A DNA stretch of 64,000 bases from an uncultured Chlorobiota bacterium (GTDB taxonomy: Bacteria; Bacteroidota; Ignavibacteria; UBA10030; UBA6906). The stretch is from assembly GCA_900696645.1 (NCBI GenBank), contig CAADGV010000007.1:186001-250000 (forward strand), read 5' to 3'. A model generated the notes under the pieces. The model did no database searches. It had not been told where the DNA came from and saw nothing but the letters and a program-made list of their open reading frames with translations. The position numbers and the translations under genes are program-made. This document shows, piece by piece, positions 1-64,000 of the stretch. Position 1 is the stretch's first letter; each line of letters opens with the position of its first letter.

Positions 1-1
1 T

Positions 2-73
2 GAAGTTTCGCAATCCGTGCAGAATCCCTTCGCGCCGAGTATGCCGGGTGGCGGTCGAAGAAGAGGCCTCTAA
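2..73 (+). CDS. 3' end of an upstream gene, probably part of the same ABC export system
   Basis: An open frame enters from the left edge and ends with TAA at 71-73, one base before the ATG of the permease. Only 23 residues are visible. They include NPFAPSMPGGGRRRGL, a low-complexity Gly/Arg tail. Such tails are seen on MacA-like adaptor proteins and on partner subunits of MacB-type exporters, and the one-base spacing indicates co-transcription. The identity of the gene cannot be decided from the tail alone. Confidence 0.55.
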   Translation, partial: EVSQSVQNPFAPSMPGGGRRRGL

Positions 74-74
74 G

Positions 75-1292
75 ATGAGAATTCTTGAAACACTCCGTAT
101 TGCTCTCGATTCTTTGCTGCGTCAGAAGACTCGCGCATTGCTGACGATGCTCGGCATTATCATTGGAGTGGGGGCAGTGATATCCATGGTTGCGGTGGGG
201 CAGGGGGCGCAAGCGGCCGTGGAGTCGCAGATTGCAAGTCTCGGAACCAATGTGCTGATTATTTTCCCCGGCTCATCGATGCAAGGGGGAGTCCGGGGCG
301 GGGCTGGTACGCGCTCATCGTTGACGTTGGGTGACGTTGAAGCCATTCGTGAACAATGCCCTTCGGTTGCGCTTGTCAGTCCGAACACGAGAACGGGCCG
401 GCAACTGGTGGCAGGTAATCTCAACTGGGGCTCCTCAATACAAGGCGGGTCGCCCTCGTATTTTCAGATCCGTGATTGGCAGCTTGCAACCGGTGATTTT
501 TTCACTGAGCAGGATGAGCGCGGGGCTACAAAGGTGTGTGTGTTGGGTCAGACGGTTGTGCAACAGCTTTTTCCGGGGCAAGATCCGGTCGGGCAGATTA
601 TCCGCATCGGTAACATGCCTTTTGTTGTAACCGGAACGCTCATGCCCAAAGGCCAGAACACATGGGGACAGGATCAGGACGATATTGTTGTAGCACCGTT
701 TTCAACCGTGCAGAAGAAGATTCAGGGAATCGACCACGTGAGCAGCATTCTCGTCTCGGCAGTTTCCAAGGAGATGATTCCGGTGGCGCAGCAGGAAGTG
801 ACGACACTGCTCCGCGCCCGTCACAAAATCCAGCCGTGGGACGAGGATGATTTCACAATCCGGAACCAATCGGAGATCGCCAATGCCGCCACTGCCACGT
901 CGAGCATCATGACGATGCTGTTAGGAAGCATCGCTTCCGTTTCGCTGATTGTCGGCGGGATCGGCATCATGAATATTATGCTGGTTTCCGTAACCGAGCG
1001 GACACGGGAAATCGGCATTCGCATGTCCATCGGTGCCCGGCGACGTGACATACTCCAGCAATTTCTTATCGAAGCGATGATGTTGAGTATTGCCGGCGGA
1101 CTTATTGGTATCGGGCTCGGGCTTGCAAGCTCGAATCTGATTTCAAAATTTGCCGGCTGGCCCATCTTTGTCTCGCCCGATGCAGTCGGATTGGCATTTC
1201 TCTTCTCGGCATTTGTCGGTATCTTCTTCGGCTACTATCCGGCGCGCAAAGCCGCTCAACTCAGCCCGATTGATGCCTTGAGGTATGAGTGA
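75..1292 (+). CDS. ABC transporter permease, MacB/FtsX type
   Basis: This 405-residue inner-membrane protein has the layout of stand-alone MacB permeases. One N-terminal membrane helix (about residues 19-40, [20 protein letters not shown]) is followed by a periplasmic MacB_PCD domain of about 210 residues and three C-terminal helices. The C-terminal FtsX region shows the family signature [24 protein letters not shown] 75 is preferred over GTG 48, because the GTG lies inside the upstream gene and residues before [11 protein letters not shown] do not match the family start. It would work with a separate ATPase and a periplasmic adaptor encoded to the left. Substrate unknown: these systems export macrolides, lipoproteins or peptides. 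Its stop overlaps the GTG start of uvrB. Confidence 0.88.
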
Positions 1293-3331
1293 GTAATTTC
1301 ACTCTCATTTCAGACTACAAACCCAGCGGCGATCAGCCCGAAGCAATCCGCCAGCTTACCGAAGGCGTACTCCGGGGTGACAAATATCAGACCCTGCTCG
1401 GCGTAACAGGCAGCGGGAAAACGTTCACAATCTCGAACGTAATCGCACAGACGAACAAGCCGGTGTTGGTTATGTCGCACAACAAAACGCTTGCGGCACA
1501 ACTCTACGGCGAGTTCAAGAGTTTCTTCCCGAAGGACAGGGTGGAGTTCTTCATCAGCTATTACGATTACTACCAGCCCGAAGCCTACGTTCCAACCTCC
1601 GATACGTACATTGCCAAAGATGCCTCGATTAACGATGAGATTGACCGTCTACGTTTGCGGGCAACAAGCGCATTGCTCAGCGGCGACAGGAATGTCATTG
1701 TCGTTGCCTCCGTCAGTTGCATCTACGGCATCGGCGCACCCGAGGAGTGGGCGAGCCAGATTGTCGTCATCCGCAAGGGCGAACGCATGGAGCGGAATGA
1801 TTTTCTGCGCAAGCTGCTGAATATCTTCTACATGCGCAATGACTTCGAGTTTGTGCGGGGCACGATGCGGGTTCGCGGTGACGTTGTTGAAGTAATTCCC
1901 GCTTATGAGAATGAAGAGGCGATTCGCGTCGAGTTTTTTGGAGATGTGATTGAGAGGATTTCCTACATCAACAAAACCGACGGGAAGGTTCTCGCCGAAA
2001 CCGACTATGAAGTGATCTATCCTGCAAAGCAATTTGTCACTTCGAAAGAATCACTTGAAAAGGCGTACCGCGGGATTGAACAGGAACTTGAAGAACGCCT
2101 CGCCGAACTTCGCAGGCTCGGCAAGTTGGTTGAGGCACAGCGTCTCGAACAACGAACACGGTTCGATTTGGAAATGATGCGTGAAGTAGGGTATTGCTCG
2201 GGCATCGAGAATTATTCGCGGCACATCGCAGGCCGTCCGCCGGGTTCCCGTCCTGCGTGTTTGTTCGACTATTTCCCCGACGATTTTCTCCTCGTGATTG
2301 ACGAATCGCATGTTACCGTTCCGCAGATCGGCGGAATGTACCACGGCGATCGTTCACGGAAACTCACACTTGTTGAATACGGCTTCCGTCTTCCTTCTGC
2401 ACTCGACAATCGTCCGCTTACGTTTGATGAGTGGGAGCAGATGGTGAAACAAGTAATTTTCGTCAGCGCTACGCCGGGTGACTACGAGTTGCAGAAGTCG
2501 CAAGGTGTTGTGGTAGAACAAGTTATACGCCCCACCGGCCTGGTCGATCCTGAGGTCGAAATCCGCCCCGTGAAGAATCAAATCGATGACCTGCTTGCCG
2601 AGATCCGTGCACGCGCTGCGCGACAGGAACGCGTACTCGTCACTACGCTGACGAAGCGAATGGCGGAGGATCTGACGGACTACCTCACGGAAATCAAGGT
2701 GAAGGTTCGCTACATCCATTCAGAAGTTGATGCGCTTGAGCGCGTCGAAATTCTCCGCGACTTGCGGCTTGGTGATTTCGACGTACTGGTCGGTGTCAAT
2801 CTTTTGCGTGAAGGCTTGGATTTGCCGGAAGTATCGCTTGTCGCCATCCTTGATGCTGACAAGGAAGGCTTCCTCCGTTCTGAAAAATCTCTCATTCAAA
2901 CAGCCGGACGAACAGCCCGCAATCTGAACGGCAGAGTTATCCTGTACGCCGATACCGTTACCGGTTCAATGCAAAGAATGCTGGATGAGACGCGTCGTCG
3001 TCGTGAAAGGCAACTGCAGTACAATCAGGATCACGGCATAACGGCAAAAACGGTATACAAGACAGTGAATGAAGTTCTCGCTGCAACTGCCGTTGCAGAC
3101 GTGAAAGCCGATCGGGATGCGCGACGCGAGCGTCAGAAAATGCCGGTTGTTGCCGAAAGCGTCATTCGTTACCTCACGGTCGATCAGCGCAAAGATTTGA
3201 TTGAGGAATTGCGCGCTGAAATGCTGAGTGCCTCGAAAGACCTGGAGTTCGAGCGTGCAGCCCAGCTGCGCGATGAAATAACCAAGCTTGAAGCGATGAA
3301 GCAGCCCGAGAAGAAAGCAAAGCGCAGCTAA
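1289..3331 (+). CDS. uvrB: Excinuclease ABC subunit B (UvrB)
   Basis: UvrB is the DNA-damage verification helicase of nucleotide excision repair. It is loaded by UvrA and recruits UvrC. The 680-residue length is typical. Visible are Walker [11 protein letters not shown] near residue 39, the beta-hairpin [12 protein letters not shown] that clamps one strand, the DEAH-like box DESH, helicase motif VI (QTAGRTARN) and the C-terminal UVR domain ([14 protein letters not shown]) that contacts UvrC. Translation probably starts at GTG 1289, overlapping the permease stop by four bases. This suggests translational coupling although the two functions are unrelated. Confidence 0.97.
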
Positions 3332-3359
3332 TCATCTCAAACCTCACACAGGATTTGCC

Positions 3360-4103
3360 ATGCTTGAGGTCCGTTCTTCACCTCTTTCAACAACCCTCCG
3401 TGCATTCTACGAATTCATCTATCCCCCTGCGTGCCTTGGATGCGAAGAGTATCTTGGCGAAAGTACTGATCGGATTTGCGACACATGCTTTCAGAAGATT
3501 AAGCCGATCACACACGATGATCCGCTTTTCAAAGAAATGCGCGAACGACTTGTCTCGGGCGGACAGATCGATGGCCTGATTTCCGCGTTTCACTTTGAGA
3601 AAGACGGCACGCTCCAATCACTAATCCATCACCTGAAGTATGAAGAGATGACGCGGGCGGGCTTCGAGTTGGGAAAGAAGATTGGCGTGATGATCTCTGC
3701 TTTTGGCGGGGATCTCTCTACTGCGAGTCTCGTCCCGGTTCCTCTTCATCCTTCAAAGAGAAGAGAGCGGGGATATAACCAGAGCGTGTACGTCGCCATG
3801 GGAATGCGTTCCGTTACGGAGTTGGCTGTGCTCGCAAAGCTGCTGCATAGAAAAAGAAACACGAGAAGCCAGACTACGCTGAACATCGAAGAACGTCGAA
3901 ATAATGTCCGCTCTGCGTTTGAAGTAAACTCTCGCTATGCTGCATCCGTTGCAGGTTCCTCCTTCATTCTTGTCGACGATGTTATCACTACGGGCGCGAC
4001 GATTCAGGAGTGTGCCCGGATACTCAAGGAGCATGGGGCCAAGTCAGTGTTCGCTGCATCAGTTGCTCTCGCCGATCACGGAACTTTGAAAGACACTGTT
4101 TGA
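3360..4103 (+). CDS. ComF family phosphoribosyltransferase-like protein
   Basis: A 247-residue protein with the two hallmarks of ComF/GntX proteins. Near the N-terminus is a zinc-ribbon (CLGCEEYLGE...ICDTC, about residues 23-41). A C-terminal type I phosphoribosyltransferase fold carries the PRPP loop FILVDDVITTGATI around residue 203. ComF proteins assist DNA uptake in competent bacteria, but homologues occur widely in non-competent species and the reaction, if any, is unknown. It lies 28 bp after uvrB and is probably co-transcribed with it, which gives a loose DNA-processing context. Confidence 0.87.
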   Translation: MLEVRSSPLSTTLRAFYEFIYPPACLGCEEYLGESTDRICDTCFQKIKPITHDDPLFKEMRERLVSGGQIDGLISAFHFEKDGTLQSLIHHLKYEEMTRAGFELGKKIGVMISAFGGDLSTASLVPVPLHPSKRRERGYNQSVYVAMGMRSVTELAVLAKLLHRKRNTRSQTTLNIEERRNNVRSAFEVNSRYAASVAGSSFILVDDVITTGATIQECARILKEHGAKSVFAASVALADHGTLKDTV

Positions 4104-4154
4104 TCAACCGGTTACGTTGTGTCCCCAATACGGAAACCCGCCTCGAAACCCCGT

Positions 4155-4183
4155 TTGACATTCAAGGCATTTCTTGGTAGATT
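4155..4183 (+). promoter_or_regulatory. Sigma-70-type promoter for gap
   Basis: TTGACA (4155-4160) and TAGATT (4178-4183) are separated by exactly 17 bases, close to the vegetative consensus. Transcription would start near 4190, leaving a leader of about 80 bases before the gap ATG at 4273, which is preceded by the ribosome site CGGAGG. Confidence 0.7.
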
Positions 4184-4269
4184 GACGTGGGTTTTTTCGC
4201 AAAACATGCTACTTTTCGCCCGATTTAGAAGAATTTTGGTTCCCCTTATTGTCTGATACTCGGAGGTAA

Positions 4270-5265
<996 letters not shown>

Positions 5266-5285
5266 TACTATTTTGGTGATGATTT

Positions 5286-5339
5286 CCCGCCTGCCTTATG
5301 GCGGGCAGGCCTGCCCCACCTATTGTGAGGCAGGCTTTT
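5286..5339 (+). terminator. Double hairpin between gap and pgk (terminator or attenuator)
   Basis: Two adjacent stems are readable: CCCGCC 5286-5291 with GGCGGG 5300-5305, and GCCTGCC 5309-5315 with GGCAGGC 5329-5335, the latter followed by TTTT. The short T run suggests partial termination, which would lower pgk relative to gap. It may also be a dispersed palindromic repeat. Confidence 0.5.
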
Positions 5340-5376
5340 GTGTCTCTATGTGATCCCTCAATGGAGAAAATGACAA

Positions 5377-6573
5377 ATGACAACGAAGACAATCGATGAT
5401 GTCGATCTGAAAGGCAAACGCGTACTCGTACGGGTCGACTTCAACGTTCCGATGACGGACGACATGAAGATCTCGGATGATAAGAGAATTGTGGAATCGC
5501 TTCCCACAATCAGAAAGATCCTGGATTCAGGAGGCATTCCGATTCTCATGAGCCACCTCGGCAGGCCAAAGGGCGCCCCCAATCCCGAGTTTTCATTGAA
5601 ACCTGTTGCTGACCATCTTGCAACATTGCTCAGTACCAACGTGCAGTTTGCTGCCGATTGCATTGGCAAAGAAACAAAAAAGGTTGTGGATGGATTGAAG
5701 CAGGGAGATGTACTGTTGCTTGAGAATCTCCGCTTTCATGCCGAAGAAGAAAAAAACAATCCGGATTTCGCTAAGGAACTTGCCGCCTGGGGTGATGTGT
5801 ATGTGAACGACGCATTCGGTACGGCACATCGGGCGCATGCTTCAACGGAGGGCGTGACAAAGTTTCTCAAGCCGTGTGTTGCCGGATACTTGATGAAAAA
5901 GGAGATTGAGTATCTTACGCAAGCCGTGGCAAATCCGCGCCGCCCGTACGTGGCCATTCTTGGCGGGGCGAAAATTTCCGGCAAGATCGACGTCATTCAG
6001 AACCTTCTTCCCAAAGTCGATGTGCTGGTGATTGGCGGCGGAATGGCGTTCACGTTTTTCCGTGCGCAAGAGTTGGAAGTGGGCGATTCTCTGGTCGAAC
6101 AAGAGAAGGTCCAACTGGCAAAGGAAATTCTCGAACACATCAAGGAGAAGAACCGGAGAGTGATACTTCCGATTGACTGCATTATCGCCGATAAGTTCGA
6201 TAACAATGCACAGCGCAAAACCGTCCCGGTCAACAAAATACCGGCCGGTTGGCGGGGACTTGATATCGGGCCCGAGACAATCAAGCTTATCAAACTTCAA
6301 ATGAAGGGCGCGAAGACCATAATCTGGAACGGCCCGATGGGTGTCTTCGAAATGCCGAACTTCGCAAACGGTACGCTGGAAATCGCCAAGTTGCTTGCGG
6401 AGGCGACAACAAGCGGGGCAACCACAATCGTGGGCGGCGGTGATTCTGCGGCTGCGGTTGTACAAATGGGTTTTGAGTCGTCCATTTCCCACGTATCAAC
6501 CGGCGGCGGGGCTTCGCTTGAGTTTCTCGAAGGCAAACAGTTGCCCGGATTGGCTGCACTGGATACGAAATGA
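5377..6573 (+). CDS. pgk: Phosphoglycerate kinase
   Basis: Transfers phosphate from 1,3-bisphosphoglycerate to ADP. At 398 residues it has the usual length. Diagnostic stretches are KRVLVRVDFNVPM near the N-terminus, SHLGRPKG, LLLENLRFHAEEEKN, the hinge region LGGAKISGKIDVI and the nucleotide loop TIVGGGDSAAAV near residue 350. It follows gap, as is common. ATG 5377 is preceded by ATGGAGAAA, a weak ribosome site. Confidence 0.97.
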   Translation: MTTKTIDDVDLKGKRVLVRVDFNVPMTDDMKISDDKRIVESLPTIRKILDSGGIPILMSHLGRPKGAPNPEFSLKPVADHLATLLSTNVQFAADCIGKETKKVVDGLKQGDVLLLENLRFHAEEEKNNPDFAKELAAWGDVYVNDAFGTAHRAHASTEGVTKFLKPCVAGYLMKKEIEYLTQAVANPRRPYVAILGGAKISGKIDVIQNLLPKVDVLVIGGGMAFTFFRAQELEVGDSLVEQEKVQLAKEILEHIKEKNRRVILPIDCIIADKFDNNAQRKTVPVNKIPAGWRGLDIGPETIKLIKLQMKGAKTIIWNGPMGVFEMPNFANGTLEIAKLLAEATTSGATTIVGGGDSAAAVVQMGFESSISHVSTGGGASLEFLEGKQLPGLAALDTK

Positions 6574-6643
6574 ATTTGAACCAATTGCTCTGCACAAACG
6601 TTCTAACGTGTAGCGCCATTTCAAGGAAGATGTTTCTGAACTA

Positions 6644-7579
6644 ATGTCCTACTTTCGCTCAACAGGTACAGGCGGGAACTACTACCGTCCGAGTTTCTTC
6701 GGCGGATTTTCATTCTTCCCCCCCGTCATAAAAATACTGCTCATCAGCAATACCGCAATCTGGCTGTTGACGGCATTCTTTCTTGCACCGTTCAAGATCG
6801 GTGGCAGCTCCATCGGAGGTGATTTCGGCCTCATTACGCAGTGGCTTGCATTGTGGCCCTTCGGGACGAACTTCTGGCCGTGGCAGTTGTTTACGTATAT
6901 GTTTATGCACGGAGGGCTGGGACATCTGTTCTTTAACATGCTGGCGCTTTGGATGTTTGGAATGGAGTTGGAGAATCTCTGGGGATCCAAGCGTTTCATC
7001 ATCTACTACCTGACATGTGGCTTCGGGGCGGGAGTTGCGAATCTTCTTGTTGCTCCGTTGATCGGACTCACTGTTCCCACTGTAGGGGCGTCGGGTGCCG
7101 TGTTTGGCATTCTGGTGGCGTTCGGAATGCTGTTTCCTGATCGCCCCATCTACCTTTATTTTCTCCTTCCTATCAGGGCAAAGTATTTCGTGACGGGCTT
7201 TATCGTTCTCGAACTGTTCTTCGGCGTCACGGGATCGTCATCGGGCATTGCTCACTTTGCGCATCTCGGCGGAGCCGCCGTCGGATTTCTGTACATGAAA
7301 TTCGAAGCGCAAGGATTTTCTCTTGAAGATGTGTGGAGGGTTATTATCGGAAGCCCGAAGGTGCCGCATCAACCGCCACGAACCCGGAAAACCGTGCGGG
7401 ATGAAATCCAGGATGCAAAGTTCTTCGATATTCATACGGGCCGACCGATTGAGGGGGAGAATGAATTGAACCAGGAAGTTGTCGATGCTATTCTCGACAA
7501 GATTAACACAAGCGGGTATCAGAGTCTTACAGATGAAGAAAAACGGATATTGAACGAAGCAAGCAAGAAGATCAACTGA
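6644..7579 (+). CDS. Rhomboid family intramembrane serine protease
   Basis: A 311-residue polytopic protease that cuts substrates within the membrane. The catalytic serine sits in GASGAVFG (near residue 150) and the catalytic histidine in GIAHFAHLGGAAVGFLY (near residue 205). The loop-1 signature WQLFTYMFMHGGLGHLFFNM is intact. The C-terminal cytosolic tail ends in a motif of the form ILDKINTSGYQSLTDEEKRI, a small conserved tail found on Bacteroidota rhomboids. ispG follows after 8 bp, so the two may be one transcript. Substrate unknown. Confidence 0.92.
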   Translation: MSYFRSTGTGGNYYRPSFFGGFSFFPPVIKILLISNTAIWLLTAFFLAPFKIGGSSIGGDFGLITQWLALWPFGTNFWPWQLFTYMFMHGGLGHLFFNMLALWMFGMELENLWGSKRFIIYYLTCGFGAGVANLLVAPLIGLTVPTVGASGAVFGILVAFGMLFPDRPIYLYFLLPIRAKYFVTGFIVLELFFGVTGSSSGIAHFAHLGGAAVGFLYMKFEAQGFSLEDVWRVIIGSPKVPHQPPRTRKTVRDEIQDAKFFDIHTGRPIEGENELNQEVVDAILDKINTSGYQSLTDEEKRILNEASKKIN

Positions 7580-7587
7580 AGGAGTGT

Positions 7588-8724
7588 ATGGAAATTCCTG
7601 TTCTGAATATGACTGATCAACCACCGGTTATTCCGCATCCGACATACAAAGTAGGAGTACGACGGCACACGCGGTCGGTGATGATCGGCGGCATCAAGGT
7701 CGGCGGCGGTGCGCCCATCAGCGTACAGACAATGACGAAGACGAAGACAAGCGACATTGAGGGGACCGTCAAGCAGATCGTCGATGCGGCCGACGCGGGC
7801 TGTGACATTGTTCGTGTAACGGTGAATGACAAGGAAGCAGCGGATGCAATGGCTGAGATTGTGCGGCAATCGCCCATTCCGGTCGTTGCGGATATTCACT
7901 TCAATCACATTTTTGCGCTGAAAGCAATTCAGGCCAATGTTGCAAAAGTCAGAATCAATCCCGGCAACATCGGCAGCAAGGATCGCATCTATGAAGTGTT
8001 GACTGCTGCAAAGGACAAGGGGATTCCGATTCGCATCGGCGTCAATTCGGGTTCGTTGGAGGAGGATATTCTGGAGAAACACGGTTACCCGACTGCCGAG
8101 GCGTTGTACGAAAGCGCAATGCGCCATGTGGGGATATGCGACGAGTTCGGATTCCGTGATGTGATTATTTCTGTGAAGTCCACGGATGTTCGTCTGATGA
8201 TTGAAGCGTACCGGCTTGTTGCCGAGCGAACCGATATCCCTCTGCATCTCGGTGTAACAGAAGCAGGCACCACCAGAATCGGCACCATCAAATCAGCAGT
8301 CGGTATAGGAACGTTGCTCGCTGAAGGCATCGGTGACACAATCCGCGTGTCGTTGACCGATGAACCTGTAAAGGAGATTGAAGTAGGGAAGGAAATTCTC
8401 CGCTCACTCGGACTTGCATCCCGCAATGTCGAATTGATTGCATGCCCGACCTGCGGCAGACTCGAAGTCGATCTTTTCGGCATCATGGCACAACTGGAAG
8501 AGCGGCTTGAAGGTGTGAAGAAGCCGGTCAAAGTTGCCGTGCTCGGCTGTGTTGTGAACGGACCCGGCGAAGCGAGTGAAGCCGACATCGGAATTGCCGC
8601 GGGGAAGGGTGTCGGAATTCTCTACCGTAAAGGTGAAGTCGTCAGGAAAGTGAAGGAATCGGAAATCGTCGATGTGATTGTGGAAGAGGTGTTGAAGTTC
8701 CAGCCCGAAACCGGTAACAACTGA
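7588..8724 (+). CDS. ispG: 4-hydroxy-3-methylbut-2-enyl-diphosphate synthase (IspG/GcpE)
   Basis: Penultimate enzyme of the MEP isoprenoid pathway, a [4Fe-4S] protein that reduces MEcPP to HMBPP. This is the compact 378-residue bacterial form. The N-terminal TIM barrel begins around RHTRSVMIGGIKVGGGAPISVQ. The C-terminal domain supplies the cluster cysteines in CPTCGRLEVDL (near residue 286) and LGCVVNGPGE (near residue 320). An 8-bp gap to the rhomboid gene and a strong terminator directly after the stop suggest this is the last gene of its transcript. Confidence 0.97.
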   Translation: MEIPVLNMTDQPPVIPHPTYKVGVRRHTRSVMIGGIKVGGGAPISVQTMTKTKTSDIEGTVKQIVDAADAGCDIVRVTVNDKEAADAMAEIVRQSPIPVVADIHFNHIFALKAIQANVAKVRINPGNIGSKDRIYEVLTAAKDKGIPIRIGVNSGSLEEDILEKHGYPTAEALYESAMRHVGICDEFGFRDVIISVKSTDVRLMIEAYRLVAERTDIPLHLGVTEAGTTRIGTIKSAVGIGTLLAEGIGDTIRVSLTDEPVKEIEVGKEILRSLGLASRNVELIACPTCGRLEVDLFGIMAQLEERLEGVKKPVKVAVLGCVVNGPGEASEADIGIAAGKGVGILYRKGEVVRKVKESEIVDVIVEEVLKFQPETGNN

Positions 8725-8745
8725 CATCAATGTTCAGGTGACAGG

Positions 8746-8778
8746 AACCCGTGCAGGTGTATACCTGCACGGGTTTTT
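8746..8778 (+). terminator. Strong intrinsic terminator after ispG
   Basis: A perfect 13-bp stem (AACCCGTGCAGGT, 8746-8758, with its complement 8763-8775), a 4-base loop and a following T run. It lies inside the open frame upstream of the SpoIID gene, so the real start of that gene must lie beyond it. Confidence 0.93.
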
Positions 8779-8857
8779 CATTTCTTTTCATAATGAACTT
8801 CTTTATGTTGTGCCAAGGGGCGGACATCTTCTCCATAACGATCAAGCATCTCCCGTT

Positions 8858-10204
8858 TTGAATTCAAACAAGGATATTCCTGTTATTACGGTTGGCATCA
8901 GTACACAGCCTGAACTTCGCTTTGTTCTGCACGGAAATTTCACTGCAACCGGCGGCGATGGCTCCTTCAGTGGCGAGTACGGTGCTCGCCGTTCCGGCTA
9001 CCTGATTGAAATCGAACGTGAAGGGATGTTGCGAACAGAGCCCGGAATCACGTTTTCACCTGAACGCGACGAATGTACGTTCACGATTAAAGATGTTACT
9101 ATCGGTAGAGGGTTTCACTGGCAACGAAAAGAAGATCAACAGTTCAGGGGAAGCTTGAAGCTTCTGCCAACGGATGAAGGCATTCTCGCGATCAATATCG
9201 TCAGTATCGAAAACTATCTTGCGAGCGTTATTTCTTCGGAGATGAGTGCCAATGCCTCGGCGAATCTTCTATACGCTCATGCAGTGGCATCACGCAGTTG
9301 GCTGCTCGCGCAACTGGAGAGATCACGCTCGCTCACATCAGAACATCACTCATATCCGACAGTTGTTGAAACAGACACCGAGCGCATCCGCTGGTACGAT
9401 CGTGAGGAACATGAATTGTACGACGTGTGCGCCGACGATCATTGCCAGCGATATCAGGGAATTACCAAGGCACATACGTCATCAGTCAGTGATGCAGTGG
9501 AGGCAACATTCGGAAAAGTTCTGATGTACGGCGGCCTGGTGTGTGATGCCCGGTTTTCGAAGTGTTGCGGCGGAATAACCGAATTGTTTGAAAATGTGTG
9601 GCAGCAGGAACCAAAACCGTATTTAACTTCACGGCGTGACGGGCAATTGCGTGATGGGCAAGCCGATGTTTCGGCCGAATCTGATGCCGAGCGATGGATC
9701 TGTTCCAACCCGGATGCCTTCTGCAATACGTCTGATACACGAATCATCTCCCAAGTATTGATCTCGTATGATCAGGAGACAAGCGACTTCTTCCGCTGGA
9801 AGGTAGAATATGAACAGGACGAACTGTCGGAAATTATGACGCGCCGCAGCGGCATTGATTTCGGAATGATACTGGATCTTGTACCGGTCGAACGCGGCAA
9901 ATCGGGGCGGCTGACAAAGCTGAAAATCGTCGGCTCGAAGCGAACATTGACAATCGGCAAGGAGTTGGAAATACGACGCACACTGTCGAATTCTCATCTC
10001 TACAGTTCAGCATTGTCAATTCAGCGGCAGAATGTGAAAGCGGGCGTGCCGTCACGTTTCGTTCTTCACGGTGCCGGATGGGGGCACGGTGTGGGAATGT
10101 GCCAGATTGGCGCCGCAGTGATGGGTGATGCAGGCTACACAAGTGACAGAATTCTTTCCCATTATTTTCCCAATACAGAACTTATCCAATTGTATCAGGG
10201 GTAG
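8858..10204 (+). CDS. SpoIID/LytB domain protein (peptidoglycan lytic enzyme or amidase enhancer)
   Basis: SpoIID-domain proteins cut denuded glycan strands as lytic transglycosylases or stimulate amidases. Visible landmarks are the catalytic-region motif ISSEMSANASANLLYAHAVASR, cysteine-containing HCQRYQGI and KCCGGITELFENVW, and the C-terminal LHGAGWGHGVGMCQIGA. The frame is open from 8738, but a terminator covers 8746-8778, so translation begins later. TTG 8858 (giving LNSNKDIPVITVGIS) fits the family start best, and GTG 8810 is an alternative; neither has a clear ribosome site. No sporulation genes are nearby, so a wall-turnover role is likelier. The amidase starts 8 bp after its stop, which supports a functional pair. 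Confidence 0.85.
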   Translation: MNSNKDIPVITVGISTQPELRFVLHGNFTATGGDGSFSGEYGARRSGYLIEIEREGMLRTEPGITFSPERDECTFTIKDVTIGRGFHWQRKEDQQFRGSLKLLPTDEGILAINIVSIENYLASVISSEMSANASANLLYAHAVASRSWLLAQLERSRSLTSEHHSYPTVVETDTERIRWYDREEHELYDVCADDHCQRYQGITKAHTSSVSDAVEATFGKVLMYGGLVCDARFSKCCGGITELFENVWQQEPKPYLTSRRDGQLRDGQADVSAESDAERWICSNPDAFCNTSDTRIISQVLISYDQETSDFFRWKVEYEQDELSEIMTRRSGIDFGMILDLVPVERGKSGRLTKLKIVGSKRTLTIGKELEIRRTLSNSHLYSSALSIQRQNVKAGVPSRFVLHGAGWGHGVGMCQIGAAVMGDAGYTSDRILSHYFPNTELIQLYQG

Positions 10205-10211
10205 TTTGACG

Positions 10212-11978
10212 ATGCAGCGTTTATGTTGGACGGTTTTTCTTCAGATGTGTATTATTGGCATGCTTGCAGCCCAACCGGCAATCGACAAGTCACGCCTTTT
10301 CATCCTTCTTGTCGTACCCGAAGCCGATACGGTGACCACAACGACGGCGACGTACAGGCTGTCGGCGAGTACAAATCCCGGCAATGCCGTCACTGTCAAC
10401 GGCAAGCAGTACAACGTGTACCCGTCAGGCGCATTTTGTGGAAAGCTTGATGTCGCCGTTGGCGAGAACGTCTTTACCATCACTGCGTCCACTGCCGCGG
10501 GCACGTCAATGTCAAAGACGTTCGTTATTCTTCGTCCGAAGCCCATGGAAACGACGCGGCGTGACACCCTAATGCTCGAGGATGCGCTGATGATGCCGAC
10601 TCACGATTTGTGGCTTGCGGAAGGTGACATCCTTCAGGTTCAGGTGAAGGGAACACCCGGAGGCAAAGCCACCTTTCTCAACGGCATACCGATGAGGGAG
10701 AGGCCCGTTTCACAAACACGCGGTATTGCAGGCATTTATCGAGGGACATACAAGGTAAAGGCCTCTGATACGTTGGTGAGTCAACGCATAACGTTTCAGC
10801 TTGAGGATAGCGTGGGGAACTCGGTCTCGCGTTCGACGTACGCACGGGTTTCATTCAAATCAAATACGCTTCCTGTAGTCGGCGTAACAAAGGGCGAACG
10901 CCCGTATCTGAATGCCGGATTGGGCGATGACAGGCTCGGCGCATACAAGTTCTCGATCATCAATCCGGATATTCGCCTTCGGATCACTGGAAAAGTCGGC
11001 AACATGTTTCGCGTAGGCTTGACTGAGAACCAGGAAGCATGGATTGAAGATACGTATGTTGATCTGCAGCCAGCCGGCACGTTCTTTCCCTCATCTCTCA
11101 CAGGAAATATTACGGTCGGCGCCGAAGGAAATCAGGATGTCGTATCGATGTTTCTGAGCGACAGACTTCCTTACTCAACATCCCAACTCTCGAATCCGAA
11201 CCGTATTGTCGTGAATGTGTACGGCGCTGCAACAAATACAAACGCCATCACTCATCAGTTGACGGCGAAGGAGATTACAAACGTTTATGTGAATCAGGCG
11301 GAGAAGTCTGTTTCCCGAATAACAATCGAGCTGAAAAGCAAACAGATGTGGGGCTATGAAATTGGATATGAAGGCACTTCTCTCAAAATAAAAGTCCGCC
11401 GCCAACCCGAAAGTCTGAAGCTGAAGTCCCTATCGTTTGCGATAGATGCCGGACACGGCGGAGACAACAAAGGCGCGTTGGGCTCAACGGGGGCTCTCGA
11501 AAAAGACGTCACGCTTGCAATTGCCTCTCATGTCCGAAGGATTCTTGAAGACGAGGGAGCTACCGTCATCTTTACGCGATCGGATGATACGAACCCCGGA
11601 ATGACGGAGCGATTTCTAAAGGCGTACCGCGGAGGGGCGGATTTGCTCGTGAGCATACACGCAAACTCCATCGGCCTTACGGGCAATCCGGCGGATACCA
11701 AAGGAGCGGGCGCGTTTTACAAGCACACATCGCATAGATTCCTGTCTGAATTCATCTTGAAGGAAATGCTCAGGACGGGTCTCGATACGATCGGCAACGT
11801 CGGCAACTTTAACTTTGCGTTGCTCGGGCCGACTGAATTGCCATCAACACTTGTTGAGACGGCATTCATTTCCAATCCGGAAGATGAGATGAAGCTGTTG
11901 GACGATGACTTCCGGAAGGAACTCGCGAAGCGGATCGTTGACGGCATCTCACAATTCCTCGAATATTGTGATGAGTAA
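10212..11978 (+). CDS. N-acetylmuramoyl-L-alanine amidase (Amidase_3)
   Basis: A 588-residue secreted amidase that removes stem peptides from peptidoglycan. ATG 10212, 8 bp after the SpoIID stop, yields a signal peptide (MQRLCWTVFLQMCIIGMLAAQ). About 380 residues of beta-rich, possibly SH3-like and AMIN-like sequence follow. The C-terminal Amidase_3 domain has zinc ligands in IDAGHGGDNKGA, the EKDVTLA glutamate, the SIHAN histidine and the catalytic glutamate region LVETAFISNPEDE. The stop overlaps the start of the AmpG-like gene (ATGAGTAA), so coupling is likely. The SpoIID partner upstream may supply or expose its substrate. Confidence 0.9.
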   Translation: MQRLCWTVFLQMCIIGMLAAQPAIDKSRLFILLVVPEADTVTTTTATYRLSASTNPGNAVTVNGKQYNVYPSGAFCGKLDVAVGENVFTITASTAAGTSMSKTFVILRPKPMETTRRDTLMLEDALMMPTHDLWLAEGDILQVQVKGTPGGKATFLNGIPMRERPVSQTRGIAGIYRGTYKVKASDTLVSQRITFQLEDSVGNSVSRSTYARVSFKSNTLPVVGVTKGERPYLNAGLGDDRLGAYKFSIINPDIRLRITGKVGNMFRVGLTENQEAWIEDTYVDLQPAGTFFPSSLTGNITVGAEGNQDVVSMFLSDRLPYSTSQLSNPNRIVVNVYGAATNTNAITHQLTAKEITNVYVNQAEKSVSRITIELKSKQMWGYEIGYEGTSLKIKVRRQPESLKLKSLSFAIDAGHGGDNKGALGSTGALEKDVTLAIASHVRRILEDEGATVIFTRSDDTNPGMTERFLKAYRGGADLLVSIHANSIGLTGNPADTKGAGAFYKHTSHRFLSEFILKEMLRTGLDTIGNVGNFNFALLGPTELPSTLVETAFISNPEDEMKLLDDDFRKELAKRIVDGISQFLEYCDE

Positions 11979-13260
11979 ACATCCGGCCAAGCGGAATCCG
12001 TGGGCGTGGGTTCCTTCGCTCTATTTCGCGCAAGGCCTTCCGTATGTTATCGTGATGACGGTTTCTGTCATTATGTACAAACGGCTCGGCATCTCGAACA
12101 CCGACATCGCGTTGTACACAAGTTGGCTCTACCTTCCGTGGGTCATCAAGCCGCTCTGGAGTCCCGTCGTTGAGTTGTTCAAAACGAAACGCTATTGGAT
12201 TGTCCTTCTGCAACTCGTTGTGGGAGCGTCACTTGCGTCGGTGGCGTTGACGATCCCCGTCGCGGGATTTTTTCAGTGGACTCTGGCCGTGTTCTGGCTG
12301 ATGGCATTCAGTTCCGCCACGCATGACATTGCCGCCGACGGATTCTACATGCTCAGTCTCGAGCCTCATCAGCAGGCGGCATACGTCGGGGTTCGCAGCA
12401 CGTTCTATCGTATCGCGATGATTGCCGGACAAGGATTGCTTGTTATGCTGGCCGGTCAGCTTGAAACGCGAACCGGCGGCGACATTCCCCTTGCTTGGTC
12501 GTTGACGTTTGGAGTTGTTGCCGCGTTGTTCATTCTCTTCTTCATCTATCACAAGTTTGTTCTTCCATATCCTTCTGCCGATGTTACAGCTACGCGAAGT
12601 TCTTCCGACACGGCATTGAAGGATTTCTTCAGGGTTTTTGTTCTCTTCTTCAAGAAGAAGAATATCGTTATCACGCTTGCGTTTCTTCTTTTGTATAGAT
12701 TTGCAGAAGCGCAGCTTGTGAAACTGGCTTCACCGTTCATGCTCGATCCGATTGACAAGGGGGGATTAGGCCTGAGCACAACCGATGTCGGATTTGTGTA
12801 CGGAACAGTTGGTATTGTTGCGCTGACCTTGGGCGGGTTGCTCGGAGGCTATGCAGTGTCCCGCCAAGGATTCAGGTTCTGGCTATTGTGGATGGTTCTC
12901 GCCATTAATGTACCTGATGCGGTTTACGTGTATCTATCATACATGCAGCCGGCGGATCTTTTTGTGATCAATGCCGGGGTTGCCCTTGAACAGTTCGGCT
13001 ACGGATTCGGCTTCACCGCGTACCTGATGTACATGCTTTATGTCTCACGCGGCGAGAATGCCACAGCGCATTACGCCATTTGTACGGGCATCATGGCGCT
13101 CGGCATGATGATTCCGGGCATGTTCAGCGGTTGGATTGAAGAGATGATCGGATATCGACATTTCTTTCTGTGGGTGTGTCTTGCAACCATCCCGAGCTTT
13201 GTCGTGGCTCTTCTAATCAAAGTCGAGCCGGAATTCGGAAAGAAAAGCGAAAGCGAATAA
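11971..13260 (+). CDS. AmpG-like muropeptide MFS permease
   Basis: A 429-residue major facilitator with about 12 membrane helices. The N-terminal sequence ([20 protein letters not shown], then [21 protein letters not shown]) is characteristic of the AmpG family, which imports anhydro-muropeptides for recycling. ATG 11971 overlaps the amidase stop by eight bases. Being cotranscribed with two peptidoglycan-degrading enzymes strongly supports a muropeptide substrate. Which muropeptides it takes is unknown, since no ampD, nagZ or amgK lies in the window. Confidence 0.85.
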
Positions 13261-13264
13261 ACCA

Positions 13265-14776
13265 ATGTCAAAGCCTATTACAGCATTTCTGCCCTATAGC
13301 GGAAAGCATTACACGAAACTGACCGTCGAACAACTCCGCCATTCGGGAGTCGTGGAGCGGATAGTTCTGCTAACGAACGGTCCGCACTACCATCATCTTG
13401 ACGGATGCGAATCACTTCCCGTAGATACCATCACGTCGAACCGGACACTGAGAGGCATAGCAAGAAAACTGGACACACACTTCGCGCTTATGTTTCTTCA
13501 GGATACATCCTACAGGCTCGGCCAGTTCACGTTGGAACGGTTTCTCGATGTTGCGCAGAACACCGTCTCCGGACTTGTGTACTCGGATTACGAGAATCTG
13601 AAAGCAGGGCAGCGCGTGGCGCATCCCGTTCTCGACTATCAGGAGGGAAGCTTGCGGGATGATTTCGATTTCGGCCCGCTTCTTTTCTTCAATAGCGTCA
13701 TCCTCAAAGAGTCGTTGAAGGAAACAGACGACTTTGATTTTGCGGCAGCGGGATTGTATGCGCTCAGGCTTGCCATTTCGCGGCAAAGCCGCATCACGAG
13801 AATCAGGGAGTTTCTCTACCAAAAAACCGAGCGGGACGCGAGAAAATCCGGCGAAAAGCAGTTCGACTATGTTGACTCACGAAACCGGGATGCGCAAATC
13901 GAGATGGAGCTTGCTGTCAGCGATCACCTCAAGAAGGTCGGCGCTTTTTTGAAGCCCGACTTTGTTGACGTGGATTTGGAAGAAGGTGATTTCGATGTCG
14001 AGGCTTCCGTAATTATTCCGGTGAAGAACCGCCGCAAAACAATTGCGGATGCCGTTGACTCCGCGCTGAAGCAGAAGACGAATTTCCGATTCAACATTAT
14101 CATCGTGAACAACCACTCGACCGACGGCACAACGGAACTTGTGAGACAGTATTCCGGGAGAGGAAGCCGGGTTGTCCACATCATCCCTGAGAGGGAAGAT
14201 CTCGGCATCGGCGGATGCTGGAATGTTGCCCTGCACGACCATCATTGCGGACGCTATGCCGTGCAACTCGACAGCGACGACATATACAAGGACGAACGAA
14301 CACTGCAGAGAATTGTGGATACCTTTCGTGCCGAGCGATGCGCGATGGTTGTCGGCTCCTATCTCATGACGAACCTCCGGCTGGAGGAAATTCCTCCCGG
14401 CATTATTGATCACAAGGAATGGACGCCGGACAACGGCAGGAACAATGCTCTACGAGTGAACGGGTTTGGCGCTCCGCGTGCATTCTTCACGCCCATTCTC
14501 CGGCGTGTAAAATTCCCGAATGTCAGCTACGGTGAGGATTACGCAGCGGCTCTTGCCATCTCGCGTGACTATCGGATTGGACGAATCTACGAACCGATTT
14601 ATGTGTGCAGGCGCTGGGAGGGAAATTCCGATGCCGACCTCGATATTGCACAACTCAATACGCACAATTTCTACAAAGACAAGATTCGAACGTTCGAGCT
14701 GCTCGCTCGTCAACGCAAAAATGCGATGAGGCAATCAACACCAACAACAAGAACGAAAGCGAGAAAACGCCGCTAA
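13265..14776 (+). CDS. Glycosyltransferase family 2 protein with two GT-A-like halves
   Basis: The C-terminal half (from about residue 240) is a standard GT2 domain: [21 protein letters not shown], then NNHSTDGT, the acidic metal motif QLDSDD and an acceptor-site GEDY. The N-terminal 230 residues also look GT2-like: LVYSDYEN resembles a DxD region and is followed by [19 protein letters not shown]. The protein therefore seems to be a tandem of two sugar-transferase folds. No membrane helix is seen. It begins 4 bp after the AmpG-like stop and ends 4 bp before DUF4922, so it belongs to the same transcript. Donor and acceptor are unknown. Confidence 0.8.
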
Positions 14777-14780
14777 ACAT

Positions 14781-15797
14781 ATGCACACGAACTTCCTGCT
14801 CTCCGATTCCGATCTTTCCACATTCAACGAAATCGAACATTGGTCCGATAGACTTGCTGCCCTGCTTGCGCATCAGATGCAATCGTGGAAGTTGCTGCGC
14901 AACAACTATGACGAACTGGCCGACATCAAAAGAAAGACGTTCAGGATTGATGGTTCTGCTCACGAAGTCCAATGGAATCCGGGCCGGATTGTTTCATCAT
15001 CGGCAATGGTTGACGAGAAATCTGTTCGTGAGAGAAGTTGCTTTCTCTGCAAAGAGAATCTCCCGAAAGAGCAGCGGGGGATTGTGTACCGGGACGTGTT
15101 TCTCGTTCTTTGTAATCCTTTCCCGATTTTTCCCGAGCATTTCACGATCCCGCGTAAAGATCACACTCCGCAGGAGGTTCGTCAATCATTTCCAACACTG
15201 CTTGAACTCAGCAGGGATGTTTCTGATGGATATGTGATTTTGTACAACGGCCCGAAATGCGGAGCTTCTGCGCCAGATCATCTTCATTTCCACGCCGGAA
15301 GTAAAGGGTTTCTGCCGATTGAAGACGAATACGAGAAATTGATTACGAAAACGGGAGAGAAAATTGCCGATTTCGGAGGGCTGCTCGCGTTCGCGGTCGG
15401 GGATTTCCTCCGGCCATTCGTGTCGATGGAATGTGATGATGAGGATCTGCTACAGGAGGCATTTATAAGATATTATGAGGTCGCCCGGCAACTGTCCGGC
15501 GGGCCTGACGAGCCGATGATGAATGTCATGTCGTCATTTCAGGATGGTGAATGGCGCGTGATCATTTTCCCGCGGACGGCACATCGCCCGTCGTCTTTTC
15601 TTGAAGAAGGCGAAAAGAATATGATGGTAAGCCCGGCGGCGATTGATATGTGTGGCGTTATCACAACGCCGCTGGAGAAGGACTTCAACCGGATAACGGA
15701 AGATTACATCAGGCAGATGTTTCGCGAAGTATCGCCCTCACGCGAACAATTTACCGGTCTCGTACAGGCTGTTGCGGCCTCGCTTTCCGATCTCTAA
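14781..15797 (+). CDS. DUF4922 protein with a HIT/GalT-like histidine motif
   Basis: A 338-residue protein matching the DUF4922 family. It has CFLCKENLPKEQRG (a CxxC that could bind zinc), then NPFPIFPEHFTIP and the histidine triad-like DHLHFHAG near residue 172. These features are shared with HIT-superfamily nucleotidyl transferases and phosphorylases (GalT, Ap4A phosphorylase, VTC2-like). A nucleotide-sugar transfer or phosphorolysis is a reasonable guess but has not been shown here. It closes a tight run SpoIID-amidase-AmpG-GT2-DUF4922, suggesting that it acts on a sugar or nucleotide from wall turnover. Confidence 0.78.
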   Translation: MHTNFLLSDSDLSTFNEIEHWSDRLAALLAHQMQSWKLLRNNYDELADIKRKTFRIDGSAHEVQWNPGRIVSSSAMVDEKSVRERSCFLCKENLPKEQRGIVYRDVFLVLCNPFPIFPEHFTIPRKDHTPQEVRQSFPTLLELSRDVSDGYVILYNGPKCGASAPDHLHFHAGSKGFLPIEDEYEKLITKTGEKIADFGGLLAFAVGDFLRPFVSMECDDEDLLQEAFIRYYEVARQLSGGPDEPMMNVMSSFQDGEWRVIIFPRTAHRPSSFLEEGEKNMMVSPAAIDMCGVITTPLEKDFNRITEDYIRQMFREVSPSREQFTGLVQAVAASLSDL

Positions 15798-15815
15798 GTC
15801 CCTTCCGGTTCGGAG

Positions 15816-17303
15816 TCACATCCCGTACTTCTCGCCCACCTCGCCGAGCGGCTTCTTGAACTTGAATCCGAACAACTCCGGATTATCTCCAATGACGGCT
15901 GCCGAGACAATGTAGAAGACGTAGTTGTAGGTTTCCTTCGGCAGCTTGTCTTTGTATTGACGGAAGAACGTCCAGAAGTTTCTGTCACGCGGATTCTGCG
16001 GCATCTTGCGAATCAATCCCTTCACAACATTGTGTCCCCAATTGTACGAGGCCATCACCAGCAAGCCCGATGCCTGCGCTTCCGTGTTGTAGATGTCTGC
16101 AATATATGCAGCAGCAGCTTTTGTGGACTTGACGGGATCGTGCCGTTCATCTGCCGGGTCGAATTTCGCAAGCGCGGCGAGCGGGCCGACCTTCAATCCG
16201 TATTCTTGCGCCGTTGTTGCAATGAACTGCCACATTCCTTTTGCCACGCCGAACCGCGTCTGCGGGCCGACCTGCTCGCGTATGAAGTCGCTTTCCTGCA
16301 AGCCGAGATAGAAATAATGCGGGGGAAGATTCTGTGATATCATCGCCTCCGAGATGTGCTGGATGTAGCCGTTCTCCTCGGCACGGGCGATTGCCTGGCG
16401 AAGACGCGGCGATTTCTTCCATTCACTGATGTAGAACTTCACTTCTTTGACAAAATCTTCCGGCATGTTTATCTCGCATTCGCCAAAGACTCTCGCAACA
16501 TGCAGAATGGCCTTGTCAACATCATCCTTCACATCGTAAATGCCCAACTGTTTGATGAACTCGTCGTACTTATCCTGAAGAGCCCGCCGCCGGGTGATGT
16601 ACTTGGCCGCTTCTTCTTTCAATCCCGCATCGCCCGATTGCGTGAGTTTCTGCACAAGCGCGGCGTAGTCGAGATCCATTTGCTTCAGTTGATAGAAAAT
16701 ATCCTCGGCAAGCGCTTTTTGCTCTTCAAGCTGCATGTGCTTGACGTACGCGTAAATTCCCGCGCCGATTGCTACAACAAGCACGGCGAGGATGATCTTC
16801 ATGTACTTTCCCTTTTGTTTTTTTGAGACCTGCTTGAAGGCTTTGCGTACCATCTGCGTGCGTTCGCCTGCCGGAGCAGAAGAGGATTCATCGAAATAAT
16901 GCTTGATGACGCCCGAGAGTGACGGATCGGCCTGCGCTTGCGCTGAAGTCGGATCGATCACTTCTTCTCCCCCGACCGTGAAATAGACCAGCGGGCCGTT
17001 GATGCCGATACCGATTCGCGTTGTGCGTGTCAGGGGAATACGCTCGATCTTTGCCCCTTCCTTGTACGATCCGTTTGTACTCTTCAGATCTTCATACCAC
17101 CAGCGATCGTCGACGAATTCGACCTTTGCATGGACCCTGCTCGAGGCCGTATCCTTCAACATCACATCACACTCCGCATCACGCCCGATTTTGAAGTCGT
17201 GTGTGAATTCGTACTTCTTCGTAGGCGAACTGTCCCGCTCTATACGGATGGAAATGGGCGGAGGCGTAGTCGGGGCTTGTTTGGTCACTATCTTTGTGTC
17301 CAT
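15816..17303 (-). CDS. FHA domain - membrane helix - lytic transglycosylase fusion
   Basis: A 495-residue type II membrane protein. Residues 35-105 form an FHA domain with the phosphothreonine-binding signature (G40-R41, S55, H58, S75-T76-N77-G78). A single membrane helix follows at 169-188 (KIILAVLVVAIGAGIYAYV). The rest should be periplasmic and ends in an SLT domain: the catalytic glutamate is E337 in LGLQESDF, followed by GMWQFIATTAQEYGL and MASYNWGHNVVKG. The FHA side would face the cytoplasm and bind a phosphorylated partner while the SLT side cuts peptidoglycan. It is convergent with the wall cluster and has its own promoter at 17384-17411. Confidence 0.9.
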   Translation of the reverse strand: MDTKIVTKQAPTTPPPISIRIERDSSPTKKYEFTHDFKIGRDAECDVMLKDTASSRVHAKVEFVDDRWWYEDLKSTNGSYKEGAKIERIPLTRTTRIGIGINGPLVYFTVGGEEVIDPTSAQAQADPSLSGVIKHYFDESSSAPAGERTQMVRKAFKQVSKKQKGKYMKIILAVLVVAIGAGIYAYVKHMQLEEQKALAEDIFYQLKQMDLDYAALVQKLTQSGDAGLKEEAAKYITRRRALQDKYDEFIKQLGIYDVKDDVDKAILHVARVFGECEINMPEDFVKEVKFYISEWKKSPRLRQAIARAEENGYIQHISEAMISQNLPPHYFYLGLQESDFIREQVGPQTRFGVAKGMWQFIATTAQEYGLKVGPLAALAKFDPADERHDPVKSTKAAAAYIADIYNTEAQASGLLVMASYNWGHNVVKGLIRKMPQNPRDRNFWTFFRQYKDKLPKETYNYVFYIVSAAVIGDNPELFGFKFKKPLGEVGEKYGM

Positions 17304-17383
17304 ACGTTACCTGCGGCGAATGTGGTTGTGAAGTGATTAGAGAATCAGGCCGAAGGAAGGAGAATGCACGGCCCTGCTGCCAC

Positions 17384-17411
17384 AATATACAAATTCAAAA
17401 GTGAAGGTCAA
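17384..17411 (-). promoter_or_regulatory. Promoter for the FHA-transglycosylase gene
   Basis: Read on the - strand: TTGACC (17411-17406), 16 bases, TATATT (17389-17384). The predicted transcript starts about 75 bases before the ATG at 17303. Confidence 0.55.
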
Positions 17412-17427
17412 GAATGGGAAGTTCGAT

Positions 17428-18663
17428 TTAATACAGGAGATGCTTCCGGGAACGCGACGTGAAGGACTCTACATCTTTTCGCAAAAAATGGCTGAGGTCG
17501 TCATACTGCATTCGTTTGGTAAACAACGCCCGAACCTGACTTGACCCTGCAACTTTGTCGAACATGGAAATGCGTGAACTATCCGCAAGCAGGAATGGGT
17601 TCTTTGTCGGATACAGCTCGTTGTGAACCTGCAGGCAGATGAACTGCAGGCTCATCAGATTCACCTTTGTGTAGTCTGCTATGTGAACTTGTACGCCTTT
17701 GAGCAACTTGTCCTTAAACTTTCCATAAAAAGGCGTGAACGTGATGGGACGAAACACAAGGCCGCTAATTGTCAACGCATTCAGCTTCTCGGCAAACTGT
17801 TTCGGGTCAATCCATTCCGCTGCAAATGTCTGGAACGGAATTGTGTAACCGACACCCTCCGAAATTACGCCTAACTCTCCGAGAATTCCCATGCTGACGT
17901 AATGCGCCGGTGAGTACGGGGCGGGAATGTGGGGGGAAGTCTGCACCCACGGAAGTCCCGTTTCTGCGAACGTCATTGACCGCTTCCATCCCTTCATAGG
18001 CACGACGGTGAGTTTGCATTTCTTTTTCAGCATTCCCTCTTCATTCAACATTGTCGCAAGCTCGCCGCATGTGAGTCCGTACACATAGGGAATTGGATAC
18101 TGACTGACGAATGACTCGAAACCTTTCTCGACTACATTGCCCTCCACCTTCTCGCCGCCAAGCGGGTTCGGACGATCGAGAACAATAAACTCGATATTGT
18201 TCTCTGCGGCCGCTTCCATTGCAAGTCCCATCGTGCTGATGTATGTGTACGAGCGGCAGCCGATATCTTGAATATCATACACAAGTGCATCAATTCCCTT
18301 CAGCATAGAGGCGGTAGGCTTTCGTGTCTTACCGTACAGAGAATAGACAGGAAGCCCGGTAGCGGGGTCCGTGGCATGCTCGACGTATTGTCCCGCCGGC
18401 ACATTACCCCGCACGCCATGTTCGGGGCCGAAGAGAGCTACCAGCCTGAAGTTCTTTGCCGCGTGGAGGATGTCGATGGTTGCCTTGAGCTTCGAATCAA
18501 CACCTGTCGGATTTGTAATTAGTCCGACACGCTTGCCTTTCAAAATGGCGAAACCGGATTCGCGAAGAACTTCGATGCCGGTACGGACAGTTGGAGTGTC
18601 CGAATAGGCGGGTCCGCAAGCCGCAGTAACAACAGAAAGCAGCGTGAGAAATTTGGCAAGCAT
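17428..18663 (-). CDS. DUF1343 protein, NamZ-type exo-beta-N-acetylmuramidase
   Basis: DUF1343 includes the characterised Bacillus NamZ (YbbC), which releases terminal MurNAc from peptidoglycan fragments. The 411-residue protein shows the family blocks GKRVGLITNPTGVD, LFGPEHGVRG, LVYDIQDIGCRSYTYISTM, DRPNPLGG and PHIPAPYSPAHY. ATG 18663 gives a signal peptide (MLAKFLTLLSVVTAACGPAYS) with a lipobox-like cysteine, so it is exported and perhaps lipidated; the longer ATG 18702 adds a non-signal prefix. Together with the transglycosylase, amidase and AmpG-like permease it completes a peptidoglycan salvage set. Confidence 0.9.
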   Translation of the reverse strand: MLAKFLTLLSVVTAACGPAYSDTPTVRTGIEVLRESGFAILKGKRVGLITNPTGVDSKLKATIDILHAAKNFRLVALFGPEHGVRGNVPAGQYVEHATDPATGLPVYSLYGKTRKPTASMLKGIDALVYDIQDIGCRSYTYISTMGLAMEAAAENNIEFIVLDRPNPLGGEKVEGNVVEKGFESFVSQYPIPYVYGLTCGELATMLNEEGMLKKKCKLTVVPMKGWKRSMTFAETGLPWVQTSPHIPAPYSPAHYVSMGILGELGVISEGVGYTIPFQTFAAEWIDPKQFAEKLNALTISGLVFRPITFTPFYGKFKDKLLKGVQVHIADYTKVNLMSLQFICLQVHNELYPTKNPFLLADSSRISMFDKVAGSSQVRALFTKRMQYDDLSHFLRKDVESFTSRSRKHLLY

Positions 18664-18825
18664 GATTGTTTCTGTATTGATTTCCTTGTCAAGGTATTTC
18701 AATGGCTTCTGAAATGCAACACACCTTGGAACTTTGTGTTATGCTTTCGCGCCGAAACTTTTTATATTGATGTATGTGATTTCCCGTTGCATCAATTCGT
18801 TCAATCCATCACTCAAAAGATTCCA

Positions 18826-19623
18826 GTGCCGAAAACTCTCAATATCTTCTTCGTTGGCGACATCGTCGGCCAGCCGGGGCTTGACCTTGCCGTAACGCTT
18901 GTTCCCAACTACATCAAGAAATACAATGTCGATCTTCTCATTATCAACGGCGAGAACACGACGGAAGGCAAGGGTATTGCCGAAGAACATGCGAAGAAGA
19001 TATTTGAACTCGGCGCGCATGTTATAACAACGGGCAATCATGTGTGGGACAGGTGGGACAGCCGGAAGGTTCTCGGCGCCGACAGGCGCATACTTCGCCC
19101 GCTGAACTATCCTCGTGAAAACGGCGGCAGCGGGTATATCGTTGTTGATTTGGGCGAGAAGGGAAAAGTCGGTGTGCTGAATCTTCAGGGAAGAGTGTAC
19201 ATGCAACCGATTGACGATCCGTTCAAAGCAGCGGATTGGGCCATTGCGAAAATGCACGAAGAGACGAAAGTGGTTTTTGTGGATTTCCATGCGGACGCGA
19301 CAGCTGAGAAGATGGCGATGGGCTGGCACCTCGACGGCAAAGTGACTGCCTGTATCGGCACGCACACGCATACACCAACTGCCGACGGTCGAATTCTGCC
19401 CAGAGGTACGGCATTCCAATCGGATGTCGGGATGACGGGGCCGTATGATTCTGTTCTGGGGATGAAGAAGGAGCAGGCGTTGAAGCGCATGACAATGCAA
19501 ACTCCGCACAAGTATGAAGTAGCGTCGCATGATGTTCGGCTCTGTGCAGTCTATGTTCAGGCAGATTGTGAAACAGGGCGTGCGTTGGAAATGGAGAGCG
19601 TGATATTTCCTGCATTCGGGTGA
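18826..19623 (+). CDS. YmdB/TIGR00282 family metallophosphoesterase
   Basis: A 265-residue calcineurin-like phosphoesterase. In Bacillus the family member YmdB hydrolyses 2',3'-cyclic nucleotides and influences biofilm and development. Metal-binding motifs are complete: FFVGDIVGQPG, INGENTTEG, TTGNHVWDR, VDFHADATAEK and GTHTHTPTADGR. GTG 18826 gives the usual family start (VPKTLNIFFVGDIVG); the longer open frame upstream looks non-coding. The gene diverges from the muramidase gene and stands alone before a repeat region. Confidence 0.92.
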   Translation: MPKTLNIFFVGDIVGQPGLDLAVTLVPNYIKKYNVDLLIINGENTTEGKGIAEEHAKKIFELGAHVITTGNHVWDRWDSRKVLGADRRILRPLNYPRENGGSGYIVVDLGEKGKVGVLNLQGRVYMQPIDDPFKAADWAIAKMHEETKVVFVDFHADATAEKMAMGWHLDGKVTACIGTHTHTPTADGRILPRGTAFQSDVGMTGPYDSVLGMKKEQALKRMTMQTPHKYEVASHDVRLCAVYVQADCETGRALEMESVIFPAFG

Positions 19624-19633
19624 GAAAAAAGAT

Positions 19634-19847
19634 CACCACCAAGGCTCCAAGACGCCAAGAACTGTGTTCTTGTTGAATTGAAGTCGGTTGAGAGGTTAAT
19701 CCCTCTCTATGAAGCTCAAGTTCTTTCGTATCTCAAACTTACTCAAAAACGTTTGGGTCTGTTAATCAACTTCAACGTTGTTCTTATCAAGGACGGAATA
19801 AAAAGAATCATTCTCTAACAACTTGGTGCCTTAGCGCCTTGGTGGTA
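19634..19847 (+). repeat. Inverted-repeat element 1 with a truncated GxxExxY remnant
   Basis: The left arm at 19634-19660 (CACCACCAAGGC, then CCAAGACGCCAAGA) pairs with the right arm at 19822-19847 (CTTGGTGCCTTAGCGCCTTG, then GTGGT). Both arms are built from roughly 8-base units of the CCTTGGTG type. Between them is the tail of a GxxExxY gene. The layout matches the intact element at 22389-22920 with most of the 5' part deleted. Confidence 0.75.
19672..19818 (+). pseudogene. Truncated GxxExxY (PD-(D/E)XK_3) gene remnant
   Basis: The frame reads VELKSVERLIPLYEAQVLS and continues to an in-frame TAA at 19816-19818. It aligns with the C-terminal half of the intact protein at 22461-22877, including the ELK nuclease motif and the ending KDGIKRII. 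About 85 N-terminal codons, including the GxxExxY motif, are missing and the left repeat directly abuts the remnant. Confidence 0.8.
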
Positions 19848-19877
19848 GTCTCCGGCGTTTGTGTGAAAATGAAAAAT

Positions 19878-20036
19878 CACCACCAAGGCACGAAGACGCC
19901 AAGAGTATTAGAACCCATGTTTCAAGAACCAGACAAAGAGACTGTTCGGGTTGCTTCAATTTCAACGCTGTTATAGTAAAAGACGGAATAAGAATCATTT
20001 TTTCAAACAACTTGGTGCCTTGGCGCCTCCGTGGTA
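19878..20036 (+). repeat. Inverted-repeat element 2 with a shorter GxxExxY remnant
   Basis: The left arm at 19878-19903 and right arm at 20011-20036 repeat the arms of element 1 almost exactly, in tandem 30 bases downstream. The interior has shrunk to about 107 bases. It ends 10 bases before the folD ATG, so the right arm forms the folD leader. Confidence 0.75.
19955..20006 (+). pseudogene. Short C-terminal remnant of a GxxExxY gene
   Basis: The frame encodes FNFNAVIVKDGIRIIF, matching the terminal INFNVPLIKGGIKRII of the intact copy with one lysine lost. Everything upstream of this tail is deleted. Confidence 0.65.
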
Positions 20037-20046
20037 GTCTTTCAAC

Positions 20047-20937
20047 ATGAGTGCAACAATTATCGACGGCAAAGCAATTGCCGCACAAATCAAATCAGAG
20101 GTCAAACTCGAAGCCGATAGCCTGAAGCGGGAACACGGCATTGTGCCCGGACTCGCATTCATACTGGTTGGAGAGAATCCGGCTTCGCAATCGTACGTCC
20201 GGTCGAAGGGGAAAGCGTGTAAGGAACTCGGTTTCCACTCGGTCACAGAAGAACGCCCTTCGACAATTTCGCAGGATGAGATTCTGAAACTCATCCACAC
20301 ATTCAACAGCGATCCGAACATACACGGCATTCTCGTTCAGCTTCCGCTTCCGAAACACATTGACGAGAATGAAGTGATTATGGCGATTGATTGGCGGAAA
20401 GATGTCGACGGCTTTCATCCGGTTAATGTCGGCAAGCTTGTTATTGGCCAACCCTGCCTGCGGCCGTGTACGCCTGCCGGCGTGCAGGAGCTTCTCGTTC
20501 GTAGCGGCAACGATCCTGCGGGCAAGCATGTTGTCGTTGTCGGTCGCAGCAACATTGTGGGCAAGCCGGTGATGAATATTCTCTTGCAGAAACAGCAGGG
20601 GGCGAATGCCGTTGTTACGATTGCACACACGGGCGGCGGCGATATTGCGAAGTACACCAAGCAGGCGGACATTGTTGTAGCGGCAATCGGCAAAGCCGAG
20701 GCAATTACCGGCGACATGCTGCAGCCAGGCTGTGTTGTCATTGACGTGGGAATTAACCGTGTGGCAGATGCATCAACAAAGACCGGATCGCGGCTTGTCG
20801 GCGATGTTCACTTTGCCTCTGCATCGCAGGTAGCCTCGGCAATCACGCCGGTTCCCGGTGGCGTCGGGCCGATGACGATCGCAATGCTGATGAAGAATAC
20901 GCTGCAGGCGGCAAAGAATTTGAGTTCAACAACATAG
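20047..20937 (+). CDS. folD: Bifunctional methylenetetrahydrofolate dehydrogenase / cyclohydrolase
   Basis: Interconverts 5,10-methylene-, methenyl- and 10-formyl-tetrahydrofolate for purine and formyl-Met synthesis. At 296 residues it has the standard length. The signature SQSYVRSKGKACKELG carries the catalytic lysine. The dinucleotide-binding part shows VVVGRSNIVGKPV and the closing motif is TPVPGGVGPMTIAML. The ATG is 10 bp after the right arm of the degenerate repeat element, so its native leader may have been replaced. Confidence 0.96.
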   Translation: MSATIIDGKAIAAQIKSEVKLEADSLKREHGIVPGLAFILVGENPASQSYVRSKGKACKELGFHSVTEERPSTISQDEILKLIHTFNSDPNIHGILVQLPLPKHIDENEVIMAIDWRKDVDGFHPVNVGKLVIGQPCLRPCTPAGVQELLVRSGNDPAGKHVVVVGRSNIVGKPVMNILLQKQQGANAVVTIAHTGGGDIAKYTKQADIVVAAIGKAEAITGDMLQPGCVVIDVGINRVADASTKTGSRLVGDVHFASASQVASAITPVPGGVGPMTIAMLMKNTLQAAKNLSSTT

Positions 20938-20954
20938 GCGTGTTTCACGCTTTT
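20938..20954 (+). terminator. Short hairpin after folD
   Basis: GCGTG (20938-20942), a TTT loop and CACGC (20946-20950), followed by TTTT. The 5-bp stem is weak but sits directly after the stop codon. Confidence 0.4.
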
Positions 20955-21041
20955 ACGTTAGCCGTCCCGAAGGGTGGCGACACCGCCAATAACATCATAT
21001 ACATCAATTTACTATCACTTGACCTAAAGAAGGAGAAAACA

Positions 21042-21506
21042 ATGAAAGAACAATATCGCAAGCAAATTATCGATCTGCTCACCGTTGCATATTGGATGGA
21101 AATCGAAACCGTTACCAACTACATCGCCAACTCCGTGCATCTCGACGGCGTGCGTGCCGAGGAAATCAAAAAGTCGCTTGCGGCCGACATCACCGCAGAA
21201 TTGACGCATGCCCAGATGTTGGTGAAGCGAGTGAAGGAACTCGGCGGGGCGGTTCCGGGTTCGATGCAGTTCAAGCCAACACAGAAGTCACTGCAACCAC
21301 CGCAGGATTCGACCGATGTTGTTGCCGTTATCAAAGGAGTTATCGAAGCGGAAGACGGGGCGATTGAGCATTACGGAAAGTTGATCGAACTCTGCGGCGA
21401 CGCGCATGATTATGTGACGCAGGATTTGTGCATTACCCAGCTTGGCGATGAAGAGGGTCACCGAACGGCTTTCGCCGGTTATCTGAAGGAATACACCAAA
21501 GGCTGA
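21042..21506 (+). CDS. Ferritin-like domain protein
   Basis: A 154-residue four-helix-bundle protein of the ferritin/bacterioferritin type. Candidate di-iron ligands are visible in MEIETVTNYIANS, ELTHAQM, IEAEDGAIEHYGKL and GDEEGHRTAF. ATG 21042 has a clear ribosome site (AAGAAGGAG) and removes a non-conserved prefix. Probable roles are iron storage or peroxide detoxification. Nearby are a ferredoxin and a Rieske protein, a loose iron/redox neighbourhood. Confidence 0.85.
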   Translation: MKEQYRKQIIDLLTVAYWMEIETVTNYIANSVHLDGVRAEEIKKSLAADITAELTHAQMLVKRVKELGGAVPGSMQFKPTQKSLQPPQDSTDVVAVIKGVIEAEDGAIEHYGKLIELCGDAHDYVTQDLCITQLGDEEGHRTAFAGYLKEYTKG

Positions 21507-21556
21507 CCCTTGCGGCGTATTGCAATTAGTATCGGGATTTCTTAGGTTTCCAATGG

Positions 21557-21922
21557 ATGGAAGACCTGTTCACAAGGGGTATTGAGGAATTCAACAGGCA
21601 GTATTTCTTTGAGGCGCACGACCTGTGGGAGGAAGTCTGGAGGGATTCCACAGGTCATAACAGGCTCTTCTATCAGGGGTTGATACAAACCGCGGTCGGC
21701 TTCTACCACCTTTCCAACAACAACTTCAAGGGAGCAGACAGCCAACTCGGCAAGGCTTTGACGAAACTTGAAGACTACCTGCCGTTCTTTCATGGAATCA
21801 ATACACAACAGCTTGCGGCCGGTGTTCGCTTGTGTCTTGCGGACATCCGGCATGCGCATGAACGAACGGATGGGTTTGATGAGTCGAAAATACCTCGCAT
21901 ACGGTTGGCCGGCTCGGAATGA
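21557..21922 (+). CDS. DUF309 domain protein
   Basis: A 121-residue helical protein with the DUF309 core FFEAHDLWEEVWRDSTGHNR, followed by FYQGLIQTAVGFYHL. The E-x-H-x-x-W-E pattern near residue 20 is the family signature. Function is unknown; the family often accompanies small metabolic genes. ATG 21557 is chosen over ATG 21553, which is out of frame. No strong ribosome site is visible. Confidence 0.85.
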   Translation: MEDLFTRGIEEFNRQYFFEAHDLWEEVWRDSTGHNRLFYQGLIQTAVGFYHLSNNNFKGADSQLGKALTKLEDYLPFFHGINTQQLAAGVRLCLADIRHAHERTDGFDESKIPRIRLAGSE

Positions 21923-21944
21923 AACGATGAACCACTTAGAATAA

Positions 21945-22307
<363 letters not shown>

Positions 22308-22326
22308 AGGCTTGTTCAGAGTCTGA

Positions 22327-22365
22327 AACGGGTCGGTCTTCGCCGCGGGGACCGACCTGTTTTTG
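22327..22365 (+). terminator. Intrinsic terminator after the ferredoxin gene
   Basis: A 12-bp stem with one wobble pair (AACGGGTCGGTC 22327-22338 with GACCGACCTGTT 22350-22361), followed by a T-rich run. Confidence 0.88.
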
Positions 22366-22388
22366 TTTTGCGGACTGCTGAAGGGCAG

Positions 22389-22920
22389 CCACGAAGCAGG
22401 ACACAAAGGCACGGGGGCACGAAGTATCACGAAGCATTCAGAGGAATCCTGAGGTGAACCATGCAGGCGGATGAAAAACAGAAGACAGAATACGCCCCAC
22501 TGTCCGAACGTGAAGAAGAAATCGGAAGAAACATCGTCGAGTCTGCCCTCAGTGTTCATAGAGCCCTTGGCCCCGGTTTGCTCGAGAAAGTATATGAAGT
22601 GTGCTTCTGTCATGAGTTGCGGAAGAGAGGATTTGAAGTTCAACCGCAAATCGAAATTCCGATTCAGTACGATGGAATTACCTTTGATGAGGGAATGCGA
22701 TGTGACGTCCTTGTTGAGAGTTTGGTTATTTGTGAGCTTAAAGCGGTGGAGCAGCTAAACCCCGTTTGGGATGCTCAACTCCTCAGCCAATTAAGAATGG
22801 CCAACAAAAGACTGGGAAATCGTATCAACTTCAATGTACCTCTCATAAAAGGCGGCATCAAGAGAATTATCAACTGATCAGGAGAACCTTTGTGAGACTT
22901 TGTGTCTTAGTGACTTCGTG
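22389..22920 (+). mobile_element. Inverted-repeat-flanked GxxExxY element (intact copy)
   Basis: The left arm at 22389-22434 is made of CACGAAG/CACAAAG units and the right arm at 22888-22920 of CTTTGTG/CTTCGTG units in inverted order. Between them is one complete gene (22461-22877). The same layout is seen as decayed copies at 19634-20036 and as an empty pair of arms at 30786-30899. No transposase is encoded, so mobility is inferred from the dispersed copies. Confidence 0.6.
22461..22877 (+). CDS. GxxExxY protein (PD-(D/E)XK nuclease-like)
   Basis: A 138-residue protein named for its motif G39-x-x-E42-x-x-Y45 (LGPGLLEKVYEV). A nuclease-like core follows: D82 (MRCDVLVE), then E92-x-K94 (CELKAVEQ), the spacing of PD-(D/E)XK enzymes. 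The end INFNVPLIKGGIKRII is the family's usual closing motif. Biochemical function is unknown. The gene lies between inverted repeats and related fragments occur twice nearby, so it behaves as cargo of a small repeat element rather than as part of a local operon. Confidence 0.85.
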   Translation: MQADEKQKTEYAPLSEREEEIGRNIVESALSVHRALGPGLLEKVYEVCFCHELRKRGFEVQPQIEIPIQYDGITFDEGMRCDVLVESLVICELKAVEQLNPVWDAQLLSQLRMANKRLGNRINFNVPLIKGGIKRIIN

Positions 22921-22932
22921 TCGAAGAAAACA

Positions 22933-23781
22933 ATGAACATCGGCAACTACAACCTTTACTCAATACAAACCGGCACCTTTGCCCTCGACGGCGGCGCCAT
23001 GTTCGGCGTTGTTCCGAAGACGATGTGGGAGAAAGCAATTCAACCGGACGAGAAGAACCGCATCGGTATGGCGGCACGGGCGTTGCTTCTTATCGGCAAC
23101 GGCAGGAAGATTCTGATTGACGACGGCAACGGCTCGAAATTCAATGATAAGCTTCGTTCTATTTACAAAATAGACAACAGCCGGAACGATCTGCTTTCTT
23201 CGTTGAAGAAACTCGATCTTTCTTCCGCCGACATCACTGACGTCATCCTGACTCATCTACATTTCGATCATGCGGGCGGCTCGACGTTCAGAGATGCGGA
23301 CGGTATAGTCAAGCCGACGTTTCCGAATGCGAAATACTACGTGCAGCGCGAGCATTGGGAGGCGGCAAACAACCCCACGGAGCGAGACAAGGCGAGCTTC
23401 TTCCGTGATGATTTCATGCCGTTGTACGAGCACGGCATGATGAACTTCACCGAAGGTGAAGGCGAAATTCTCCCCGGCATCTCCTGCAGGATTTGCAACG
23501 GCCACACCTCGGCGTTGCAAGCCCCGCTCATCTCGGATGGAGAAACCACGCTGCTGTACGTTGCCGACTTGATGCCGACGATTGCCCATGTGCAGCTTCC
23601 CTGGATTATGGGATACGACCTGCGCCCGCTTGTTACGCTTGAAGAGAAGCGGCGAATTCTTAACGAGGCTGTCGAGGGTAATTGGACTTTGTTCTTTGAG
23701 CATGATGCAACGGTCGAGACATGCCGATTGCAGCGAACAGACAAAGGCATCGTTGCCGTGAATCCTTCGCCGCTCGGTTAG
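22933..23781 (+). CDS. MBL-fold metallo-hydrolase
   Basis: A 282-residue metallo-beta-lactamase-fold protein with the metal signature THLHFDHAGG near residue 108, a third ligand in NGHTSA, an aspartate in VADLMP and a late FFEHD. This arrangement resembles lactonase and glyoxalase-II-like members; the substrate cannot be told. ATG 22933 excludes a prefix that lies in the right arm of the GxxExxY element, which ends 12 bp upstream. The insertion may therefore have replaced its original promoter. A Rieske protein starts 5 bp after its stop. Confidence 0.85.
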   Translation: MNIGNYNLYSIQTGTFALDGGAMFGVVPKTMWEKAIQPDEKNRIGMAARALLLIGNGRKILIDDGNGSKFNDKLRSIYKIDNSRNDLLSSLKKLDLSSADITDVILTHLHFDHAGGSTFRDADGIVKPTFPNAKYYVQREHWEAANNPTERDKASFFRDDFMPLYEHGMMNFTEGEGEILPGISCRICNGHTSALQAPLISDGETTLLYVADLMPTIAHVQLPWIMGYDLRPLVTLEEKRRILNEAVEGNWTLFFEHDATVETCRLQRTDKGIVAVNPSPLG

Positions 23782-23786
23782 CCCGA

Positions 23787-24107
23787 ATGCCGGCCGAATT
23801 TATCAAAGTAGTCAGAGTGTCGGATCTTCCGGAACGTGGCGGCAAATTCATCAGAATTGGAGATGATGAGATTGCGCTCTTCAGGGTGGATGGAAAACTC
23901 TTTGCAATCAACAACGTTTGCGCACACCAGCACATCTCGGCATTGCATCAGGGAATCGTAAGCGGAGTGAATGTGACATGCCCGATGCACGGCTGGACGT
24001 ATTCTTTGGAAACAGGGAAAGCAGTCAGCGGAAGCGGATGCGTCAAAACGTATCCCGTGAAAGTTGTGGGAGAGAATGTGTTCATAGAAGTCGAAAGAGC
24101 AGACTGA
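23787..24107 (+). CDS. Rieske 2Fe-2S protein (NirD/ferredoxin-like)
   Basis: A 106-residue small Rieske domain. The cluster ligands are CAHQH (C-x-H, near residue 41) and CPMHGWTYSLETGKAV (C-x-x-H, near residue 63). The single-domain size fits NirD or dioxygenase ferredoxin components that pass electrons to a larger enzyme. It starts 5 bp after the MBL hydrolase, so the two are probably co-translated. No terminal oxygenase or nitrite reductase is nearby. Confidence 0.88.
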   Translation: MPAEFIKVVRVSDLPERGGKFIRIGDDEIALFRVDGKLFAINNVCAHQHISALHQGIVSGVNVTCPMHGWTYSLETGKAVSGSGCVKTYPVKVVGENVFIEVERAD

Positions 24108-24115
24108 AATTGTGA

Positions 24116-24149
24116 GTTGGCTAAAGCCTGCGACTTCAGTCGTAGGGAA
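24116..24149. repeat. REP-like palindromic repeat
   Basis: GTTGGCTAAAGCC is followed by the perfect palindrome CGACTTCAGTCG (24132-24143). This resembles a widespread class of extragenic repeats (GACTGAAGTC with GGCTTTAGCC). Only one copy was noticed in this window. Confidence 0.45.
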
Positions 24150-24196
24150 TGAATAACTGAGACAGTTCCGGTAACCGATTCTTCGGTTCTCATGCC

Positions 24197-25144
24197 ATGC
24201 ACGCAACAGAAAAGGTTAAGACTAAAGCGCTCGATCTTGGTTTCACGAAGGTTGGAATTGCGAAAGCAGAGCCGCTGACGGCTGAGGCGGAGCATCTGCG
24301 AGAATGGTTGCATCGGGGCTACAACGCTTCAATGGATTGGATGTTCCGCAACGTTGAAAAACGCGTCGATCCGCGCGCAATCGTGCCCGGGGCAAAGTCT
24401 GTAATTTGCGTTGCGCTAAACTACTACACACCGGCGCAGCATTCAAACAAGCCGGGCGTTGGAAAAATTTCCCGCTACGCTTGGGGTGATGATTACCATG
24501 ACATTCTCACCGGAAAACTCAAGCAGTTGTGGGGGTGGCTTCAGCAGGAATTCCCCGGCATTGAAGGCCGCTATTATGTTGATACCGGCCCAGTTATGGA
24601 CAAAGTGTGGGCGCAACGGGCTGGCATCGGCTGGATTGCGAAGCACACGAATGTCATCACGCAGGATTTCGGCTCGTGGGTTTTTCTGGGCGAGCTTATT
24701 ACGACACTCGAACTCGATGCCGATCAACCTGCAACCGATCACTGCGGCACATGCACGCTTTGTATCGAGGCTTGTCCGACGAATGCAATCGTTGAAGAAT
24801 ACGTCGTAGATTCAAACAAGTGTCTTTCATATCTTACCATCGAACATAAGGGGGAGATTGAAGGTGAGATACGGCATCAATTTGAGAATTGGATTTACGG
24901 CTGCGATATTTGTCAGGATGTGTGTCCGTGGAATCACAAATTCTCAGCAGAGACAGATGAAGAGAATTTTGAACCGCGAGACTGGAATGTTGCCCCGGAC
25001 CTTGAAGATTGGATCGATATGACGCAAGAGGGTTTCAGCAGAAAATTCAAGGGAAGCCCGATCAAAAGAACAAAGCTTGCAGGATTGAGACGAAATGTCG
25101 GGATTGTCCTGGAACATCAGCATGATCCGAATGAGGCAAGGTGA
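24197..25144 (+). CDS. queG: Epoxyqueuosine reductase
   Basis: Last step of queuosine synthesis in tRNA: a cobalamin- and 4Fe-4S-dependent reductase that converts epoxyqueuosine to queuosine. The 315-residue protein has the QueG core (NYYTPAQ, YVDTGPVMDK, RAGIGWIAKHTN) and two cluster motifs, CGTCTLCIEACPTNAI and CDICQDVCPWN. It is somewhat short at the C-terminus compared with forms that carry HEAT repeats. It stands between a repeat and trxB. Confidence 0.94.
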   Translation: MHATEKVKTKALDLGFTKVGIAKAEPLTAEAEHLREWLHRGYNASMDWMFRNVEKRVDPRAIVPGAKSVICVALNYYTPAQHSNKPGVGKISRYAWGDDYHDILTGKLKQLWGWLQQEFPGIEGRYYVDTGPVMDKVWAQRAGIGWIAKHTNVITQDFGSWVFLGELITTLELDADQPATDHCGTCTLCIEACPTNAIVEEYVVDSNKCLSYLTIEHKGEIEGEIRHQFENWIYGCDICQDVCPWNHKFSAETDEENFEPRDWNVAPDLEDWIDMTQEGFSRKFKGSPIKRTKLAGLRRNVGIVLEHQHDPNEAR

Positions 25145-25206
25145 CCCGATTTTGCGTGCTGTTTCATCTAACCTGACACACAGAAAATCCATCAGGAAAA
25201 CGGAAT

Positions 25207-26151
25207 ATGTCAAACCATCATACATTAATCATTATCGGTTCGGGTCCCGCAGGGTTTACAGCAGCATTGTATGCGGGTCGCGCAAACCTGAATCCTGTCG
25301 TCTTTGAAGGGATTCAACCCGGCGGACAACTCACCATCACAACTGAAGTCGAAAACTATCCCGGCTTTGCCCAAGGTATCATGGGGCCGGAGTTGATGGA
25401 CATTATGCGAGCGCAGGCACAGCGGTTCGGGGCGCAATCCATCTACAAACTTATCACAAGAGTAGATTTCTCTCAACGTCCTTTCAAACTCTGGGCGGAC
25501 GAAGAGGAATACACTGCCGACGCTGTTATTGTTGCGACCGGCGCTTCGGCCAAGCTGCTCGGCCTTCCTTCAGAGAAGGAGTACATGGGCTACGGCGTTT
25601 CTGCGTGTGCAACATGCGATGGCTTCTTCTTCAAGAATCAGGAAGTGATTGTTGTCGGCGGAGGCGATACTGCTGTTGAAGAGGCTACGTTCCTTACAAA
25701 GTTCGCATCGAAAGTGACGATTGTTCATCGGCGCGATGCGTTGCGTGCATCAAAGATAATGCAGGAGAAGGCATTCAAGAATCCGAAGATTGCATTTGCA
25801 TGGGATTCCGTCGTTGAAGAAATCCTCGGCAAAAGCGAAAACGGCAAGAAACTCGTTACAGGTGTTCGACTCAAGAATGTCAAAACCGGCGCCGTTACGG
25901 ACCTGAAGGCCGACGGCGTGTTCATGGGAATCGGACATCAACCCAACACATCTCTTTTCAAAGGTCAGCTTGAGATGGATGAGGTTGGGTATCTCAAGTT
26001 GAGAAACCGCAGCACGCGAACGAACATCGCGGGAGTATTTGCTGCGGGCGATGTTGCCGATAGCGTCTATCGTCAAGCAGTAACTGCCGCAGGATCGGGC
26101 TGTGCCGCTGCCATTGATGCCGAACGCTGGCTCGAAAGCCAGCACGATTGA
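25207..26151 (+). CDS. trxB: Thioredoxin-disulfide reductase
   Basis: An NADPH-dependent flavoprotein that keeps thioredoxin reduced. The 314 residues carry the FAD motif IIGSGPAGFTAALYAGRA, the redox-active disulfide C134-A-T-C137 followed by D, the NADPH motif VVGGGDTAVEEA and the closing FAD motif FAAGDVADSVYRQAVTAAG. The gene appears monocistronic: 62 bp separate it from queG and a new promoter lies directly downstream. Confidence 0.96.
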   Translation: MSNHHTLIIIGSGPAGFTAALYAGRANLNPVVFEGIQPGGQLTITTEVENYPGFAQGIMGPELMDIMRAQAQRFGAQSIYKLITRVDFSQRPFKLWADEEEYTADAVIVATGASAKLLGLPSEKEYMGYGVSACATCDGFFFKNQEVIVVGGGDTAVEEATFLTKFASKVTIVHRRDALRASKIMQEKAFKNPKIAFAWDSVVEEILGKSENGKKLVTGVRLKNVKTGAVTDLKADGVFMGIGHQPNTSLFKGQLEMDEVGYLKLRNRSTRTNIAGVFAAGDVADSVYRQAVTAAGSGCAAAIDAERWLESQHD

Positions 26152-26171
26152 TTCTCAGCAGTTTCGGGAGC

Positions 26172-26200
26172 TTGACAATAGGGACAGAATGCAGTATATT
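26172..26200 (+). promoter_or_regulatory. Consensus promoter for the ribbon-helix-helix gene
   Basis: TTGACA (26172-26177), a 17-base spacer and TATATT (26195-26200) form a near-ideal vegetative promoter. The predicted start is near 26207, about 32 bases before the ATG. The -10 box is embedded in a palindrome. Confidence 0.82.
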
Positions 26201-26220
26201 CTACTGCATAATTACTGTAT
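26189..26220 (+). promoter_or_regulatory. Probable operator overlapping the -10 box
   Basis: The arms ATGCAGTA (26189-26196) and TACTGCAT (26202-26209) are perfect inverted complements around a 5-base centre that includes the -10 region. A third half-site, TACTGTAT, follows at 26213-26220, 11 bases (about one helical turn) after the second. Ribbon-helix-helix dimers bind such short repeated half-sites, and the gene just downstream encodes one, so autorepression is likely. Confidence 0.65.
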
Positions 26221-26238
26221 CTTAGAAGGAGCAGCAGA

Positions 26239-26448
26239 ATGGCAACAACAAGAGTTACGGCAGATTTCGATGCAGAGGCCTACAAAGCCCTGAACGAAGT
26301 TGCTGAGTTGCTGGGAACGACAAAAGCCGACGCAATCAGAAGGGCGCTCGGGCTAAGTCGCTACGTACTGAAGCAAAAGCACAACGGAAAGAAACTCATT
26401 CTCGAAGATGAGGATGGGAAAGATAAGGTCGAGATCGTTACCCTGTAA
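26239..26448 (+). CDS. Small ribbon-helix-helix (CopG-like) protein
   Basis: A 69-residue protein. The N-terminal strand TTRVTADFD and two helices (AYKALNEVAELLGTTKADAIRRAL) are typical of ribbon-helix-helix DNA-binding proteins. The C-terminal 25 residues are charged (KLILEDEDGKDKVEIV) and may bind a partner. The ribosome site is AGAAGGAG. The start follows a strong promoter overlapped by a palindrome. Such proteins are often antitoxins, but the gene that follows by 8 bp does not resemble a known toxin. Confidence 0.75.
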   Translation: MATTRVTADFDAEAYKALNEVAELLGTTKADAIRRALGLSRYVLKQKHNGKKLILEDEDGKDKVEIVTL

Positions 26449-26455
26449 TCCCCTC

Positions 26456-26737
26456 ATGGCAAAAGCGAGCGGCTCACACGAATCAGTCACAACCGAACGG
26501 GTCGGGCTTGTCGAATCGGTGAGTGACCCGGAAATCAGGAAGTCTGTCCAGCGTTTGCGCGAACGCGTTCGCGGCCAGACTGTGATTGCCTTGTTAATTA
26601 CAATGCTCGCCATCTACATCATGCCGATTGCGTTTCCGGAGTCTGCGGACAAGATGATCCCTATTTCCGAGAAGCTTCTCACGGCACTCATCGGCTTGCT
26701 CGGCACTGCGATAGCATTCTACTTCAGGAACGACTAA
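26456..26737 (+). CDS. Small membrane protein of unknown function
   Basis: A 93-residue protein starting 8 bp after the ribbon-helix-helix gene and presumably in its transcript. The N-terminal 40 residues are hydrophilic. Two membrane helices follow (about residues 41-58, TVIALLITMLAIYIMPIA, and 72-88, LLTALIGLLGTAIAFYF), ending in RND. I do not recognise the family. A membrane effector under control of the upstream repressor is one possibility. Confidence 0.55.
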   Translation: MAKASGSHESVTTERVGLVESVSDPEIRKSVQRLRERVRGQTVIALLITMLAIYIMPIAFPESADKMIPISEKLLTALIGLLGTAIAFYFRND

Positions 26738-26946
26738 CCGCATCGTTTCATCTCGCATCTTCTTCATCGAATCATCCCAGTTTGTTGAATGTCAGAACAA
26801 TTTTCTGTAATCTCTCTCCGAAACAAGTGTTCTTCATTCAGCAATCTCACTCCGTTATTGTGAGTACGAAACATCTCCGGGCGGAAGGATGATGGTACGA
26901 GAGTCGTGCTTACGATGAATAGACTCTGACGGTGTTCTGAAAAGAG
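26738..26946. other. Intergenic stretch before the sensor kinase, no gene seen
   Basis: About 210 bases without a convincing reading frame, hairpin or consensus promoter. The sensor kinase has no obvious ribosome site beyond GAAAAGAG just before its ATG. Confidence 0.4.
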
Positions 26947-29900
26947 ATGATTCTGTTCCGAAGCATAACGCATCACCTGATCCCGAAAGGCACCTTCCCC
27001 TTCCTTTTCCTCCTCTCCTTTATTCCAATTCTTGGCGCAGTCGGGCAAAGCCGCCAAATGAAATTCGACCAGATCACTGTTGAACACGGCCTGTCGAGTC
27101 TTACGCCATTTCACATCGTACAGGATCAGCAAGGTTTTCTCTGGATTGGAACGGAGGACGGTCTGAACCGGTACGACGGCTACGCGTTTGTTGTGTATCG
27201 CCCGGACCCGAAGGATTCAACAACACTCAGCAGAGGCTTGTGCAGCGGATTGGCTGTTTCGCGGGACGGAACTCTCTGGGTTGCAACCGAAACTGACATT
27301 CTCCACCGTTACGACCCGGACACTGATTCGTTTGTGCGCCACAAGGTTGTCGTGCCGCACGAAGTAAAAATCGACTACCGGCTGAGTCTCGGCCATATCA
27401 AGCCGGACGGCGATAGCACGTTATGGATTGCTACAAATGCGGGTTTGTGCAAGTTCAACACGAAGTCATTTGAAAGCCGCTTCTTCACACATTACCCGGC
27501 CGATTCAGCTACATTGAGCATGAACACACTCCGCACGCTCAGTCCGGAAGGAAATGACGTTATCTGGATTTCCTCGCCGAAAGGGCTGAACAGGTTCGAC
27601 AAGCGAAGCGAAAAGGTTCAGCGATTTCAGTTCAACGCACCACCATTCAAGCCCGGCCATAACGATGTTCACGATGTTGCGGTAGATGCCGTAGGCACAG
27701 TCTGGGCCGCAACCTTTTCAGGATTGTTGCGGCTCGACACACAGACGGGGAAGTTCATTCCCTTCAGACAGAAAACAGCAAGGGGTCCCGATCTTGGAAC
27801 AGAAGCGTTCGTCAACACGGTGTACGTTGATGACACGGGCATCGTGTGGGTAGGCGCGTTCAGGGATGGATTGTTTAGGTTTGATCCGTTCGCCGGACGA
27901 TTTGCGCAACATCTTCACGATGCGGCGAATCGCCGTTCGCTGAATGACGACAGAATTACGTGCATCTTTCAGGATCGATCGGATGTGTTGTGGGTTGGAA
28001 CATATCGCGTAGGGCTGAACAAATACGACAGGCGCCAGGATCAGTATGCACACTATCCGGCCAGCCGCGGTGTGTTTGCAGTTCGGGAGGATTCCTTCGG
28101 CGATATTTGGGTGGGGATGTTCGGCAATGGAATTCGTATCTACGAAAAGAAATCGGGGAAGATGAGAGAATTCCTGCCAAATCCTTCAAAGCCCGGAGCC
28201 TTGCGCGGGCCGGAAATCTACTCGTTTGCCGAAGATCGTTCGGGTGACATGTGGATTGCGACAAACCTCGGCGTTGAACGATACGATCATGCAACGCAAC
28301 AATTCAGGCAACATGAGTTGAATAGATTCTTACGGCGAGCCGCCACTGCTACAGTCAAGTGCCTGTTGATTGACAGCGACGGAGAGTTGTGGGCAGGTAC
28401 GTTTGCGCCAAGCCTCTTAAGGTACAACCCGAAGAGCGGAGCGATGACAGAATACAAACACAATCCCGGCAGTCCGAATTCCCTCATCGCCGGTGAAATC
28501 TGGACACTGTATCAGGATCGGGCGGGCAGAATCTGGGCCGGATCATTCAGCGGCGGCGTTTGCATGTTTGATAAGAAGGTAAACAGTTTTACTTCCTTTC
28601 AACACAACGAGGACGATCCGGCGAGTCTTCCGGTTCACGGTGTGTATGCAATCACGCAGGACGAAAGGGGATTTGTCTGGTTTGGCGGAGTCGGCGGCGG
28701 GCTGATACGATTCGATCTTGAATCGAAAAGCTACAAACAATATACGGTACGCGAAGGACTTGCGGACAATTTTGTCAAAACCGTGATTGTTGATGGAAGA
28801 GGAAATCTCTGGCTCGGCACCGACAAGGGAATTTCGATGTTCGACAAGAAGTCGGAAACATTCAAGAATCTGAAAGAGAAGGACGGCATTCTGGGCAACG
28901 TGTTTCTCTCGGGGTCGGCATTTCGAAGCGCGACAGGGATGCTGTACTTCGGCGGCGAGCGGGGTGTAACGGCGTTTCATCCCGACAGTCTTAAGCCGAA
29001 AGAATATAAACCTCCCGTGGTGTTGACGAGCTTCACAGTGTTTGAGAAACCGTTTCCGCTTGACAAATCCATCATGTTCCTGCCCGACATTGCATTGAAG
29101 CACGACGAGCATACGTTTTCATTCGAGTTCGTTGCACTCGACTATTCGCTTCCTGAAAGAAACGAATATGCGTACAAGCTTGAGGGACTTGACACCGCTT
29201 GGACCCGGGCAGGTACACGGCGTTATGCGAGCTACACACACATTCCCCCGGGTTCGTACACGTTCCGCGTACGCGGCTCGAATAGCGATGGAACCTGGAA
29301 CGAAGACGGCGCATCTGTCCGGATAGTCATTTCTCCACCTTTCTGGGATACGTGGTGGTTTAGAATTGCGGCTCTCATCTTTGTTGCCGGAGCCGGAACA
29401 GCTATCTACAACTATCGCGTGAACCGCCTGCTGGAAATCGAGCGGCTACGCGTACGGATCGCCAGCGATTTGCATGATGATATCGGCTCGTCTCTCACAA
29501 AAATCTCCCTGCAAAGCGAATTGATTCAAGAGGGATTTGAACCTGAGGAGAGGGAGAATTATCTCAGGAACATCGCCTCGATGAGCCGTGAGCTTGTTAC
29601 ATCCATGAGCGATATTGTCTGGTCAATTGATGCCCGCAACGATACAATTGAAAGTGTGCTTGATAAGATGAAGAGTTTTGCATCGAGCACACTTGCGGTA
29701 AAGGATATCGGCTTTAACTTTGCCCATTCCGGTCTCGATCTGAAGAAGAAGATTCCTGTTGATGTCCGGGAAAATCTGTACCTTATCTTCAAGGAAGCCA
29801 TCAACAACATCGCCAAACATGCAGGCGCTTCTCACGTGAACGTCGTGTTGCGGAATGATGCCGACAGCTTTTCAATGGTTGTTGTTGATGATGGAAAAGG

Positions 29901-30033
29901 ATGGGAAGGTACCGCACGCCCGAGCGGGCACGGGACAAAGAACATGAAGATGCGTGCCGAAAGGCTTGGCGGTACAATTGATTTTGTGAAGGATGAGGGG
30001 ACGCGGGTTGCTTTGAAGGTCAAGAAACTCTGA
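26947..30033 (+). CDS. Beta-propeller (Reg_prop/Y_Y_Y) sensor histidine kinase
   Basis: A 1028-residue transmembrane sensor. A signal peptide (about residues 1-35) precedes two seven-bladed propellers made of Reg_prop repeats of the form FLWIGTEDGLNRYDGY. A Y_Y_Y domain follows near 720-800 (FEFVALDYSLPERNEYAYKL), then a membrane helix near 803-822. The cytoplasmic kinase has the HisKA_3 H-box DLHDDIGSSLTKI (histidine near 842) and an HATPase_c domain (EAINNIAKHA, VDDGKGWEG, GHGTKNMKMRAERLGG). Unlike many Bacteroides hybrids it carries no fused receiver or DNA-binding domain; a NarL-type regulator follows 79 bp downstream. The ligand is probably extracellular and unknown. Confidence 0.93.
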   Translation: MILFRSITHHLIPKGTFPFLFLLSFIPILGAVGQSRQMKFDQITVEHGLSSLTPFHIVQDQQGFLWIGTEDGLNRYDGYAFVVYRPDPKDSTTLSRGLCSGLAVSRDGTLWVATETDILHRYDPDTDSFVRHKVVVPHEVKIDYRLSLGHIKPDGDSTLWIATNAGLCKFNTKSFESRFFTHYPADSATLSMNTLRTLSPEGNDVIWISSPKGLNRFDKRSEKVQRFQFNAPPFKPGHNDVHDVAVDAVGTVWAATFSGLLRLDTQTGKFIPFRQKTARGPDLGTEAFVNTVYVDDTGIVWVGAFRDGLFRFDPFAGRFAQHLHDAANRRSLNDDRITCIFQDRSDVLWVGTYRVGLNKYDRRQDQYAHYPASRGVFAVREDSFGDIWVGMFGNGIRIYEKKSGKMREFLPNPSKPGALRGPEIYSFAEDRSGDMWIATNLGVERYDHATQQFRQHELNRFLRRAATATVKCLLIDSDGELWAGTFAPSLLRYNPKSGAMTEYKHNPGSPNSLIAGEIWTLYQDRAGRIWAGSFSGGVCMFDKKVNSFTSFQHNEDDPASLPVHGVYAITQDERGFVWFGGVGGGLIRFDLESKSYKQYTVREGLADNFVKTVIVDGRGNLWLGTDKGISMFDKKSETFKNLKEKDGILGNVFLSGSAFRSATGMLYFGGERGVTAFHPDSLKPKEYKPPVVLTSFTVFEKPFPLDKSIMFLPDIALKHDEHTFSFEFVALDYSLPERNEYAYKLEGLDTAWTRAGTRRYASYTHIPPGSYTFRVRGSNSDGTWNEDGASVRIVISPPFWDTWWFRIAALIFVAGAGTAIYNYRVNRLLEIERLRVRIASDLHDDIGSSLTKISLQSELIQEGFEPEERENYLRNIASMSRELVTSMSDIVWSIDARNDTIESVLDKMKSFASSTLAVKDIGFNFAHSGLDLKKKIPVDVRENLYLIFKEAINNIAKHAGASHVNVVLRNDADSFSMVVVDDGKGWEGTARPSGHGTKNMKMRAERLGGTIDFVKDEGTRVALKVKKL

Positions 30034-30061
30034 GTTCTCTTCATATTTGCGGGCATTTTCC

Positions 30062-30106
30062 CCACATTCTCATGTAGTTATCCAACTCGTTGATTTTTCG
30101 TAGTAT
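30062..30106 (+). promoter_or_regulatory. CYACAT-N4-ATGTAG palindrome with TAGTAT hexamer (site 1)
   Basis: CCACAT-TCTC-ATGTAG lies at 30062-30077 and TAGTAT at 30101-30106, 31.5 bp from the palindrome centre. The same palindrome and spacing recur at 31786 and 36649. A transcript from this hexamer would begin at about the ATG at 30113, so it might be leaderless. Likely bound by the response regulator itself. Confidence 0.55.
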
Positions 30107-30112
30107 AGTGAC

Positions 30113-30757
30113 ATGATAACAGTTGGGATTGTCGAAGACGACAAAGACATACGAACAGGCATCCAGAAGTATCTGAGCCATCAAAAGGAATTTCTCTGCG
30201 AAGTGACGGGCGAGTCGGTTGAGGAGTTTCTCGCCAAAGCGAAGCAGGTGGAATTCCCTGAAGTGATCCTGAGTGACATCGGCCTGCCGGGCATGTCGGG
30301 CATAGACGGCATGCGTTTGATCAAAGAAGATCATCCCGAAACGGATATTATCATGCTGACTGTCTACAACGATTGGCAGAAGATTTTCGATTCGTTGCGG
30401 GCGGGCGCGTCAGGCTATCTCATCAAGAATACGCCGCTGGCGGAAATCAAAAAGGCGATTGAGACGGTACGTGCAGGCGGCTCTGTGATGTCGCCTGAAA
30501 TTGCCCGCAAGGTAATGGAACATTTCAACTCACCAGCAACTCTTCAAGCTGAAAAATCGCAGCCCGAATCCATCCTCACTCCGAAAGAAAAGGAAATCGT
30601 CATCGGGTTGGTGGATGGGTTGAGCTACAAGCTGCTTGCAGATCGGATGAATATTTCGATTGATACGATCCGGTTTCATATCAAGAACATCTACAAAAAA
30701 CTCCACGTCAACTCCAAGGCGGAAGTGATCAGCAAGTCGCTGCGCGGCGAGATTTAG
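30113..30757 (+). CDS. NarL/LuxR-type response regulator
   Basis: A 214-residue regulator. The receiver domain has the acidic pocket EDD (residues 8-10), phosphoacceptor D55 (ILSDIGLPGMSG), conserved threonine (MLTVYND) and lysine in GYLIKNTPL. The C-terminal LuxR helix-turn-helix reads LTPKEKEIVIGLVDGLSYKL and RFHIKNIYKKLHV. It is the obvious partner of the kinase upstream, whose HisKA_3 type pairs with NarL-like regulators. A shared palindrome in front of this gene and two envelope genes suggests its targets. Confidence 0.93.
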   Translation: MITVGIVEDDKDIRTGIQKYLSHQKEFLCEVTGESVEEFLAKAKQVEFPEVILSDIGLPGMSGIDGMRLIKEDHPETDIIMLTVYNDWQKIFDSLRAGASGYLIKNTPLAEIKKAIETVRAGGSVMSPEIARKVMEHFNSPATLQAEKSQPESILTPKEKEIVIGLVDGLSYKLLADRMNISIDTIRFHIKNIYKKLHVNSKAEVISKSLRGEI

Positions 30758-30785
30758 CAGGTTGCTGAAAAACTACATAGGCTTG

Positions 30786-30899
30786 CCACAGAGACACTGA
30801 GGCACGGAGAAAATAAGATGAACAACGCAGGAAGCCTAAACTATTTGATTGTCGGCAATAACTCCCAAAGAGAACTCTGTGGCTCCGTGCCTCCGTGGC
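30786..30899. repeat. Empty inverted-repeat pair of the GxxExxY-element type
   Basis: The left arm CCACAGAGACACTGAGGCAC (30786-30805, continuing GGAG) is matched in inverted order by CTCTGTGGCTCCGTGCCTCC (30875-30894, continuing GTGGC). The 65 bases between them show no GxxExxY sequence. This is probably a deletion derivative or a related 8-base-unit repeat. It ends 42 bp before the N-acetyltransferase start. Confidence 0.6.
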
Positions 30900-30941
30900 C
30901 AACGAAAATCGTTTTTTGTCATCCTGTTAGAAGGAGACGGG

Positions 30942-31727
30942 ATGGGGATTGATGTAGATGCGTACCTGCAAAGAATTAACCATAGCGGCAAACTCGACGT
31001 AGACATTGATACGCTGCGAGGACTCCATCGGTCGCATATGATGGCTGTTCCGTTTGAGAATCTTGACATTCATACCGGAGCGGAAATCCTGCTGGATGAG
31101 AGCCGGTTGTTCGAGAAGATTGTTAACCGAAAGCGGGGCGGATTCTGTTACGAATTGAACGGGCTGTTTGCGGGACTTCTCCGGGAAATCGGGTTTGATG
31201 TTACGCTTTGCTCGGCACGGGTTTTTCAGGAAGATGCGCCGGGTCCGGAATACGATCACCTGACACTGATTGTGCATCTCGATGAGCCGTGGTTGGCAGA
31301 CGTCGGGTTTGGTGATTCGTTCATCGAGCCGCTGAGAATGAACAGCGCGGCCGATCACATTCAGGACGGCATTGCCTATCGGCTCGATGGTGACGGTGAG
31401 GCTCTGACACTTTTTCGTCGGAGGCCCGCAAGCAACGATGAGCCTCAGTATATCTTCACCAACAAGCCCCGTTTGCTTTCCGAATTCTCAGGCATGTGTA
31501 AGTACCATCAATCCTCGCCGCTTTCTCATTTCACCCGCAAACGCATCTGTTCGCTTGCGACGCCGGGTGGAAGAGTCACACTAAGCGACAACAAACTCAT
31601 TGTTACCTCAAACGGCAACAGGACTGAACGTGATCTCTCCGATTCCGAGTACGTCGTCACACTGAACGAGAAGTTTGGCGTTTTGCTGAACAGATCTTTT
31701 CTTTCCTCTTCCCGCACGCTGCCATAG
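30942..31727 (+). CDS. Arylamine N-acetyltransferase
   Basis: A 261-residue enzyme that transfers acetyl groups from acetyl-CoA to arylamines and hydrazines through a Cys-His-Asp triad. C69 is in RGGFCYELNGLF, the histidine in YDHLTLIVHL and the aspartate in VGFGDSF. ATG 30942 is preceded by AAGGAG and fits the family start; the open frame upstream runs through the repeat and is not coding. Physiological substrate unknown. The gene appears monocistronic. Confidence 0.92.
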   Translation: MGIDVDAYLQRINHSGKLDVDIDTLRGLHRSHMMAVPFENLDIHTGAEILLDESRLFEKIVNRKRGGFCYELNGLFAGLLREIGFDVTLCSARVFQEDAPGPEYDHLTLIVHLDEPWLADVGFGDSFIEPLRMNSAADHIQDGIAYRLDGDGEALTLFRRRPASNDEPQYIFTNKPRLLSEFSGMCKYHQSSPLSHFTRKRICSLATPGGRVTLSDNKLIVTSNGNRTERDLSDSEYVVTLNEKFGVLLNRSFLSSSRTLP

Positions 31728-31785
31728 CATCCGCTTTCTGCGACGTTTCTTCTCAGTTCATTCTCGCTTTTGCGCCTCAAAGCTA

Positions 31786-31830
31786 CCACATTCTCATGTA
31801 GGTAGCATAGCGTATTCCTTCCCGTATCAC
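31786..31830 (+). promoter_or_regulatory. CYACAT-N4-ATGTAG palindrome with TATCAC hexamer (site 2)
   Basis: CCACAT-TCTC-ATGTAG at 31786-31801 is flanked by GCTA and GTAGC, which extend the symmetry, and TATCAC lies at 31825-31830, again 31.5 bp from the centre. The core is identical in sequence to site 1. It is upstream of the T9SS cargo gene, giving a leader of about 100 bases. Confidence 0.55.
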
Positions 31831-31937
31831 TTTTCACATTTCCTGCATTGATATGCGGTGGTTCCGACCGCTGCTGCAGGTTAGATTGAAAACATATCAT
31901 ATCACCAATCATCAACACTATTAGGAAAGGGTTCACC

Positions 31938-32999
31938 ATGAGATTAGCATCCGTTGTGGCGCTGTTTGTATTGTTCGGCTGGCTGTCGGAGAAGGCTGCC
32001 TCCCAGATTTCGATCGGGCCCGACAAGTTGCCCTCCGCGGGCGACGTGTTTATTGCACACCCGATGGACACGACAAGTGTCTTTGAGGGAACCGCCGGCG
32101 CAAACAAATCCTGGAATTTTGCGGGGCTTACCTCAAGCGCAATTCCCGAGACAATTCAATACGTCAACGCTTCGACAACTCCTTTTGCGCAACAGTTCCC
32201 GAATGCAAGTCTTGCCAGCGTTATCAATGACGGCGGCTTTGTCACGTACGCGTATTTTTCAACGGCATCAAATAAGCTGACGCTTTATGGTTCAGCGGGC
32301 GAGGAGTTTATGATTCAGTATGACGATCCGGAAATCCAGATGTCAACTCCGTTGAACTTCAACGATCAGTACAGCGATCAATTCAGCGGCGCCATGACTG
32401 GTGAAGGCTTTATTGTACGAACAGGTGGCTCGTTGAATGTCATCAACGACAGCTACGGAACGTTGGTTCTGCCCGGCGGCGCATCGATGCCTGCGGCACG
32501 TGTCAAGTTCGTACGCCAGAATTTCGATACAACATTCGTCAACGGCATTCCGCTCATGACGTCATCCTTGACCATCACGTCGTATGAGTGGTTCATTGCT
32601 TCGGCGAAGTTTCCCGTTCTGCAGATTGCCTATTACGTGCAGGTAACAAACGGCAGCACAACGAGAATCAAGAAAGTCGATTACAATCCTTTTGCGCCGA
32701 CAAGCGTTGACGAACGGAAGAAAGATGGTGTCGCCACAACGTTCAAGTTGGACCAGAACTTCCCGAATCCATTCAATCCGGCAACGACCATTGGCTTCCA
32801 GCTTCCGCAGTCGGGAAACGTCTCGCTGAAGGTGTACAACCTCCTCGGCCAGGAAGTGGCGACGTTGGTCGATGAGGAACTGAGCAGCGGTATCTATGCA
32901 ATTCCGTTTGATGCGGGTAATCTTGCAAGCGGCACGTACGTATATCGTTTGCAGGTTGGCGATGCTGTTCAGACGAAGAAGTTGACGCTTCTGAAGTAG
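31938..32999 (+). CDS. T9SS type A sorting domain protein, secreted
   Basis: A 353-residue exported protein. A Sec signal peptide (MRLASVVALFVLFGWLSEKAAS) leads into about 230 residues of beta-rich sequence with no recognised domain. The C-terminal 85 residues are a Por secretion sorting domain: LDQNFPNPFNPATTIGFQLP, VSLKVYNLLGQEVATLVDEE, GTYVYRLQVGD and the closing KKLTLLK. The last domain directs export across the outer membrane by the type IX system. A shared palindrome upstream points to control by the adjacent two-component system. ATG is preceded by AGGAAAGGG. Confidence 0.9.
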   Translation: MRLASVVALFVLFGWLSEKAASQISIGPDKLPSAGDVFIAHPMDTTSVFEGTAGANKSWNFAGLTSSAIPETIQYVNASTTPFAQQFPNASLASVINDGGFVTYAYFSTASNKLTLYGSAGEEFMIQYDDPEIQMSTPLNFNDQYSDQFSGAMTGEGFIVRTGGSLNVINDSYGTLVLPGGASMPAARVKFVRQNFDTTFVNGIPLMTSSLTITSYEWFIASAKFPVLQIAYYVQVTNGSTTRIKKVDYNPFAPTSVDERKKDGVATTFKLDQNFPNPFNPATTIGFQLPQSGNVSLKVYNLLGQEVATLVDEELSSGIYAIPFDAGNLASGTYVYRLQVGDAVQTKKLTLLK

Positions 33000-33007
33000 A
33001 TTCCGGT

Positions 33008-33032
33008 TCGGGTGCAGAACGACTGCACCCGA
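33008..33032. terminator. Perfect stem-loop after the T9SS gene
   Basis: TCGGGTGCAG (33008-33017), a 5-base loop and CTGCACCCGA (33023-33032) form a perfect 10-bp stem but without a T run. It may be a weak terminator or an mRNA-stability element between the two genes. Confidence 0.5.
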
Positions 33033-33068
33033 TCATCATCCCATTCAAACTCAAAAAGGAGACCAGTC

Positions 33069-35063
33069 GTGTACAGGTTGTTTGTGCAAGCAAGTCTGAT
33101 GGCTGTGATGTTGCTGGTGGCGGGGTGTTCCAAGAATTCCGACAGCATGGTCGATCCGGGCAACGGCGGCAACGGCGGAAATAATGGAGGTGGAACGGTT
33201 ACGGCTGAGCAACGCCGTGCCGCGGTTGATTCTGTGATTGCGTTTGCAGAGTCGCTGACAGGCTCACCGGCGCAAGACAACGTACAGATTGTCGAGTTCG
33301 CCAGACGGCTCTCAGTGGTTGAGGCCGCAGGCATAGAGGGGGGGAATGCGTGGGCTCGGTTCAAAGACGGCAAGTTGTTGCTGATCGGGGGCTTTCGCCC
33401 GACTCTCGAAGGAGAAGGCCAGCAATTGGACCGTACCGCCGGATCACCCTCAATGACAACTTATCCATCGGCGGCCGTGCCGTTTTCCTCTAATGCTGTT
33501 ACCGGCGTTCCCGATATGCCTGCCACGAATCAGATCAGAATTCTGAACTCGCTCGGCCCCGCATTCGATCCCGTAACATTCGGAGACGGGTTTACTTCAA
33601 CTGTTCAGGATTTGAAGGATTGGTTTTCGCATGATGTAGGCGGATACTTCATGCCGGGCACTGACAGGGCGGAAGTGAATGATCTGAAGGGTGCTTGGGG
33701 TGATGGCGTATTCTACATGAGTGCCCACGGTGCGAAGGGGCGGCTGCGTGACGGTTCCGGTCTGTACGGAATCTGGACTTCAACGCCCGTTACTCCCACC
33801 AATGATATTCTGTACGCTAACGATCTTGATAGCGGATACTTGTGCATCTATGCGGCTGTTCACGACCGGACGCCGATTCCCATCCCGGGTCGGGGACAGT
33901 GGGCAACGCATTACGCAATTACGCCGAAGTTCGTCCGCAAGTACATATCGTTTGCGCCGAACAGTTTCGTCTTCTTCAACGCCTGCCTGAGCGACGATGC
34001 GGACTTCAGGCAAGCCTGCATTGACAAAGGCGCGTCGTTGTATGCCGGATGGTCGAACTACGCCGACCCGACCTCGGCGCTCAAAACTGCCCGCTATCTG
34101 TACGACAGACTATTGGGAGTGAACAAGGCAATGCCGAGAGAGAATCCGCCGCAGCGTCCTTTTGAATGGGGTCTCTACTTCACCGACATGGCGGCAAAAG
34201 GTCTGGACAAGGCGAGTACGGCCGAACACGGACTTTGCGAACTGAAGATGACACAAACGAACGGCGACTTCAGCTTTCTTGCGCCGAGCATTGTCGCGGT
34301 GAGTGCTTTTCAGATGGAGAAGGAGATTCACATAGGAGGAAGATTCGGTTCCGACCCCGGCCTTGCAGTTGAGATAACGCTCGGCGGCAGGCAGTTACAG
34401 ATAAAGCGCTGGCGTCATGACAATGTCATTTGCGAAGCCCCGATGCAAGGCGCCGGCTCGGCGGGCGACCTTCAGGTGAAGATACGTGGCCGGAAGAGCA
34501 ACGTGTTCCAGATTACCGAGTGGCGCGGCGAATTCAACTACGTGCTTACCGGCCGCGGAACGCAGCGGGTTGAGGTGACACTCCAGCTCAATTTCCGCAG
34601 CAGTTTGAACAGGTACAGGCTTGAAGCCGGCAAGGCACCCGTAATCGGATCGATGAGGTTGGCAACATTGCTTGAATCTTCCGGCGCCACCTACTTTGCG
34701 AGCGGCAGCTATACAAGTCCGGGCGGCAGTTCGGAAACCTGGTCGGGCGGAGGCAGCATTGGGCTTCTTACTTTCCCCACGCAGCAAGTCGGTTTCGGCA
34801 TGCCCGGTTCGTTCATCGATCTCGCAACGGGTCATGCAGATTTGAATTTCGGATTGTCGGGCGTGACGTACACTTCCACTGTCAATAATCTCATGTTCAA
34901 TATGCCGTTGACGATCGTAATGACGGGCCTCAGATTTCAAATCGATTCACAGAATAGAATTGTCGGCGGTTCGCACACCGTCCCGCTCGGCAATCATACA
35001 GCTACATTGACATGGTCAACAATATCTCCGCTGCACCCGCCCACGTCGGATTATGCGCGGTAG
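33069..35063 (+). CDS. Large lipoprotein with possible clan CD cysteine peptidase domain and IPT/TIG domain
   Basis: A 664-residue lipoprotein. GTG 33069, with AAAAAGGAG upstream, gives a signal peptide ending in the lipobox LLVAGC, then an Asn/Gly-rich linker. The central domain contains FYMSAHGAKG (H220) and FVFFNACLSDD (C306). This His-Gly/Ala-Cys pattern at the end of hydrophobic strands resembles caspase, gingipain and CHAT peptidases, although 86 residues between the dyad members is longer than usual. An IPT/TIG-like beta-sandwich follows (SIVAVSAFQMEKEIHIGG), then about 190 residues of beta-rich tail. Peptidase activity is a hypothesis; the lipoprotein assignment is firm. Confidence 0.7.
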   Translation: MYRLFVQASLMAVMLLVAGCSKNSDSMVDPGNGGNGGNNGGGTVTAEQRRAAVDSVIAFAESLTGSPAQDNVQIVEFARRLSVVEAAGIEGGNAWARFKDGKLLLIGGFRPTLEGEGQQLDRTAGSPSMTTYPSAAVPFSSNAVTGVPDMPATNQIRILNSLGPAFDPVTFGDGFTSTVQDLKDWFSHDVGGYFMPGTDRAEVNDLKGAWGDGVFYMSAHGAKGRLRDGSGLYGIWTSTPVTPTNDILYANDLDSGYLCIYAAVHDRTPIPIPGRGQWATHYAITPKFVRKYISFAPNSFVFFNACLSDDADFRQACIDKGASLYAGWSNYADPTSALKTARYLYDRLLGVNKAMPRENPPQRPFEWGLYFTDMAAKGLDKASTAEHGLCELKMTQTNGDFSFLAPSIVAVSAFQMEKEIHIGGRFGSDPGLAVEITLGGRQLQIKRWRHDNVICEAPMQGAGSAGDLQVKIRGRKSNVFQITEWRGEFNYVLTGRGTQRVEVTLQLNFRSSLNRYRLEAGKAPVIGSMRLATLLESSGATYFASGSYTSPGGSSETWSGGGSIGLLTFPTQQVGFGMPGSFIDLATGHADLNFGLSGVTYTSTVNNLMFNMPLTIVMTGLRFQIDSQNRIVGGSHTVPLGNHTATLTWSTISPLHPPTSDYAR

Positions 35064-35102
35064 AAATCAACGAGTTCTATTCAAAGGGATAAATTTAGCG
35101 CT

Positions 35103-36590
35103 ATGAAACTCAGCATTATTCTTTTCACAAATCTCTATCTGGCAGTAGCAGGCTTTGCACAGACCGGAGGCTACTACATCAGCCGGAAAGAAATCCTGCC
35201 CGAGTACGTTGTCACGGCTGAAACATTCTCCCTCTCCCTTCCATCAAACAGAGAGGATGTGAAGGCAATCGGAATGGGAAAGACCCAAAACGCCAACGGC
35301 AAAGGCTTCAACGCTATGATGTACAATCCGGCGCTGCTTGCAAACGAACAGATTCGGTTTGAACTCCCCGGTGTTTACGCCAGTCTGCCGACGAAGTCGT
35401 TTGATGCCATCAGTTTTCTTCGGGATAATACGCATCAGTTCAAGACGGGAGAATTCATCAAATCTGTGAAGCAGGGATTGCGGGAGCTGAAAACTGCATC
35501 GAACGAACAGGAAGCGTTGGCGGCGTTGCGCAAGATTCAATCCGGCGCAAGGTTCGCCCATGAAATGCAGGAAGCATTGGGCGGTACGGATGAAAACCCG
35601 AAGACGCATGGCGTCAGCGTCATTCCGAGTCTCTCGGCACAAATCGGCAACTTCGGCGTCTCGTTGTACGGCGTTGCGCAATCGGGATTTCAGCTTGTCT
35701 CCGGCCCCTCGGTTGCGGAGTTGGCACGTGTGAAGATTCCTGACAGACTCGATCAACTGACGATCGAGGATTACATCTCGCTTGCCACAGCAGTTGAACC
35801 GCTGTTTGATGCAACGGGACAACTGAATGAAGATGCATTGCCCGTTGTGTATTCCGTTTCGTATATCGACATCGTTGGTGCAGTCGGGTACGCAATCCCT
35901 GTGTCGGATGAGTTCTGCGTTGGGGCAAACGTCAAGGTGTTGAACAGGCGCTTTTCGTCGAAGCGGGTTGCGGCCAACTATTTCGATAAGATTCTGAGTG
36001 AAGTCCGAAGCGACTTCAATACATCGATTACAGGTGTCACGCTCGACCTCGGAGCTTTATACAAGTCTCCGACGGGCACGCACGGGGGCATTTCAGTCCA
36101 GAATCTCATTCCAATGAAAACGCTGACTTCGAACATGAACGTCCGGCGTGTGCAAACGGGGATCCTCGACTACGACAGGGATCAGTTCGGAAACATCATT
36201 GTCACGAACGGCGACACGGCGTTGGTTGCAGGCGAGCAGAAAGTGCGGGTGATTGTCCCCATCGAGCTGAAATCACCTCTCGTCGTGAATGTCGGGATGA
36301 TGCACCCGCTGACGGAAAACTGGGATGTTGCGCTTGATGTTGCCGATGTTGCAGCACAGGATGATTTGTTCGAGGATTATCTTCACCGCGTCAGAATAGG
36401 AACGGAATTCCGTCTTGACGCCGTGAAAGATAAGTTGGGTATCGCGTTCCGGGCCGGGCTTGCCGAGAAGCGTCCGACATTCGGCATCGGGCTGAATCTG
36501 TTCCGCTTTCTGCAGATCGACGGCGCATTCGCGCATGATACATTCACGGACGAGAACTCCTATTTCGCGCAAGTGAAGCTCGGCTGGTAA
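35103..36590 (+). CDS. Outer-membrane beta-barrel-like protein (PorV/TraF-like)
   Basis: A 495-residue exported protein with a signal peptide (MKLSIILFTNLYLAVAGFA). The segment GMGKTQNANGKGFNAMMYNPALLA, split here by the barrel start, resembles the N-terminus of PorV/FadL-related and TraF-like outer-membrane proteins. The rest alternates polar and hydrophobic residues and ends in the aromatic-terminated strand YFAQVKLGW, typical of barrels. No exact family was recognised. It follows the lipoprotein by 39 bp and may share its transcript, which would suggest a surface complex. Confidence 0.65.
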   Translation: MKLSIILFTNLYLAVAGFAQTGGYYISRKEILPEYVVTAETFSLSLPSNREDVKAIGMGKTQNANGKGFNAMMYNPALLANEQIRFELPGVYASLPTKSFDAISFLRDNTHQFKTGEFIKSVKQGLRELKTASNEQEALAALRKIQSGARFAHEMQEALGGTDENPKTHGVSVIPSLSAQIGNFGVSLYGVAQSGFQLVSGPSVAELARVKIPDRLDQLTIEDYISLATAVEPLFDATGQLNEDALPVVYSVSYIDIVGAVGYAIPVSDEFCVGANVKVLNRRFSSKRVAANYFDKILSEVRSDFNTSITGVTLDLGALYKSPTGTHGGISVQNLIPMKTLTSNMNVRRVQTGILDYDRDQFGNIIVTNGDTALVAGEQKVRVIVPIELKSPLVVNVGMMHPLTENWDVALDVADVAAQDDLFEDYLHRVRIGTEFRLDAVKDKLGIAFRAGLAEKRPTFGIGLNLFRFLQIDGAFAHDTFTDENSYFAQVKLGW

Positions 36591-36648
36591 ACACCACACG
36601 AAGATGCAGGAAGAGAGGCAGCGGAATAGTCGTACTACGTGGTATGGC

Positions 36649-36693
36649 CTACATTGAGATGTAGTAACCGAACGAGGGCAATTGAACTATCTT
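36649..36693 (+). promoter_or_regulatory. CYACAT-N4-ATGTAG palindrome with TATCTT hexamer (site 3)
   Basis: CTACAT-TGAG-ATGTAG (36649-36664) is a perfect palindrome in its arms. TATCTT at 36688-36693 begins 31.5 bp from its centre, as at sites 1 and 2. The predicted start, near 36700, places the palindrome at about -43, a usual activator position, and leaves a 24-base leader. Confidence 0.55.
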
Positions 36694-36723
36694 TATCATC
36701 AACAAAACATGAGGTACCAACCA

Positions 36724-37350
36724 ATGAAAAAACTTCTGATAATCTTGGCATTACTGACTGCGTCATTTTCGGCATCGCAGGCACAGGTCTCGTTTAGCGG
36801 CGGCCCGCACGGCGGATTGACATTCTCATCGTTTCCGCAAGGAGTAAAGGATTTTTACGGAATCGGGTTTGGCGGCGGCGCTCACGCAGATTTGAATATC
36901 GCCAGCTTTCTGACGACCCGGCTGAATTTTGATTACAACATGTTTCCTTCAGACAAGACGAAACTGAAGACGCAATTCAGAGTTACCGATCCGAACGGAA
37001 ATCCGACGAACGACTTCGATGTTACGGGCGGAAATGTCTCGATTATCGGAATGTCGTTGAATGGAATCGGCAAGATTCCGACGCATTCATCCGTTACTCC
37101 GTACGGCATGATCGGCTTCGGACTTCACATCCTGAACCAGAGTGAACTGAAGGTAACAGCCGGAGGAAATACCCTGCTCACCATTCCTTCTCCATCGAGT
37201 GACACGAATTTCGGAATGAACTTCGGCGCCGGTGTTGAATTCGGGCTGGGTAACAGGACGAAATTGTTTGTTGATGTGAAGTATGTGTTGATCTTCACCC
37301 AAAATGCAAATTCGTCGCATCTTCCGGTGACAGTAGGGTTTACGTTCTGA
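36724..37350 (+). CDS. Porin-family outer-membrane beta-barrel protein
   Basis: A 208-residue protein. ATG 36724 gives a classic signal peptide (MKKLLIILALLTASFSASQAQ). The mature part is glycine- and aromatic-rich with repeated GxxxG-like barrel strands (FSGGPHGGLTFSSF, GFGGGAHADLNIASF, GMNFGAGVEFGLG) and ends in a terminal phenylalanine (VTVGFTF), as expected for an eight-stranded barrel of the PorT/OMP_b-brl family. The palindrome upstream links it to the response-regulator regulon. Function unknown. Confidence 0.8.
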   Translation: MKKLLIILALLTASFSASQAQVSFSGGPHGGLTFSSFPQGVKDFYGIGFGGGAHADLNIASFLTTRLNFDYNMFPSDKTKLKTQFRVTDPNGNPTNDFDVTGGNVSIIGMSLNGIGKIPTHSSVTPYGMIGFGLHILNQSELKVTAGGNTLLTIPSPSSDTNFGMNFGAGVEFGLGNRTKLFVDVKYVLIFTQNANSSHLPVTVGFTF

Positions 37351-37438
37351 TGTTCTCGTCGGGTGCCGTCGCGAGCGGTTCGGCGCCCGGTACGTTCTCT
37401 GAAAATCAAACAATCTAATCAACGCAACAAGAAATATC

Positions 37439-37618
37439 ATGTTCGCATTCTTCACTCTCATACCTCTCCTTCAAAGCGCAGCAGACGCTCATGCAGCGCT
37501 CAGCAAGCCGACTTCCGTCAAGGAAGAAAGCAAGCGAAATGTAGGAGAGAAGAAGAGGTTCACGAGCAGACATTTATCGAAAACACACGCAGGGAAGAAG
37601 GCGGTTGTCAAATGCTAA
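37439..37618 (+). CDS. Possible 59-residue basic peptide (doubtful)
   Basis: A short frame starting MFAFFTLIPLLQSAADAHA, which resembles a weak export signal, followed by a Lys/Arg/Ser-rich tail. It overlaps the start of the next gene by seven bases. No ribosome site and no recognised family, so it may well be chance. A GC-rich inverted repeat without a T run lies just upstream (near 37368-37394). Confidence 0.22.
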   Translation: MFAFFTLIPLLQSAADAHAALSKPTSVKEESKRNVGEKKRFTSRHLSKTHAGKKAVVKC

Positions 37619-38694
37619 GAGCAATACAACATACAGGTTCAGCAATTGTCGGCGGCGTTATCTCGTCGTTTATTTTCATCGCCATTGGCGGGCGCTTTGC
37701 AATGCATGTGCTTGCGCTCTTCACACATCAACCGCTGACGTTCAGCATCGAAGGGACAATTGCAGCATTGGTGTTTTCGACATCGATTGGCGTCATAGGT
37801 GGAATCCTGTTCAGTCTGGTCGGTCGTCATTTACCCGGCTCTCAGGCGTCGAAAGGGGGGTATTTTGGACTATTGCTTTTCATTGTTCTTATACCGATGT
37901 TGCCAGCCCCAATTCAGGAGGACGCGCTTTCGCTTGGCAGATACATTCCGCTGGCAATCACAATCTTTGGACTTCTTCTCATGGGTTTCGGTGCAACGCT
38001 TTCGTTCCTGCACCGGAAGCTCGGCAGTGTACAAATGAGCCGGCACTCACACCCGGTCACACAGAACCCGGAGCAATCCGTCATTCACTTTTCCAATAAC
38101 AATATGGAGGATTCCATGAAAGTCTCACGCACCGCTGTTGTGTGCATTGTAGCGTTTGTTCTTCTCGCGCAAGCATCTTCGTCTGCGCAACAGAAGTCTG
38201 CCGAAGACAAGAAACTGATTCAACGAGGCGAATACCTCGTTACTCTGGGTGGATGTAATGATTGTCATACACCCAAGAAAATGGGGCCGCATGGCCCGGT
38301 GCTTGATGAATCACGACTTCTCTCTGGTCAACCTGCACACGAACCAATCCCTGAAATTCCGCAGGGCGTTCTCGCTCCGGATAAGTGGATGGCAGTCACC
38401 AACGGGCACCTGGCAGCATGGGCGGGTCCTTGGGGTGTCAGCTTTGCACGTAATCTCACGCCCGATGTCGAAACAGGGCTCGGCAGCTGGACTGAGGCGA
38501 TGTTCATCAAAACGTTGCGAACGGGCAAGCAAATGGGAGAAGGCCGTCCGATTTTACCCCCAATGCCGTGGGAAAACTTCGCCAAGCTTACGGATGCAGA
38601 CTTGAAAGCCATCTTCGCATATCTCAAATCATTGCCGCCGGTTCGCAACAGCGTGCATGACCCGATTCCCCCGGCCGGGGCTGACCACAAATAA
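37612..38694 (+). CDS. Four-helix membrane protein in frame with a c-type cytochrome
   Basis: A single uninterrupted frame of 360 residues. The first 140 form about four membrane helices (SAIVGGVISSFIFIAIGGRF onward). From residue 169 (ATG 38116, with its own ribosome site GGAGG at 38107-38110) comes a signal-peptide-like helix and then a monoheme cytochrome c. The heme is attached at CNDCH, and the family blocks KMGPHGPVLDESRLLSGQP, GPWGVSFARNLTPD and RPILPPMPWENFAKLTDADL follow. Either a fusion is made, in which the signal becomes a fifth helix and the heme domain faces the periplasm, or the cytochrome (192 residues) is also translated alone. A cupredoxin-like gene follows by 4 bp. Confidence 0.78.
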   Translation: MLRAIQHTGSAIVGGVISSFIFIAIGGRFAMHVLALFTHQPLTFSIEGTIAALVFSTSIGVIGGILFSLVGRHLPGSQASKGGYFGLLLFIVLIPMLPAPIQEDALSLGRYIPLAITIFGLLLMGFGATLSFLHRKLGSVQMSRHSHPVTQNPEQSVIHFSNNNMEDSMKVSRTAVVCIVAFVLLAQASSSAQQKSAEDKKLIQRGEYLVTLGGCNDCHTPKKMGPHGPVLDESRLLSGQPAHEPIPEIPQGVLAPDKWMAVTNGHLAAWAGPWGVSFARNLTPDVETGLGSWTEAMFIKTLRTGKQMGEGRPILPPMPWENFAKLTDADLKAIFAYLKSLPPVRNSVHDPIPPAGADHK

Positions 38695-38698
38695 ACGA

Positions 38699-39538
38699 AT
38701 GATGCTTGACATGAAAGCAGGAAACATTCAGCGACGAACCACCGTTCTTTTGGCTGCAGGCGTTGCGATTACCGTCAATCTCTTTGCTGCTCAACCGTAC
38801 AAGGCGATTGTAGTGAAGGAGGGAGGGACGATTTCCGGTGTTGTTCGATTACTGGGAAAGGCGCCGAGGCTGGGCTTCGATATCACGAAAGACAACGACT
38901 GGTGCGGGACGACGAAGAAGTCGCCGCGCCTTGTGGTTGGAGAAGAAAACGGCGTTGCCAACACCGTAATTTCGATAGAGGGGATTGTCGAAGGGAAGAA
39001 GCACGTCTCCGGCGGGAAGTATGTTCTCGACCAGAGGAAATGTGAATACGTTCCGCATGCTCTGCTGCTTCCAATGGGTTCGCCGCTGGAGATTGTGAAC
39101 AGCGACGCCGTTCTTCACAACGTGCATACGTATGAAGGCAACGGGCGGACGGTTTTCAATATCGCCCAGCCGATAAAAGGTGTTCGCTTTCCCGTGAAGG
39201 CTTCACAATTTGCTGTGCCGGGTGCGTACCACGCAACTTGCGATGCGGGCCATCCCTGGATGAGTGCTTACGTAATTGCGATGGAGCATCCCTATTATGC
39301 AATTACAGATGCGAATGGGAAATTCGAACTGAAAGATGTTCCTCCCGGAACGTACAAACTCACGATGTGGCACGAGGGAGTGAATGTTGCCCGAACCGAA
39401 TGGGATGGCAAGAAAGCGAAGGCCTACTACTACGAACCTCCGTATGAGGAAATCCGGGAAGTTGTTGTTCAGCCCAATGGGAATATCTTGGTTGACTTCA
39501 TGCTGGAATTGAGACCTGCAGCAATAGTGAAGAATTAG
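38699..39538 (+). CDS. Cupredoxin-like periplasmic protein with carboxypeptidase-regulatory-like domain
   Basis: A 279-residue exported protein. Candidate type I copper ligands are H in VLHNVHTYEG and C, H and M in ATCDAGHPWMSA, the His-Cys-His-Met set of plastocyanin-like sites. The C-terminal part (YAITDANGKFELKDVPPGTYKLTMWHEG) is a carboxypeptidase-regulatory-like beta-sandwich, so the copper-like segment appears inserted between two beta-rich regions. It begins 4 bp after the cytochrome gene. The pair suggests a small periplasmic electron-transfer chain. Metal binding is inferred from spacing only. Confidence 0.72.
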   Translation: MMLDMKAGNIQRRTTVLLAAGVAITVNLFAAQPYKAIVVKEGGTISGVVRLLGKAPRLGFDITKDNDWCGTTKKSPRLVVGEENGVANTVISIEGIVEGKKHVSGGKYVLDQRKCEYVPHALLLPMGSPLEIVNSDAVLHNVHTYEGNGRTVFNIAQPIKGVRFPVKASQFAVPGAYHATCDAGHPWMSAYVIAMEHPYYAITDANGKFELKDVPPGTYKLTMWHEGVNVARTEWDGKKAKAYYYEPPYEEIREVVVQPNGNILVDFMLELRPAAIVKN

Positions 39539-39563
39539 AGCTTTCCGTACAGATTTGTTTATG

Positions 39564-39597
39564 AAGGCACTTCACCGTTTGTGTGGGTGCCTTTTCT
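39564..39597 (+). terminator. Intrinsic terminator after the cupredoxin-like gene
   Basis: AAGGCAC (39564-39570) pairs with GTGCCTT (39587-39593), followed by TTTCT. The stem is 7 bp with a long loop. Confidence 0.6.
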
Positions 39598-39841
39598 ACT
39601 TCTATGCCTCTGATGCTTGACGAAATGTCAACATCAACCGTCGTTTTTTCATTCCCCTCTGAAATCATTTCACCACTCCTCTGACGAAGTGACATCGCAT
39701 GAAACTGCGGCAGATGTTGATAGCTTCATAACCTTTTAATTTGAAGGACTTTCCCTGTTGCGGCGTGAATGGCACACGCGTTGAATACTGATAGGCAGAA
39801 CACCAGAATTCATCAAAACAAAAAATTCAGGAGGATCAACG
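39598..39841. other. Upstream region of the small heat-shock operon
   Basis: No gene was seen in about 245 bases. A palindrome TTGAC-N5-GTCAA occupies 39617-39631 and could be a regulator site for the heat-shock genes. No CIRCE element and no clear sigma-32-type promoter was recognised. The ribosome site CAGGAGG precedes the first gene. Confidence 0.4.
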
Positions 39842-40288
39842 ATGTTAGTCCAAGTACGCCGCTATCCAACCATCAATCCGCTGTTGAGCGAGATCGCCGA
39901 TTTCGAACGCCAGGTGGCAAAGGTGTTTGATAGTTTTCTTTCGGGCGAGGCGCAAGTCAGCCGGTCCTATGCTCCGCCGATGGATATTGTCGAGAACGAC
40001 AACGAGACGCTTGTCGTTACAGCGCTTTCCGGTATGAGCAAAGACGACGTGAAGATTTCGGTTGAGAACGACATTCTTACCATCTCCGGCACACGCAAGG
40101 AAAATCAACTGCCCGAAAAAGCCCGGTGGGTAAGGAATGAAATCCGGACAGGCCAATTCACACGCTCAATCCGCCTGCCGAAAGGAACGGATTCAGGAAA
40201 AATCTCAGCCGAGATGAACGACGGCCTGTTGAAGATCGTGTTGCCGAAGGCCGAGGAAGTGAAACCGCGTGAAATTCGTGTCCAATAA
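39842..40288 (+). CDS. Small heat-shock protein (Hsp20/alpha-crystallin), copy 1
   Basis: A 148-residue ATP-independent holdase that keeps unfolding proteins soluble. The alpha-crystallin domain covers about residues 40-140, with PPMDIVENDNETLVVTALSG at its start and the conserved strand MNDGLLKIVLPKAEE near the end. The last residues REIRVQ contain the I-x-V-type motif used in oligomer assembly. First of three consecutive Hsp20 genes, 26 bp before the next. Confidence 0.93.
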   Translation: MLVQVRRYPTINPLLSEIADFERQVAKVFDSFLSGEAQVSRSYAPPMDIVENDNETLVVTALSGMSKDDVKISVENDILTISGTRKENQLPEKARWVRNEIRTGQFTRSIRLPKGTDSGKISAEMNDGLLKIVLPKAEEVKPREIRVQ

Positions 40289-40314
40289 GATTGCGAAAGA
40301 AAGGAGGAAACCAT

Positions 40315-40710
40315 ATGTCAACCAACAATGATGTCACAGTCGTGCAGCAGGATAACACAGCGATGATCCGAAAGCCCGACCCGGTTGCGACCGTCACGCC
40401 GCTGGCTGACATCTACGAGACGCCCGACGCGTACGTGTTGCTGCTCGACATGCCGGGAGCAACGAAGGACTCGATCAGCATAACGATGGATCAATCAACC
40501 CTCGTGATTCGGGCGAGTGTTGAAGGCTATGTAAGAGAAAACGCGACGCTTCTGTTCAACGAAATCCCCGGCGTTGGTTTTCAACGGACATTCAACCTCA
40601 CCGACGGCATTGACCGTGACAATGTGGACGCACGATACGAAAACGGCGTGCTGATGGTGAAGTTGCTGAAGAAAGAAGAATTGAAACCGCGAGAAATCCG
40701 GATTCAATAA
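40315..40710 (+). CDS. Small heat-shock protein (Hsp20), copy 2, divergent
   Basis: A 131-residue Hsp20 protein. ATG 40315 is preceded by the strong ribosome site AAAGGAGG. The alpha-crystallin domain starts at TPLADIYETPDAYVLLLDMPG and ends with YENGVLMVKLLKKEELKPRE. The N-terminal arm is hydrophilic and short, unlike copies 1 and 3, and the sequence is clearly divergent from them. Members of this kind can form mixed oligomers with their neighbours; that is inferred. Confidence 0.9.
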   Translation: MSTNNDVTVVQQDNTAMIRKPDPVATVTPLADIYETPDAYVLLLDMPGATKDSISITMDQSTLVIRASVEGYVRENATLLFNEIPGVGFQRTFNLTDGIDRDNVDARYENGVLMVKLLKKEELKPREIRIQ

Positions 40711-40764
40711 CCGGTAATCACATTCACAGTATAACACACTACACAATCAGGAAGGAGGCTTATT

Positions 40765-41235
40765 ATGTCACTCGTACGTTGGAACCCGGTTCGCGATTTA
40801 GCGACCTTTCCTTCTGACATTGTAAGCATGCAGAAGGAGATCAATCACATGTTCGACCGCTTCTTCCGGGGCGGTACGCTGGAGGAAGGCGACATTATGC
40901 CGACCACGTGGCTGCCCGCGGTCGACCTCGTTGAGAAGGACAACGAGTTTGTTGCCAAAGTGGAACTTCCCGGCGTCAACAAAGACGATGTGAAGATTAC
41001 GCTGCAGGAAAACATTCTCACCATCAGGGGCGAGAAGAAGGAAGAGAAGGAAACAAAAGAATCCAGCTATCATCGTCTCGAACGAAGCTACGGCTCATTC
41101 CAGAGATCCTTCACGCTTCCGACAACGGTCAAGGCCGACAAAGTCGAAGCACAGTACAAGGATGGCATCCTGACGATCAACCTGCCTAAAGCCGAAGAGG
41201 CGAAGCGCAAGCAGATCGAGGTGAAGGTTCGGTAA
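40765..41235 (+). CDS. Small heat-shock protein (Hsp20), copy 3
   Basis: A 156-residue classical class A-type Hsp20. MSLVRWNPVRDL is the usual start, WLPAVDLVEKDNEFVAKVELPG opens the alpha-crystallin domain, and YHRLERSYGSFQRSFTLP and YKDGILTINLPKAEEAK are the family's most conserved strands. The ribosome site is AAGGAGG. A long stem-loop follows the gene and separates it from lon. Confidence 0.95.
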   Translation: MSLVRWNPVRDLATFPSDIVSMQKEINHMFDRFFRGGTLEEGDIMPTTWLPAVDLVEKDNEFVAKVELPGVNKDDVKITLQENILTIRGEKKEEKETKESSYHRLERSYGSFQRSFTLPTTVKADKVEAQYKDGILTINLPKAEEAKRKQIEVKVR

Positions 41236-41271
41236 CGCGTGAAGCGCAAAGGCCGCTAACTACATAGCAAC

Positions 41272-41325
41272 AACGGGCATCGATGCTGGTTATGGTGGGA
41301 TTGCATCGGTTGCCCGTTTGTTTGT
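41272..41325 (+). terminator. Strong terminator after the Hsp20 genes
   Basis: AACGGGCATCGATGC (41272-41286) pairs with GCATCGGTTGCCCGTT (41303-41318) with one bulged base, followed by a TTTG-TTTG run. It closes the three-gene heat-shock unit. Confidence 0.82.
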
Positions 41326-41410
41326 CTGTAACGTCGACGGCAAATTGAAAGAAACGAATTAAATCAGGAAGATGTTTCAAGCAGTGAAGACCCATTGAAA
41401 GGCTGAAGCA

Positions 41411-43786
41411 ATGAAGAAAACACAAGTCCCGCAGGCTCTGGCGGTATTACCACTCCGAAATTCGGTGTTTTTCCCGGGGCAAATCATGCCGTTGTCAGTT
41501 GGACGGGAAAGCAGCATCCGCGTAATCGAGGAGGCGCTCAAAGATGACGGGCACATCGTCATCGTTGCCCAAACAGACGGAAGCATCGAGAAGCCGACGG
41601 AGAAGGATATTCACTGGGTGGGAACCCTCGCCAAAGTACTGAAGCAATTCACCCTTGCCGACGGCACGCGCAGTGTACTGATGCAAGGGATTGAACGCGT
41701 ACAGCTTCTTTCCATCTTGCATGCTGAACCGTATCTCCGAGCCGTTGTCCGTTCCGTTGAGGAAACGACAGAGGCCGGTATGGAAATCGACGCAATGGCG
41801 ACAAACATCAAAAGTCTCTTCAAGAAAGTCGTCGAACTCTCGCCGAATCTGAGTGAAGAACACCTTACAGTCATTTTGAACACTGAAGATCATAGCGTAA
41901 TGGTCGACAGCGCGACATCGATGCTGCCGGTTTCTGTCGAGGAGAAACAAAAAATTCTGGAGACATTCGATCTTCGGAAGCGACTTGAAGAATTGACGCT
42001 CGTTCTCACAACGTTTGTTCAGAAGCTTGAGCTGGGGAGCAAAATCCAGTCTGAAGTTCAGGACGGCATTAATAAAACTCAGCGGGAGTATTATTTGCGC
42101 GAGCAGCTGAAGGCCATCAAAAAAGAGTTGGGAGAGGATGATGAAGGCGTCGAACTGACCGAGCTTCGCAAGCGTATCGATGATGCCCATCTTCCCGAAG
42201 AGGCGTTGAAAGTTGCTGAAAAAGAACTGAAGCGCCTCTCGCAAATGAACCAGGCCTCAGCCGAATATACTGTCAGCAGAACGTATCTTGATTGGATTCT
42301 CGACTTGCCGTGGAGTGTGAGTACTGAAGACAATCTCGACATCAAGAAGGCGAAGGAAGTTCTCGAAAATGATCACTACGGTTTGGATAAAGTGAAGAAG
42401 AGAATTCTGGAGTATCTCGCCGTTCGGAAGTTGAAGAACGATATGCGCGGCCCCATTCTTGTGTTCGTCGGCCCGCCGGGTGTCGGCAAAACCTCCCTTG
42501 GCCGCTCGATTGCGAATGCGCTCGGCAGGAAGTTCGTCCGCATTTCGCTCGGCGGCGTGCATGATGAAGCGGAAATTCGCGGACACCGGAGAACCTATAT
42601 CGGGGCGTTACCCGGCAGGATTATTCAAGGACTCCGCAAGGCCGGCTCCAACAATCCCGTTTTCATGCTCGACGAAGTAGATAAGGTGGGAAATGATTTC
42701 CGCGGCGACCCGTCGGCGGCTTTGCTTGAAGTTCTTGATCCGGAACAGAACTCGACATTCAGCGACCACTACCTTGAGATACCTTTCGATCTCTCAAAAG
42801 TCATGTTCATAGCAACGGCCAACATGATCGAACCGGTACCTCCGGCGTTGCGCGACAGAATGGAGATTATTGACATTCCAAGCTATGTCGAGGACGAGAA
42901 GCTTCATATTGCAAAACGATTTCTTTTACCGAAGCAGGCGAAAGAGCACGGGCTGCAACTTGAACAGTTTGAAGTGACAGATGATGCCATGCGGGGAATT
43001 ATCTCGGGCTACACACGTGAAGCAGGCGTTCGGAATCTCGAACGAAAAATAGCCACGGTCGCCCGCGGCGTTGCAAAGGATGTCGCCGAAGGGACGATAA
43101 CGAAAGCTACCGTTGGCAAAGACAATCTTACCAAATATCTCGGACAGCAGAAGTTCTTTCCCGATGTTGCCGAGCGCATCAATCGTCCGGGTATCGCCGT
43201 CGGGCTTGCCTGGACTCCTGTAGGCGGAGACATTCTCTTCATCGAGGCTACAAAGATGAAAGGGAAGGGAAATCTCACACTCACCGGTCAACTTGGTGAC
43301 GTGATGAAAGAATCGGTGCAGGCAGCGATGAGTTTCATTTCATCTCACGCAAAAGAACTCGGGTTGGATGAGAATTTCCGGAATGAAACCGATATTCACG
43401 TCCACGTTCCCGCGGGCGCAATCCCGAAAGACGGCCCGTCCGCCGGGGTGACAATGTTGACGGCATTGACATCGCTTCTTACGGATCGTTTGGTTCGAAA
43501 CGATCTTGCAATGACAGGAGAGATAACGCTGCGAGGAGCCGTGCTGCCGATCGGCGGAGTGAAGGAAAAAGTAATCGCAGCGAATCGTGCAGGCATCAGA
43601 ACTGTTCTGCTGCCGGAGCGCAACAAGCTCGACCTTGATGATGTTCCGAAGAGCGCGTTGGAAGGCATGACGTTCCATTTCGTGAAAGAGATGGCGGATG
43701 TGCTGAAGCTTGCACTCCTTTCCAAAGAAGATTCAGAAAGGAACCGGATGGGAGAGTTCAGTCTCGATGCCGTAGCCATGAACTGA
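41411..43786 (+). CDS. lon: ATP-dependent protease La (Lon)
   Basis: A 791-residue cytosolic AAA+ protease that degrades damaged and regulatory proteins. The N-terminal substrate-binding domain begins at [19 protein letters not shown], Walker A is GPPGVGKTS near residue 355, Walker B is VFMLDEVDK, and the serine protease domain has the catalytic serine in PKDGPSAGV and the lysine in [14 protein letters not shown]. Length and domain order are standard. Placement after three small heat-shock genes forms a proteostasis block, although a terminator lies between them. Confidence 0.97.
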
Positions 43787-43816
43787 GAACCCGGGCGTTT
43801 CCCGTCGGAGAAAATG

Positions 43817-43849
43817 AAAGGCGCCAGCCGAGGGGATGGCGCCTTTTTC
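43817..43849 (+). terminator. Intrinsic terminator after lon
   Basis: A perfect 10-bp stem (AAAGGCGCCA 43817-43826 with TGGCGCCTTT 43837-43846) with a 10-base loop and T run. Confidence 0.92.
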
Positions 43850-43876
43850 TATTCCTTGTGTACCCGCGCTAACTCG

Positions 43877-43905
43877 TTGACTTTCACCCCTTAGTTTCGT
43901 ACAAT
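43877..43905 (+). promoter_or_regulatory. Promoter for sppA
   Basis: TTGACT (43877-43882), 17 bases, TACAAT (43900-43905). The start of transcription would fall near 43912, about 40 bases before the sppA ATG. Confidence 0.75.
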
Positions 43906-43950
43906 GCTGTGTAAAATAATCACTTACAGCACTTCACTCTCTTCTCTGAA

Positions 43951-44859
43951 ATGTCAAAATCGACAAAGTGGTTTCTGCTTATCTTTTCCATGCTGGTGGT
44001 CGTGGGCGTTGTGTTCACATTCCTGTTCTATTCAGCAATCAGGTCGGTGAGTGACGGTTCAAAGGAGGTTGTTACCGTTGGGCGCGGAGCCAAACTTGCA
44101 CTCGTGGAACTTGTCGGCGAAATCCGATCCTCCGAAGATATTATCAGGCAACTGAAGAAGTACCGTGAAGACTCATCCATTAAAGGAATTCTCCTTCGTA
44201 TTGATTCCCCGGGCGGAGCAGTTGTTCCGAGCCAGGAAATGTATGAAGAAGTTCGCAAGACCCGCGACGTGAAACCCGTTGTTGTTTCGATGGGGTCACT
44301 TGCTGCGAGCGGCGGATACTACGTGGCAGTCGGTGCCACAAAACTCGTTGCAAATCGCGGCACACTTACAGGAAGCATTGGTGTGATTGCTGAGTTCCTG
44401 CAAGTGCAGGAAGCGATGAAGAAGTTGGGCGTTGATATCAAGACTGTGAAATCGGGGAAGTTGAAGGATGCTGGCACACCGGTGCGCAACATGTCCGCCG
44501 AAGCGGAGAAGTATTTTCAATGGCTGCTGGATGATGTACACCGGCAGTTCGTTACCGTTGTTGAGCAGGAACGGAAACTGAAGCACTCCGATGCCCTTGC
44601 CCTTTCAGATGGACGTGTGTACACGGGCGAACAGGCAATCGAGTTGGGTTTGGTCGACACACTTGGAACATACGAAGATGCCGTGCGGATCGCCGCAGAG
44701 CTTTCCGGCATTGACGGCGATCCGGCCATTGTAAAGGAGCGGGAGAAGAAGAAATTCTTTGACAGAATGTTTGGAGATGTCGGCGAAAGCATTTCGGATA
44801 TCAAAGAGGCGATCTTACAGAAGCCGATTATGTCGTATCGCTTCATTGGACCTTTTTGA
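43951..44859 (+). CDS. sppA: Signal peptide peptidase SppA, short form
   Basis: A 302-residue membrane-anchored serine peptidase that digests cleaved signal peptides. An N-terminal anchor (WFLLIFSMLVVVGVVFTFLFY) is followed by one S49 domain. SIKGILLRIDSPGGAVVPSQ is the family block, the nucleophile serine lies in GSLAASGGYYVA, and the general-base lysine is in KSGKLKDAGTP. One S49 domain rather than two matches the half-size forms of Gram-positives and many Bacteroidota. It has its own promoter. Confidence 0.93.
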   Translation: MSKSTKWFLLIFSMLVVVGVVFTFLFYSAIRSVSDGSKEVVTVGRGAKLALVELVGEIRSSEDIIRQLKKYREDSSIKGILLRIDSPGGAVVPSQEMYEEVRKTRDVKPVVVSMGSLAASGGYYVAVGATKLVANRGTLTGSIGVIAEFLQVQEAMKKLGVDIKTVKSGKLKDAGTPVRNMSAEAEKYFQWLLDDVHRQFVTVVEQERKLKHSDALALSDGRVYTGEQAIELGLVDTLGTYEDAVRIAAELSGIDGDPAIVKEREKKKFFDRMFGDVGESISDIKEAILQKPIMSYRFIGPF

Positions 44860-44916
44860 GTTGTTACGTAGAAACCAAGAACGTTATTTCATCACCACAA
44901 TACAGGAGGGTTTGAG

Positions 44917-45225
44917 TTGACCAAAGCCGATATTGTTGACCGCATTGCGACAGGAACAGGTCTGACCAAAGTCGATACAGAAGCGGTGGTGGATGGTTTC
45001 ATCCTGACCGTGATTGACGCAATGAAGGAGGGGAAGAATATCGAGATTCGCGGGTTCGGAAGTTTCAAAGTCAAGAAGCGCAAGGGGCGTGTGGCGCGCA
45101 ATCCTCGAACCGGTGAGCAAGTCATGGTTGACGAACACTGGGTGCCGCTCTTCAAAGTGTCGAAAGAAGTAAAACAGGCTGTGAACGAAAACCTCTCGAA
45201 AATGCCCCAAGTGTCCGGAGGGTGA
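44917..45225 (+). CDS. HU/IHF family DNA-binding protein
   Basis: A 102-residue histone-like DNA-bending protein. The dimer core is TKADIVDRIATGTGLTK, and the DNA-intercalating arm is IRGFGSFKVKKRKGRVARNPRTG, with the proline in ARNPRTG. Translation starts at TTG 44917, supported by the ribosome site CAGGAGGG at the right distance. The next gene begins 3 bp after its stop, so the two are likely cotranscribed. Confidence 0.93.
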   Translation: MTKADIVDRIATGTGLTKVDTEAVVDGFILTVIDAMKEGKNIEIRGFGSFKVKKRKGRVARNPRTGEQVMVDEHWVPLFKVSKEVKQAVNENLSKMPQVSGG

Positions 45226-45228
45226 TGA

Positions 45229-46140
45229 ATGGCGGAGGCAGTCATGGTGTGTCCGGAGTGCAAGAGCAAGTTATCACCTTCCGATAAGTTCTGCCCGCAA
45301 TGCGGTGCCAAGGTCATAGTCGGGGTTGAGAATGCAACACCTCAGGCGGCATCAGCAATGTTGACGTGTGAAGTGTGCGGACATGAAAACAGGCATAGCG
45401 GTTCGTTCTGTGAAGCGTGCGGTGTCAAATTGCCACGGGCTGTAGCCTCCCCAGTGATACAGTCCCCGCAGAAACCTGAACTCCCGCCAATCTCCAAGAC
45501 TCCAGTCAAGCGATCAGTGCCTTCCGTTGAGTTGCAGGCGCGACACTATGTCGGCATTGCGTTGTTGGTTGTCGTAGTCGGAGTATTCGTGTACATGGAG
45601 ATACAGCGCGAAGTTCCGCAGCAAACAACCCAAACTTCCTCGCCGGTGCAACAATCGGCATCCCAAACCGAGCATGCCAAGGAGATCCTCGCGACTGTCG
45701 AAAGGCTGCAACGTACCGTCAGCGAAAACCCGAATGATATCGGCTCGAAGTTGCTTCTGGCAAACGCGCTGCATGATGGCGCAATGCACGACGCCAGTCT
45801 CCTGCCCCGCGCGATTGATGCATACAAAGCCTACCTAAAGGAAAAACCCGACGATCCGAATGCGAAGGTGGATTTGGGAATCTGCTATTTTGAGCTTGGC
45901 AAGATCGATTCGTTGCATTCCGCGAGGTTCTATGCGATGGCTATTGACGAGATGCTCTCTGCGGTGAAAAGCTCGCCTTCACATCAAGCCGGTGCGTTCA
46001 ATCTCGGTATTGTGTATTTGTTCTCAGGGAACTTGCCGGAGTCGAACAGGTGGTTCAAGAAGGCAGCAGATTTGAATCCGGAATCAGAGTTGGGCAGACG
46101 AGCGAAGGCAATATTGGAACAACACAGACAAGCAGGTTAA
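45229..46140 (+). CDS. Double zinc-ribbon, membrane-anchored TPR protein
   Basis: A 303-residue protein. Two CxxC-CxxC zinc ribbons lie at residues 6-25 (CPECKSKLSPSDKFCPQC) and near 43-63 (CEVCGHENRHSGSFCEAC). A single membrane helix follows near 106-122 (YVGIALLVVVVGVFVYM), and the C-terminal half contains tetratricopeptide repeats (LLANALHDGAM, VDLGICYFELGK, FNLGIVYLFSGNLPESNRWF). The ribbons should be cytoplasmic and the repeats periplasmic. Function unknown, but linkage to HU on one side and the 31-residue ribosome-type protein on the other is tight. Confidence 0.82.
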   Translation: MAEAVMVCPECKSKLSPSDKFCPQCGAKVIVGVENATPQAASAMLTCEVCGHENRHSGSFCEACGVKLPRAVASPVIQSPQKPELPPISKTPVKRSVPSVELQARHYVGIALLVVVVGVFVYMEIQREVPQQTTQTSSPVQQSASQTEHAKEILATVERLQRTVSENPNDIGSKLLLANALHDGAMHDASLLPRAIDAYKAYLKEKPDDPNAKVDLGICYFELGKIDSLHSARFYAMAIDEMLSAVKSSPSHQAGAFNLGIVYLFSGNLPESNRWFKKAADLNPESELGRRAKAILEQHRQAG

Positions 46141-46169
46141 ATCAGCATCTTTCTACGAAAGGAGGTCGA

Positions 46170-46265
46170 ATGCCGAGCGGCAAAAAGCGCAAGCGCCACA
46201 AAATGGCAACGCACAAGCGCAAGAAGCGGCTGCGCAAACAGCGTCACAAGAAGAAGAATCGTTAG
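46170..46265 (+). CDS. AURKAIP1/COX24 domain protein, 31 residues
   Basis: An extremely basic 31-residue protein (starts MPSGKKRKRHKMATHKRKKR). It matches the AURKAIP1/COX24 family, related to mitochondrial ribosomal protein mS38 and actinobacterial bS22. An excellent ribosome site (AAAGGAGGT) lies 8 bases before ATG 46170, and a terminator follows directly. A ribosome-bound role is the best inference. Such genes are easily missed because of their size. Confidence 0.88.
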   Translation: MPSGKKRKRHKMATHKRKKRLRKQRHKKKNR

Positions 46266-46273
46266 GCCGCCAC

Positions 46274-46307
46274 AATCCCGCCACTACCCGGCGGGATTTG
46301 TTTTTTT
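46274..46307 (+). terminator. Intrinsic terminator after the 31-residue protein gene
   Basis: AATCCCGCC (46274-46282) pairs with GGCGGGATT (46290-46298), a perfect 9-bp stem followed by TGTTTTTTT. Confidence 0.92.
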
Positions 46308-46432
46308 GGTGAACAGATTGTACACGATGGGGAGCAGGATCGGGCGATTTTGTTGCTTTTTTTCGACGAAGTTTATATCATGAAAACAAGTTCAAAAGGC
46401 ATTTTTATCATACTTTGTTGGTGGAGGCTGTG

Positions 46433-46828
46433 ATGGCTGATAACAACGGAACCACAAAAGGATTCATTTTCGGATTGTTGGCGGGAAGCGCCATTGGCGC
46501 CATGCTTGCCCTCCTTTACGCGCCCAAAAGCGGTAGAGAGCTGCGCGCAGATATCAAGGCGAAAACCGATGAGCTGATTGATGATGCGGAAGGAATGGTA
46601 GAGAGGGCGAGAACAAAAATTCCCGAGATTGCCAGTGAAGCCAAGAAACGCTCGGAGCGGGTGATTTCGGATGCAAAATCACAAGCAGACACCCTGATGC
46701 ACGATGCCGACCGCGTGCTGACAAATGTGAAGCAGCGCTCTTCCTCAATCATCGACGAGAGTATCAAAGTGAAGGATGCTGTAAAGGCGGGAGTTGACGC
46801 ATTCAAGCAGGAGCGCAACCGCTCGTAA
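46433..46828 (+). CDS. YtxH domain protein
   Basis: A 131-residue protein with an N-terminal glycine-rich membrane helix (FIFGLLAGSAIGAMLALLYAP), followed by the YtxH motif KSGRELR and a long amphipathic helical region rich in K, E, D and S. YtxH proteins are stress-associated in Bacillus, but their action is not known. ATG 46433 is supported by GTGGAGG upstream. The next gene has a similar membrane-plus-coil plan and starts 24 bp later. Confidence 0.85.
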   Translation: MADNNGTTKGFIFGLLAGSAIGAMLALLYAPKSGRELRADIKAKTDELIDDAEGMVERARTKIPEIASEAKKRSERVISDAKSQADTLMHDADRVLTNVKQRSSSIIDESIKVKDAVKAGVDAFKQERNRS

Positions 46829-46852
46829 TCCAACAAGCAAAGGAACTACTCT

Positions 46853-47239
46853 TTGGAAACTGCACTCTTGATTGCTCAATTGGTGGCGCTTGTCGCGGTA
46901 ACCGCAGTGTGTATCTTTCTCATCCTGGTTCTCATTCGCGTGCGGGAAATGCTGACCAAGATTGAGCGTGATATTTCGGCGGTGACCGAGCGGACGATGC
47001 CTGTTCTCGAGAACATCGATTATATTTCTTCGCGTGTCAAGAACATCACCGACAACATTGACGATCAGGTGTTGATGGTACGCGAGTCGATGGGCTCAAT
47101 CAGGGAAATCGCTGACAATATCGTGTCGCTGGAGCGGCAGGTACAATCACGGATTGAAGGCCCCATTCTTGATACTGTGGCTCTAATCGCGGCACTCGTC
47201 AAGGGCGTGAAAGCATTCACATCCCGCCTTCGAGCGTAA
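46853..47239 (+). CDS. DUF948-like membrane/coiled-coil protein
   Basis: A 128-residue protein: one N-terminal helix (LIAQLVALVAVTAVCIFLILVLI), then an extended coiled coil (MLTKIERDISAVTERTMPVLEN) and a short C-terminal hydrophobic patch. The plan resembles DUF948, often found next to YtxH genes. TTG 46853 with AAGGAA upstream is the probable start. Probably an envelope structural or stress partner of the YtxH protein. Confidence 0.7.
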   Translation: METALLIAQLVALVAVTAVCIFLILVLIRVREMLTKIERDISAVTERTMPVLENIDYISSRVKNITDNIDDQVLMVRESMGSIREIADNIVSLERQVQSRIEGPILDTVALIAALVKGVKAFTSRLRA

Positions 47240-47267
47240 CCTCTGTTCGCAAGACAGGGGTTTTTTG
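47240..47267 (+). terminator. Intrinsic terminator after the DUF948-like gene
   Basis: CCTCTGT (47240-47246) and ACAGGGG (47254-47260) form a 7-bp stem with one wobble pair, followed by six T. Confidence 0.82.
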
Positions 47268-47511
47268 TTCTTTGTAAGAATCTTGTTACCAACTCTCCGA
47301 TTCTCTACACCGGGCAATACGAGTGGATTTTCAAGAGCGAACCATCGTGGTTGATAAGGGAAACACTTCTTTGTTTCGGTTTCACTTCACTTCTTCACCC
47401 CGAGGCAGAACGGCTATGGAGCGCCGGCGTGTGCCGGATTCCAGAAGCGAAGTCATTTTTCACTCGAACATCATATCATAACATCTCCTTATTGGAGGCA
47501 CGGAAATATCT

Positions 47512-49620
47512 ATGAAAGAATTTACACCTGAGAACATTCGCAATGTGGCCCTCATCGGCCACGGAGGGGCGGGGAAGACTTCGTTGGCCGAGGCTCTGCT
47601 CTTCTCCGCGGGAAGTACTACGCGCCTCGGCAAGGTTGAAGAAGGAAATACACTTTCCGACTACCACCCGGACGAAATCGAACGTCAAATCTCCATCAAC
47701 ACATCTGTTCTCTTCTGTGAATGGAAAGCAACCAAAATCAATATCCTCGACACTCCCGGCTACACGGATTTTACCGGCGAGGTGAAAAGTGCTCTGCGGG
47801 TTGCTGACACGGCGTTTGTGCTTGTCAAGGCCGTTGAAGGTATCGAGGTTGGGACAGAAATTGTCGGCAAGTACACAAATGAGTACAAGACCGGCGTTGT
47901 CTTCGTCATCAACAAACTCGACAATGAAAACTCGGATTTCGACAGAGTCGTGCAGCAATGCCACGACTATGTCAGTCATGAGGTCGAAGTTGTGCAGTTT
48001 CCTCTCAATCAGGGGCTTGCATTTGATACGGTGATCGATGTGATCAAGATGAAAGCCCTGAAGTACCAGCGCGGCGGCAATGGAAAGTACACGGAATCGG
48101 AAATTCCTGCCGAAGCAAAGGAGAAGGCTGAAACCTACCGCCGCAAGCTGCTTGATGCCGTTGCCGAACTCGACGAAACGTGGATGAACAAATACTTCGA
48201 GACAGGGACACTCACGGACGATGAACTGAAAGCCGGGTTGCATCGCGGGATTCACGAGAGAAATCTCTTCCCGATTCTCTGCTGCTCGGCAGCCCACAAC
48301 ATCGGCGTGACGGATATTCTGGATTTTATTGTTGAAGACTGTCCCTCGCCACCGGAAATCGGAGATACACACGCGAGGCCTGTCAGTGTTACGAACGGTA
48401 ACAACGATGTGACCGTGAAACCCGATCCGAAGGGTGAACCATCGTTGTTCATTTTCAAGACTGTCTCAGAGGCCCACGTAGGCGAGCTTTCATTCTTCCG
48501 GGTGTATTCGGGCACCATTACGCCGGGTATGGATATGGTCAACGAAGCGAACGGCAAACCCGAGCGTCTCGCGCAAATCTACATTATGAACGGCAAAGAA
48601 CGGAAGGACGTCAACAAATTAATGGCGGGCGATATCGGCGCAGTAGTGAAGTTGAAGGATACACACACCAACGATACGCTCAGCAGCAAAGCATTCCCCG
48701 TTGTGTATGCACCGATTGTTTTCCCGGAGCCTGTGTATCATCTCGGCATTGTTCCGAGGTCGAAGGGGGATGAAGACAAGATTGCAAACGGACTTCATTC
48801 TCTTCATCAGGAGGATCCGACATTCGTGTTCCGTGTGGATGCCGAGTTGCATCAGACGATTATCAGCGGACAGGGTGAGCTTCACCTTCAGGTAATCGTG
48901 AAGCGGCTCAAGCAAAAATTCAATGTTGATGTTGATCTTGTTGAACCGAAAGTGGCGTATCGTGAAACGATCAAAGCCATTGCAAAAGATGCCGAGTACA
49001 AACACAAAAAGCAAAGCGGCGGTCACGGACAATACGGCCACGTTCATCTCCGTCTTGAGCCGTTGAAGCGGGGACAAGGGTTTGAATTCCTCGATGAGAT
49101 TGTGGGTGGCGTTGTTCCCGGAAAGTTCATCCCGGCGGTGGAAAAAGGTGTCGTCGAGACGATGAAGGAAGGTGTGCTTGCCGGCTATCCCGTGGTGGAC
49201 GTTCGCGTGGCGCTGCATTACGGTTCGTATCACGATGTAGATTCGTCCGAAATGGCCTTCAAGATTGCCGGTTCGCAGGCATTCAAGAAAGGGTTCATGG
49301 AAGCAAAGCCGATTCTTCTTGAGCCGATCTACAACATCGAAGTGAAGGTTCCGGAAGATGCGATGGGTGAAGTCATGGGAGATATTTCCGGCAGACGCGG
49401 GAAGATTCTCGGAATGGACAGCGCGGGGCATTACCAGATTATCCGGGCACAGGTGCCGCAGGCCGAACTTCACAAATATGCAACGGTTCTTCGCTCGAAA
49501 ACCGGCGGGCGGGGCGTCTTCAGTGCCAGCATGTCGCATTACGAGGAAGTGCCGAGAGAACAGGTGGAGAAGATCATCGCGGCATCAGATAAGAACAAGA
49601 ACAAAGAGCAGGAAGCATAA
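47512..49620 (+). CDS. Elongation factor G-like GTPase (EF-G2 type)
   Basis: A 702-residue five-domain translational GTPase resembling EF-G but of the accessory EF-G2 class. G1 is GHGGAGKTSL (residues 16-25) instead of the canonical AHIDAGKTT. G3 is D80-T-P-G-Y84, with tyrosine where EF-G has the catalytic histidine. G4 is N134-K-L-D. Domains II-V are complete, with GHGQYGHVHLRLEP in domain IV and DISGRRGKILGMD in domain V. It lacks the usual rpsL-rpsG-fusA-tuf context. Some EF-G2 proteins hydrolyse GTP poorly and work in ribosome recycling or stress; the role here is not shown. Confidence 0.9.
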   Translation: MKEFTPENIRNVALIGHGGAGKTSLAEALLFSAGSTTRLGKVEEGNTLSDYHPDEIERQISINTSVLFCEWKATKINILDTPGYTDFTGEVKSALRVADTAFVLVKAVEGIEVGTEIVGKYTNEYKTGVVFVINKLDNENSDFDRVVQQCHDYVSHEVEVVQFPLNQGLAFDTVIDVIKMKALKYQRGGNGKYTESEIPAEAKEKAETYRRKLLDAVAELDETWMNKYFETGTLTDDELKAGLHRGIHERNLFPILCCSAAHNIGVTDILDFIVEDCPSPPEIGDTHARPVSVTNGNNDVTVKPDPKGEPSLFIFKTVSEAHVGELSFFRVYSGTITPGMDMVNEANGKPERLAQIYIMNGKERKDVNKLMAGDIGAVVKLKDTHTNDTLSSKAFPVVYAPIVFPEPVYHLGIVPRSKGDEDKIANGLHSLHQEDPTFVFRVDAELHQTIISGQGELHLQVIVKRLKQKFNVDVDLVEPKVAYRETIKAIAKDAEYKHKKQSGGHGQYGHVHLRLEPLKRGQGFEFLDEIVGGVVPGKFIPAVEKGVVETMKEGVLAGYPVVDVRVALHYGSYHDVDSSEMAFKIAGSQAFKKGFMEAKPILLEPIYNIEVKVPEDAMGEVMGDISGRRGKILGMDSAGHYQIIRAQVPQAELHKYATVLRSKTGGRGVFSASMSHYEEVPREQVEKIIAASDKNKNKEQEA

Positions 49621-49639
49621 TTTCGTTATTGTCCCGGAG

Positions 49640-49672
49640 AAAGGTTGGCGCCGAAAGCTCCAACCTTTTTCT
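49640..49672 (+). terminator. Intrinsic terminator after the EF-G-like gene
   Basis: AAAGGTTGG (49640-49648) pairs with CCAACCTTT (49660-49668), followed by TTC. A 9-bp perfect stem. Confidence 0.88.
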
Positions 49673-49745
49673 TTGCATCAAACTTTCATATTTTGCGGGC
49701 CGTTGGGGGAGATGCAGGCGGTGTTCACTCTAATCAGGAGAGTTC

Positions 49746-50297
49746 ATGAAACGCATGTGGTCGCCGTGGCGTTCGGCATATTTGGAGACGTTCAAAGATC
49801 TGCCCAAGAAAAGCAAATCGGGGAAGAGCATTTTCATACGGGCGTTGGAAGAGAATGACGACGACAAACACTTCATCGTCCACCGGGGAAAGTACTGTTT
49901 TGTCATCCTGAACCTGTACCCGTACAACAGCGGCCATCTGATGGTTGTCCCGTACAAGCAAACGGGGCGCTTCGATCGACTTTCTGATGCCGAGCTTGCC
50001 GAAGCCATGAAACTGGTACGCATCAGCATCAATGCGCTTGATAAGAATATGAAGCCCGAGGGGTTCAATTTTGGCGCAAACCTCGGACGCGTTGCCGGGG
50101 CCGGAGTCAAGGGTCATGTCCACTTCCACATTGTGCCCCGCTGGAACGGCGACACGAATTTCATGCCTGTTCTCTCCGATACAAAGGTGATTTCCGAGGA
50201 TATGCGTACAACGATGCTGAAATTACGCAAAGCTTTCAAACAGGCAGATGGCATCAAACGCAAGAAGCAGAAGCAGAGCGGCTCGTCCCGGCGTTAA
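49746..50297 (+). CDS. HIT family hydrolase/phosphorylase
   Basis: A 183-residue histidine-triad protein. KYCFVILNLYPYNSGHLMVV is the nucleotide-site block and GHVHFHIVPRW the catalytic triad H-x-H-x-H. The size and the conserved NLYPYNSGHLMVVPY segment resemble Ap4A phosphorylase-like members found in Actinobacteria and Bacteroidota. It probably cleaves dinucleoside polyphosphates or related AMP conjugates. It ends within 50 bp of the ECF sigma gene but is likely a separate unit. Confidence 0.88.
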   Translation: MKRMWSPWRSAYLETFKDLPKKSKSGKSIFIRALEENDDDKHFIVHRGKYCFVILNLYPYNSGHLMVVPYKQTGRFDRLSDAELAEAMKLVRISINALDKNMKPEGFNFGANLGRVAGAGVKGHVHFHIVPRWNGDTNFMPVLSDTKVISEDMRTTMLKLRKAFKQADGIKRKKQKQSGSSRR

Positions 50298-50322
50298 ACA
50301 TTCTCCCGAAAACCTTGTCTAA
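50296..50322 (+). promoter_or_regulatory. Possible ECF-type promoter for the sigma factor operon
   Basis: AAAC (50296-50299), 17 bases, GTCTAA (50317-50322) resembles the AAC-N16/17-GTC pattern of ECF promoters and would allow autoregulation. The match is short and may be fortuitous. Confidence 0.3.
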
Positions 50323-50343
50323 TACAGTAGACGACAAAGGTAC

Positions 50344-50907
50344 ATGAACCCACTGACCGACCTCGAACTTGTGCAACAAGTTCGGAAGGGAAAGCGAGAA
50401 GCTTATACGGAACTGATGCGACGTTACCAGCAACGCGTGTACTGGGTCGCCCGTCGGATTGTGGGCAATCATGACGATGCCGATGATATTGCGCAGGAGA
50501 CGTTTGTGAAGGCGTATCTTGCGCTGGGTGATTTTCGGGGCGATTCAGGATTCTTCACGTGGCTGTACCGGATTGCGGTGAATCTGTCGCTTAACACAAT
50601 TCGCAAACAGCAGGTGATGAACTACCTGCGGGAGAGCCCGATGATCTCGTCTCTGCTGCCCGCGAAGGAGAATCCTCACGCAGAGCTGGAAGCGAAAGAG
50701 TTGGAATCGAAATTACAGCGGGCTGTTGCCCTTCTGCCGGAAAAGCAAAAGGCGGTTTTTGTAATGCGATATTATGAGGAGATGAACTACGAGGAGATTT
50801 CCGAAGTTCTCAAAACAACGGTCGGCGGACTGAAGGCGAACTATTTTCATGCACTGAAAAAAGTGCAGGAGTATCTGAAAGATGAAATTGCGACGATCAA
50901 AGATTGA
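50344..50907 (+). CDS. ECF RNA polymerase sigma factor
   Basis: A 187-residue sigma-70 family factor of the extracytoplasmic type. Region 2 (RYQQRVYWVARRIVGNHDDADDIAQETFVKAY) includes the DDIAQETF signature of sigma-2.2/2.3; region 4 (LPEKQKAVFVMRYYEEMNYEEISEVL, then VGGLKANYFHALKKV) is a helix-turn-helix for the -35 element. No region 1 or 3. Its stop overlaps the start of the next gene by 26 bp, so a cognate anti-sigma is expected there. Confidence 0.93.
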   Translation: MNPLTDLELVQQVRKGKREAYTELMRRYQQRVYWVARRIVGNHDDADDIAQETFVKAYLALGDFRGDSGFFTWLYRIAVNLSLNTIRKQQVMNYLRESPMISSLLPAKENPHAELEAKELESKLQRAVALLPEKQKAVFVMRYYEEMNYEEISEVLKTTVGGLKANYFHALKKVQEYLKDEIATIKD

Positions 50908-51415
50908 AATAACCGATTCGGCGGAACGCGAAGCAGAAGAAGCCGTACGGCGTCTTGCATCGGAATCGACAGAATCAGGGATGTCGATTCCCTCAGCAAC
51001 TCATTTTGCCAATCTGATCGTCAGGACGAATCAACGCATCGATCATGTCACCAGCGGCGCGGCGCTTTCCATCAGTTGGCTGGCACGTGTTGCCGTACCC
51101 GGTGTCGTTGCAATTCTCTTCTTCTTCATCGGATTGCATTACTACGGGCCCGGGACCACCAGTCGTAACAGTTCGATAGCGGAAGCCATGCGTGCTCTCC
51201 CTGCCGGTGTGATCGATTCGCTGTTGTACGAATCGTCGGCTGCTTCCGGCTCCGTCGCAGCTGAAATTCCTGATGACGTGCTTGATGTATCGAACGTCCA
51301 ACTGGCCGAGTTCTATTTTGCCTCGGGAATGCCGGCGAGTATTCTGGAAACACTTCCGCAGCAGCAGGTGGCGGAGATTGCCGCAATCCTTGAATCCCGT
51401 TCGACGAATCTCTAA
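50882..51415 (+). CDS. Putative anti-sigma factor, single-pass membrane protein
   Basis: A 177-residue protein whose start lies 26 bp inside the sigma gene. The N-terminal 65 residues are hydrophilic and helical, one membrane helix follows near 66-84 (WLARVAVPGVVAILFFFIGL), and about 90 residues are periplasmic. The size, topology and overlap fit an anti-sigma factor, although no zinc-binding HxxxCxxC motif is visible. The assignment rests on context rather than sequence. Confidence 0.65.
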   Translation: MKLRRSKIEITDSAEREAEEAVRRLASESTESGMSIPSATHFANLIVRTNQRIDHVTSGAALSISWLARVAVPGVVAILFFFIGLHYYGPGTTSRNSSIAEAMRALPAGVIDSLLYESSAASGSVAAEIPDDVLDVSNVQLAEFYFASGMPASILETLPQQQVAEIAAILESRSTNL

Positions 51416-51442
51416 AACATGAAACAACAGGAGTCATCAAAC

Positions 51443-51916
51443 ATGAGAACTCTACTCGCAACATTCGTGCTGCTGTTCTGCGCAACATTCGTCTATGCTC
51501 AGCCTCCCGTGGGCGGACCCGGATTTGAGCGGGTTGAACGGTTCAAGAAAATGCGAATGGTGGAGATGCTGGAGTTGAACGAGGAACAATCCGTGCGCTT
51601 CTTCGCCCGTCACACCGAGATGGAAAACACCCGACGGGCATTGGAGAAGCAACGCGACGAAGTACTCGACAAAATCGAGCGTCTCATCCGCAACAAGGCG
51701 GATGCAAAAGAGTACGAGAAGCTTTTCTCTGAAGTCGAATCTCTCAACAGACAAATCGGGGAAGAGAGGCAGAAGTTCTTCAATGGACTTGGCGATGTGC
51801 TCACGGTTGAGCAGCAGGCCAAGTTGCTGCTCTTTGAGCGCAGGTTCGAGAAGGAATTGCGCGAGGCAATCCGCGAATCCCAGCAACGCCGCCGCGGAAG
51901 AATGGGCGACATGTAA
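51443..51916 (+). CDS. Spy/CpxP-like periplasmic protein
   Basis: A 157-residue exported helical protein. ATG 51443 (ribosome site GGAG) gives a signal peptide (MRTLLATFVLLFCATFVYAQ). The mature part has two LTxxQ-like segments (MLELNEEQSVRFF and DVLTVEQQAKLLLFE) flanking a long charged helix, as in Spy, CpxP and metal-sensing CnrX/ZraP proteins, and ends in Arg/Gly. In an operon with a sigma/anti-sigma pair it may be the periplasmic sensor or a chaperone made in response. Confidence 0.78.
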   Translation: MRTLLATFVLLFCATFVYAQPPVGGPGFERVERFKKMRMVEMLELNEEQSVRFFARHTEMENTRRALEKQRDEVLDKIERLIRNKADAKEYEKLFSEVESLNRQIGEERQKFFNGLGDVLTVEQQAKLLLFERRFEKELREAIRESQQRRRGRMGDM

Positions 51917-51951
51917 CGCATTCTTCCGATCAAATTACTCCAACCCGAAAC

Positions 51952-51977
51952 GGAGGCATATCTCACCAACTGCCTCC
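51952..51977. other. Hairpin directly before the allantoinase frame
   Basis: GGAGGCA (51952-51958) and TGCCTCC (51971-51977) form a 7-bp stem that sequesters the only GGAGG-type ribosome site and ends one base before ATG 51979. It may limit initiation there, or the next ATG (52009) may be the true start. Confidence 0.4.
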
Positions 51978-52008
51978 AATGTATATCATATCAATTACCA
52001 AGAAGCGG

Positions 52009-53337
52009 ATGTTTATTCTACGCTCCCGGCGCATCGTCACTCCTGATGGATTGCGAGATGCCGCAGTAGTCATCAACGATGGCAGAATCAGCGATGTCAT
52101 CAATCCGGACGCCATTCCTTCAGGTGCAGATATCGAAGATGTCGGAGAGTTGGTTGTTGCGCCGGGACTTGTTGATCCGCACGTTCACATCAACGAGCCG
52201 GGCCGGACGGAATGGGAGGGATTTGCAACTGCGACACAATCCGCCGCCGCCGGAGGGATAACTGCTGTTGTTGACATGCCATTAAATAACTCTCCGGTTA
52301 CGACAACAGTCGAGGCTTTTGAAAAGAAATTGGCGGCTGCAAAGGGGAAGTTGCATGTAGATTGTGGCTTTCATGCCGGACTTGTTCCTGACAATGCATC
52401 GTTGATGGAGCCTCTCTTTAGATCGGGCGTGCTTGGAGTGAAGGCTTTTCTGATCGATTCCGGAATCGATGAATTCCCTCCGACATCGGAGGAGAACTTA
52501 CGTACAGCAATGCCTGCAATTGCAGAAGCCGGCCTGCCCCTGCTCGTCCACGCAGAGTTGCAGACTCTGCCGTTTCAAGCCGTGCCTCAGTATGCACGAA
52601 GTTATGCCGCATATCTCAACTCCAGACCAAGACAATGGGAAAACAACGCCATTGCAATGTTGATCCGGCTCTCCGAAGAATTCGGTTGCAGAGTACACAT
52701 TGTTCACTTATCTTCATCAGAAGCTGTTTCAATGCTGCGGAAAGCGAAATTGCGCGGCGTGAAGATAACAGCAGAAACGTGTCCGCATTATCTCTTTTTT
52801 TCTGCAGAAGAAATTCCTGAGGGCGCTACGCAGTTCAAATGTGCTCCGCCTATTCGTGAGAGAGAGAACAACGAGAAACTCTGGGAGGCATTGCGTGATG
52901 GCATCATCGATTTCATCGCATCGGATCATTCGCCCTGCCCTCCCGAAATGAAGTTGATGGAAACGGGCGATTTCATGAATGCATGGGGTGGAATAGCGTC
53001 TCTGCAATTCAGCATGTCAATAATGTGGACGGAAATGCGGAGAAGAGGTTTTTCGATTTCGGATATTTCCAGATTGATGTCGGCACGTCCCGCAGCACTC
53101 GTCGGGCTGGAGAGGAGGAAAGGCAAGATCGCCCCAACGTATGATGCCGACCTTGTTGTGTGGAATCCTGAAGAGTCATTCACTGTCGAACCGTCATTAA
53201 TCCATCATCGTCACAAGATGACTCCGTACGAAGGACGAATTTTGTACGGCAAAGTGAAGGCAACATACGTTCGAGGTATCAGAGTGTTTGATGACGGGAA
53301 ATTCTCGACAGCGGCAGGCAGAATTCTTACACGGTAG
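52009..53337 (+). CDS. allB: Allantoinase
   Basis: Opens the allantoin ring to allantoate. This 442-residue amidohydrolase has the metal-binding DPHVHINEPGRTEWEGF near residue 60, the carboxylated-lysine block GVLGVKAFLIDSG, HIVHLSS, and the late aspartate SDHSPCPPEMK. The last block separates AllB from dihydroorotase and hydantoinase. ATG 52009 starts at the usual family position (MFILRSRRIVTPDG); ATG 51979 would add ten residues. It opens the purine cluster, with allantoicase 42 bp downstream. Confidence 0.94.
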   Translation: MFILRSRRIVTPDGLRDAAVVINDGRISDVINPDAIPSGADIEDVGELVVAPGLVDPHVHINEPGRTEWEGFATATQSAAAGGITAVVDMPLNNSPVTTTVEAFEKKLAAAKGKLHVDCGFHAGLVPDNASLMEPLFRSGVLGVKAFLIDSGIDEFPPTSEENLRTAMPAIAEAGLPLLVHAELQTLPFQAVPQYARSYAAYLNSRPRQWENNAIAMLIRLSEEFGCRVHIVHLSSSEAVSMLRKAKLRGVKITAETCPHYLFFSAEEIPEGATQFKCAPPIRERENNEKLWEALRDGIIDFIASDHSPCPPEMKLMETGDFMNAWGGIASLQFSMSIMWTEMRRRGFSISDISRLMSARPAALVGLERRKGKIAPTYDADLVVWNPEESFTVEPSLIHHRHKMTPYEGRILYGKVKATYVRGIRVFDDGKFSTAAGRILTR

Positions 53338-53379
53338 CGCATAGTTCATCAGTTCACAATCCAAAATCCCTCAAAATGA

Positions 53380-54402
53380 ATGTCTCTGGATACTGAAAGC
53401 GCCGCGGCTTTTTCCGGCCTTATTGATCTTGCCTCCGAACGATTGGGCGGCAAAGCGCTGATTGCAAGTGACGAATTTTTTGCCGAAAAGCAAAATCTCC
53501 TGAAGCCCGGCCGCGGTATTTTCATACCGGACAAATACACTGATCGCGGCAAGTGGATGGACGGGTGGGAATCACGCCGAAAGCGTACGCCGGGACATGA
53601 TTGGTGCATTGTCAAGCTTGGATTCGCAGGAATCATCAAGGGCGTCGATATCGATACGAATCATTTTGTCGGAAATAGTCCGGCTTATGCTTCGATTGAA
53701 GCATGCAGTACCTTGGGCGATCCATCGAGCGAGTTGTTAGCCGGCCCCGGGACGCAATGGTTTGAAATTCTGCAAAAGTCGCCGCTTCGCCCCGGCGTAC
53801 AGAATCTCTTTGCAGTTGCAAACGACATGGTGTGGACTCATGTTCGTCTCAACATCTTTCCCGATGGCGGTGTCGCCCGGCTAAGAATTTATGGAGATGT
53901 TATTCCCGATTGGAACAGCTTGAAGCAAGGGGAACTGATCGACCTTGCATACATTGGCTCAGGCGGAAAGGTTGTAGCTGCGAGCGACATGTTTTTCGGT
54001 AAGAAAGAGAATCTCATTATGCCCGGACGGGCTGTTAATATGGGAGATGGCTGGGAGACGAAACGCCGCCGCGGGCCGGGTCACGATTGGGTAATTCTTC
54101 AGTTGGGTGCGCCGTGCACGGTTCAGAAGATCGAGGTGGACACATGCCATTTCAAAGGCAACTATCCCGATCGATGCTCAATCGATGCGCTGTATGCTCC
54201 CGATTCCACCGTCGATGCGTTGACGTGGCTGGAGTTTCAGTGGAAGGAAATTCTTCCTCAAACAAAGTTGCAAGCTGATACCCAACACTCCTTCGAAAAG
54301 GAGTTGAAACCTCTTGATGTTTGCACGCATGTCCGGCTGAATATCTATCCTGATGGGGGAGTAAGCAGAATGCGGGTATTGGGGCGTGTTGCTTCCGAAT
54401 GA
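53380..54402 (+). CDS. alc: Allantoicase
   Basis: Hydrolyses allantoate to ureidoglycolate and urea. The 340-residue protein is the typical tandem of two similar jelly-roll repeats: ALIASDEFFAEKQNLLKPGR...GWESRRKR.PGHDW in the first and VVAASDMFFGKKENLIMPGR...GWETKRRRGPGHDW in the second. HVRLNIFPDGGVARLRIYG and HVRLNIYPDGGVSRMRVLG close each half. The OHCU decarboxylase starts 7 bp after its stop. Confidence 0.96.
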   Translation: MSLDTESAAAFSGLIDLASERLGGKALIASDEFFAEKQNLLKPGRGIFIPDKYTDRGKWMDGWESRRKRTPGHDWCIVKLGFAGIIKGVDIDTNHFVGNSPAYASIEACSTLGDPSSELLAGPGTQWFEILQKSPLRPGVQNLFAVANDMVWTHVRLNIFPDGGVARLRIYGDVIPDWNSLKQGELIDLAYIGSGGKVVAASDMFFGKKENLIMPGRAVNMGDGWETKRRRGPGHDWVILQLGAPCTVQKIEVDTCHFKGNYPDRCSIDALYAPDSTVDALTWLEFQWKEILPQTKLQADTQHSFEKELKPLDVCTHVRLNIYPDGGVSRMRVLGRVASE

Positions 54403-54409
54403 CTAAAGT

Positions 54410-54922
54410 ATGACTCTGCACGAATTCAACAGTCTCAGCAATGAGGCAGCGTTGGATGAACTATTGCGATGTTGCGGCTCACGCCGTTGGGCGAAGCAAA
54501 TGGTTGCACGACGCCCGTTTTCGACGCAGGATCAAGTGTTTGCCGCAGCCGATGAGATATGGCAGAGTTTCGCCGAATCAGATTGGAGGGAAGCTTTTGC
54601 CCATCATCCGAAGATCGGCGACGTAAAGAGTTTGCAGGAAAAGTTTGCGTCTACCGCACGCTGGGCTTCAACTGAACAAGGCGGCGTTGTGACAGCGAGC
54701 GAGGAAACTCTAAGAAGTCTCGCTGAACGAAATCAACAGTACGAAATGAAGTTTGGCTATATCTTCATAGTCTGCGCAACCGGAAAATCCGCTGAAGAGA
54801 TGCTGGCACTTCTCAATAGTAGAATGTCGAATCTTCCGGATACTGAGATTCTCGTTGCCGCCTCAGAGCAAGCAAGCATCACACGGCTCCGGCTCAAAAA
54901 ACTGTTATCAGTTGAATCGTAA
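54410..54922 (+). CDS. uraD: 2-oxo-4-hydroxy-4-carboxy-5-ureidoimidazoline (OHCU) decarboxylase
   Basis: Converts OHCU stereospecifically to S-allantoin. The 170-residue helical protein has the catalytic-histidine motif AHHPKIGD near residue 64 and the downstream NQQYEMKFGYIFIVCATGKSA block of the family. It sits 7 bp after allantoicase. Its upstream partner enzyme, HIU hydrolase, lies later in the cluster (57875-58219). Confidence 0.95.
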   Translation: MTLHEFNSLSNEAALDELLRCCGSRRWAKQMVARRPFSTQDQVFAAADEIWQSFAESDWREAFAHHPKIGDVKSLQEKFASTARWASTEQGGVVTASEETLRSLAERNQQYEMKFGYIFIVCATGKSAEEMLALLNSRMSNLPDTEILVAASEQASITRLRLKKLLSVES

Positions 54923-54958
54923 ACAAATGTCCATACATCTTCTGTAATACTGAATCCC

Positions 54959-56404
54959 ATGCAATCCAACGGACAGCGCCTTGTTGAAGTTGACGACATT
55001 CTCTCCAATCTTCGGGAAGCAAACTATGCATTTGCAGCCCGATATCCCGGCGATACAGGTTTGCGTCAACCGGTTCATACCGTGTACGGCGGGGCGCAAA
55101 TTTTCAGGTCGGATACAGCAAGAAAGTTGGGTGAAGTCGGGTTGCGTGCATTCCGTGAATATGCTCCCGATTTTGTTGTGTTTGCCCGGGCGATTCAGTT
55201 GCCGGGGTTCGAGTCGCTCCCGAAATCTGCAAAACAGATTGCGGCATTAACCGGGATGCTGAAGAATAATCCCGATAGGGTGAAACAGAAGAACCGCGGC
55301 GCTTGGCTTGCCTACACTATTTACCACCGGATAGTCGACAAACTGAAATCCGAACCGGTGGAAGATTTCAGAATTGATTTTGAGGATGGCTACGGCAACC
55401 GCGTGGACACGGAAGAGGACGGACACGCAGAGTTCATAGCGAAGGAAGTTGCAAAAGGAATGTACGAAGGAACTCTTCCTCCGTTCATCGGCATCCGCGT
55501 CAAGCCGTTGACCGAGGAACTGAAAGCCCGAAGCGTTCGAACGTTGAGCATCTTTATTTCGACCCTGGTCAGGGAAACCGGAGGGAAGCTGCCGTCAAAT
55601 TTTGTTGTGACGATCCCGAAAGTAACCATACCGGATCATGTTACTGCAATCGTAGAACTCTGTAAGAAACTCGAGCGGGAAACGGGGCTTGATTCCGGTG
55701 TGCTCAAGCTTGAGTTGATGATCGAAACGCCGCAATCGATTTTCAACGCAAAAGGAGAGTCGCATATTCCGTTGCTTGCTGAAGCAGGAGAAGGACGGAT
55801 CGTGGGGATGCATTTCGGGGTCTACGATTACACGGCTCTCTGCGAAATCACAGCCGCTCACCAAGCGATGCGCCACCCCGCATGTGATTTTGCCCGACAC
55901 ATGATGAAAGTGGCGCTTGCCCAGACCGGCATCAACATTTCCGACGGCGCAACGAACATCATGCCGGTCGGGCCTCACCGCGCTGCTGGCGGAAAAATGC
56001 TGACGCCAAAGCAACGCGCCGAGAACACGTCGGCGGTCCATCGTGCATGGAAGTTGGCTTTCGACGATACAATGCACTCACTCAAGCACGGCTTCTACCA
56101 GGGCTGGGATTTGCATCCGGCGCAATTATGCGTGCGTTATGCTGCAGTGTATTCATTCTTTCTTGAAGGACTCGACATAGCAACGCTACGCTTGAAATCC
56201 TTTATGGAGAAAGCGGCACAAGCCACACTCATCGGCGATGTGTTTGATGATGCGGCGACGGGACAAGGTTTGCTGAATTATTTCCTGCGCGGGATAAGTT
56301 GTAAGGCAATCACCGAAGAGGAAGCATCAGCTACCGGCTTAACGCTTGATGAGTTGCGCAGCAGGTCGTTTCTCAAGATACTGAACGGAAGAAGACCTAA
56401 GTAG
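54959..56404 (+). CDS. DUF6986 / HpcH-HpaI aldolase-like protein in the purine cluster
   Basis: A 481-residue protein with blocks of the HpcH/HpaI aldolase - citrate lyase - malate synthase superfamily: FRIDFEDGYGNR near residue 140 (acidic metal ligands), KLELMIETPQSIF near 262 and an acidic GMHFGVYDYTAL segment. It matches the DUF6986 group, which I recall lying beside urate-degradation genes elsewhere. Such enzymes bind 2-oxo acids such as glyoxylate. Because no ureidoglycolate lyase is present, release of glyoxylate from ureidoglycolate or onward use of glyoxylate are the best guesses. Neither is shown. Confidence 0.75.
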   Translation: MQSNGQRLVEVDDILSNLREANYAFAARYPGDTGLRQPVHTVYGGAQIFRSDTARKLGEVGLRAFREYAPDFVVFARAIQLPGFESLPKSAKQIAALTGMLKNNPDRVKQKNRGAWLAYTIYHRIVDKLKSEPVEDFRIDFEDGYGNRVDTEEDGHAEFIAKEVAKGMYEGTLPPFIGIRVKPLTEELKARSVRTLSIFISTLVRETGGKLPSNFVVTIPKVTIPDHVTAIVELCKKLERETGLDSGVLKLELMIETPQSIFNAKGESHIPLLAEAGEGRIVGMHFGVYDYTALCEITAAHQAMRHPACDFARHMMKVALAQTGINISDGATNIMPVGPHRAAGGKMLTPKQRAENTSAVHRAWKLAFDDTMHSLKHGFYQGWDLHPAQLCVRYAAVYSFFLEGLDIATLRLKSFMEKAAQATLIGDVFDDAATGQGLLNYFLRGISCKAITEEEASATGLTLDELRSRSFLKILNGRRPK

Positions 56405-56471
56405 CTTCTTTCGGCGAGCGGTTCCGGCGTCGTCTATCAGACTTCCAATGCCAGAAATGGGGCAGCAAGAA

Positions 56472-56500
56472 TTGACACCCGTCATCAGTGAAAGTACATT
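56472..56500 (+). promoter_or_regulatory. Consensus promoter for the TrpF-like - SGNH - uraH unit
   Basis: TTGACA (56472-56477), 17 bases, TACATT (56495-56500). The start of transcription would be near 56507, leaving a leader of only 8-11 bases before ATG 56515/56518. Confidence 0.75.
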
Positions 56501-56514
56501 TCCAATAGAATGAC

Positions 56515-57165
56515 ATGATGAGAACGAGAGTCAAAGTGTGCTGCATCAGCAGCATCGATGAAGCCCGGCTTGCAATCCGCTGCGGGGCTTCAGCATTGGG
56601 ACTCGTATCTGCAATGCCGAGCGGCCCCGGCCCGATTCCTGAGGAATTGATTGCCGAAATAGCCGCTGTGATTCCGCCCGGCGTAGCTTCATTCCTGCTG
56701 ACATCGAAACAGGATGCCGATTCGATTATCAAGCAACAGCGGCGGTGCCGGACGAACACTCTGCAATTAGTTGACAGAGTATCCGTTCAAACGTACCAGG
56801 AACTGAGACGGGAGTTGCCCGGCATCGGGCTCGTGCAAGTTGTTCACGTAACGGGAGAGGAATCGATTGTCGAAGCGATAACGGTATCAGAATTTGTGGA
56901 TGCAATCTTGTTGGACTCCGGGAATCAATCCCTTCCTGTGAAGGAACTTGGCGGTACGGGCCGCACGCATGATTGGAATCTCAGCAGGCAAATTGTGGAA
57001 TCCGTGAGCGTACCTGTGTATCTTGCGGGTGGCCTGAAATCTGAAAATGTGGCTGAGGCAATCAGACAAGTCCATCCTTTTGCCGTCGATTTATGCAGCG
57101 GTGTCCGTACGGATGGCAAACTTGATGAAAGCAAGCTGGCCGCGTTCTTCAACGAGATACAATGA
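56515..57165 (+). CDS. TrpF-like (phosphoribosylanthranilate isomerase family) barrel in a purine cluster
   Basis: A 216-residue TIM barrel resembling TrpF. The catalytic cysteine (VKVCCISS, canonical KICGIT) and aspartate (DAILLDSG) are kept, as are GLVQVVHV and LAGGLKSENV. The C-terminal phosphate-site motif, normally SSGVE.PGVKD, is changed to CSGVRTDGKLDES. No other tryptophan gene is near. Its promoter and the overlapping downstream genes tie it to HIU hydrolase. It may be a true TrpF moved here or an enzyme recruited for a urate-pathway intermediate. Confidence 0.75.
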   Translation: MMRTRVKVCCISSIDEARLAIRCGASALGLVSAMPSGPGPIPEELIAEIAAVIPPGVASFLLTSKQDADSIIKQQRRCRTNTLQLVDRVSVQTYQELRRELPGIGLVQVVHVTGEESIVEAITVSEFVDAILLDSGNQSLPVKELGGTGRTHDWNLSRQIVESVSVPVYLAGGLKSENVAEAIRQVHPFAVDLCSGVRTDGKLDESKLAAFFNEIQ

Positions 57166-57878
57166 GGATCATTGCTTCGGTTGGCATTCTGTCAACACTC
57201 ATATCACCTTCATTCTCCCAAAATGACAACGACAGGAATTCAGTGAATCAGCAGTCCCGAACATTTCTCGCCCTCGGCGATTCATACACAATCGGCGAGG
57301 CAGTTGCAGAAACCGAACGCTGGCCCATGCAACTCGCTTCGATTCTTAGGAAGCGAACTATCTCCATTGACGATCCCGTGATCATTGCGCGCACAGGCTG
57401 GACGACGGATGAACTGAACGCTGCAATTGATGCAAGTAATATTCGCGGTCCGTTTGATCTCGTGACGTTGCTTATAGGTGTCAACAATCAATACCGTGGC
57501 AGAAGTGCCGATGAGTACCGGGTTGAATTCAAGCAACTATTGCAGCGTGCAATCCACTTTGCAGGCGGTGCAGCATCTCATGTTATCGTCGTGTCAATTC
57601 CGGACTGGGGTGTAATGCCGTTTGCAGAAGGAAGGGACCGCAAGAAGATTGCGAAAGAGATCGATATGTTTAATGCTGTGAATTGGGAAGAATCCGTTCG
57701 GGCCCGAACTCAGTACGTTGACATTACTCCAATCTCCCGAGAAGTTGAACGGTATCCCGAACTCATCGCGTCCGATGGACTTCATCCTTCGGGTGTTCAG
57801 TACAAGTATTGGGGAGAACTTATCGAGCCGAAGGCATGTACGGCTCTCGGTATCGAGACAGAAAAGGAGAAGAAATGA
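57162..57878 (+). CDS. SGNH/GDSL hydrolase
   Basis: A 238-residue esterase-fold protein with a probable signal peptide (MRIIASVGILSTLISPSFSQ). Block I LALGDSYTIGEA holds the nucleophile serine, block III LLIGVNNQYRG the oxyanion asparagine, and block V DGLHPSG the Asp/His pair. The catalytic set is complete. It overlaps the TrpF-like gene by 4 bp and HIU hydrolase by 4 bp, so all three are one translationally coupled unit. Substrate unknown; a cluster-linked ester or amide is possible, though the export signal argues for an extracytoplasmic role. Confidence 0.85.
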   Translation: MRIIASVGILSTLISPSFSQNDNDRNSVNQQSRTFLALGDSYTIGEAVAETERWPMQLASILRKRTISIDDPVIIARTGWTTDELNAAIDASNIRGPFDLVTLLIGVNNQYRGRSADEYRVEFKQLLQRAIHFAGGAASHVIVVSIPDWGVMPFAEGRDRKKIAKEIDMFNAVNWEESVRARTQYVDITPISREVERYPELIASDGLHPSGVQYKYWGELIEPKACTALGIETEKEKK

Positions 57879-58219
57879 AGAGTCCCATCACAACACATAT
57901 TCTTGATACTGCACTGGGAAAACCTGCCGAAGGCATACCGATCGTGTTGGAGATGAAACAAGCGGATGGTGCATGGAACGAACTTGGCCGCGGCGTCTCA
58001 AACAGCGACGGACGGGTTTCGGATTTGCTGCCGGAGAATTTTCATCTTGCCGTCGGAATCTACCGGATTACGTTCCTGACAGCCGAGTATTTCAGGCTCA
58101 TGAACCGGGATAGCTTCTACCCGAGAGTCGTTGTCGAGTTTGCAGTAAAGAATGGAAGCCACTACCATGTGCCGTTGCTCTTAAGTCCGTTCGGGTACTC
58201 GACATACCGTGGGAGTTGA
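57875..58219 (+). CDS. uraH: 5-hydroxyisourate hydrolase (transthyretin-like)
   Basis: Hydrolyses 5-hydroxyisourate to OHCU. The 114-residue protein has the family start ITTHILDTALGKPAEGI with the active-site histidine, the arginine region IYRITFLTAEYF and the invariant C-terminal YRGS. ATG 57875 overlaps the SGNH stop (ATGA) and defines the start; longer frames have no support. Its product is the substrate of UraD encoded 3 kb upstream. Confidence 0.95.
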   Translation: MKSPITTHILDTALGKPAEGIPIVLEMKQADGAWNELGRGVSNSDGRVSDLLPENFHLAVGIYRITFLTAEYFRLMNRDSFYPRVVVEFAVKNGSHYHVPLLLSPFGYSTYRGS

Positions 58220-58236
58220 AGGCGCAGAGACAATCT

Positions 58237-60633
58237 CTATTGTGTAGGCGCTTCGCCCGGTGGGTTCTCCCGCATTCTTTTCTTCAGATCCTCTGTTGCA
58301 AGTACAATTACTTCGTTCGTCGCGGGCAGCGAAAACGAAGGCTCGAAAGCGTGGTTCGCAACAGCAGAAACGGCATCCTTGATCGCCAGCCATGTCGAAA
58401 GTGCCAGCATGAACGGCGGCTCGGCAACTGCTTTACTTCTGCGTATGGTATCAGGGTTGGGAACATTCTGAAGCAAATGAACCCTGAAATCCTTCGGAAT
58501 ATCCTGCACTGAAGGGATTTTGTAGGTATCAGGCGAATGCGTCAGCAAGTTCCCCTTGTCGTCCCACTTGATTTCCTCCGTTGTCACCCAGCCGTTTCCT
58601 TGAATGTATCCGCCTTCCACTTGGCCGAGGTCGATTTGCGGGTTGAGAGAATCGCCGACATCGTGCAGAATATCTGTTCGTAGAATCGTATGGTGGCCGG
58701 TGAGCGTATCAACCAACACCTCTGTGCATGCCATTCCAAACGCGTAGTAATGGAAAGGTTTGCCCCATCCCTTTGTCTTATCCCACCCGATGTCGGGTGT
58801 TTTGTAAAAACCGGTTGCGCTGAGACTCACTTGGCGGAGGTTCATCAACGGCATTGCATCGGCAAACGAAATCCGTCGGGCTGGGTGTTCGATATCGACG
58901 ATCGAATCATTTTCAAAGTGTACTGAATGCTGTGCTGTTGACGTATCGGGATTCTGTTCCGACCAGTATTGTGCGAGAGATTCAGCAATGCGGGATTTCA
59001 ATGTATCGACCGCATTCTTTACTGCCATGCCGTTCAGATCGGCTCCGGCCGACGCGGCCGTTGCAGATGTGTTCGGCACTTTCGAGGTATTGGTCGCGTT
59101 CACTTTCACTTTATCGAGATTGACGCCGAACTCAGCGGCTGCAACTTGTTGCATTTTCGTGTGCAGACCCTGGCCCATTTCCGTTCCGCCGTGGTTGACG
59201 AGTATCGTCCCGTCTTTGTAGATGTTGACAAGCGCCCCTGCTTGATTGAGAAACGTTGTTGTGAAGGAAATGCCGAATTTTACGGGGGTCAGGGCCATGC
59301 CCTTCTTCAGAAACTCGCTTGAGTTGTTGAACGCGGCAATCGCCTTCCGGCGCTCATCATATTCCGATGATGCAACAAGCTGCTCGTAGATGATGTGAAG
59401 ACGGTTGTGTTCAACCGTCTCGCCGTAATGCGTCACGTTCCGCGAATCGATTCCGTAGAAATTCTTGTGCCTGATTTCGAGGGGGTCTTGATGCAGGAAT
59501 CGGGCAACTCTGTCGATTACATGTTCAATCAACGCCATGCCCTGAGGGCCGCCGAATCCGCGGAATGCTGTATTGGACGGAAGGTTTGTCTTGCAGACAC
59601 GGGCCAGCACACTGACATTCGGGATATAATACGCATTGTCGGCATGCAGCATCGCCCGCTCCAGAATGGCAAACGAAAGATCCGCTGCGCAGCCGCCGTC
59701 GCTGTTCAGCTCGAATGTGGCTGCAAGCAGATTTCCTTCATCATCAAATCCAACTTCATACCTCGAAAGGAACCGATGTCGTTTTCCCGTCATCTTCATA
59801 TCATCATCACGGAAGAGCCGAATCTTCACCGGACGCCGCGTTGCATTACAGAGAAGCGCGGTCCAGCACGCGGTGTGGTTTGCCTGGGTCTCTTTCCCGC
59901 CAAATGCTCCTCCCATGCGGCGAATCTCAACAACCACCTCGTTCTTGGGAATGCCGAGAACCTCAGCAATCAGTGCCTGGGTTTCAGAGGGATGTTGAGT
60001 TGACGAGAAGACGTTCATCTCTCGCCCTTCGCCCAAAATGCAGAGACAGACCTGCGATTCGAGATACCAATGTTCTTGTGCTCCGGTTCGTAGTTCTCCC
60101 TTTATGCGATGTTGAGCTTTTTGCAACTCTTGGTCGGGATTGCCTCGCTGCATTGTTCGGGAAGGGCCGAGAAAACTATTCTGTGCAATCGCCTCGTCGA
60201 TTGTGAGGATTGTAGGAAGATGTTCGTACTCAATCCGGATTAGTCGTTCGGCTTCGCGTGCCTGATCCTCAGTTTCAGCTGCAATCAGAAACATCGCTTG
60301 GCCGACGCAAACGACTTCATTTTCGGCAAGGCACACTTCATCCTTGACGACCGGTCCCATCTGATTGTGTCCGGGAATATCCTTGTACGAAAGAACGGCA
60401 TGAACTCCGGGAACACATCTCGCAGCCGAAAGGTCGAATGACTTGATTCGTGCATGCGCATGCGGCGAATACACGACTCTTCCAACAAGAAGCTGCCTGT
60501 TGACGAGAATATCGTCAACATAAACAGCTTCACCGGTGACGTGCTTCGAAGCAGATTCGTGTGGCACGGCTTGCTTTACAGGTTTATTGTGGCTTTTATG
60601 CGGCGGCACCGTTCGTTTCCTTCCTGGTATCAT
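58237..60633 (-). CDS. xdhB: Xanthine dehydrogenase, molybdopterin-binding subunit
   Basis: A 798-residue subunit that oxidises hypoxanthine and xanthine to urate at a molybdenum centre. Blocks visible are AVPHESASKHVTGEAVYVDDI (N-terminal), GGAFGGKETQA (Mo-pterin site), NTAFRGFGGPQGM with the substrate arginine, GGTEMGQGLHTKMQQVAA and the late catalytic-glutamate region (KAVAEPPFMLALS). It lies on the - strand, overlaps the small-subunit gene by 38 bp and converges with uraH 17 bp away. ATG 60633 is used; a slightly later start is possible. Confidence 0.95.
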   Translation of the reverse strand: MIPGRKRTVPPHKSHNKPVKQAVPHESASKHVTGEAVYVDDILVNRQLLVGRVVYSPHAHARIKSFDLSAARCVPGVHAVLSYKDIPGHNQMGPVVKDEVCLAENEVVCVGQAMFLIAAETEDQAREAERLIRIEYEHLPTILTIDEAIAQNSFLGPSRTMQRGNPDQELQKAQHRIKGELRTGAQEHWYLESQVCLCILGEGREMNVFSSTQHPSETQALIAEVLGIPKNEVVVEIRRMGGAFGGKETQANHTACWTALLCNATRRPVKIRLFRDDDMKMTGKRHRFLSRYEVGFDDEGNLLAATFELNSDGGCAADLSFAILERAMLHADNAYYIPNVSVLARVCKTNLPSNTAFRGFGGPQGMALIEHVIDRVARFLHQDPLEIRHKNFYGIDSRNVTHYGETVEHNRLHIIYEQLVASSEYDERRKAIAAFNNSSEFLKKGMALTPVKFGISFTTTFLNQAGALVNIYKDGTILVNHGGTEMGQGLHTKMQQVAAAEFGVNLDKVKVNATNTSKVPNTSATAASAGADLNGMAVKNAVDTLKSRIAESLAQYWSEQNPDTSTAQHSVHFENDSIVDIEHPARRISFADAMPLMNLRQVSLSATGFYKTPDIGWDKTKGWGKPFHYYAFGMACTEVLVDTLTGHHTILRTDILHDVGDSLNPQIDLGQVEGGYIQGNGWVTTEEIKWDDKGNLLTHSPDTYKIPSVQDIPKDFRVHLLQNVPNPDTIRRSKAVAEPPFMLALSTWLAIKDAVSAVANHAFEPSFSLPATNEVIVLATEDLKKRMRENPPGEAPTQ

Positions 60634-62053
60634 CCCAGAATTTCAGCAGCAGATTTCGGGCAACAATACGACGAAACTCTTTGCTGCCCCGTGCGTCCGA
60701 AATGGGATTGAAATCGTTGTCAATTAAAGGCATTGTTGCCTCTATCGTTTCCCGTGTCCACGGTTTTCCTTGCAGGAATGCTTCCGCGCTTGATGAACGT
60801 TTCACACGTTCCGCCATACCCCCGTACACCAGCATGGCATTCTGAATTTGATTCGTGTCGTTAATGTCAATTCGAAATCCAGCGCTGACGGTGGAAATGT
60901 CAAGATCTTTTCGTTTAGACACTTTGTACCACTTCACGACGCTACGTTGTTTTGGTTTTGGAAGAATAATCTCCACAATCAACTCGTCGGGTTTACGGAC
61001 GGTTTTTCTGTAGCCTGTAACGAATTGGTCCAGTTCCACTTCCCGTCGTCCAGACACACGTTCCAAAACAACACGGGCGTTGTACGGAATCAGCGCCGAC
61101 AGCGTGTCTCCGATAGGGGATGCAGAACCGATGTTCCCCCCGAGAGTTGCGAGATTTCTGATTTGAAGCGAGCCGAAGACTGCGAACATGTCGGCAAGGG
61201 CCGGGAAGTCTGCTTCAACAGCGGACCACACTTCGTTGAGAACAACACCCGATCCGATGGAAAGCGATTCGCTATGATTGCGAATCGTATGCAGTTCATC
61301 AACCAGCGAAACGTCCAGCAATTGCCTCAACTGCTCATGATTCTTTGTCACTCGCAGCGCCACATCCGTTGAGCCGCCAATAATAATTGCTTTGGGGTGT
61401 TGGTGTTTCAACGTGAGTGCCTCAAGCAGAGTGCGAGGTTGAAAGTAAGTGTGATTGCTTGTCTGAATGAGGGCGGAATGCCGCGGAATGCTTTGCAGCA
61501 ATCCGGCGATTCGTATTTCATCATTTGACGAAGAATCAATTCCCTGATGAATGCAGGAACGGGCTGCAGCCTCCACTATCGGTTTGTAGCCTGTACAACG
61601 GCAGAGATTTCCGGTAAGGGCGTCATCAATAACATTCCGGTCGGGATGGTCATGATTCTTGTACAACGCAAACAACGACATGACAATACCCGGCGTACAG
61701 TAACCGCACTGGCTCCCTCCGGTGTCAACCATAGCTTGTTGCACAGGATGCAATGCGGCTTCAGTCTTCAGATTCTCAACGGTAATCAGTTGCTTTCCGT
61801 GAATCATCGGCAGGAACACAAGGCATGAATCCACCGCTTTGTAGCGGATCGTATTGCCTGCATCGAGTTCGCCAAGGACAACAGTACATGCGCCACAATC
61901 GCCTTCAGCGCAACCTTCTTTCGCGCCTTTATGTGTTGGCAGTGAACGAAGGTAGTTCAGAACAGTTGTTGTTGGAGTGACAGACGGCTTGGAAAAATCT
62001 TCGGTAACAACCTTGCCATCAAGTACAAATGAAATGGACGAACGCATCGTCAT
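60596..62053 (-). CDS. xdhA: Xanthine dehydrogenase, FAD and 2Fe-2S subunit
   Basis: A 485-residue electron-transfer subunit. Two N-terminal [2Fe-2S] domains have CAEGDCGACTVVLG and GSQCGYCTPGIVMSL...GNLCRCTGYKP. The FAD domain shows IIGGSTDVALRV and TLGGNIGSASPIGDT. It accepts electrons from XdhB and passes them to NAD+. The start may be 62053 or 62047 (second methionine). It is divergent from xdhC, with about 110 bp between for promoters. Confidence 0.95.
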   Translation of the reverse strand: MTMRSSISFVLDGKVVTEDFSKPSVTPTTTVLNYLRSLPTHKGAKEGCAEGDCGACTVVLGELDAGNTIRYKAVDSCLVFLPMIHGKQLITVENLKTEAALHPVQQAMVDTGGSQCGYCTPGIVMSLFALYKNHDHPDRNVIDDALTGNLCRCTGYKPIVEAAARSCIHQGIDSSSNDEIRIAGLLQSIPRHSALIQTSNHTYFQPRTLLEALTLKHQHPKAIIIGGSTDVALRVTKNHEQLRQLLDVSLVDELHTIRNHSESLSIGSGVVLNEVWSAVEADFPALADMFAVFGSLQIRNLATLGGNIGSASPIGDTLSALIPYNARVVLERVSGRREVELDQFVTGYRKTVRKPDELIVEIILPKPKQRSVVKWYKVSKRKDLDISTVSAGFRIDINDTNQIQNAMLVYGGMAERVKRSSSAEAFLQGKPWTRETIEATMPLIDNDFNPISDARGSKEFRRIVARNLLLKFWDDTRKETNGAAA

Positions 62054-62107
62054 TCCTCATGGAAGGTTTTCACTGTTGGTGGTGGGAAATCATCAAGATT
62101 CTAATGG

Positions 62108-62136
62108 AAACTAAACAAAATCCTCGTTACTATCAA
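62108..62136 (-). promoter_or_regulatory. Candidate promoter for xdhA-xdhB
   Basis: On the - strand TTGATA (62136-62131), 17 bases, TAGTTT (62113-62108). The -10 is a poor match. The position, about 50 bases before the xdhA start, is reasonable. Confidence 0.35.
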
Positions 62137-62166
62137 ATAGCCAGGAATCGAGTCATTCCCATCCTC

Positions 62167-63138
62167 ATGAGAGAAAGAGAAATCTGGACATTCATCAACA
62201 CGAGCTTGAGTAATCACATTTCGGTGATGCTCTTGATTGTTGTCGAAAGTCATGGTTCGTCCCCCGGCCGGGCGGGATTCAAGATGGCCGTTGCTGCCAA
62301 CGGGGAACGACGCGGAACAATCGGCGGCGGCATGATGGAGCTTGACTTGATTGAAGAGTCGCGGCAGCGATTAGCTGTCGGCAACTCGGCTTCATCAGTT
62401 CGGCAGCTTTTCCATTCGAAGCAGACAATTCACGAGTCTTCAGGACTTATCTGCTCAGGATCGCAAACGGTTCTTCTCAAGCCGTTGTCGCGCGACAATC
62501 TCGGGACTGTCGGTGAAATCGTTCACACCTTCGAGAAACACGACTGTGCAAACCTGACGATTACGCCTTTGGAGTTCGAGTTTCACAACAAGAAAAGGAG
62601 TGGGCCGGACACGGTATTCTCTTTTGCGAATGAGAAGAAGTGGCAATATGAGGAGAATATTGGTATTCTTGATACGGTTTTTATTGTGGGAAGCGGCCAT
62701 GTCGGGCTTGCCCTTTCGCGCATCATGGCGACGCTCGACTTCCGGGTGATTGTGATCGACAACAGAGCCGATGCGCCGACATTTGCTTCAAACAATTACG
62801 CCCACCGGAAAGTGCATTGCGGTTATGATCAGGTTGGATCGCTGATCTCCGGAACGGGCCGGGAGTACGTTGCTGTTGTGACAACAGCGTACAAGTCCGA
62901 CGAAGCTGCGCTGAAAAGTATTCTTGGCAAAAGACTTCGGTATATCGGTTTGATGGGAAGCGCTGCGAAAACAAAGCAAGTCTTTGAAGATCTGACATCT
63001 GAGGGAATCTCTGATGATCAGTTGCGCCGCATTAGAAATCCTATCGGCATTCCAATAGAAAGTCACACACCCGAGGAGATCGCCATTAGTATTGCTGCAG
63101 AGATTATCAAAACAAAGAATCAGATGTTGAATGACTGA
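62167..63138 (+). CDS. xdhC: XdhC/CoxI family molybdenum-enzyme maturation factor
   Basis: XdhC binds molybdenum cofactor, promotes its sulfuration and inserts it into xanthine dehydrogenase. The 323-residue protein has the XdhC_CoxI domain (ESHGSSPGRAGFKMAV, GTIGGGMMELDLIEESR) and a C-terminal Rossmann XdhC_C domain (VFIVGSGHVGLALSRIMATL, then DNRADAP). ATG 62167 fits the family start; the open frame upstream extends into the divergent promoter region. It is transcribed away from xdhA/B. Its stop overlaps the murB start. Confidence 0.93.
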   Translation: MREREIWTFINTSLSNHISVMLLIVVESHGSSPGRAGFKMAVAANGERRGTIGGGMMELDLIEESRQRLAVGNSASSVRQLFHSKQTIHESSGLICSGSQTVLLKPLSRDNLGTVGEIVHTFEKHDCANLTITPLEFEFHNKKRSGPDTVFSFANEKKWQYEENIGILDTVFIVGSGHVGLALSRIMATLDFRVIVIDNRADAPTFASNNYAHRKVHCGYDQVGSLISGTGREYVAVVTTAYKSDEAALKSILGKRLRYIGLMGSAAKTKQVFEDLTSEGISDDQLRRIRNPIGIPIESHTPEEIAISIAAEIIKTKNQMLND

Positions 63139-64000
63139 GTTCCTCGAGAACTTCCCTCTTGCCAATCTTACCACGTTCAAACTTGGAGGGAATGCCCGGT
63201 ATTTTACTGAGTGCAGGAATACTGACGGGATGCTCGATGCAATTCGTTTTGCAGAATCAAAAAACATTCGGTATCACATTCTCGGCGGCGGAAGCAACAC
63301 GATTTTTTCTGATGACGGCTTTGACGGGCTTGTACTGAAAATTGCATCGCGAGGAATTCAGTTTGTTCGTGAACCGGATGGCGTTATGATTGTTGCTGCA
63401 GCAGGCGAACAGTGGGATGATGTTGTCAAGTTCTGCATCAGATCGGGGCTGGGGGGTGTGGAATGTCTTTCCGGTATTCCCGGACTTGTCGGGGCAACGC
63501 CGATTCAGAATGTTGGAGCATACGGGCAGGAGGTTGCAGAGACGATTCTGGAAGTGAAAGCGATTGATCTCCTTACATTGCGTACAGTCCGCTTCAGAAA
63601 CAGCGAGTGCAGATTCGGGTATCGCAGGAGTCGCTTTAATCAGGAGGATACCGGCAAGTTCATTATCACAGAAGTGGCGTTCAAGCTCAATACTGTAGTT
63701 CAACCGGAAATACGCTACCCGGAATTGCGGAGCTTCATCGCATCATCCATTGAAATGGAGAAGCTTGCGAGCGAAGCAGAAAAGCTTGAGGCTGTACGAA
63801 ATGGCGTGCTTGCTCTTCGCAGAAAAAAATCAATGGTCATTGATGAATCGGACCCCAATTCACAATCGGCAGGCTCATTTTTCAAGAACCCGGTTCTCAC
63901 ACAGGACAAGTTCGATCATCTTCTGGACCTGTGCAGAAAGAATGGGATTGAAGACTCACCGCCGACTTTTCCCTCAGGCGAAGGTGTAAAGGTTCCTGCG
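63131..64000 (+). CDS. murB: UDP-N-acetylenolpyruvoylglucosamine reductase (MurB), 3' end missing
   Basis: FAD-dependent reductase that makes UDP-MurNAc for peptidoglycan. ATG 63131 overlaps the xdhC stop by 8 bp and 290 codons are visible before the window edge. Recognisable parts are NLTTFKLGGNARYF, the FAD block ILGGGSNTIFSDDGFDGLVL, GGVECLSGIPGLVGATPIQNVGAYGQE and the catalytic-serine segment SAGSFFKNP. The gene continues past 64000, probably by only a few dozen codons. Coupling to xdhC looks fortuitous. Confidence 0.95.
   Translation, partial: MTEFLENFPLANLTTFKLGGNARYFTECRNTDGMLDAIRFAESKNIRYHILGGGSNTIFSDDGFDGLVLKIASRGIQFVREPDGVMIVAAAGEQWDDVVKFCIRSGLGGVECLSGIPGLVGATPIQNVGAYGQEVAETILEVKAIDLLTLRTVRFRNSECRFGYRRSRFNQEDTGKFIITEVAFKLNTVVQPEIRYPELRSFIASSIEMEKLASEAEKLEAVRNGVLALRRKKSMVIDESDPNSQSAGSFFKNPVLTQDKFDHLLDLCRKNGIEDSPPTFPSGEGVKVPA

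Follow-up and report, generated by a model that had tools for sequence, protein, structure and literature searches.

Judging from sequence comparison, the palindrome CYACAT-N4-ATGTAG, which recurs within a gene cluster of an uncultured Chlorobiota bacterium, very probably serves the sensor-regulator pair encoded next to it as a private docking site on the DNA. The full explanation, in which a kinase-driven regulator uses private operators to activate the gene that encodes it as well as a T9SS cargo gene and an envelope operon, and belongs to a family of such cassettes, is one that we hold with considerable confidence. The wider proposal goes further: more than 100 propeller-kinase/NarL-regulator/secreted-cargo cassettes with orthogonal private operators would occur across the lineage, and their autoregulatory promoters would disclose a physical two-residue code by which helices of the NarL/LuxR type recognize DNA, making operator and local regulon of an unstudied regulator predictable from protein sequence. 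This proposal is favoured here with less assurance.

Palindromes and genes of the cluster

In the window, by which we mean the whole 64,000-nucleotide stretch that was analysed, the initial annotation had placed the palindrome at 30062-30077, 31786-31801 and 36649-36664, ahead of a NarL-type regulator gene, a T9SS cargo gene and a porin-family gene, and had noted a hexamer beginning 31.5 bp from the centre of each copy. All three positions were found again in the sequence, on the + strand; the distance is exact for TAGTAT (30101), TATCAC (31825) and TATCTT (36688), and the identities of the genes are backed by Pfam domains. The features are listed below, with G001 and G002 denoting two congeneric genomes and G000 the genome of the window.

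26947..30033, + strand: sensor histidine kinase (Reg_prop PF07494, Y_Y_Y PF07495, HisKA_3 PF07730, HATPase_c PF02518)
30060..30079, + strand: operator 1, 20-bp frame CCCCACATTCTCATGTAGTT, upstream of the regulator gene; kept in G001 and G002
30101..30106, + strand: hexamer TAGTAT, -10/-7-like, 31.5 bp from the centre of operator 1; AAGATT in G002
30113..30757, + strand: NarL/FixJ-type response regulator (receiver PF00072, E 1.2e-20; GerE HTH PF00196, E 5.9e-14)
30942..31727, + strand: arylamine N-acetyltransferase-like gene (PF00797), between regulator and cargo only in G000 and G001
31784..31803, + strand: operator 2, 20-bp frame TACCACATTCTCATGTAGGT, upstream of the T9SS cargo gene; kept in G001 and G002
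31825..31830, + strand: hexamer TATCAC, -10/-7-like; TATCAG in G002, spacing unchanged
31938..32999, + strand: T9SS cargo protein with C-terminal sorting domain (Por_Secre_tail, PF18962), putative target gene
36647..36666, + strand: operator 3, 20-bp frame GCCTACATTGAGATGTAGTA, a perfect 6-N4-6 palindrome; kept in G001 and G002
36688..36693, + strand: hexamer TATCTT, -10/-7-like; TATCTT in G002, spacing unchanged
36724..37350, + strand: outer-membrane beta-barrel protein (PF13505), first gene 3' of operator 3
37612..38694, + strand: membrane protein fused to a cytochrome c domain (PF00034), probable operon member 3' of operator 3
38657..39538 (longest ORF), + strand: secreted protein with carboxypeptidase-regulatory-like domain (PF14686 above cut-off, PF13620 below), probable operon member

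The kinase carries every domain that defines a propeller sensor, namely Reg_prop repeats, Y_Y_Y, HisKA_3 and HATPase_c (Pfam), and the closest solved structures to the regulator are VraR, NarL and DevR. Two of the three palindromes have arms mismatched at one position (CCACAT/ATGTAG). Operator 3 heads a gene run that comprises the porin, the membrane/cytochrome c protein and the carboxypeptidase-regulatory-like protein. The acetyltransferase-like gene, which is missing from the corresponding place in G002, is probably outside the cassette proper. Between it and the regulator gene lies an inverted repeat, CACTGAGGCACGGAG / CTCCGTGCCTCCGTG, with its halves 73 nt apart (window 30795-30897). Two ORFs, one lipoprotein-like (664 aa) and one with no Pfam match (495 aa), lie in the region between operators 2 and 3 (window 33069-36590); the counterpart of this region in G001 is only ~1 kb long and has no intact counterparts of the two ORFs.

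The exact motif occurs at four physical sites in the 4,206,806-base genome (46 contigs), where ~1 match would be expected in random DNA, and three of the four are inside the 6.6-kb cluster (P = 3.6e-5 for three of four random sites within 6.6 kb). Copies with one mismatch show no excess genome-wide (25 matches vs 53 for a reversed-pattern control), and the regulon of the palindrome therefore looks small and local. The genome-wide search by motif and hexamer that had been proposed at the outset yielded no further convincing promoters for this regulator. Its match at C25:23152 was set aside because it lies in a paralogous cassette, as was the fourth exact site, C20:18438, which has no hexamer at the rule distance. 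In G000 and G002 this fourth palindrome, CCACATCATNATGTAG (- strand; L004, L090 and L088 at 1501-1516), precedes a small lipoprotein-like gene; G001 has it at the matching place too, again with no hexamer at the rule distance.

Perfect or near-perfect intergenic inverted repeats with a 4-nt loop could also be terminators, processing hairpins or mobile REP-like repeats. This is highly improbable here, because the three sites give no terminator-like match, only three or four copies occur per genome, a hexamer follows at a fixed distance, and the sequence is cassette-specific and tracks the helix of the neighbouring regulator, which is beyond any hairpin account.

The sites are conserved in related genomes. 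All three are in place in G001 (regulator 98% identical), and G002 (regulator 89% identical) has three exact sites and one one-mismatch site within 2.1 kb. The N4 spacers in G002 have changed (GCTG, CCAC, CGAG) and the flanks have drifted, with the arms kept. TATCAG, ahead of the cargo gene, and TATCTT, ahead of the third target, start exactly 23 bp past the 16-bp palindrome in that genome, and the hexamer ahead of its regulator gene has no TA start, so that spacing and hexamer are kept at two of the three sites. The porin gene is absent from the G002 locus, where the operator directly heads the remaining gene run and the cytochrome homologues are split; operators thus still stand ahead of the cargo gene and the cytochrome gene run despite the loss of the acetyltransferase and porin genes. 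The order of the carboxypeptidase-regulatory-like gene is kept in both genomes. In G027, which belongs to another family of the order (66% identity), C[CT]ACAT-N4-ATGGGG is found ahead of the regulator gene and of the next gene. Two further observations concern the congeneric loci. A one-mismatch palindrome, CTGCATGAACATGTAG, lies 39 bp upstream of the third operator of G002 (L048 11524-11578), where tandem binding with that operator is possible, and in G001 (L047, reverse complement, 12-3080 and 3092-6184) two propeller kinases of ~1,020-1,030 aa stand in tandem ahead of one regulator gene.

Promoter geometry and mode of regulation

At 83 sites, which were picked without using the flank, TANNNT starts 31.5 bp from the centre of the 20-bp palindrome, at offset 21 from its end, in 42 cases and at offsets 20-22 in 66, and any other offset accounts for 0-4 sites each. 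Because the count peaks at 31.5 bp, this spacing can be regarded as a rule of the family. In a set of 144 sites chosen partly by hexamer, the base to the right of the palindrome is G in 121, and the mirror base to the left is C in only nine; the right-hand G without its mirror C indicates that the element ATT-G, in which the G is this flanking base, is not part of the symmetry of the palindrome. In most family members ATT-G is at the -33 position, ~20 bp ahead of TANNTT, within the right end of the operator.

The Bacteroidota sigma-ABfr promoter consists of TAnnTTTG at -7 and TTTG at -33 (PMC7366714). The TANNTT hexamers fit its -7 element, and the ATT-G of the family stands where the -33 TTTG is expected; the cassettes differ from it in that the -33-like element sits inside the right arm of the operator and is absent at the three promoters of the window. 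The initial annotation had described promoters without a -35 element; this holds for the three window sites, where the -33 G is missing, and fails for most family members, which have ATT-G at -33. The missing G agrees with the accompanying idea that the three promoters are weak. By this geometry the operator would be centred near -42, as for a class II activator, whose operators are centred close to -41.5 or -42.5 and overlap the -35/-33 region. TAGTAT starts 12 nt 5' of the ATG of the regulator gene (window 30101-30115), from which a regulator mRNA with no leader or almost none is predicted; leaders of 2-10 nt are predicted in the cassettes of several relatives.

Signalling would most likely start with phosphorylation of the NarL-type regulator by the propeller kinase. 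The phosphorylated regulator would then bind the 20-bp operator as a dimer adjoining the -33 region and, acting from about -42, would recruit RNA polymerase to a weak promoter of the Bacteroidota type. The genes switched on would be that of the regulator itself, the T9SS cargo gene and the envelope operon, with its genes for the outer-membrane barrel, the cytochrome c protein and the secreted protein. With positive autoregulation and a target close by, each cassette would be a self-contained switch that amplifies itself and that its private operator would insulate from paralogues. The sequences themselves show the sites, with their geometry, conservation and privacy and their covariation with the helix; from these we infer binding, its dependence on phosphorylation, activation over repression and the transcription starts. 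The earlier suggestion that the adjacent kinase and regulator control the regulator gene itself and T9SS and envelope genes gains comparative support, in that the sites are kept in two congeneric genomes, the layout recurs in many paralogous cassettes and their operators track the helix.

Palindromic operators before the own gene are common among repressors, and in most family members the operator overlaps the -33 ATT-G, so that a bound protein could block polymerase. The regulator might thus be a repressor or dual regulator that represses its own gene and keeps the cargo gene silent until its phosphorylation state changes. We consider this improbable, because the constant 31.5-bp distance from centre to hexamer over diverged cassettes, which a repressor does not need, fits activation better, as do the three window promoters without the -33 G.

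The cassette family and known systems

A recurrent gene order was found in Ignavibacteriales-like genomes: a propeller histidine kinase comes first, then a NarL-type regulator, and in most cases a T9SS cargo gene follows. The layout is repeated in dozens of related sensor cassettes. A cassette-private 20-bp palindrome, the sequence of which differs among cassettes, often precedes both the regulator gene and the next gene, and many such palindromes recur directly behind the regulator gene, ahead of a gene with a signal-peptide-like start. Among the 175 regulators for which 300 aa or more of the upstream ORF could be seen, 173 are preceded by a kinase-like ORF, and the visible part of 131 of these ORFs has a propeller match.

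Privacy was assessed for 94 regulators by comparing the best upstream/downstream 20-mer pair of each cassette with mismatched pairs. A score of at least 26 is reached by 26 own pairs, against 2.9 expected from the mismatched ones, and one of at least 30 by nine (0.13 expected), and the own downstream region is the top of its row for 23 of the 94 regulators (~1 expected). Examples of operator pairs are AATAGAACATTTGTTCTATT twice, AACTCCCCTGATGGGGAGTT twice, and AATGACTCAAACGGGTCATT / AATGACTCACTTGAGTCATT. AATGAC-N8-GTCATT has exactly two copies in the window genome, at both expected places of one paralogous cassette. A confident site was absent for about half of the regulators analysed, and no such palindromes were found for related regulators such as L203 and L206. 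Orphan 20-bp palindromes of the AATAC type in the window genome (L319, L325, L327) precede genes for a lipoprotein, a T9SS-cargo-like protein and an outer-membrane protein; being away from any of the regulators analysed, they are possible targets in trans.

A T9SS sorting domain was detected with an HMM in 18 of 26 next genes, an enrichment that is partly circular, since 11 of the sorting domains had seeded the HMM. For this reason six further targets were checked by a separate Pfam scan, in which the domain exceeded the cut-off in five and fell below it in L129 (21.5 vs 27 bits). These targets hint at the output of the propeller sensors, namely surface proteins exported by type IX secretion.

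The closest precedent is found in the Bacteroides hybrid two-component systems (HTCS) that control polysaccharide utilization loci (PUL). They have propeller-type (COG3292) sensors, and each regulator is proposed to act on neighbouring genes by way of a motif of its own, similar regulators having similar motifs (PMC3878776). Like the cassettes, the HTCS/PUL systems form a large paralogous family in Bacteroidota with propeller sensors and adjacent genes bearing an own DNA motif. However, an HTCS combines kinase, receiver and AraC-type DNA-binding domain in one polypeptide, whereas the window has separate ORFs for the kinase and the GerE regulator. HTCS motifs are direct repeats and their targets SusCD loci, whereas the cassette operators are 20-bp palindromes and the targets are T9SS cargo and envelope genes together with the regulator's own gene. 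The control logic resembles a known one; the proteins, the symmetry of the operators and the target genes are different, and a code at the level of residues can be seen.

NarL sites are TACYYMT heptamers arranged as 7-2-7 inverted repeats. The regulators studied here share with E. coli NarL (1a04, 1je8, 8u3b) the receiver and the GerE HTH, but the arms of the window and family operators are separated by N4 (6-N4-6 frame), and NarL is a global regulator whereas these are cassette-local. Activation by LuxR occurs from a position near -42.5 that overlaps the -35 region. The LuxR lux box and DevR/DosR likewise combine a dimer of GerE-type HTH with a 20-bp palindrome that has a 4-bp core; LuxR, however, responds to acyl-homoserine lactones rather than to a kinase, and the operators of the cassettes differ between paralogues in one genome. 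In the searchable papers, which cover few subscription journals, no directly relevant description of propeller/NarL operators, Ignavibacteria two-component systems or paralogue recognition codes was found.

To our knowledge, the operators of most response regulators are not known. Each regulator of this family displays its operator at its own promoter, in many cases in two copies, with a constant distance to the -10 element, and binding sites and local regulons can therefore be read from sequence across a largely uncultured order. In the cassettes nature offers a case in which duplicated two-component systems may be kept apart through their DNA sites, and the private operators are candidate orthogonal parts for synthetic biology.

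Recognition helix and operator sequence

When 43 cassettes were sorted by operator, residue X of the helix motif T-[VI]-B-X-H was found to pair with palindrome positions 2-4, and position 6 was found to go with residue B. The residues of the NarL recognition helix to which B and X correspond in an alignment are K188 and V189, which touch bases in NarL-DNA crystals (1JE8). In the window regulator, alignment to NarL identifies them as Arg187 (30671-30673) and Phe188 (30674-30676), and this R,F pair agrees with the CYACAT arm. In L021 and L115, with 51-53% identity to the window regulator, R,N occurs with TGACAT; the first half of the arm shifts with X, and CAT is constant.

The rules from the 43 cassettes were fixed before a held-out analysis of 47 new regulators with sites, which came from 53 further genomes and extra loci and for which the tested positions were used in site calling only through palindromicity. 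N was accompanied by TGA in 24 of 28 half-sites (3 of 102 in other regulators), F or Y by C at position 2 in 28 of 28 (6 of 102), T by TAC in 20 of 38 (5 of 92) and D by G at position 6 in 26 of 26 (3 of 104), values reached in each case by none of 5000 shuffles. A was accompanied by TAG in 5 of 6 half-sites, from two regulators only. Much of the DNA sequence ahead of the genes of a regulator thus appears to be predictable from two of its residues, and the residue-operator pairs provide a recognition code that can be put to the test for a regulator family that is among the largest. The pairing of H with C at position 6, which was spotted afterwards, is seen in 10 of 10 half-sites over both sets. 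The pre-set serine rule (X = S, B = R with TCG) was dropped after 0 of 6 in the held-out set, and the pairing of B = R with A at position 6 is without phylogenetic support (0.7 vs 0.6).

Such an association could mostly reflect shared ancestry, with real operators and no direct residue-base code, because related regulators share both helix and operator and the receiver-domain tree contains few changes per residue. When independent pairs were tested with multiple states on the best tree, X gave 11.6 vs 4.4 with a median p of 0.077, so that this residue reaches only p ~0.08, but B gave 12.1 vs 1.9 (median p 0.013). Among the informative pairs on supported branches, every one for N, D, H and A runs in the predicted direction and none in the opposite one, although they are too few for significance. 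B = D accompanies G at position 6 on the T (AATACCG) and N (AATGACG) backgrounds alike, and both residues correspond to base-contacting positions of NarL. Shared ancestry as the main cause is accordingly given a small chance, and a direct code is preferred.

Regulators with H,F or R,F helices and with CTACCC- or CTACAT-type arms near the regulator gene were also seen in L199, L200, L201, L205 and L211 (Melioribacteraceae, a Saprospiraceae MAG and unplaced MAGs), and the helix-operator code may reach past the order.
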